IMG/VR virus record: IMGVR_UViG_3300028364_000164
Location: 1 to 21,875 of that record
Direction: 5' to 3' (one strand)
Source: a virus
DNA: 21,875 bases
Shown here: piece by piece, positions 1 to 21,875 of the stretch
Layout: the number at the start of each line of letters is the position of its first letter
Position numbering within the stretch: the stretch's first letter is position 1
Notes under the pieces: model-generated
What the model saw: only the letters and a program-made list of their open reading frames with translations
Told to the model about the DNA's origin: nothing
The model's database searches: none
Program-made: the position numbers and the translations under genes

Positions 1-36
1 TTCAACACTTAAATATAAGAATAAAAATTGGGATTA
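1..36 (-). promoter_or_regulatory. Promoter repeat copy 1 (truncated, lacks -33 box)
   Basis: This is a partial copy of the phage promoter repeat, reading leftward out of the window. The -7 element TATATTT (complement of 11-17) and the spacer up to about 36 match the other copies, most closely the one at 12908. After 36 the match stops. The position where the other copies carry TTG reads AGC here, so the -33 box is missing. The break coincides with the proposed left end of the cassette array. Confidence 0.6.
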
Positions 37-56
37 GCTACTTCATAGCTTTTTTT

Positions 57-153
57 TTAACATGGCCCATTTGCTTTACAATAGGTTCCAAGATCGCCAT
101 AGTGAAGCGTAAATTGCCATCCCTTTGGTATAGTTAATTTCTATTGTTTTTAA
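57..153 (-). pseudogene. Probable decayed small ORF downstream of the methyltransferase
   Basis: The minus strand between the methyltransferase stop and the array edge carries no intact start-to-stop gene of note. One frame, though, reads as natural protein sequence: IPKGWQFTLHYGDLGTYC, continuing KANGPC and a stop at 57-59. Just upstream, a neighbouring frame reads LKTIEIN. Removing a single T would join them as LKTIEINIPKGWQF. The codon where ATG would be expected (151-153) is TTA. I read this as a roughly 31-residue peptide gene damaged by a one-base insertion and loss of its start. It could also be chance. Its family is not recognised. Confidence 0.3.
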
Positions 154-228
154 ATTTCGATTTTTAAGAAAGTGGATATACCCATTGTTGATATAAACGT
201 GTTATGTGTAAGTGTTTTGTTCATCATT

Positions 229-1338
229 CTAATCAGCTTTATTCTGTTCATCCGTAAAAGAAAAAAGCCCACGCTCTTCAACTTTTTCAAAGTTGTTGGG
301 GTTTGGTTCAGTTCCTTTTATTCGGTTTACTGCTATATTAAAATACTTATCGTCTTTTTCAATACCAATAAAATTACGGTTGGTGTTCTTACAAGCTACA
401 CCAGTGCTTCCGCTGCCCATTGTTGCATCAAGTACGGTCATTCCTTCATTGGAGTAGGTTTTTATCAAATACTCCATTAAGGCTATTGGTTTTGCTGTTG
501 GGTGTAGTTTTTCTTTATCGTAACCAAATTTTAATATGCTCTTTGGGTATCTGTCTCCATTACTTTCTGTAACATAACCCTCATTGCCTCCACCAAAAGC
601 ATCTCCCATTTTACCAGCCTTTAAAGTGTAAGGTTTCCCTGCTGTCATTTGTGGGTTGTAAACCCTTGGGTACTTTTCATCAAATTTGCGTATGTGTTCA
701 ATTCTAAATGCCTTGTTTTCTAAATCCAAAACGCACCATTCAATAAAACCTGTCATTTTATCAATTCCAAACACTTTAATTAGTTCTAAGTACGTTTTTT
801 CGGTACATAACCCATATTGGGTACTGTCTATGTAAAATGTATGTTCAGCTCTTCTATGCTCTAATTTGGTGTTAATTTGCTTTAAATTCAAGCCTATGTA
901 TTCCATCACCTTTTTAAAATATTTCCTTTGCGGGTGCTCTCCTTTTGTGTCGTGCTTGGTTGGTTCGTTACTAAAAAGTAACACATCCTCAAAGTTCTTC
1001 AAAGGCATCTTATTAGCTAATAATGGGTTTCCGTTACTCCCTATTTTCTCCCATACCCATTGATGGCTAAAATTATCAATATTGCTACTTACTAACTTGC
1101 TTGTAAATGGTTGGCTTGCGGTTAATGCAATAAAACCACAAGGTCTTAGTATTCTATAAAACTCTTTCCACATTGGCTCAAATGGTATAATTGCGTCCCA
1201 ACTACATGCAGTTGTTCCGTATGGTAAATCGGTCAAAATAAAATCAACACTATTGCTTTCAATGTTCTGCATTTCTTCAAGGCATTCTCCTTTTATTAAA
1301 TCAAAAAAAAGCCCCCCTATTTTTTCTTTTACTATCAT
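229..1338 (-). CDS. N6-adenine/N4-cytosine DNA methyltransferase
   Basis: A 369-residue DNA methyltransferase of the N6/N4 (PF01555-like) type, expected to transfer a methyl group from S-adenosylmethionine to an exocyclic amino group in DNA. The catalytic motif is DLPYG at residues 37-41, a common variant of DPPY. It precedes the SAM-binding motif DATMGSGSTG near 304-313, which is the beta-class order. A HPTAKP segment precedes the SAM motif, as is usual in this family. A central insert of about 150 residues (near 100-250) may be the target-recognition region. No restriction endonuclease lies beside it, so it is probably an orphan enzyme for self-protection. It starts about 50 bp after attC1 in the direction of transcription and looks like the gene of the leftmost cassette. 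Target sequence unknown. Confidence 0.88.
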   Translation of the reverse strand: MIVKEKIGGLFFDLIKGECLEEMQNIESNSVDFILTDLPYGTTACSWDAIIPFEPMWKEFYRILRPCGFIALTASQPFTSKLVSSNIDNFSHQWVWEKIGSNGNPLLANKMPLKNFEDVLLFSNEPTKHDTKGEHPQRKYFKKVMEYIGLNLKQINTKLEHRRAEHTFYIDSTQYGLCTEKTYLELIKVFGIDKMTGFIEWCVLDLENKAFRIEHIRKFDEKYPRVYNPQMTAGKPYTLKAGKMGDAFGGGNEGYVTESNGDRYPKSILKFGYDKEKLHPTAKPIALMEYLIKTYSNEGMTVLDATMGSGSTGVACKNTNRNFIGIEKDDKYFNIAVNRIKGTEPNPNNFEKVEERGLFSFTDEQNKAD

Positions 1339-1377
1339 TCGTTTTTCAATTAAAGTTTGTACTAAATTATCCGCACC

Positions 1378-1447
1378 AGTCAGCTAACACGTAATATATT
1401 GCACCCTACGGGTCGCTACGCTGCACCATATTACCATCGTTACCTAC
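1378..1447. repeat. attC-like site 1
   Basis: This is the shortest site, about 70 bp. On the plus strand GCTAAC (1383-1388) and CGTTACC (1438-1444) are the outer boxes. The inner arms GTAATAT (1391-1397) and ATATTAC (1427-1433) form a perfect pair. A central stem-loop contains CTACGGGTCGCTACG. The length and layout are those of a classical short attC. The right end, TTACCTAC, is complementary to GTAGGTAA at 1888, the far end of the next unit. Confidence 0.7.
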
Positions 1448-1451
1448 AATA

Positions 1452-1844
1452 CTAATCTTCGTGCAAGTAATAAATATTTGGTGCTTCTGCTTCTTCGTAA
1501 GTAACAACTGCGTACATATCACGATAACCGCTACCTCCATCAATGTATGGTTTTATCCATTCCAGAAAAGCCTCTATTTCGCCTTCGTGATTTTTTATAT
1601 TGCTTCGGGTGCTTACAACCCAGTTGTCTCCAATATCATCTTTCCACATTTTGCTTACGGCACTATTTACGCCAAAGTAATAACTACCACCTCTAAACAA
1701 CCATTCACATCTTCCATCAGGAAGTGGAAAGTTAGCAGGCTTTTCTTCTATATCTCCTATCATATATTTCAAGGCTTCGATTACGTTTTTAGGTGTGTCT
1801 TGTTTTAAGCCAGCACCAAATATTAGTTCTGTGTACATTCCCAT
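1452..1844 (-). CDS. Cassette A conserved hypothetical protein (MGMYTEL-type)
   Basis: A soluble protein of 130 residues with no signal peptide or membrane segment. Visible landmarks are the N-terminus MGMYTELIFGAGL, a tryptophan- and glycine-rich stretch CEWLFRGGSYYFG (near 46-58), and a C-terminal part ending MYAVVTYEEAEAP..YYLHED. It resembles conserved hypotheticals I associate with phages and mobile elements, but I know no function. The frame stays open upstream to a TTG at 1898, but that would translate through the outer box of attC2. ATG 1844 follows an A-rich leader and is preferred. The gene ends five bases from the attC1 edge, as expected of a cassette gene. No promoter was seen within the cassette. 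Confidence 0.8.
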   Translation of the reverse strand: MGMYTELIFGAGLKQDTPKNVIEALKYMIGDIEEKPANFPLPDGRCEWLFRGGSYYFGVNSAVSKMWKDDIGDNWVVSTRSNIKNHEGEIEAFLEWIKPYIDGGSGYRDMYAVVTYEEAEAPNIYYLHED

Positions 1845-1887
1845 AATTTCTGTTTTTAATTTAAGTTTTTGCTTATTTTCCCGTACA

Positions 1888-2022
1888 GTAGGTAACAACG
1901 TGTATAGTCTATTGCTACTTACTGCTTTTTCAAAGGTTTATTAATATTTATTTTGTTCTGTTTTTATTCTAAATTTTGTGTTTATTTATACGCAACATAC
2001 CATACACAATACGTTATAAACC
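1888..2022. repeat. attC-like site 2
   Basis: The outer boxes on the plus strand are GTAGGTAAC (1888-1896) and CGTTATAAACC (2012-2022). The inner arms are GTGTATAG on the left and CCATACAC on the right, with a further paired TTGC/GCAA. The central spacer is long and AT-rich. The left box pairs with the start of cassette A (1440-1447) and the right box with the far end of cassette B (2201-2209). Confidence 0.7.
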
Positions 2023-2193
2023 ATTTGACTTGCACTTCTCTTTTCCTGTACCATTACAAGCACCGCATTTTGGGCTTCCGTTATGGTCATAATAACCACT
2101 TCCATTACAAGCACCACAAGGTCTATCTTTCCTTCCTTTTTCATATTTCTCAAAATGCTCTTTTCTCTTTTGTTTTCTTTCGTGAAAATCCAT
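2014..2193 (-). CDS. Cassette B mini-protein with DnaJ-type zinc motifs
   Basis: A 59-residue protein. The first 24 residues are charged and probably helical (MDFHERKQKRKEHFEKYEKG). They are followed by two CxxCxGxG repeats, CGACNGSG and CGACNGTG, about 17 residues apart. These are the zinc-binding motifs of the DnaJ cysteine-rich domain, and two motifs together can hold one zinc ion. There is no J domain or substrate-binding domain, so this is not a full DnaJ. Such free-standing modules may act as small chaperone-like or RNA/protein-binding factors, which is inference. The stop codon lies inside the outer box of attC2 (GGTTTATAA), a typical arrangement for a cassette gene. ATG 2193 lies just after attC3. 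Confidence 0.75.
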   Translation of the reverse strand: MDFHERKQKRKEHFEKYEKGRKDRPCGACNGSGYYDHNGSPKCGACNGTGKEKCKSNGL

Positions 2194-2200
2194 AATAAAC

Positions 2201-2300
2201 GGTTTATAACAATGTGTATAAAAAATAGCCTAATTAAGTTTTGTAATAATTCCGAACGCCTGTGTATGGGCTACTTTTCATACACAAGCCGTTAGCCACC
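2201..2300. repeat. attC-like site 3
   Basis: The outer boxes are GGTTTATAAC (2201-2210) and GTTAGCCACC (2291-2300). The inner arms GTGTATAAAAAATAGCC (left) and GGCTACTTTTCATACAC (right) pair over 17 positions with two A/C mismatches on the plus strand. Those become G/T wobbles on the minus strand, so the minus strand folds better. Confidence 0.75.
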
Positions 2301-2302
2301 AT

Positions 2303-2494
2303 TTAAGGAAGCTCGGTTATTACATAGTTTATATTCATATTTATTTCTGTTTCAATTTGGAATTTATATCCATTAAACTCATAAATCTTTTGGTCTTTTA
2401 TTTTTTCAAGGCTATATTTCTGCAACAACTCATAAATCTGCGAAAGAGATATGTTATTCACATTTGCTTTTATATTCAAGTTTATTGTCATCAT
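2303..2494 (-). CDS. Cassette C small hypothetical protein
   Basis: A 63-residue soluble protein, not recognised. It starts MMTINLNIKANVN. A probable helix follows (SLSQIYELLQKYSLEKIK), then a beta-like segment YEFNGYKFQIETEINMNINY. The pattern suggests a small alpha/beta fold. It sits alone between attC3 and attC4. The stop is at the very edge of attC3, and the start (ATG 2494, or the next ATG at 2491) is about ten bases from attC4. No promoter is visible. Its placement as the only gene of its cassette is the main support for calling it real. Confidence 0.6.
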   Translation of the reverse strand: MMTINLNIKANVNNISLSQIYELLQKYSLEKIKDQKIYEFNGYKFQIETEINMNINYVITELP

Positions 2495-2504
2495 AATGAA
2501 AAAC

Positions 2505-2633
2505 GGTGGCTAACAATATATATAGCAAATAGCCTTATTAGCCATTTTAGAAACTATCTGCTTGTTTATAATTTATCTACTTTTCACTTAATTCTGTGAT
2601 AGGCTACTTGCCATATACTAAACGTTGTGTGTA
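2505..2633. repeat. attC-like site 4
   Basis: The outer boxes are GGTGGCTAAC (2505-2514) and CGTTGTGTGTA (2623-2633). The inner arms ATATATAGCAAATAGCC and GGCTACTTGCCATATAC pair over 17 positions, with A/C mismatches on the plus strand that are G/T wobbles on the minus strand. The middle, about 60 bp, is AT-rich. Confidence 0.75.
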
Positions 2634-2636
2634 ATA

Positions 2637-2810
2637 CTACTTATCTCGCCAAGTCCATCCTAAACACCATTTGCAAAACAGTCGGTTTATTAACTTTGGT
2701 TTTTTTGTGAAATTAAATTCAATCGTATTTACTTTTGTCCCTGTAATTTCGTAACTACCTACAACTTTAGGTGTTTCAATTTGATTTAATGTAAATGTGT
2801 TATTTTCCAT
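2637..2810 (-). CDS. Cassette D small hypothetical protein
   Basis: A 57-residue protein, not recognised. It begins MENNTFTLNQIETPKVV and has a beta-rich middle (GSYEITGTKVNTIEFNF). The basic, aromatic and cysteine-containing C-terminus is LINRLFCKWCLGWTWRDK, with a CxxC pair. The tryptophan-rich tail could be a membrane-touching or protein-binding element, which is speculative. It is the only open frame of note between attC4 and attC5. Its stop lies four bases from the outer box of attC4, and it starts about 30 bp after attC5, as in the other cassettes. It is too short for many gene callers. Confidence 0.6.
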   Translation of the reverse strand: MENNTFTLNQIETPKVVGSYEITGTKVNTIEFNFTKKPKLINRLFCKWCLGWTWRDK

Positions 2811-2841
2811 TTTAATTAAGTTTGTGCTAAACCAATCGTAC

Positions 2842-2944
2842 TACACACAACAATGTATATAGTTTATAAGCCTAATTAATATTCGTTTTTAATTTGTAAA
2901 TTTCTGCCATGGCTTACAAAACCATATACTAAACGTTATGTGCA
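2842..2944. repeat. attC-like site 5
   Basis: The outer boxes are TACACACAAC (2842-2851) and GTTATGTGCA (2935-2944). The inner arms GTATATAGTTTATAAGCC and GGCTTACAAAACCATATAC pair with one extra base on the right arm and A/C positions that become G/T on the minus strand. Confidence 0.75.
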
Positions 2945-2951
2945 ATCATAA

Positions 2952-2990
2952 AAAGCACCGTACAAGTAATTGAAAGAGGTACGGTGCTTT
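2952..2990 (-). terminator. Rho-independent terminator inside cassette E
   Basis: A perfect 12 bp stem (2952-2963 with 2979-2990; core AAAGCACCGTAC) and a 15 nt loop lie just after the cassette E gene on the minus strand. The stem ends in a U-rich run (CUUUUUAU). It should stop leftward transcription from the phage backbone before cassettes D to A. Confidence 0.75.
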
Positions 2991-2994
2991 GCAT

Positions 2995-3498
2995 CTAAAA
3001 AGGTAAATCTTCCTCGTTAGACTTTTCAAATCCACTTTCTTTCATACTTAATTTATCTTCAAAGAATTTTTTATACTCCATAATTTTTTCGTCTGCCAAA
3101 TATTTATACCATCCTTGTTTATTATATAATTGGTATTTATCGAAATCAAAGCCATTTTCTAATCGCTTTCTTAACCAAGAAATATCTTTAAATGAAGCAC
3201 CACAACAATAAGATTTACCAACTTTCAATTTTGAATTGTATCGAAATACTCTTCTTCCTTTTTCACCACAAAATGGACACTCTTTTGAAATGTAAATCTT
3301 ATGATTATTATTGCATCTGACTAAATTTACCTTTTTTGAAAGAACATCAATAAAAGACTGCACATAACAACACCTACCCAAAAGAGGGGGTTTAGTGGTT
3401 AATTGAGCCTTAGTGCTTCGGTTAATGTTCATTTTTATATTCAAAATTTGTGCTTCGTAATCTCCTCCTTCGGGTATCTGCAATCTGTTACCTGCCAT
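2995..3498 (-). CDS. Cassette E zinc-ribbon protein with SSB-like acidic C-terminus
   Basis: A cysteine cluster CPFCGEKG (residues 74-81) and YCCGASF (97-103), with C62 upstream, looks like a zinc ribbon, loosely recalling primase-type zinc fingers. The protein ends NEEDLPF, very like the acidic tip (DDDIPF/DDLPF type) by which bacterial single-stranded DNA-binding proteins recruit repair and replication proteins. There is no OB fold, so it is not an SSB. The frame is open to ATG 3498 (167 residues), but residues 1-45 are translated attC6 sequence. The ancestral cassette gene more likely began at GTG 3363 (MQSFIDVL) or ATG 3432. A strong terminator follows. A role in ssDNA metabolism or as a decoy for SSB partners is inference. 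Confidence 0.75.
   Translation of the reverse strand: MAGNRLQIPEGGDYEAQILNIKMNINRSTKAQLTTKPPLLGRCCYVQSFIDVLSKKVNLVRCNNNHKIYISKECPFCGEKGRRVFRYNSKLKVGKSYCCGASFKDISWLRKRLENGFDFDKYQLYNKQGWYKYLADEKIMEYKKFFEDKLSMKESGFEKSNEEDLPF
3359..3496. repeat. attC-like site 6
   Basis: The outer boxes are TGCACATAAC (3359-3368) and GTTACCTGCC (3487-3496). The inner pairing TACCCAAAAGAGG with CCTCCTTCGGGTA is weaker than in the other sites but again shows A/C positions that are G/T on the minus strand. The site overlaps the 5' part of the cassette E open frame. Confidence 0.6.
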
Positions 3499-3940
3499 TT
3501 AAGACAGAGCGTATATCCCAAACATTTTCCAATGGAATTTCTTTCTGTTGTATAATTCCATTCCTTGTAAATAATATTTCATTTTCTAATTCTTGAAATT
3601 TATTCACTTCAAATTGAAATAGTTTAAATCCATTATTCATCAAATTAATTGCATCCATTGGAGTAAACCATTCATTCATATTCTCAATTGATTTTCCAGC
3701 ACTATTCCAAATATCACCGTCTTTTCTATGTAGTTCAAGATTTAAAGGCATTGGAAAATCTTTAGCTATTCCATTTGGGCAAAGAATATGAATGCTTTTA
3801 CGAAAGACACCGTTGTGGTCATACCACATACCACCCTTTTCTTCTGGCTTTTCGATTCTAAATATAGTTCTAGAAGAAACGGCAGGTAACAATGTATATA
3901 CGTCAGTTGCTTTGCTATTTTCAATCGTTTGTGATTTCAT
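3488..3940 (-). CDS. Cassette F conserved hypothetical protein
   Basis: The frame is 150 residues long from ATG 3940. The domain-like part begins at about residue 24 (SRTIFRIEKPEEKGGMWYD) and runs through a hydrophilic middle to NEWFTPMDAINLMNNGFKLF. The pattern RIEK..GMW..NG, WF and a late NGF resembles small hypotheticals I associate with phages and mobile elements. I know no function. Residues 1-19 are encoded by attC7, so translation from ATG 3940 would be a fusion across the recombination point. A TTG at 3892 is the likelier start of the original cassette gene. The TAA stop lies inside the outer box of attC6 (GGCAGGTAA). Confidence 0.72.
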   Translation of the reverse strand: MKSQTIENSKATDVYTLLPAVSSRTIFRIEKPEEKGGMWYDHNGVFRKSIHILCPNGIAKDFPMPLNLELHRKDGDIWNSAGKSIENMNEWFTPMDAINLMNNGFKLFQFEVNKFQELENEILFTRNGIIQQKEIPLENVWDIRSVLNGR

Positions 3941-4015
3941 TTTATTTCAGTATTTTAAGTTAAGTGGTTGCTTTTAAGCGAGAGCAACCGAACGCATATA
4001 CCAAGCGTTACCTGC
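3881..4015. repeat. attC-like site 7 (right edge of array)
   Basis: The outer boxes are GGCAGGTAAC (3881-3890) and GTTACCTGC (4007-4015). The inner arms GTATATACGTCAGTTGCT and AGCAACCGAACGCATATAC pair well, with one extra base on the right arm. The flanks AACAAT and CCAAGCGTTA match classical attC consensus features. Phage sequence starts directly to the right, at the 3' end of the D12 methyltransferase gene. Confidence 0.75.
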
Positions 4016-4034
4016 AAGTGCTACGACTGTGCAT

Positions 4035-4757
4035 TTAATCAACATTTGTAGGAGGAAATTTAAAAAGTTTTTCAACCGCTTTGTGAGTAGCTCCATCTCT
4101 TTGGCTTGCAAAATTTGTTTTTATCTCTCCTTCCCAAAGACAAATAAAATCATCAGGTGCTTTGTATTCACTTATAAATACAACATTCTTTTTACTCATA
4201 TCTCTACACCATTGCCAAAATTTAGAATGGTCAAAAGAACCAGTTTTATAAGATGTTGTTCCTTCGTATGGTGGGTCACAATAAATTAAACAATTTTCAA
4301 AGTCTGAATATTCATCATAACTTCCATTGATTAATTTTACACCTTGCAAGTTTGGGTTTTGTTTTTGTGCATTTCGTTTTCCATAACCAATAAAAGTTGT
4401 TTCATCACTTCCTTTTTCCCTTGCATATCCGTTGTCAAATTTACCACCAAATGAAGCTACAAATCTAAGCCAACTATTTATTGGTTCAGGCTCACTTCCT
4501 TTTAGTTGCTTGTATTCATCTACAGTTAATCTGTTTGGTAATTTATCAACTAAATCTCTTATCGCAATCAAAGCCTCAACAGCGTGTGCGTTATAGTCAA
4601 TCCCAATTCTTTGAAAATTGTTTGGAACTTTATCTATCATATTCGCACCACCAACAAAAGGTTCAACCCAAGTAGTTATTCCTTTTTCATTTGCTTCTCT
4701 AAGCATAATCGGTAAAACAAACTTTGCTATCCGATTTTTACTTCCCATATATTTCAT
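4035..4757 (-). CDS. D12-class DNA adenine methyltransferase (Dam-like) 1
   Basis: A 240-residue protein with the D12/Dam order of motifs: MGSKNRIAKFVLPIM at the N-terminus, the SAM-binding FVGGAN at residues 34-39, and catalytic DPPY at 161-164 within LIYCDPPYEGTT. It should methylate N6 of adenine, possibly in GATC as for classical Dam, though the target cannot be read from the sequence. The gene overlaps the upstream HAD phosphatase by four bases (ATGA), so it belongs to the phage operon. Its stop is 20 bp from attC7. It is clearly a paralogue of the enzyme at 5760-6443; the segments around FVEPF.G.AN and YCDPPY..TT.YK.G.FD match. No endonuclease partner is visible. Likely roles are protection from host restriction or timing of replication or packaging. 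Confidence 0.92.
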   Translation of the reverse strand: MKYMGSKNRIAKFVLPIMLREANEKGITTWVEPFVGGANMIDKVPNNFQRIGIDYNAHAVEALIAIRDLVDKLPNRLTVDEYKQLKGSEPEPINSWLRFVASFGGKFDNGYAREKGSDETTFIGYGKRNAQKQNPNLQGVKLINGSYDEYSDFENCLIYCDPPYEGTTSYKTGSFDHSKFWQWCRDMSKKNVVFISEYKAPDDFICLWEGEIKTNFASQRDGATHKAVEKLFKFPPTNVD

Positions 4758-5197
4758 ACTAAAATATTTTGGTGCCTTAAAATTTCTTCAACTTGTTCCC
4801 AATCAACGTACGGTCTTTCAGAGAAGGAAGGAACCAATCTTAATGGGCATCCCAGTGCAGCATCATCAATGTAAATTTGGGCATAAGCCTTTGGACTTGT
4901 AGTCCAACTATGTTGTGTTGGATTGGTTTGCACTCCGTACAGCGGTATTTCATTTTTTTTGAACCAATTGAGAGCATCAGTTAAATAAGCACCACTTTTC
5001 AAATGAAGTTCGTTATCTTCTCCAGTTGGATTCACCACATCCGAACGCATGGTGAACAGAATTAATTTGTGGCCATTTTTGACCAATTTTTTTAATACGT
5101 GAACGGCTCCTATTTCTTTCCCAACAAAAGGGAATTCATGAGTTACGCATGTGCCATCAAAATCCACGGCAATTGTAATCGGAGTTATGGTTTTCAT
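4754..5197 (-). CDS. HAD-superfamily phosphatase
   Basis: A 147-residue haloacid dehalogenase-like hydrolase without a large cap. Motif I is VDFDGT (catalytic D12 and general acid D14), motif II is LFTMRS (T49), the motif III lysine is likely K103 (SPKAY), and motif IV is YIDDAALG (D111, D112). Proteins of this size and layout hydrolyse small phosphate esters and are frequent in phages of Bacteroidetes. The substrate is unknown; nucleotide or polynucleotide-end processing are possibilities. It overlaps the following methyltransferase by ATGA and lies about 20 bp after a small unknown gene, all in one leftward operon that probably starts at the diverged promoter before 5705. Confidence 0.85.
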   Translation of the reverse strand: MKTITPITIAVDFDGTCVTHEFPFVGKEIGAVHVLKKLVKNGHKLILFTMRSDVVNPTGEDNELHLKSGAYLTDALNWFKKNEIPLYGVQTNPTQHSWTTSPKAYAQIYIDDAALGCPLRLVPSFSERPYVDWEQVEEILRHQNILV

Positions 5198-5217
5198 TAT
5201 TAATGTTTTGGTTTTAA

Positions 5218-5433
5218 CTAAGAATGACTTTTAAAGCGCATAATGGAAAAACATTCATCAATTATTTCATCAAGTCCAATAATTTTACCACATAACTCAA
5301 ACTCATTAACCTGTGACAATCTTAAAGAATTTACTAATAATAAAATCATTGAGTCGGTTGTTCTAATGTTTTTTAAAACCATTTGAGTTGCTAAATAGCC
5401 TGTTAATTGCCGAACTGTATTGTACTTTTTCAT
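5218..5433 (-). CDS. Small hypothetical protein, 71 residues
   Basis: Not recognised. A probably all-helical, soluble protein (MKKYNTVRQLTGYLATQMVL at the start, then two leucine-rich stretches and a cysteine-containing C-terminal part). There are no zinc pairs or membrane segments. The start ATG overlaps the stop of the upstream gene by ATGA (5430-5433), which supports both genes and this start. It is co-transcribed with the HAD phosphatase and D12 methyltransferase 1. Confidence 0.65.
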   Translation of the reverse strand: MKKYNTVRQLTGYLATQMVLKNIRTTDSMILLLVNSLRLSQVNEFELCGKIIGLDEIIDECFSIMRFKSHS

Positions 5434-5705
5434 TTATCTAAATTTTGCTTGAAATTAACTGCTAATCTTTTTCTGATTCCCCATTCCTTATCCCTTAAAC
5501 TAATATTTTCCTCTTGAATCAATCTTCGTCTTCTGTTTATGCTGTCACAAACAGAATAGTTCTCAGCTAAAAATCTGGCTTCGTCTGACTGCATACCAAA
5601 ATCTTTCAATGTTTCGAAAATTATGGCTTCAGGGTAATCGTCAGATTTCAGTAAATCAAGCGATTGAAACATTATTTTAGTGACTTCTTTTTTAAGATTT
5701 TTCAT
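5430..5705 (-). CDS. Small hypothetical protein, 91 residues
   Basis: Not recognised. It is a charged, mainly helical protein with a basic patch NRRRRLIQEE near residues 57-66, which could contact nucleic acid (inference). It is the first gene after the diverged promoter repeat at 5723-5759. Its ATG (5703-5705) is 18 nt from the leader motif GAGTTC, the same spacing as in the full-length repeats, which supports this start. The stop overlaps the next gene by ATGA. Confidence 0.7.
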   Translation of the reverse strand: MKNLKKEVTKIMFQSLDLLKSDDYPEAIIFETLKDFGMQSDEARFLAENYSVCDSINRRRRLIQEENISLRDKEWGIRKRLAVNFKQNLDK

Positions 5706-5722
5706 TTGGTTTACGATTTTTA

Positions 5723-5759
5723 GAACTCTTAAATTTAGAAATAAAAATTAGAATTACAA
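5723..5759 (-). promoter_or_regulatory. Promoter repeat, diverged copy
   Basis: On the minus strand this reads TTG (5757-5759), a 19 nt spacer, then TAAATTT (5731-5737) and a GAGTTC leader (5723-5728). It is clearly related to the full repeats but differs at many spacer bases. It should drive the operon 5705 to 4035. Confidence 0.6.
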
Positions 5760-6443
5760 TTAAATTAGAGAAAAAAGTTTTTCTGTTCTCATTTCTCTGC
5801 CATTTTCTTTAGTTCTCATTTCTGTTTTAGTATCTATACTCCAAATGCAATCAAAATCTTCAGGGGCTTGATATTCACTAATTATCATTGTGTTGCCCCT
5901 ATCATTCATTTTTCTGCACCATTCCCAGAAAATATCACTGTCAAAATCACCCACCTTGTATTTAGTTGTATTTCGATACGGGGGATCACAATAAATCAAA
6001 GAATGACAATAGCTCAACTCTCGATAATCTTTCTGTTCAAAACGAACCCCTCCTAACGTACTGGTTTTTTTTAAAAGGCTGTTATGTGTATTTTGAGCAA
6101 AATTATCACCTCTACTATTCTTTGCATATCCACCAAAGTATTTCCCACCAAACGAACAACCAAACCCCGCAAAAGCCTTCATTTGAGGGCTGCCATGGTA
6201 TCTAACATGATCGTATTCCTCTTTCGAAAGAGTTTTGGGAGGTATCCAGCCATCTTGGAGAGAAATCCACATTTGAATAAGTTCTTCATGTAAATCGTAA
6301 GCATGTCTTTCGCCTGACATTTTGCTGACTATGTTAGCAGCCCCCGTAAAGGGTTCTACAAATAATTGATTGAGTAATCTCACGTCTTCAAGAATTTGAA
6401 CTATATCGTTTGCTATTCTGCTTTTCGCTCCAAAGTATTGCAT
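5760..6443 (-). CDS. D12-class DNA adenine methyltransferase (Dam-like) 2
   Basis: A 227-residue protein of the D12/Dam family. The N-terminus is MQYFGAKSRIANDI, SAM motif FTGAAN is at residues 32-37, and catalytic DPPY is at 153-156 in IYCDPPYRNTTKYK. It is a paralogue of the enzyme at 4035-4757, similar along the whole length but diverged enough that the targets may differ. The ATG shares one base with the stop of the helicase gene (TAATG), so it is translated in the helicase operon. It is separated from the next unit by the promoter at 5723-5759. The target is unknown; GATC is only a family-based guess. Confidence 0.92.
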   Translation of the reverse strand: MQYFGAKSRIANDIVQILEDVRLLNQLFVEPFTGAANIVSKMSGERHAYDLHEELIQMWISLQDGWIPPKTLSKEEYDHVRYHGSPQMKAFAGFGCSFGGKYFGGYAKNSRGDNFAQNTHNSLLKKTSTLGGVRFEQKDYRELSYCHSLIYCDPPYRNTTKYKVGDFDSDIFWEWCRKMNDRGNTMIISEYQAPEDFDCIWSIDTKTEMRTKENGREMRTEKLFSLI

Positions 6444-8170
6444 TATTTTTCAGCTAGTTTTTTTAATAAATCTTTTAGTACATCCAAATCAGAGCCCGCT
6501 TCATTGAAATCGGAGCCACTGTTGACCGCATTCACCACTTGTAATTTTTCTTCCACTAAAACTCTAATATCTTCATCAATTGTATTTTTGCCAACCATGG
6601 TGTAAATATTGATCACTTCGGCTGTTTGTCCGATTCTATGACTTCTGTCTTCAGCTTGTAGTTTTAAAGCTGGATTGAAAGGTTCCTCAATAAATAGAAC
6701 TGAAGAGCTTTTTGTTAAATTGATTCCTACTCCACCTGCTTTAATGTTGAGAACCAGCACACGAACTTTATCATCATTTTGAAATTTATCAACTATTTCA
6801 TGTCTTTTCTTGATATTCACACCTCCATAAATGGCATCGCAATTGAATTCTTTTGCCAGCTCCTGAACAACTTCCGTATGCCAAGCGAAAACCAGAAGTT
6901 TTTCATTTGTTGAATCCAAAAAGTTTAAAACCCATTCTTTGGCAGGTTCTATTTTGCCATGTCCTGTGGTTTTTCTCAGAGTGGTCATTAAAACTAAATG
7001 CTCTGCTGAATTTACTTTTTCCTCTTGTTCTTCCAGCATTAAAGTGATGTACTCAATTTTATCTTCTTTGGACAATCCTTTGATGGCTGCCTTAAGCTCC
7101 TTTTTTTCAAAAATTTTATTTTGAAGAAAATCCACCAAATTGTTTTCAGCATGAGCGTATTCTTTGGGATTGGAAATATTGACCAAAACATTAGAATAAA
7201 TTTTAGGTGGAAGATCTTTGGCTACATCAATTTTATTCCTTCGAAAATAAAAGCTCTTTGCCATCCGAACATAAAGTTCTTTGATGTTTTGAGCCCCTGA
7301 AATATCAAGTCCAAACCCATTACTTTTAGCAGCGCAATATCTGTGTATGAATGACCAATAGCCACCCAATTCAACCATTTTATCAAGAGCAACAATTGGA
7401 GAAATCAACTCAGACGGTCTATTTTCTATTATTGTGCCCGACAATAAAATCACATAGGGAATTGATTTGATAAGTTTTACTGTTGCAACGCTTCTTTGGG
7501 ATTTTGCATTTTTAATGTAGTGACACTCATCAACCAACATGAATTTAAAATTCAATTTCTCCAAATCTTTAAGCCTTTTCTTAAGAATATCGTAGTTTAT
7601 TATGTAGAAATCATAGCCTGAATAGATAATCTCTTTGGAATCTAATATTTTGGCAGTTCGATTGGGTAGGAATTTTTGTATCTCTGCATCCCAATTGTAT
7701 TTTAACGAAGCTGGACAAACTATTAAAACTGGAAAATTTCCCCTGTATTCCACTGCAACTAAAGACATGAGAGTTTTTCCTAAGCCCATTTCGCATCCAT
7801 TGATCGATTTAATCCAATGAATTGCAGCACTGAACCCTTCTATTTGATAGGGTCTGAGTGTAGCGTTAACGGTTTTGGGGACTTCCAAAAGTGAATAAGT
7901 GGCCTTTGGTTTTCCACTTACCATTTCTTTGGCTTCAGCTTTGAAAAAATCAATTACTTTCTGCTCCTCTTTGCTGGAAAGGAAATTTTCTTCCTGAATG
8001 ATTCTTTGGAGTTCAAAACAATTTCTAAAATCAACAGTAACATCCCACGATTTCACATCCGCAACCCATTTTCGACCACTCAATTTTTTTATTCGGTCAA
8101 GGATATCTTTGTTGAAAGGAAATGATAAGCGTATAGTATTTGTTTTTACTACAGTAGCAGTACGGGCCAT
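6443..8170 (-). CDS. SNF2-family helicase with HARP-like N-terminus
   Basis: A 575-residue SF2 ATPase. Motifs in order: RPYQ (106-109), Walker A MGLGKT (128-133), DECH (214-217), SGT (244-246), and a C-terminal RecA-like lobe with AGGVGINL and motif VI RSHRIGQT (about 509-516). Residues 20-45 (IKKLSGRKWVADVKSWDV) look like the HARP motif of SMARCAL1-type annealing helicases, which rewind forked or RPA/SSB-covered DNA. A role in phage replication-fork handling is inferred. The frame is open to an ATG at 8243-8245, but that ATG lies at the terminator hairpin. I chose ATG 8170 because it lies about 25 nt after a -7 element at 8195-8202. The stop shares a base with the D12 methyltransferase 2 start. 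Confidence 0.9.
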   Translation of the reverse strand: MARTATVVKTNTIRLSFPFNKDILDRIKKLSGRKWVADVKSWDVTVDFRNCFELQRIIQEENFLSSKEEQKVIDFFKAEAKEMVSGKPKATYSLLEVPKTVNATLRPYQIEGFSAAIHWIKSINGCEMGLGKTLMSLVAVEYRGNFPVLIVCPASLKYNWDAEIQKFLPNRTAKILDSKEIIYSGYDFYIINYDILKKRLKDLEKLNFKFMLVDECHYIKNAKSQRSVATVKLIKSIPYVILLSGTIIENRPSELISPIVALDKMVELGGYWSFIHRYCAAKSNGFGLDISGAQNIKELYVRMAKSFYFRRNKIDVAKDLPPKIYSNVLVNISNPKEYAHAENNLVDFLQNKIFEKKELKAAIKGLSKEDKIEYITLMLEEQEEKVNSAEHLVLMTTLRKTTGHGKIEPAKEWVLNFLDSTNEKLLVFAWHTEVVQELAKEFNCDAIYGGVNIKKRHEIVDKFQNDDKVRVLVLNIKAGGVGINLTKSSSVLFIEEPFNPALKLQAEDRSHRIGQTAEVINIYTMVGKNTIDEDIRVLVEEKLQVVNAVNSGSDFNEAGSDLDVLKDLLKKLAEK

Positions 8171-8194
8171 TTGATTTACAATTGATTGGATCGT

Positions 8195-8202
8195 TAAATA
8201 TA
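8195..8202 (-). promoter_or_regulatory. -7 promoter element before the SNF2 helicase
   Basis: The minus strand reads CCTATATTTAACG here, matching the -7 region of the phage promoter repeats (CCTATATTTAAGTG). No good TTG lies 19 nt upstream, because that position falls in the terminator hairpin. The promoter may therefore be weak or need an activator. It fixes the helicase start at 8170. Confidence 0.5.
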
Positions 8203-8205
8203 GGC

Positions 8206-8240
8206 AAAAAAAAACACCCGAACTATTTTTATTCGAGTGT
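8206..8240 (-). terminator. Rho-independent terminator after the secreted protein
   Basis: A 9 bp stem, ACACTCGAA with TTCGGGTGT (8232-8240 with 8214-8222, one G/T pair), has a 9 nt loop and is followed on the minus strand by nine T. It ends transcription of the gene at 8259-8576, and its T-run abuts the helicase promoter. Confidence 0.85.
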
Positions 8241-8258
8241 TTCATTTTCTGATTATGT

Positions 8259-8576
8259 CTAACAAGACTTAATATTTTCTTTCACTTGCATCCTGCGGTA
8301 TTTGATAATGGAAGCAAGGGCTGATTCAGATTGCCATGCAGGACGTATGAGAAAGTCTTCTCGGGGTCTGGGCTCGGGCAAATCGGTCTTTTCTGATGAA
8401 TAATGTTGATAAGAGATTTCGTAAGTTACCTGTGGAGGCTCCATTGTAACAATGCTCGGGGGAGCACCCATTACAAATGAAACTTCGGTTTCAACGAAAT
8501 CACTTGCCAAAACTGGGGCTGCCGTCATAAACACCAACATGGCGAAAACGAACAGCGAGTAGAAGTAATTCTTCAT
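8259..8576 (-). CDS. Small secreted protein with signal peptide
   Basis: A 105-residue protein with a clear N-terminal signal peptide: MKN, a hydrophobic core of about 15 residues (YFYSLFVFAMLVFMTAAPV) and a likely signal peptidase site VLA|SD near residue 24. The mature part is proline-rich (GAPPSIVTMEPPQ, LPEPRPRED), without cysteine pairs apart from a terminal cysteine. It should act in the periplasm or outside the cell. It may function in superinfection exclusion, host-surface change or lysis, which cannot be decided from sequence. It forms its own unit between a palindrome at 8625-8641 and the terminator at 8206-8240, suggesting separate regulation. The family is not recognised. Confidence 0.75.
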   Translation of the reverse strand: MKNYFYSLFVFAMLVFMTAAPVLASDFVETEVSFVMGAPPSIVTMEPPQVTYEISYQHYSSEKTDLPEPRPREDFLIRPAWQSESALASIIKYRRMQVKENIKSC

Positions 8577-8624
8577 TCTTTTTGTTTGGTTTAAGTGAAA
8601 TTAAATTGTACTGATTTTAAAGAG

Positions 8625-8641
8625 AACTCTAATTTAGAGTT
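8625..8641. promoter_or_regulatory. Perfect palindrome, possible operator
   Basis: A 17 bp inverted repeat, AACTCTAA-T-TTAGAGTT, lies in the 102 bp gap upstream of the secreted protein gene. On the plus strand it is followed by a T-run, so it could act as a weak terminator in that direction, but no plus-strand gene ends here. Binding of a dimeric repressor is an equally plausible reading. No good promoter was found in this gap. Confidence 0.35.
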
Positions 8642-8678
8642 TTTTTTTGATTTTGTTTACTGTTTTTTTTATTTTTTT

Positions 8679-8960
8679 TCATTCGTTAATTGAATCCCAA
8701 CAATCCTGACAATAATTTTCATCTGGGGTTAATTCGGGCTCCTTTGAAAAGGCAATATTTGTCAAATCCTCCCACCAGCCACATTCAAAACATTGAAATA
8801 ATTCACTGTTGATATTTGCAATATCTTTCTTGCTTAAATCTTCTTGCTTTATTTTTAATTTAAGATCATAATTCAAAATATCTATGGCTTCACTTATTGA
8901 AATACAAGATCCTTTCAGTAGCTCAATAAGGGCTAAAATATTTTTTTTTGAAATTATCAT
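8679..8960 (-). CDS. Zinc-ribbon hypothetical protein, 93 residues
   Basis: The C-terminal half carries two cysteine pairs, CFECGWW (C57, C60) and YCQDCWD (C84, C87), spaced as in a small zinc ribbon. The N-terminal half is helical with an IALxELLKGS-like segment. Zinc binding is likely; a nucleic-acid or protein partner is unknown. The ATG overlaps the upstream stop by ATGA (8957-8960). It is the last gene of the operon starting at 9925. Confidence 0.75.
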   Translation of the reverse strand: MIISKKNILALIELLKGSCISISEAIDILNYDLKLKIKQEDLSKKDIANINSELFQCFECGWWEDLTNIAFSKEPELTPDENYCQDCWDSINE

Positions 8961-9400
8961 TTAAGTTTCAATAATTTTGATTTTAGTTTTCTGATACTTG
9001 CTTCAAGAGGATGTTTAGCTTTCACTTTTGAAAGTTCTTCCACCCATGTTTCAATGGCATTCGATCTTTTTTGATAGACGAAATTTAAATAGGTTCCTTC
9101 AGGGTATAAATCGGCCTTGGTCTGCAATTCAAATGCATATCCAAGTATGTCATTGACTAATTCCTTTTGGGCTTCTTTAAACCCTTTCAAATTGGTTGCA
9201 TCGAAGAAGTGACGTTGATCATCCAACTGATACATTTTCTTAAGAAAAAGATTGGCCGTCAACAAACTTCTATTCGGATATTCCTTTGAATAAACCACAC
9301 CTCTTCTGAAATTCAGGACATAAAACCAGCCTCCTCCTTCTGGAATTCCCAATTTGGGATTTTCTTTCAGGAGTTTATGTTTTATTCTGATCATTCTCAT
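8957..9400 (-). CDS. Hypothetical protein, 147 residues
   Basis: Not recognised. A soluble, basic protein starting MRMIRIKHKLLKENPKLGIP, with a glycine-rich GGGWFYV turn and a lysine-rich C-terminal helix (SIRKLKSKLLKLK). The frame is open to ATG 9469, but that would overlap the upstream gene by 68 bp. ATG 9400 begins one base after the upstream TAG stop, so I chose it (ATG 9394 is also possible). It overlaps the following zinc-ribbon gene by ATGA. Confidence 0.7.
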   Translation of the reverse strand: MRMIRIKHKLLKENPKLGIPEGGGWFYVLNFRRGVVYSKEYPNRSLLTANLFLKKMYQLDDQRHFFDATNLKGFKEAQKELVNDILGYAFELQTKADLYPEGTYLNFVYQKRSNAIETWVEELSKVKAKHPLEASIRKLKSKLLKLK

Positions 9401-9401
9401 C

Positions 9402-9614
9402 CTAAATTCGGCCTCTCTGTACTGTGGTAAATGGCACCTCAAAAGGTTTTCCCATGCCAAAGGTCTCACTGGTTGCCCAACAAGCGTAACTCATGTGTTC
9501 GTTTGTTGTGATGTTCCTAGTCTCAGTGAAGAACACCACTTGACAAAGAACGGGCTTTCCAATGGCCATTTTTCTAATAAATTTATCCCCAATTAATACG
9601 TTTCTGATTTCCAT
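9402..9614 (-). CDS. Hypothetical protein, 70 residues
   Basis: Not recognised by function. The sequence (MEIRNVLIGDKFIRKMAIGK, then a beta-like middle and a PFEVPFTTVQRGRI end) is compact and beta-rich, similar in feel to small phage proteins of SH3-like fold. Upstream in-frame codons extend to ATG 9659, but this would overlap the previous gene. ATG 9614 leaves an 11 bp gap and gives the natural start. It is the second gene of the operon from promoter copy 2. Confidence 0.7.
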   Translation of the reverse strand: MEIRNVLIGDKFIRKMAIGKPVLCQVVFFTETRNITTNEHMSYACWATSETFGMGKPFEVPFTTVQRGRI

Positions 9615-9625
9615 GATTTCTAAAA

Positions 9626-9925
9626 TTATTTTGTAGTTGCAATAACGAACGAACCGCAAGCATTGGAAACTTGGTACCCAACGTAGGCACCCGATTCAAA
9701 CGGGGCGAAATGATCTCTTGAACGGCCAACAAAGTGAGCACCCAAGATACCCAAACTATACTTAACATTTGACTCAGTGGCGATAGCTGGAGCAAGAACG
9801 TCTTCAACCTGTTCAACCATATCAGTCATTCCATTAAATCCTGAAATACCTTGGTGGAAAAGATTTCCTTCATTTCTTCTAATGAAGCTTTTTACAGTGG
9901 CAATAGTGATTCTTTTAGTAGTCAT
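9626..9925 (-). CDS. Conserved phage hypothetical protein, 99 residues
   Basis: It begins MTTKRITIATVKSFIRRNEG, followed by GFNGMTDMVEQVEDV and a glycine/phenylalanine-rich C-terminus. The TVKSFIR.N..NL and F.GM.D pattern is one I associate with small proteins of Bacteroidetes phages and prophages, function unknown. ATG 9925 was chosen over 9961 because 9961 falls within the promoter repeat. From 9925 the leader motif GTTCAC is 20 nt upstream, as in the other copies. First gene of a four-gene operon (9925 to 8679). Confidence 0.78.
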   Translation of the reverse strand: MTTKRITIATVKSFIRRNEGNLFHQGISGFNGMTDMVEQVEDVLAPAIATESNVKYSLGILGAHFVGRSRDHFAPFESGAYVGYQVSNACGSFVIATTK

Positions 9926-9944
9926 AACGATTTCGATTAACAAT

Positions 9945-9995
9945 GTGAACTCTTTCAACACTTAAATATAGGAAATAAAATTGGATTAACAATAA
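9945..9995 (-). promoter_or_regulatory. Promoter repeat copy 2
   Basis: On the minus strand: TTG (9990-9992), 19 nt, TATATTT (9964-9970), then the leader GAAAGAGTTCAC. This matches the Bacteroidetes promoter pattern with ideal spacing. It drives the operon beginning at 9925. Confidence 0.85.
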
Positions 9996-10005
9996 AAAAA
10001 GAAAT

Positions 10006-10527
10006 TTATTTTCCCTTTTCCATGAATTTTTTATTCAAAATAGTAGCTAGAGCATTGTAGATTCGGGCGAAGTCTTTACGTTGATCTGCATCAGTGATTA
10101 AATGAGCGTACCTATGAGCTATAACCCCTCTTTTAGAATCCCAAACCATTCGGGCTTTATCAACGCCTGCAAGAAAAAAGGTATTGGGATGTCTTCGCCA
10201 CTGGCTTAACACACCCGATTCAACCAATTCCAAAATCTCTGAAGGAATTACGTTTTCATTCATGAATTCTACATTCTGAATTTTACCCTCTTCCAATTCA
10301 ATGGCTGATTTGGTTTTTTCAATGCTTTCATTTTGGCTACGTATGCCATCGCTTTGGCGTTCCCATTTATTCAGGGTAGATTGACCATTCCTTTTATCAT
10401 TCAGTGGCTGGCCATTGGCCTGCTTAACGCTGGCAAAATGATTATCAAATTTTTGTTCCAATTCCTGCTCTTTTTTAGCAAGGGAATTTTTTAATATTTC
10501 GAGTCTTTTAGTCATGGTGGTTTTCAT
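10006..10527 (-). CDS. Hypothetical phage protein with N-terminal coiled coil
   Basis: A 173-residue protein. Residues 5-35 and 65-85 are charged and probably coiled coil (LEILKNSLAKKEQELEQKF; NESIEKTKSAIELEEGKI). The C-terminal half has a conserved-looking block QWRRHPNTFFLAGVDKARMV, then HRYAHLITDADQRKDFARIYN. I recognise this block as typical of uncharacterised phage proteins but know no role. It is a single-gene unit under promoter copy 3. ATG 10527 lies only about 10 nt from the expected transcription start, so ATG 10515 (MTKRLEIL) is an equally good start. Confidence 0.75.
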   Translation of the reverse strand: MKTTMTKRLEILKNSLAKKEQELEQKFDNHFASVKQANGQPLNDKRNGQSTLNKWERQSDGIRSQNESIEKTKSAIELEEGKIQNVEFMNENVIPSEILELVESGVLSQWRRHPNTFFLAGVDKARMVWDSKRGVIAHRYAHLITDADQRKDFARIYNALATILNKKFMEKGK

Positions 10528-10533
10528 TCAATA

Positions 10534-10594
10534 TTTCAACACTTAAATATAGGAAATAAAATTGGATTTACAATAAAAAAAGAAATTTATTTTT
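10534..10594 (-). promoter_or_regulatory. Promoter repeat copy 3
   Basis: TTG (10571-10573), 19 nt, TATATTT (10545-10551) on the minus strand. The GAAAGAGTTCAC leader present in copies 2, 4, 5 and 6 is replaced here (GAAATATTGA). Upstream bases up to about 10594 are shared with copy 2. It drives the gene at 10006-10527. Confidence 0.8.
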
Positions 10595-10799
10595 TGTGAC
10601 TCAAGAGAAAAAAAATCGAAAAAACCCCACTCAAAATTAAAAACCTAGTTTTCGGGAATAAGTATTGTTTAAATGTGTTTTTTACATTTAGTTTTAACTT
10701 TTCCTTTTTTTTTGTCAAAGCATATCCTTTTTCTGAACATTACAAGAGAAAAAAAATTCTCTGGCAAGTTTATTTATAAACTTACTTATTTAGATTAAG
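10595..10799. other. AT-rich intergenic stretch with small inverted repeats
   Basis: About 205 bp with no credible gene on either strand. It contains short hairpins: TAAATGT...ACATTTA near 10665-10690, AGAGAA...TTCTCT near 10745-10762 and GTTTAT-TT-ATAAAC near 10768-10781, plus homopolymer T and A runs. It lies beside a replication-type gene, so an origin or regulatory region is possible. No clear iterons were seen. Confidence 0.35.
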
Positions 10800-10820
10800 T
10801 CCCTCTTTTTTCAAGAGGGA
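10800..10820 (-). terminator. Probable terminator hairpin after the 10839-12173 gene
   Basis: An 8 bp stem TCCCTCTT/AAGAGGGA closes a 5 nt loop 18 bp after the stop codon. The sequence after it on the minus strand (ACTTAATC) is not T-rich, so it may be a processing or weak termination hairpin. Confidence 0.5.
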
Positions 10821-10838
10821 GTAAAACGCCTTGAAATT

Positions 10839-12173
10839 TCATTGGGCACCAATGGAATGAATGCGATTTACCTCTTCAGGAGCTTGATCTAAATTCGCCC
10901 GTAAGGAGAACTTTTCAAAAGAAAAGATACCATCGCCATCTTCCGAACAGAAAAGATCATTAAGGTAATCTTTGATCGAATCAATCGAGAACAAAAATTC
11001 ATAATCCCTCCAGATTTTTTTGATATGGAATCCATCAACATCCATCAATTGCTGAATGTGCCACATTACATAGCGTTTTCGCTCTTTTTTAGGCTTCCTG
11101 ACTTTGTTCAGATTGTAATCGATGGGAACATAACCGTTAACATGAATATCGTAGCAGCTAACCCCATAGACCGTCTTATCTTTCTTTGAAAAAAAGTAGG
11201 CAAGTCCTGATTCTTCCTGAATTCCCTGCTGAAGTGGAAATTGCTCTTTTGCAACATCGTATTCAATTTGATCTGTTTGTTTGAATTTATTTACTGTGAC
11301 ATCAATAAAACCGCAATCTTCCAATTCCTTTCGGAGCCAGTAGCCTGAAGCATCGCTTACATTTCCTACTTTTCTTGAAATCTTCTTACAAGTTATTTTC
11401 ATTGAAACATCCGAATCATTTTTACGCTGATCTGTTTCTTTGGTTTTTGGTTTACTGGCTATTTTGTCGGCATACCACTTGTAACAAGCCAATCCTGCAA
11501 GGACTTTAAGCTTATTTATTTTTAATTCATGCTTTGCAGCCGTGAATTTCAATACTTTAACATTGAATCTTTTGAAATTTGTGTACTCCAAGTCTTTCAA
11601 AGCAGGTTTCCCTGATTTTTTAAGAATTGTGCCTTTCTTGATTCTGAGAATTTTTCCTTTTTTGCTCAAAGAATAAACACCCAAAGTCTGGTGGGCAATC
11701 CGTCTGCCATTCTCATCTTTTTTGCGTTCGGCAATCAGTACTCCAAATTTCGCCCAGACTTTATCCTGAGATAAAAAAACTAGATTTTTGCCTGTTATTT
11801 TGGCAAATCCAAATTTGATAATTCGTGCTTTTTTTCTTTTTATTTCTCGGGCATCCAAATTTAAAAATTCTGCAAATTTTGCATTTATACCTCTATTTTT
11901 GAAAAAACAAACTTGTTTGTTGAAGGATCTTAAAAGAGTGTAATCCCAGTAAGAATCCATAAAGTGTTTCTTTTTGGCTAAATCCTGCTTTGTCAACCCA
12001 TACGATTTTAATAAAAAATTAAGTTCGCTTGATTTACTTCGGCCACTTTCTTTCATCGTTTCTTTTTCGGCTTTGATAGAAAAGGAAATTCCCGCCAGTT
12101 TATTCTTCAAAACACCAATCTCTTGGTGAGTTCTGTTAAATAAATTTTCGGGAAAAGAAATCTGGTAGGTCAT
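10839..12173 (-). CDS. Probable winged-helix replication-type protein, 444 residues
   Basis: A basic protein starting MTYQISFPENLFNRTHQEIG. Two segments look like winged-helix DNA-binding units: one near residues 115-150 (FAEFLNLDAREIKRKKARII, then a beta hairpin) and one near 280-320 (VSDASGYWLRKELEDCGFID). Linkers are lysine-rich. There is no polymerase, primase or nuclease motif. Placement next to an AT-rich gap and the clamp-like gene suggests a replication initiator or DNA-binding regulator, which is inference. Upstream in-frame starts exist at ATG 12203 and TTG 12224, but they add a hydrophobic FLLFCCF run unlikely in a DNA-binding protein. ATG 12203 sits two bases after an AGGAGG. The gene has its own near-perfect promoter at 12286-12315. 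Confidence 0.7.
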   Translation of the reverse strand: MTYQISFPENLFNRTHQEIGVLKNKLAGISFSIKAEKETMKESGRSKSSELNFLLKSYGLTKQDLAKKKHFMDSYWDYTLLRSFNKQVCFFKNRGINAKFAEFLNLDAREIKRKKARIIKFGFAKITGKNLVFLSQDKVWAKFGVLIAERKKDENGRRIAHQTLGVYSLSKKGKILRIKKGTILKKSGKPALKDLEYTNFKRFNVKVLKFTAAKHELKINKLKVLAGLACYKWYADKIASKPKTKETDQRKNDSDVSMKITCKKISRKVGNVSDASGYWLRKELEDCGFIDVTVNKFKQTDQIEYDVAKEQFPLQQGIQEESGLAYFFSKKDKTVYGVSCYDIHVNGYVPIDYNLNKVRKPKKERKRYVMWHIQQLMDVDGFHIKKIWRDYEFLFSIDSIKDYLNDLFCSEDGDGIFSFEKFSLRANLDQAPEEVNRIHSIGAQ

Positions 12174-12285
12174 AAAACAACAAAAGAGGAGAAAGCCAGT
12201 CATCACCTCCTGTTTCCCCCTCAATTGTTTGGATCAAATCCTTTCGTTTATGGTGATGTTAAAACAAAAGGATTTTATATGTGGT

Positions 12286-12316
12286 CAAATGTAACAATTC
12301 AAAATCAAAAAACAAA
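12286..12316 (-). promoter_or_regulatory. Consensus Bacteroidetes promoter for the replication-type gene
   Basis: The minus strand reads TTTG (TTG at 12313-12315), 19 nt, TACATTTG (12286-12293), an ideal match to the TTTG/TAnnTTTG pattern. It is not a copy of the phage repeat. The expected RNA start is about 55 to 105 nt upstream of the candidate start codons, giving an unusually long leader for this window. Confidence 0.75.
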
Positions 12317-12324
12317 TTTTTTTG

Positions 12325-12347
12325 AAAAAAAAAGAGCCCGAAGGCTC
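12325..12347 (-). terminator. Rho-independent terminator after the clamp-like gene
   Basis: A GAGCC-TTCG-GGCTC hairpin with a UUCG tetraloop is followed on the minus strand by nine T, 10 bp after the stop codon of 12357-12890. This is a textbook terminator. Confidence 0.93.
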
Positions 12348-12356
12348 AAATTTCTT

Positions 12357-12890
12357 TCACTGTTTCAGTAACATAAAAGGCAAAATTAAAGCCTCGCCCT
12401 CGTTTTCTCCACTGGTTTCATGCACCCTAGCACCCCGATTTTCACCACTAAATATAAACTTCAAGGGGCCTTCCAAGACGCTGCAAAGCTTACCTATGAA
12501 CTTAGCGTTAAAACCGATCTGCACTACTGGCGAGTCATCCAAAGGCCAAATAGATTGAAAGTCAGGAAACTTCCAGTATAGCTTTGCCATCTCCACAATT
12601 GGAACATGAACCCGTGCGCCATTCTTCATAATACCTATAAGGTTTTTCCCGAATAGGTCAATCTCTACGCTCTTAACGTTTGCAGCGGTCAAGGCCTTCC
12701 ACTGTTTAGGATCAACTGCAAAGTTTGAATCTGCTCCAAGTGCTTCACCAAACCAGTTTCTGGAAGGGTAGCGAACAAGTATGTAGCTATCACTGGCTAG
12801 AATGTGCTTTTCAGTAATTTGAATGAACTTAGTCCACTCCCTAGGGTCTTTGTCGGTAGGAACTAAGTGTAATTTTGGTAATGGTTTCAT
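12357..12890 (-). CDS. Sliding-clamp-like (DnaN-domain) phage protein
   Basis: A 177-residue protein whose layout resembles the beta-clamp fold. It has an early strand-loop (ITEKHILASDSYILVRYP), a middle helix-strand unit (KQWKALTAANVKSVEIDLFG), then VQIGFNAKFIGKLCSVL, LKFIFSGENRGARV and a final EALILPFMLL. The last segment is like the hydrophobic MPMRL end of DnaN. At about half the size of a bacterial clamp subunit it could be a one-domain phage clamp or a clamp-like regulator; rings would need more subunits. It is transcribed alone from promoter copy 4 and ends at a strong terminator, implying high or separately timed expression. The assignment is from pattern memory, so moderate. Confidence 0.65.
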   Translation of the reverse strand: MKPLPKLHLVPTDKDPREWTKFIQITEKHILASDSYILVRYPSRNWFGEALGADSNFAVDPKQWKALTAANVKSVEIDLFGKNLIGIMKNGARVHVPIVEMAKLYWKFPDFQSIWPLDDSPVVQIGFNAKFIGKLCSVLEGPLKFIFSGENRGARVHETSGENEGEALILPFMLLKQ

Positions 12891-12907
12891 AAGTAATTAG
12901 TTGAATT

Positions 12908-12960
12908 GTGAACTCTTTCAACACTTAAATATAAGAATAAAAATTGGATTAACAATAAAA
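12908..12960 (-). promoter_or_regulatory. Promoter repeat copy 4
   Basis: TTG (12953-12955), 19 nt, TATATTT (12927-12933), then GAAAGAGTTCAC on the minus strand; 18 nt from GTTCAC to the ATG at 12890. The spacer variant (TTTTTATTCT) is shared with copy 1 and differs from copies 2, 3, 5 and 6. Confidence 0.85.
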
Positions 12961-12969
12961 AAAAGGAAA

Positions 12970-13173
12970 TTAAATTTTACAAATTGCCTCAATATCTCCC
13001 AAGGTTAAATTTTCCCAGTTTTCCTGCAATTTTTCGTACATCATTAATTGAGGGAGAGTATCAACTGGCAGCGAATAATCTCTCACCTCAAATTCTGAAT
13101 TTTCTTTTTGTTTCTCCAGTTCTGCTACTCTTTCTTTTAACAATTCCAATTCGGATTTTTTATTTGAGTACAT
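12970..13173 (-). CDS. Small coiled-coil protein, 67 residues
   Basis: Residues 5-28 (KKSELELLKERVAELEKQKE) form a heptad-like coiled coil. The rest (LPVDTLPQLMMYEKLQENWENLTLGDIEAICKI) is probably helical. No family recognised. It begins one base after the stop of the upstream gene and is the last gene of the long operon from 16397. Confidence 0.65.
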   Translation of the reverse strand: MYSNKKSELELLKERVAELEKQKENSEFEVRDYSLPVDTLPQLMMYEKLQENWENLTLGDIEAICKI

Positions 13174-13174
13174 T

Positions 13175-14053
13175 TTATTTTTGGTTGAATTTTTTTCGGA
13201 TCATTTCTTCCATGCTTTTTTTCAGTTTCTCATTGACCCCTGAAGCATTGGTGCCCTTTTCGGGAGCGAAATTTTTGACTAAAATAGAAGCGGTTTTCCG
13301 CTTTTCGATTTTCTTTTCCTCTTCAGGCTGGTCTTTGATCTCTTTGAACCCTTCTGAAATTACCGTACTGGATTTCTGATTATTGATTCTAACTAATTTC
13401 ACCTCTTCTACGTGTTCATCATCTTCCACTATGTATTCTTTAGTTAAGAAAAGATCCCCTTCGTAGCTTTCTTCCAATAACTTCAGCAATTCAACTTTTT
13501 CGTCCATCGTAAGTAAATTGATATCTAAATCTTTGGATATAGAATGTTCGAACGAATCAACTCTTGTACTTCTAGTTAAAGTCAAATTGGAATGAAGGGC
13601 TATGCTCAAATCTTTATCCCTCAATCCATACATGTTTTCACGCTGTTTCAGGCTTTTTAAGAGTTCACCATAACGTCTGACAATATCAATATTATTGGCC
13701 CGTTCAAAGTTCTCTTCAGGTGTATAGCACCACCCCACATAAATATTCTTTTCATCATTCCATATTTTTTCATATCTGGAGTCATGGAGCAAAGATGCAA
13801 AATCGATATCCATATCCGCTTCGGTTGAAATCAACTTTCTTGCTTCCATGAGATAAATTCTTGCAGTGATTGCTTTCAATCCCTGACTGTCAACAAAGAA
13901 GTCTTCAATCCATTTGATAGATTTCCCATCCTTTAGGAACCTGTAGGTCATACCTACATTGGCCTCTTTATCCAGTACTTTTTGCTGGGTTGTTACACCC
14001 TTTACGCTCATGAAATTTTGAGGCTTTTTTACGCTTACATTCTTTTTGGCCAC
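13175..14053 (-). CDS. Hypothetical protein, 292 residues, HTH-like N-terminus
   Basis: Residues 30-75 (NVGMTYRFLKDGKSIKWIED, then a helical segment ending ARIYLMEARKLI) look like a helix-turn-helix of the kind found in phage DNA-binding proteins. The middle contains a tryptophan/aromatic patch IWNDEKNIYVGWCYTPEENF. The C-terminal 90 residues are low-complexity and highly charged (PEEEKKIEKRK), probably disordered. Function unknown; DNA binding is inferred. The start ATG follows directly after the stop of the 641-residue gene (14054), so the two are translationally coupled. Confidence 0.65.
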   Translation of the reverse strand: MAKKNVSVKKPQNFMSVKGVTTQQKVLDKEANVGMTYRFLKDGKSIKWIEDFFVDSQGLKAITARIYLMEARKLISTEADMDIDFASLLHDSRYEKIWNDEKNIYVGWCYTPEENFERANNIDIVRRYGELLKSLKQRENMYGLRDKDLSIALHSNLTLTRSTRVDSFEHSISKDLDINLLTMDEKVELLKLLEESYEGDLFLTKEYIVEDDEHVEEVKLVRINNQKSSTVISEGFKEIKDQPEEEKKIEKRKTASILVKNFAPEKGTNASGVNEKLKKSMEEMIRKKFNQK

Positions 14054-15979
14054 TTATTTTACGGTTTTAGTTAGTTTGTTAGTGATCATTCTGTAAGCTT
14101 TATGGTCATCTGCCTTCAGGCTTCTTTTCCATTTGTTTTTAGTTTTCCACCAAGTTATTGCTTCAAGGCCTTTATTGAAATCAATTTCAGGATCTAAGTT
14201 TGAGTCTATCAAAGATAATTTAATGAAATCATCTTCTTCGATTATTTCGGCTTCTTTGGCTTTTCTGAGCTCTTCCAACATAGGCATATTACTCAAATAA
14301 TCCTCTCTTCCCAATCGAGTATGAAGGTAAAATTCCAACAACTTTAAATCTTCTCTTGTCAATTCATCATAATTGATCAAGAAGCTATCATCTTTATAAA
14401 TCAAAAAAGAAACTCTGTTCTTTCTGGTTAAATCAGTATCATGTTTATCCGTCCAAGACCAAGCCCTTTCTCCAGCGGGCAAGTACTTAAATGCTAGAGG
14501 ATTTAATTTTTCGCCAGCCAAAGAATATCGTTCCTTAATCGTCTCAACTAAATAAATTCCTGTGTTTGGTAAACTAGGAATACTGCCATCATACTCGTAA
14601 TACTTTAAAAATCTGTCAGACCAATTACCTCTACCTCTTCCCATATCGTTACTGGAAACGAAAATTCTAGCTCCTTCTTCAATATTGATTCTTTTTGAAG
14701 TCCACCATTCTTTAAAAGTTTTTATTCCCGCTGGCAGCATTTTGGATTTGTCAGCATCATAAATAAATCTCACTTTATCTTCAGGAATTGGGGTCTTGAA
14801 AATTGAAAGGCTATGCATTTCTTCAGGAAAACAAATTGTCCGTTCAATGATGCCCTGCAAAAGAATCATATTCAATTTGTACCTTTCAAGAATTTCTTCT
14901 TTATTGTTTACTCTTCGATGTTGTTCGCCTTTTCCATTTAAAAGCCCTTCGAGTTCAGATTGATCTGGAAACAATTTTTCACCAATTGTGATATCCCCAT
15001 AGATTCTGTAAATATTATCTCCATTTCTAATTAAAACATAAGTTAAATTGTTGTCTCGATTTATTGACCAATTAACAAACGGATTATCTGAATAGTGCTT
15101 TTCCCTTTCCCTAACTTTAAAAATTACAATGCCTTTTTTCTCAGGCATCATTATTTCATAGTTGAACATCCCCCAGTAAGTATTTTTTCTCAGGAGCCAT
15201 TCATCAAACGCTTCTATGTTACTAAAATCAAGACCACCCAAATCTTCTCCAACTTCTCCAACTTCAACATCCATGTACAACCTTCTTTGTCTGAAGCAAA
15301 TTGGCTCCCCTTGAGCAATTGCACCTTGCTTCAAATGGTGTAGCTCCTCATTAACCCCTAAGTAAAGCTCAATGGTATAAATAAGCCTGTTCAACTTCAT
15401 GAGAATTCCACTGTACTCGCTGGCTATTTCTCTTAATTGTCTGGTTCGTTGTTCTAAAAGTTCCTTTGCTGCCTCGCTTCTAGTTGTTAAAAAATCCCTT
15501 TTCAGGATCATCTCTCTTTTTTTCTGTAAGAGGATATCCTTACTCATAATCATCACCTCTCTTGAATTTGATTCTGCAACGTTTGGAAAGGCAGAACGCA
15601 TTAAATCTTCTTTTCCTAATGTTCCGTTCACTAATCCTTTAACATCTTCATCAAAGTTTTCAGGATCAACCAGAAGTCGAACGTACCCAGACTTGAGCTC
15701 ATTCAAAGAATAGGTTCTAGGGCCACCGTCAAAAGTGTTTCCTTTTCCTTTTGGAAATTGAACTGATATCCCAGTTTCTTCCAAATGATCTTTGTTGTAT
15801 TGGGATATTTGATCGCCTGTTAATCTGACAACCTTTCCAGTTCCATAAATAGAGCTCCAAACTGAATCACCAACTTTAAAAATTAGATCATAGCCCAATA
15901 TTTTTTGTTCGATTTCGGCAGGACTCGGAGGAGTCAGTTTTTCAATTTCTGCTTTTTCTGCTTTTCGTAGATTGCTCAT
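14054..15979 (-). CDS. Large conserved phage protein of unknown function, 641 residues
   Basis: Residues 30-100 resemble an SH3/KOW-like barrel of the type used for nucleic-acid or polymerase contact (FKVGDSVWSSIYGTGKVVRL, then VQFP and TYSLNELKSGYVRLL). Residues about 160-215 are predicted coiled coil (LLEQRTRQLREIASEYSGIL). A block with ICFRQRRLYMDVEVGEVGED, SNIEAFDEWLL and LTYVLIRNGDNIYRIYGD follows. I recognise this block as recurring in uncharacterised proteins of large tailed phages. The remainder is mixed alpha/beta without known catalytic motifs, nucleotide-binding loops or metal sites. It lies between two small genes and an HTH-like gene in the operon from 16397. Confidence 0.7.
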   Translation of the reverse strand: MSNLRKAEKAEIEKLTPPSPAEIEQKILGYDLIFKVGDSVWSSIYGTGKVVRLTGDQISQYNKDHLEETGISVQFPKGKGNTFDGGPRTYSLNELKSGYVRLLVDPENFDEDVKGLVNGTLGKEDLMRSAFPNVAESNSREVMIMSKDILLQKKREMILKRDFLTTRSEAAKELLEQRTRQLREIASEYSGILMKLNRLIYTIELYLGVNEELHHLKQGAIAQGEPICFRQRRLYMDVEVGEVGEDLGGLDFSNIEAFDEWLLRKNTYWGMFNYEIMMPEKKGIVIFKVREREKHYSDNPFVNWSINRDNNLTYVLIRNGDNIYRIYGDITIGEKLFPDQSELEGLLNGKGEQHRRVNNKEEILERYKLNMILLQGIIERTICFPEEMHSLSIFKTPIPEDKVRFIYDADKSKMLPAGIKTFKEWWTSKRINIEEGARIFVSSNDMGRGRGNWSDRFLKYYEYDGSIPSLPNTGIYLVETIKERYSLAGEKLNPLAFKYLPAGERAWSWTDKHDTDLTRKNRVSFLIYKDDSFLINYDELTREDLKLLEFYLHTRLGREDYLSNMPMLEELRKAKEAEIIEEDDFIKLSLIDSNLDPEIDFNKGLEAITWWKTKNKWKRSLKADDHKAYRMITNKLTKTVK

Positions 15980-15994
15980 TGGTTGGGTAGTTAA

Positions 15995-16204
15995 CTATTT
16001 TCTATTGAACATTGGTTCGTTGGATATGTCGGTAGGCGTCCAAATCTTGACTACTTCCGATCTTCCAAAATCAGCGGTTATTATTTTGCCTTCCGAAAAA
16101 AATTTGCAAGCAATTAAATTTGGGAACTCTTCAACTACTCGAAGTTTTTTCCCATTAAGGCCTCGATAGTTTGATTTTGTTTTGATGATGGCGTAAGTTT
16201 TCAT
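15995..16204 (-). CDS. Small hypothetical protein, 69 residues
   Basis: Not recognised. Beta-rich sequence (MKTYAIIKTKSNYRGLNGKK, then LRVVEEF, ACKFF, KIITADFGRSEVVKIW), consistent with a small barrel. It follows the 57-residue gene by 19 bp and precedes the 641-residue gene by 15 bp in the same operon. Confidence 0.65.
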   Translation of the reverse strand: MKTYAIIKTKSNYRGLNGKKLRVVEEFPNLIACKFFSEGKIITADFGRSEVVKIWTPTDISNEPMFNRK

Positions 16205-16223
16205 AACGATTTAATTGGGGTTT

Positions 16224-16397
16224 TTAGTTATTTGCTCGGTTGACGTTGTTTCTGAAAGTAGTTAAAGCCTCTCTCCAGACAACCCCGTTATCAAGGGCTT
16301 GAAACCAAATGCTACTTTGAGACATTCTGGTGATTACATAACACCTCCCTGAATGCAAGTGGCGAAAATTTTGGCCGATGATCATTGTAACTCCCAT
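16224..16397 (-). CDS. Small protein, 57 residues, first gene of operon
   Basis: A short open frame, MGVTMIIGQNFRHLHSGRCY, then VITRMSQSSIWFQALDNG and a VWREALTTFRNNVNRAN end. The layout FRH-x-SG-x-CYVI ... IWFQALDNGVVWRE ... F resembles, from memory, the DUF1653 type of small beta-rich domain (RHYKGG.YEV ... VVYRALYG ... WVRPL.MF). That assignment is tentative. The gene is well supported by position: ATG 16397 is 22 nt from the conserved leader GTTCAC of promoter copy 5, and the stop is 19 bp from the next gene. Confidence 0.7.
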   Translation of the reverse strand: MGVTMIIGQNFRHLHSGRCYVITRMSQSSIWFQALDNGVVWREALTTFRNNVNRANN

Positions 16398-16418
16398 AAT
16401 TCCTATTTTTTTGACAAT

Positions 16419-16469
16419 GTGAACTCTTTCAACACTTAAATATAGGAAATAAAATTGGATTTACAATAT
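16419..16469 (-). promoter_or_regulatory. Promoter repeat copy 5
   Basis: TTG (16464-16466), 19 nt, TATATTT (16438-16444), leader GAAAGAGTTCAC, on the minus strand. It should drive the operon 16397 to 12970, which holds five genes. Confidence 0.85.
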
Positions 16470-16502
16470 AAAAGGGAATGAATTTTCAAATAAATTCATC
16501 TA

Positions 16503-16817
16503 TTATTTGTTGTCTAGTTCTTTGGCTCTTGTATTGATGGCCTCAATTTTTGATTTTAAGGATCTATTTTTTGATCGCTTTTTAGCTGCATCTTTACTTT
16601 GTGTTAAGAAGTCATTTGCCCGTTTCAGGGATGCATTACGATGCCCAAAAATAGGCGTGTGTCTTTTCAACCAAGCAGGGTACTCAACTGGAGCAGCTAT
16701 TTTGGCTTGATATATTCTGGATGGGCTTTCTGTGAGTTTACAAGAAATTGCCATTGTAGCCCATATTACAATGAATATGGCTGCCAGTATTCTGTTTTTT
16801 ACTTTTTTGTTAGTCAT
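16503..16817 (-). CDS. Probable lipoprotein or membrane-anchored protein, 104 residues
   Basis: The N-terminus MTNKKVKNR is basic and is followed by a hydrophobic segment ILAAIFIVIWATMAISC. A cysteine at about residue 26 is preceded by AIS, an imperfect lipobox, so the protein is either lipidated or a single-span anchor. The rest is strongly basic and helical (SKDAAKKRSKNRSLKSKIEA). A basic, membrane-tethered protein of this size could be a lysis accessory (spanin-like) or a surface protein; neither is proven. It overlaps the upstream gene by 8 bp and is last in its operon. Confidence 0.65.
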   Translation of the reverse strand: MTNKKVKNRILAAIFIVIWATMAISCKLTESPSRIYQAKIAAPVEYPAWLKRHTPIFGHRNASLKRANDFLTQSKDAAKKRSKNRSLKSKIEAINTRAKELDNK

Positions 16818-17220
16818 TTTCTAGTATTTTTTTAATTGATTCGATTATTTGAGATTCTTTTGATCCAACATTCACTAAAACGTCATTCCTAACTCTTACT
16901 GAAATTGATATTGAATTTGTGATATTAGTATGAATAGCGCAAAAATCATCAACCTCCACCTCTTTTTTCTTTTCCAGAACCACATTGCAATTCATTCCCT
17001 GCTTTTTAGCAAGCTCTTTGATCTGATCTGTTAGTGATTCTAAGGTAGGTGCTTCTTCTTCAAATACTTCTTCCCATTCATCGGGATAGCGTTTTGACAT
17101 GTGCAAAACACTAATTTCGTTGAACAAATGATTTTCTGGATAAATCATGCCTATTTCAGGAGAAATTGGCACATAATCTTGAGCTTCTTCTTTTGTGCCT
17201 ATAAACTTGTATTTTTTCAT
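16810..17220 (-). CDS. Hypothetical protein, 136 residues
   Basis: Not recognised. It begins MKKYKFIGTKEEAQDYVPIS, has an acidic middle (WEEVFEEEAPTLESL) and a beta-like C-terminal half (SISISVRVRNDVLVNVG). The upstream frame is open to 17298, but that would overlap the previous gene; ATG 17220 gives a clean 43 bp gap. It overlaps the membrane-anchored gene by 8 bp. Confidence 0.7.
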   Translation of the reverse strand: MKKYKFIGTKEEAQDYVPISPEIGMIYPENHLFNEISVLHMSKRYPDEWEEVFEEEAPTLESLTDQIKELAKKQGMNCNVVLEKKKEVEVDDFCAIHTNITNSISISVRVRNDVLVNVGSKESQIIESIKKILEND

Positions 17221-17244
17221 AATCGCTTGTTTAATTGTGTAAGT

Positions 17245-17256
17245 GCCCCGAAGGGC
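17245..17256 (-). promoter_or_regulatory. UUCG-tetraloop hairpin between two genes
   Basis: GCCC-TTCG-GGGC on the minus strand lies in the 43 bp gap before the gene at 17220. The stem is short but very stable. There is no T-run, so it is more likely an RNA-processing or translation-tuning element than a terminator. Confidence 0.4.
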
Positions 17257-17263
17257 TATTGAT

Positions 17264-17554
17264 TTATTTATTCCGTTGATTAAATGTAGTTTCTGCAAGA
17301 TGAGGGTGAAGAACTATGTTTGTTCTGTCCCCATTTAATCCATAACTGACAACGAAAACAGAATTTTTTTCATAAATCGTTTCGCAAAAAACGGTGTATT
17401 TTACCATTTTAGATCCCTGTGGAGTCTCGTATCTGCTGATGCTTTTTACTGTATAATTTATCAGGTTTTCCATTCTTCGGCCTCTGGCTAGAATATTAGT
17501 AGGATTGGAGGTATAGATTAAATCCTGCATTGCAATTGTGTTTTCAGTTGTCAT
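17264..17554 (-). CDS. Hypothetical protein, 96 residues
   Basis: Not recognised. The first 28 residues are unstructured-looking (MTTENTIAMQDLIYTSNPTN). The rest, from MENLINYTVKSI, has beta-strand periodicity (MVKYTVFCETIYEKNSVFVV). It is the first gene after promoter copy 6. ATG 17554 is 23 nt from the leader GTTCAC, matching the other copies; internal ATGs at 17530 and 17473 are alternatives. Confidence 0.65.
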   Translation of the reverse strand: MTTENTIAMQDLIYTSNPTNILARGRRMENLINYTVKSISRYETPQGSKMVKYTVFCETIYEKNSVFVVSYGLNGDRTNIVLHPHLAETTFNQRNK

Positions 17555-17576
17555 GATCTATTTTGGTTTACGATTT

Positions 17577-17625
17577 GTGAACTCTTTCAACACTTAAATA
17601 TAGGAAATAAAATTGGATTAAAAAA
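17577..17625 (-). promoter_or_regulatory. Promoter repeat copy 6 (altered -33)
   Basis: TATATTT (17596-17602) and leader GAAAGAGTTCAC match the other copies. At the -33 position (17622-17624) the minus strand reads TTT instead of TTG. Drives the genes 17554 to 16503. Confidence 0.75.
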
Positions 17626-17626
17626 A

Positions 17627-17845
17627 CTATTTAAAAATTAATTTGCAAATAAATCCATCTTCTTTCAAGGCATTTAAACAAGAAATAAGGAATGCATCTG
17701 CAACAACATCCTTATTAATGTTAAAAATAAGCTTCTTTCCTTCAGAATGGCTATACATTTTAATTTTCTTAAAAGTTTTATCCATTCTACGAAATTGCAA
17801 CCTGTCAATTTCCGAATCCGTGAAATCTATCCAAACTCTTCTCAT
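17627..17845 (-). CDS. Small hypothetical protein, 72 residues
   Basis: Not recognised. It is basic, MRRVWIDFTDSEIDRLQFRR at the start, and ends ALKEDGFICKLIFK. Its alternation suggests a small alpha/beta fold. The ATG overlaps the stop of the large terminase by ATGA, so it is translationally coupled to it. That places it as a possible packaging accessory, which is inference from position only. Confidence 0.65.
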   Translation of the reverse strand: MRRVWIDFTDSEIDRLQFRRMDKTFKKIKMYSHSEGKKLIFNINKDVVADAFLISCLNALKEDGFICKLIFK

Positions 17846-19383
17846 ACGAACATATATTCAAAAGATCCTGTAATTAATAATTTTTTAACGCACATGGAGA
17901 ACGCATCTATTTCATCATCGTGTTCTGGCCAGCTTTCCTCACCAGCTGAGCACAACTGAACAAAGAAATCTTCATTCCAGCCAGCCTGAATCACAAACAC
18001 CCTCCCTGCTTCGCATTTTGGCGAAACAACATTCAATCTAGTTAATTTATCATCTTTCGGGCTTTCACCTTCAATAATATTTAAATTAGTAGTTGCTTTT
18101 ATTTGTTGTACAAGGGATTTTCCTGAAGCTTTAGGTTCCACATAGATCATTGAATTATGATCATAACCGTACTCAGTGGTAAATCTGATTAAGTATTTGC
18201 AAAGTTCAGGAAATTCCAGTCTTTTCGATTCAGAACGAACAATATAAACATCATTTCCCCTTTTAAAGGCTGCGATAATTGCTGAAGCATCATTGGCAGT
18301 GGATTCTGAATAAGCAGTATCCAAGAAAAAATGCATTGGTTCTTTAACCCGATCTCGGATGACATCATTAGGATTGACTGTTTTTAACCAGTGTCTTTTT
18401 ATAATACCTCCTTCTTCAGAACTTGGATTTTGATCATACTGGCTTGAAAATCCAAAGGTGCCCAGCTCAATTTTTAAATCTGCCAGCGTTTCTTCATCCA
18501 AACGAATCGGATCTAAATACCCTATTCCATTATTCCACTGATAAAATTGAACGTAATCCTGTGGTGAAACTCTTCCTTTGGTTTCTTCTGTAATAGTGGC
18601 AGGAAGATTAATGTGATTTATTTTGTCCCCTTTCTTTTTTAAAACGGCTGCCGTCAAATCATCATCGTGCAATCTTTGTTGAACTAAAATTCTTGTTCCT
18701 AATTGTACTGGAGTCAATCTGTTGTACAAGTTTTCAGACCAATATTTTTTAACCTCTTCCCTTTTGGCTTCACTTCTTGCTGTTGCTGCGGACTGAGGAT
18801 CATCAACTATAATTAAATGGGCTCCATGGCCTACGATTGAAGAACCTGTAGTTTTGGCAAGTCTTGAACCGCCTTCAGTATTTGCAAAAAAAGTAACTGC
18901 ATCAATGTCTTTTCTTAATTTAACACGATCTCCAAAGTATCCTTGATACTCTGAGGATCTAATTAGATCCCTACTCATCCTCGCATTTAAAACAGTCAAA
19001 TTATCCTCAAAGGATACGGAAATCATTTTCAAATGAGGAACGTGAACCCAAGCCCACGGAAGCAAAATAATTGAAACAATTAAAGATTTAGAAGTTCTGG
19101 GGGGGATATTTATAACTATATCCTTTTTTTTCCTTTTCCGATCTCTTATTCTGAAAATTTCAGCTTGTAAAACATCGCATAGTTCTTTAATGTGAGGAGC
19201 ATCGGAAAAAGGATCTGAAGGGTGCAATATTTTGAATGCCCATTTAAAAAATTCGTAGTAGGATTCAGTAATTACTTTTTTTTGAGTTAGCTCATAGAAA
19301 TCTTTAGTGAATACGCTTTCGAGTATTCGACCAACTTTAGCACCGTGAACCGTACCCAATAATCTTTTTACGGGTAAGGCCAT
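17842..19383 (-). CDS. terL: Terminase large subunit (ATPase/nuclease)
   Basis: A 513-residue DNA-packaging motor. The N-terminal ATPase has the Walker A-like PPRTSKS (94-100, within INIPPRTSKS), Walker B HLIIVDDP (189-196) and a likely coupling motif near QQRLHDDD (235-242). The C-terminal RNase H-like nuclease has acidic residues D355 (HFFLDTAYS), E416 (IYVEPKASGKS) and D490/D493 (PEHDDEIDAFS). It cuts concatemeric phage DNA and pumps it into the procapsid. The preceding gene overlaps its start and is the probable small subunit. The order helicase, small terminase, large terminase and the ATGA overlaps suggest one operon. Downstream structural genes such as portal are not in this window, where one would often expect them. 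Confidence 0.95.
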   Translation of the reverse strand: MALPVKRLLGTVHGAKVGRILESVFTKDFYELTQKKVITESYYEFFKWAFKILHPSDPFSDAPHIKELCDVLQAEIFRIRDRKRKKKDIVINIPPRTSKSLIVSIILLPWAWVHVPHLKMISVSFEDNLTVLNARMSRDLIRSSEYQGYFGDRVKLRKDIDAVTFFANTEGGSRLAKTTGSSIVGHGAHLIIVDDPQSAATARSEAKREEVKKYWSENLYNRLTPVQLGTRILVQQRLHDDDLTAAVLKKKGDKINHINLPATITEETKGRVSPQDYVQFYQWNNGIGYLDPIRLDEETLADLKIELGTFGFSSQYDQNPSSEEGGIIKRHWLKTVNPNDVIRDRVKEPMHFFLDTAYSESTANDASAIIAAFKRGNDVYIVRSESKRLEFPELCKYLIRFTTEYGYDHNSMIYVEPKASGKSLVQQIKATTNLNIIEGESPKDDKLTRLNVVSPKCEAGRVFVIQAGWNEDFFVQLCSAGEESWPEHDDEIDAFSMCVKKLLITGSFEYMFV

Positions 19384-19847
19384 TAGGAAACAATTGCTTT
19401 TTCCAACAATTGCCGAACTCTACTTTGTTTTTCTTTTGAAAGTTTATGCCACATAAATCTGTTTTCGATTTCTTTTTTGTTGAAATCTTCAGTCAGTCTT
19501 TCACTCAACGCCTCTTTTAGTTTTAAGAGTTCTTCTTTTTGCGCCAGACATTTATTTTGAAGATCGATTCTGCCAATAACTTCAAATTTACCAAAAAGAT
19601 ATTCATAACGTTCTATGTGGTTCGATAAAATAAAAGGCACACGAATTTTCATGTGTGCCTTAATGGAATCTTTGGAATCATTCAATAGTTTTAAACCTTC
19701 AATTTCGGATATTTTAAATTTTTCCCGAATTTCTGCTAAAACATCTCCATGCTTTTCGCCTGAGCTCAATCGATCAACTATATACCTGACAATTATTTCA
19801 ACTGTTTGAGGTTTTTGAACATCGGTTGTTTTTTTGATCCTAGCCAA
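19383..19847 (-). CDS. Probable terminase small subunit
   Basis: A 154-residue protein directly before and overlapping the large terminase by one base. The N-terminal third (IIVRYIVDRLSSGEKHGDVL, followed by FKISEIEGLKLLNDS) looks like a helix-turn-helix, and the middle contains a coiled-coil-like oligomerisation segment (LAQKEELLKLKEALSERL). This fits the usual small-terminase plan of DNA recognition plus ring formation, but the family match is by position and shape, not a motif. No ATG lies in the first 60 codons. Translation probably begins at TTG 19847, which overlaps the stop of the UvrD-like gene. Confidence 0.7.
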   Translation of the reverse strand: MARIKKTTDVQKPQTVEIIVRYIVDRLSSGEKHGDVLAEIREKFKISEIEGLKLLNDSKDSIKAHMKIRVPFILSNHIERYEYLFGKFEVIGRIDLQNKCLAQKEELLKLKEALSERLTEDFNKKEIENRFMWHKLSKEKQSRVRQLLEKAIVS

Positions 19848-21327
19848 CTTCTACTCTAGTTTTATAGTTTTTAATATAATTTAAATGGGCTTGACCCCTT
19901 GTTGTTGCAACAAATCTTAAATTTTCTTCCTGAATATAATCTTTAGGGGTTTGAGCCCACTTTGAAGGAATCAGCTCGGGTGAAAGAAAATGTACCTTTT
20001 GTGCTTCCAATCCTTTTGATTTGTGGATCGTCATCAACGTAGCTCCATCAACATCTGAATTAAAAATTTCATTCAATAAATCTGAAACTTCACCCATCAT
20101 ATCTTTCCCTTCACTCATAAAACGAATAATGTTGACCATTTCTTTCAAAGACTGAACTTTTGGGCTTTTTTCTGGAGTGGGATTACCCTTTTTCCGAACT
20201 TCATCTTCTGTTTTTTCAATCATTAAATCCAGTTTACTTAAACCTTCATTGACTTCACTAAATCTGACTTTTTTAACAAGGGCCAGCAATTGAGTTTCAA
20301 TTTCCCTGCCTTTTATTTTAGCTTTTACCCCTTTTGCAAGAAGATCAAAATAAAGAGAAAATAAAGGGGCATTGTTACGGCAAACAACAAAATCACCTTC
20401 TCGTATGCTTTCCCAGCTTTCCTCGCTTACAAGTCCTTCAATTTGTCCCTCAAATGGCTGAATGGATTCTACCCCTACTATCAATTGCGCTTCTCTTACA
20501 ATTGCTTTGGCGCAACGATAACAAACCGACAAAGGAAGTTGAACCGTGTTTTCATTTGCAAGAGAATTGAATGAATCAGCATCGGCACCAGCGAAGGCAT
20601 AAATAGCTTGATTTTCATCTCCTACATAAATGGCCCTTCCTTTTGGTTTTTTGATTTTGGTCACTAAGATTTGCTGGCATTTGTTTAAATCCTGTGCCTC
20701 ATCAATGAAAACAACATCGAATTTTGGCATCTGAACTTCATTGATAGCAGGAAGATAAATCATATCGGTAAAATCAACCAATTTTTTATCATTGAATCTG
20801 ACTTCGTTGTATTCCTTCAAAAGATCATAGGCTCTTCGGGCAATTTCCATTTCATCATTTGACCAAATAATTCCGTAAGCATCAGAAATTTCAGATAAGA
20901 GAGCGTGTTCGTTTTCAACGATATTTAATCGTGCTTTATCCAGAAGATCATTGACAACCCAAATGGCTTTACTCTCATCTTTCGAATTCAATTTGAAATC
21001 GTTTTTAAGAACGTCCCTAATAAATTTGGTTGTTTTGAAAGATGTTATCTCAAACCCATTTCTGGGATTAAACCATTTGTAAAGGGATCTGAAACCCAAT
21101 GAATGCAACGTGCTGCAAGTAATAGTATCAGGAAGTCTTGAAGTCAGTTCTTCCACAATGCTTTTATTGAATGCAAGAAATGCTACATCCAATCCTTTTT
21201 TGATTAACGCACTTGCTTGAACTATACTTGTTGTTTTACCCGATCCTGCTGTGGCTTTGACTAAAATATCATACTTTCCATTTTGCACTTCGTTGAAGAT
21301 GGCAATTTGATGTTTACTTGGTTCCAT
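19840..21327 (-). CDS. UvrD/Rep-like superfamily 1 helicase
   Basis: A 495-residue SF1 helicase with all core motifs: Walker A ATAGSGKT (25-32), motif Ia FLAFNKSIVEEL, motif II FIDEAQD (207-213), motif III GDENQAIYAFAGAD (236-249), motif IV region QLPLSVCYRC, motif V MTIHKSKGLEA and motif VI VATTRGQ near the C-terminus. It should unwind DNA 3' to 5' in replication or recombination. It is shorter than UvrD (about 720), lacking the large 1B/2B insertions, as in many phage helicases. It is followed by the terminase genes, with the small-terminase TTG start overlapping its stop. No promoter was found just upstream, so it is read from genes to the right. Confidence 0.93.
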   Translation of the reverse strand: MEPSKHQIAIFNEVQNGKYDILVKATAGSGKTTSIVQASALIKKGLDVAFLAFNKSIVEELTSRLPDTITCSTLHSLGFRSLYKWFNPRNGFEITSFKTTKFIRDVLKNDFKLNSKDESKAIWVVNDLLDKARLNIVENEHALLSEISDAYGIIWSNDEMEIARRAYDLLKEYNEVRFNDKKLVDFTDMIYLPAINEVQMPKFDVVFIDEAQDLNKCQQILVTKIKKPKGRAIYVGDENQAIYAFAGADADSFNSLANENTVQLPLSVCYRCAKAIVREAQLIVGVESIQPFEGQIEGLVSEESWESIREGDFVVCRNNAPLFSLYFDLLAKGVKAKIKGREIETQLLALVKKVRFSEVNEGLSKLDLMIEKTEDEVRKKGNPTPEKSPKVQSLKEMVNIIRFMSEGKDMMGEVSDLLNEIFNSDVDGATLMTIHKSKGLEAQKVHFLSPELIPSKWAQTPKDYIQEENLRFVATTRGQAHLNYIKNYKTRVEVG

Positions 21328-21348
21328 TTAATTTACGATTTTAGTTAG

Positions 21349-21486
21349 TTACTTACGTTTTTTGCTTTTTTGATTTTTTTTGTTTTTCAAGCAAGTTTCT
21401 TTGTGTTTTTTCTCTCTAATCAATTCTTCTCTTTGTTCGGGATAATCATAGAATTTATTTCCATCATTCATTTTATAGCTTTTCAT
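21349..21486 (-). CDS. Very small basic protein, 45 residues
   Basis: Starts MKSYKMNDGNKFYDYPEQRE and ends in a lysine-rich tail (HKETCLKNKKNQKSKKRK). The ATG follows the stop of the upstream zinc-ribbon gene with a two-base gap (TAATTATG), and the frame ends 21 bp before the helicase gene, so it fits the operon exactly. The basic tail suggests nucleic-acid contact. Not recognised. Confidence 0.55.
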   Translation of the reverse strand: MKSYKMNDGNKFYDYPEQREELIREKKHKETCLKNKKNQKSKKRK

Positions 21487-21488
21487 AA

Positions 21489-21725
21489 TTATTTTAGAGT
21501 TGCGGTTTCAACGATTTTAAGAGTTTGTTTTTGTAGCATTAAATTTTGGTTTCCTTGCACATCTTTAAATGGCAGGAATACTTCACCGCATTTTTCACTT
21601 TCACACTGCATCCATCCTAATCCTATTTCTTCAAGCCTAGCTCCACAAACAAAACAAAAACTGGGGACAATATCACCTATATTTAATGTCTTGTTTAATT
21701 TTTTGTTTTTCTGTTCTTTATCCAT
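21489..21725 (-). CDS. Zinc-ribbon hypothetical protein, 78 residues
   Basis: Two cysteine pairs, FCFVCGARL (C24, C27) and CESEKCGEVF (C41, C46), make a small zinc ribbon. The N-terminal 14 residues are lysine-rich and the C-terminal part is hydrophilic. It is likely a DNA, RNA or protein adaptor; partner unknown. It belongs to the operon that continues into the 45-residue gene and the helicase. Confidence 0.75.
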   Translation of the reverse strand: MDKEQKNKKLNKTLNIGDIVPSFCFVCGARLEEIGLGWMQCESEKCGEVFLPFKDVQGNQNLMLQKQTLKIVETATLK

Positions 21726-21752
21726 TTTTTTTGGTTCTTAAGACCTATTTAG

Positions 21753-21875
21753 TTAGTCTCTTCCTTGCTTTTTCCATTTTTTTTCAAAGTGCTTCTTTTC
21801 TTGTTTCGGAAGAGTGGGGAATATATTTTTTTTGAAGTCCTCATGGCTTCGCTCTTTTCTTTCTTTGTGAATAGT
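21753..21875 (-). CDS. C-terminal part of a basic protein (cut by window edge)
   Basis: A minus-strand frame open to the window end encodes 40 residues and a stop at 21753-21755. The sequence includes HKERKERSHEDFKK, then NIFPTLPKQEKKHFEKKW. It is lysine-rich, probably helical, and reads as natural protein in this frame only. The start lies outside the window. Family not recognised. Confidence 0.5.
   Translation of the reverse strand, partial: TIHKERKERSHEDFKKNIFPTLPKQEKKHFEKKWKKQGRD

Follow-up and report, generated by a model that had tools for sequence, protein, structure and literature searches.

A probable promoter-plus-leader module repeated at transcription-unit borders of a Bacteroidota myophage related to phage MA9V-3

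What are the near-identical repeats that recur in front of genes in this viral DNA, and why are they so much alike? The window, i.e. the whole stretch of DNA that was analysed, is an entire IMG/VR virus record of 21,875 bases. It is AT-rich and its likely genes all lie on the minus strand. They encode a UvrD-type helicase, a terminase large subunit, a RusA-like resolvase, an SNF2 helicase and three DNA methyltransferases, and there are also many short genes of unknown function. The virus infects Bacteroidota and is a myophage related to the lytic Chryseobacterium phage MA9V-3. An initial annotation had proposed that the repeats are a promoter family forming a phage regulon. The promoter family at transcription-unit borders was confirmed. 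We consider it probable (roughly 0.75) that each repeat is a copy of a single promoter-plus-leader module from a myophage related to MA9V-3, read by the host-type RNA polymerase and placed at the borders of transcription units. The regulon, in the sense of co-regulation, is something we infer, as no regulator was found in ~51 kb of an incomplete phage.

On the minus strand the element reads TATTG-T[TA]AATCCAATTTTATTTC[CT]-TATATTTA-AGTGTTGAAAGAGTTCACA. All copies in the window are on this strand: five full ones, a diverged one and one truncated at the end of the contig. The copy at 17576..17625 has the full block with TTT in place of TTG and its -7 box at 17596-17602; it is the predicted driver of the ORF 17264-17554. 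The copy at 16418..16467 consists of TTG-N19-TATATTTA and the leader; a hairpin (ATGAATTT/AAATTCAT) and a T-rich run lie before it, and it would drive the ORF 16224-16397. The copy at 12907..12956 carries the spacer variant AATCCAATTTTTATTCT, and the first gene after it is the predicted target, a RusA-like Holliday junction resolvase on the minus strand (12357..12890; PHROG 3007, E 9.7e-08). A terminator hairpin, GAGCCTTCGGGCTC, with a T run follows this gene on the same strand (12334..12347), so that copy, gene and a good terminator make up one self-contained unit. The leader of the copy at 10534..10574, the putative promoter of the ORF 10006-10527, diverges past GTTGAAA. It has ~22 nt of extra upstream sequence in common with the copy at 9944..9993, which is predicted to serve the ORF 9626-9925. 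The diverged copy at 5716..5760, TTG-N19-TAAATTTA, probably drives the ORF 5430-5705 and is the closest copy upstream of the cassette array. In the copy cut by the contig end (1..39) TTG is changed to AGC and the spacer has one additional C. Outside the repeat family there is one promoter of the host consensus, TTG-N19-TACATTTG, on the minus strand at 12286..12315, before an ORF ending at 10839.

Each of the six complete window copies lies in a non-coding gap before a minus-strand gene, none lies within a gene, and the distance from the T of the -7 box to the start codon is 24-48 nt. Outside the cassette array a copy is found in most of the larger gaps, and every copy points toward its gene. 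With a matrix built from the copies of the window and of a second contig set the window copies scored 27-60 bits, compared to 2.1 bits for the next best site on either strand; across 200 simulated sequences the mean maximum was 1.8 bits and the highest maximum 17.8. A separate matrix gave 27-64 bits for the window copies and no further site of at least 8. All copies that had been listed, five full, one diverged and one truncated, directly before genes and nowhere else, were thus located, and copies inside genes, which would have spoken against the proposal, were absent from the window. The statement that TATATTT is kept in every window copy except the diverged one (TAAATTT) also holds. TTG at exactly 19 nt had been reported as lost in copies 1 and 6: there are indeed two losses, at 1 (AGC) and at 17576-17625 (TTT), though the numbering fits one way of counting only and the diverged copy has its TTG. 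E. coli-type sigma-70 promoters are fewer in the window than in shuffled sequences and were set aside as irrelevant.

We then looked for the element elsewhere. A 36-nt pattern of the element had no match in 84,980 bacterial and archaeal genomes. Matches to staphylococcal phages were weak (E 0.3) and were taken as chance. The exact sequence TATATTTAAGTGTTGAA occurs in 22 stretches of IMG/VR, the rest of the element only in stretches from two contig sets. The exact scan returned contig G001, which is 99.9% like the window, and four overlapping contigs (G002, G003, G004 and L026) which are >99.6% alike and have only the element in common with the window. We joined two of these on their overlap into a 29.5 kb sequence, referred to as B. 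It holds six copies, which brings window and B to 13 copies in ~51 kb. B encodes a head protease, the major capsid protein (MCP), the sheath and the tape measure, arranged and oriented as in MA9V-3; it is colinear with positions 97k-76k of that phage, and the window maps to 25.7k-15.9k. Window and B would accordingly be parts of one phage or of two very close ones, which we judge from the synteny with MA9V-3 and the shared element only.

The 13 copies were compared pairwise. The identity was 0.41 upstream of the element, 0.59 across TATTG, 0.84 in the spacer and 0.98 in the -7 box; downstream of the box it amounted to 0.90 for the first ten positions, 0.69 for the second ten and 0.39 beyond. 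The limits of the block lie at about -23 to +22 around the -7 box, with identities of 0.84-0.98 from the spacer to +17 and ~0.4 outside. Conservation running ~20 nt beyond the -7 box (AAGTGTTGAAAGAGTTCACA) is a feature that the initial annotation had not mentioned. Its claim that the spacer is conserved beyond the need of a sigma factor is borne out by the spacer identity of 0.84 compared to 0.41 and 0.39 in the flanks, and by most relatives, which keep the -33 and -7 boxes only and not the spacers. Among 158 sequences (2.4 Mb) families of at least three near-identical repeats were few, and several of them were coding or start-codon repeats. Besides window and B, promoter-like repeat families in this set were found in MA9V-3 and in L033, each with its own sequence. 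Relatives with ~50-66% identity in MCP or terminase were searched for the element as well and yielded other promoter sequences only.

The spacer conservation exceeds the need of a simple host promoter, and the preferred reading alone leaves this unexplained. A tentative but serious possibility is that spacer and leader are the site of a phage-encoded activator or repressor and that the copies form a true regulon like that of SPBRE and MrpR in SPbeta. The spacer, including an invariant C in its AT-rich setting, is kept even in the 3/13 copies without TTG, it is not kept in most relatives, and a -7 box without the final G of the host would suit a promoter that needs help. However, by eye we saw no clear dyad or tandem half-site in the element. 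No HTH_3, sigma or other recognisable regulator was detected by Pfam in the ~51 kb seen of the incomplete phage, nor was there a convincing DNA-binding domain among 46 smaller proteins, and the near-identity is equally explained by recent copying.

To what extent do the repeats resemble a promoter of the host? In F. johnsoniae and B. thetaiotaomicron the Bacteroidota promoter follows the plan TTTG/TAnnTTTG, and transcription starts 4-5 nt downstream of it (PMC6847099; PMC7366714). The final G of the -7 box is near-invariant in F. johnsoniae, and AT-rich stretches near -18 and -28 have been described (PMC6847099; PMC7366714). Compared to these promoters of the primary sigma factor, sigma-ABfr, the element has TTG near -33 in 10/13 copies, and like them a TAnnTTT -7 box (TAHHTTT in 13/13 copies), AT-rich sequence near -18 and -28 and leaders of ordinary length. 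The distance between the boxes is 19 nt in every copy that bears TTG, which agrees with the Bacteroidota spacing. The element differs in three respects: the last base of the -7 box is A in 13/13 copies instead of the near-invariant G, spacer and leader are nearly fixed, and TTTG occurs in 0/13 copies, since the base before TTG is A. The reading as a host-type promoter has to accommodate this ATTG and the eighth -7 base, as well as the loss of TTG in 3/13 copies. It is nonetheless most likely that the host polymerase reads the copies. Each copy would then act as a promoter for the host-type enzyme with TTG near -33, 19 nt and TATATTTA as -7 box, and transcription, as far as can be judged from sequence, would start at the copies 4-5 nt past this box and yield leaders of ~12-42 nt.

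For the last base of the -7 box we counted the nucleotide after TAHHTTT. In the annotated gaps of MA9V-3 we observed A 18, G 3, T 6 and C 1 times on the sense strand. Upstream of genes and with TTG required, the group of MA9V-3-like phages gave A35:G6, compared to A25:G61 at loci of Bacteroidota genomes and A9:G25 in other terminase relatives. Two Chryseobacterium genomes gave A23:G35 (P=6e-5 compared to the group when the window phage is left out), although this genus may not be the true host of the window. One way to account for such counts is a sigma factor that this group of phages encodes or alters, with TAnnTTTA taking the place of the TAnnTTTG of the host, and three relatives do encode proteins of ~300 aa with sigma-70 region 2. 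We nevertheless regard an altered polymerase as unlikely. MA9V-3 has TTTA promoters yet no detectable sigma: PF04542/PF04545 had no match in the window, the second contig set or MA9V-3, and a profile built from the three relatives found nothing in them either. The sigma-bearing relatives do not have one common -7 type; L129, which bears a sigma, and the close relative L112 use TTTG. An A also ends the -7 box in MA9V-3 and several relatives, but the shift is not universal, as L112 and L128/L129 keep G and one promoter of the window itself is a canonical TACATTTG. If the window phage and MA9V-3, which contributes nine A sites, are left out, the count of the group falls to ~A17:G5, from few sites. 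A search for a T7-type polymerase (PF00940) gave no match, but the controls gave no match either. We treat the A-for-G shift in the MA9V-3-like group as a lead, suggested by base counts. It is quite unlikely that MA9V-3-like phages redirect the host polymerase to a promoter class TTG-N19-21-TAnnTTTA by means of a phage factor, each lineage fixing its own spacer as the recognition site and spreading the module before new genes.

Next we consider the genes behind the copies. The first genes after the copies are not related to one another and include no paralogues. Only 1/12 of them had a homologue in the loci of relatives, compared to 25/54 of the other genes (P=0.013); this trend, which the preferred reading relies on, drops to P=0.11 with genes of similar length. 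At two sites, those which were compared by synteny, genes absent from relatives lie between conserved neighbours. At the tail site, 34/38 relatives have a gap of no more than 113 nt between the homologues of B 25200-25679 and B 26495-26866 (median of all 38: 67), whereas here 815 nt separate the two tail genes and hold two copy-plus-gene units. At the second site 2245 nt lie between B 10548-13832 and B 16078-17628; in several relatives, MA9V-3 among them, this gap is at most 25 nt. The tail site of the relative L112 carries an insert of its own, which combines a terminator with a canonical TTTG-N19-TACCTTTG promoter. Given the unrelated first genes, which are mostly absent from relatives, and the split pair of tail genes, the copies so appear to travel as promoters together with accessory genes.

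The duplication that the initial annotation had suggested is supported by the unrelated downstream genes, the upstream stretch common to 9944 and 10534 and the two clean insertions relative to other phages. Could the repeats then be neutral remnants of a very recent duplication, which share no function other than being promoters and are alike for want of time? The common upstream stretch and the existence of one diverged copy would fit, and the time depth of the copies cannot be judged as the contigs of the same phage are >99.6% alike. We find this rather unlikely: flanks and downstream genes are unrelated, yet the limits of the block are broadly similar in 13 copies, and the copies are placed at unit borders only. 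A role other than that of a promoter, be it as a recombination or replication site or as a translation signal, is highly improbable. Repeats that border inserted genes would suit homologous recombination, but the copies have a single orientation, always lie ~24-65 nt before a start codon, and in most cases have both promoter boxes at canonical spacing.

We return to the promoter-plus-leader module. With copies at unit borders, several of them immediately behind an intrinsic terminator, accessory genes and short operons would each have a start signal of their own. A hairpin followed by a T-rich run lies directly upstream of about 6/13 copies and is missing before about half. The phage has most likely copied one good promoter-plus-leader to many borders, which would make newly gained genes independent of their neighbours. 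The module presumably spreads by recombination as a ready-made promoter, and its fixed spacer may give all genes a common strength and timing. There seems to be little work on how Bacteroidota phages use promoters: the topic is absent from the paper on MA9V-3 (PMC13120357), the closest isolate, and a limited literature search found no promoter map for a Bacteroidota phage. A nearly fixed promoter in 13 copies offers a direct handle on the timing of genes and on the wiring-in of additional genes. From the final A that the -7 box shares with MA9V-3 follows a simple testable prediction as to whether the host sigma alone reads the sites, and the module might serve as a genetic part in a phylum with promoters unlike those of E. 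coli.

Several known systems show a similar arrangement. The start-associated sequences of cluster K mycobacteriophages are likewise repeats tied to the starts of mostly non-structural genes (PMC3203893); this class was ruled out, as they are ribosome-binding sites at a distance of 3-7 bp from the start codon, whereas the -7 box is at least 24 nt away here. SPBRE, the operator of MrpR in prophage SPbeta, likewise recurs as a conserved element in the intergenic promoter regions throughout a large phage genome (PMC10516654). It is, however, a 15-bp operator of a known repressor, while in our phage it is the promoter itself that is conserved, and the likeness is one of distribution only. MA9V-3 (PV245944.1) has a promoter set of its own: about 10 repeats of the form TTG-N19-21-TANCTTTA precede small genes, and their spacer, TCTTGTGTAGGTTAGA, is conserved in part; in contrast to the present family the spacer sequence is a different one and the identity between copies is lower. 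Morons are acquired genes that are transcribed independently of the other phage genes (PMC6469090, PMC7067206). In lambdoid and other phages they are, like the genes here, accessory genes which are inserted among conserved ones and bring a promoter and in some cases a terminator with them; in our case a promoter is present at all copies and a terminator hairpin adjoins about half. Unlike in those morons, one and the same promoter sequence serves many unrelated inserts, and the strictly lytic life style described for the related MA9V-3 means that expression in a lysogen is not implied. The module would work much like a moron promoter set; it resembles the Bacteroidota promoter but departs from its consensus at the last base of the -7 box.

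Two sequences, AAATCGTTATG and ATCGTAAACCAAAATG, were found recurrently directly 5' of start codons, both in the window and in the second contig set (G002, G003, G004 and L026). Similar sequences also precede some genes that have no copy of the promoter repeat, for example at 16204. We consider a translation leader motif to be possible. In the second contig set we also encountered a 1094-aa protein (10548-13832 of B, the 29.5-kb join of two overlapping contigs; L018:470-3754), which combines matches to NUDIX hydrolase, RNA ligase, polynucleotide kinase and head/portal PHROGs in a single chain.

Sigma-70 family proteins of 295-309 aa were observed in three phages whose kinship rests on the capsid protein (L189, L190 and L191). 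Region 2 was strong in each of them (E 1.7e-13 to 7.2e-18); Pfam region 4 was not detected in any. Separately, three to four places in L116 and L121 bear AGTATTTTTAATTTCA, a further promoter-like set specific to the phage, which also has a sigma factor gene. The relative L121 also contains a near-identical, apparently coding repeat, AAAAATCCGACTCAGACC..., at several places (about 13560, 19500 and 19800).

About 576 nt (window 5833-6409) inside the D12 methyltransferase gene at 5760-6443 are missing from G001, the contig whose sequence is 99.9% like that of the window. The junction shows about 8 nt of shared sequence, and the absence may reflect either a real deletion or a slip of the assembly.

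At about 1336-4016 on the minus strand the window carries an integron-type gene cassette array of about six short genes, each with GTTRNNN at its start and the matching complement at its own end. The pairs include GTTATGTGCA/TGCACATAAC, GTTAGCCACC/GGTGGCTAAC, GTTATAAACC/GGTTTATAAC and GTTACCTAC/GTAGGTAAC, besides further ones. For the cassette gene at 2995-3498, Pfam pointed weakly, and below threshold, to the restriction alleviation protein Lar (E 0.0072). This gene lies near three DNA methyltransferase genes, with which it possibly forms a counter-defence cluster. No integrase was seen within the window. The arrangement of GTTRNNN and its complement around the cassette genes is the same as in attC sites, and virulent phages with attC clusters but without an integrase are already known (PMC9892861).
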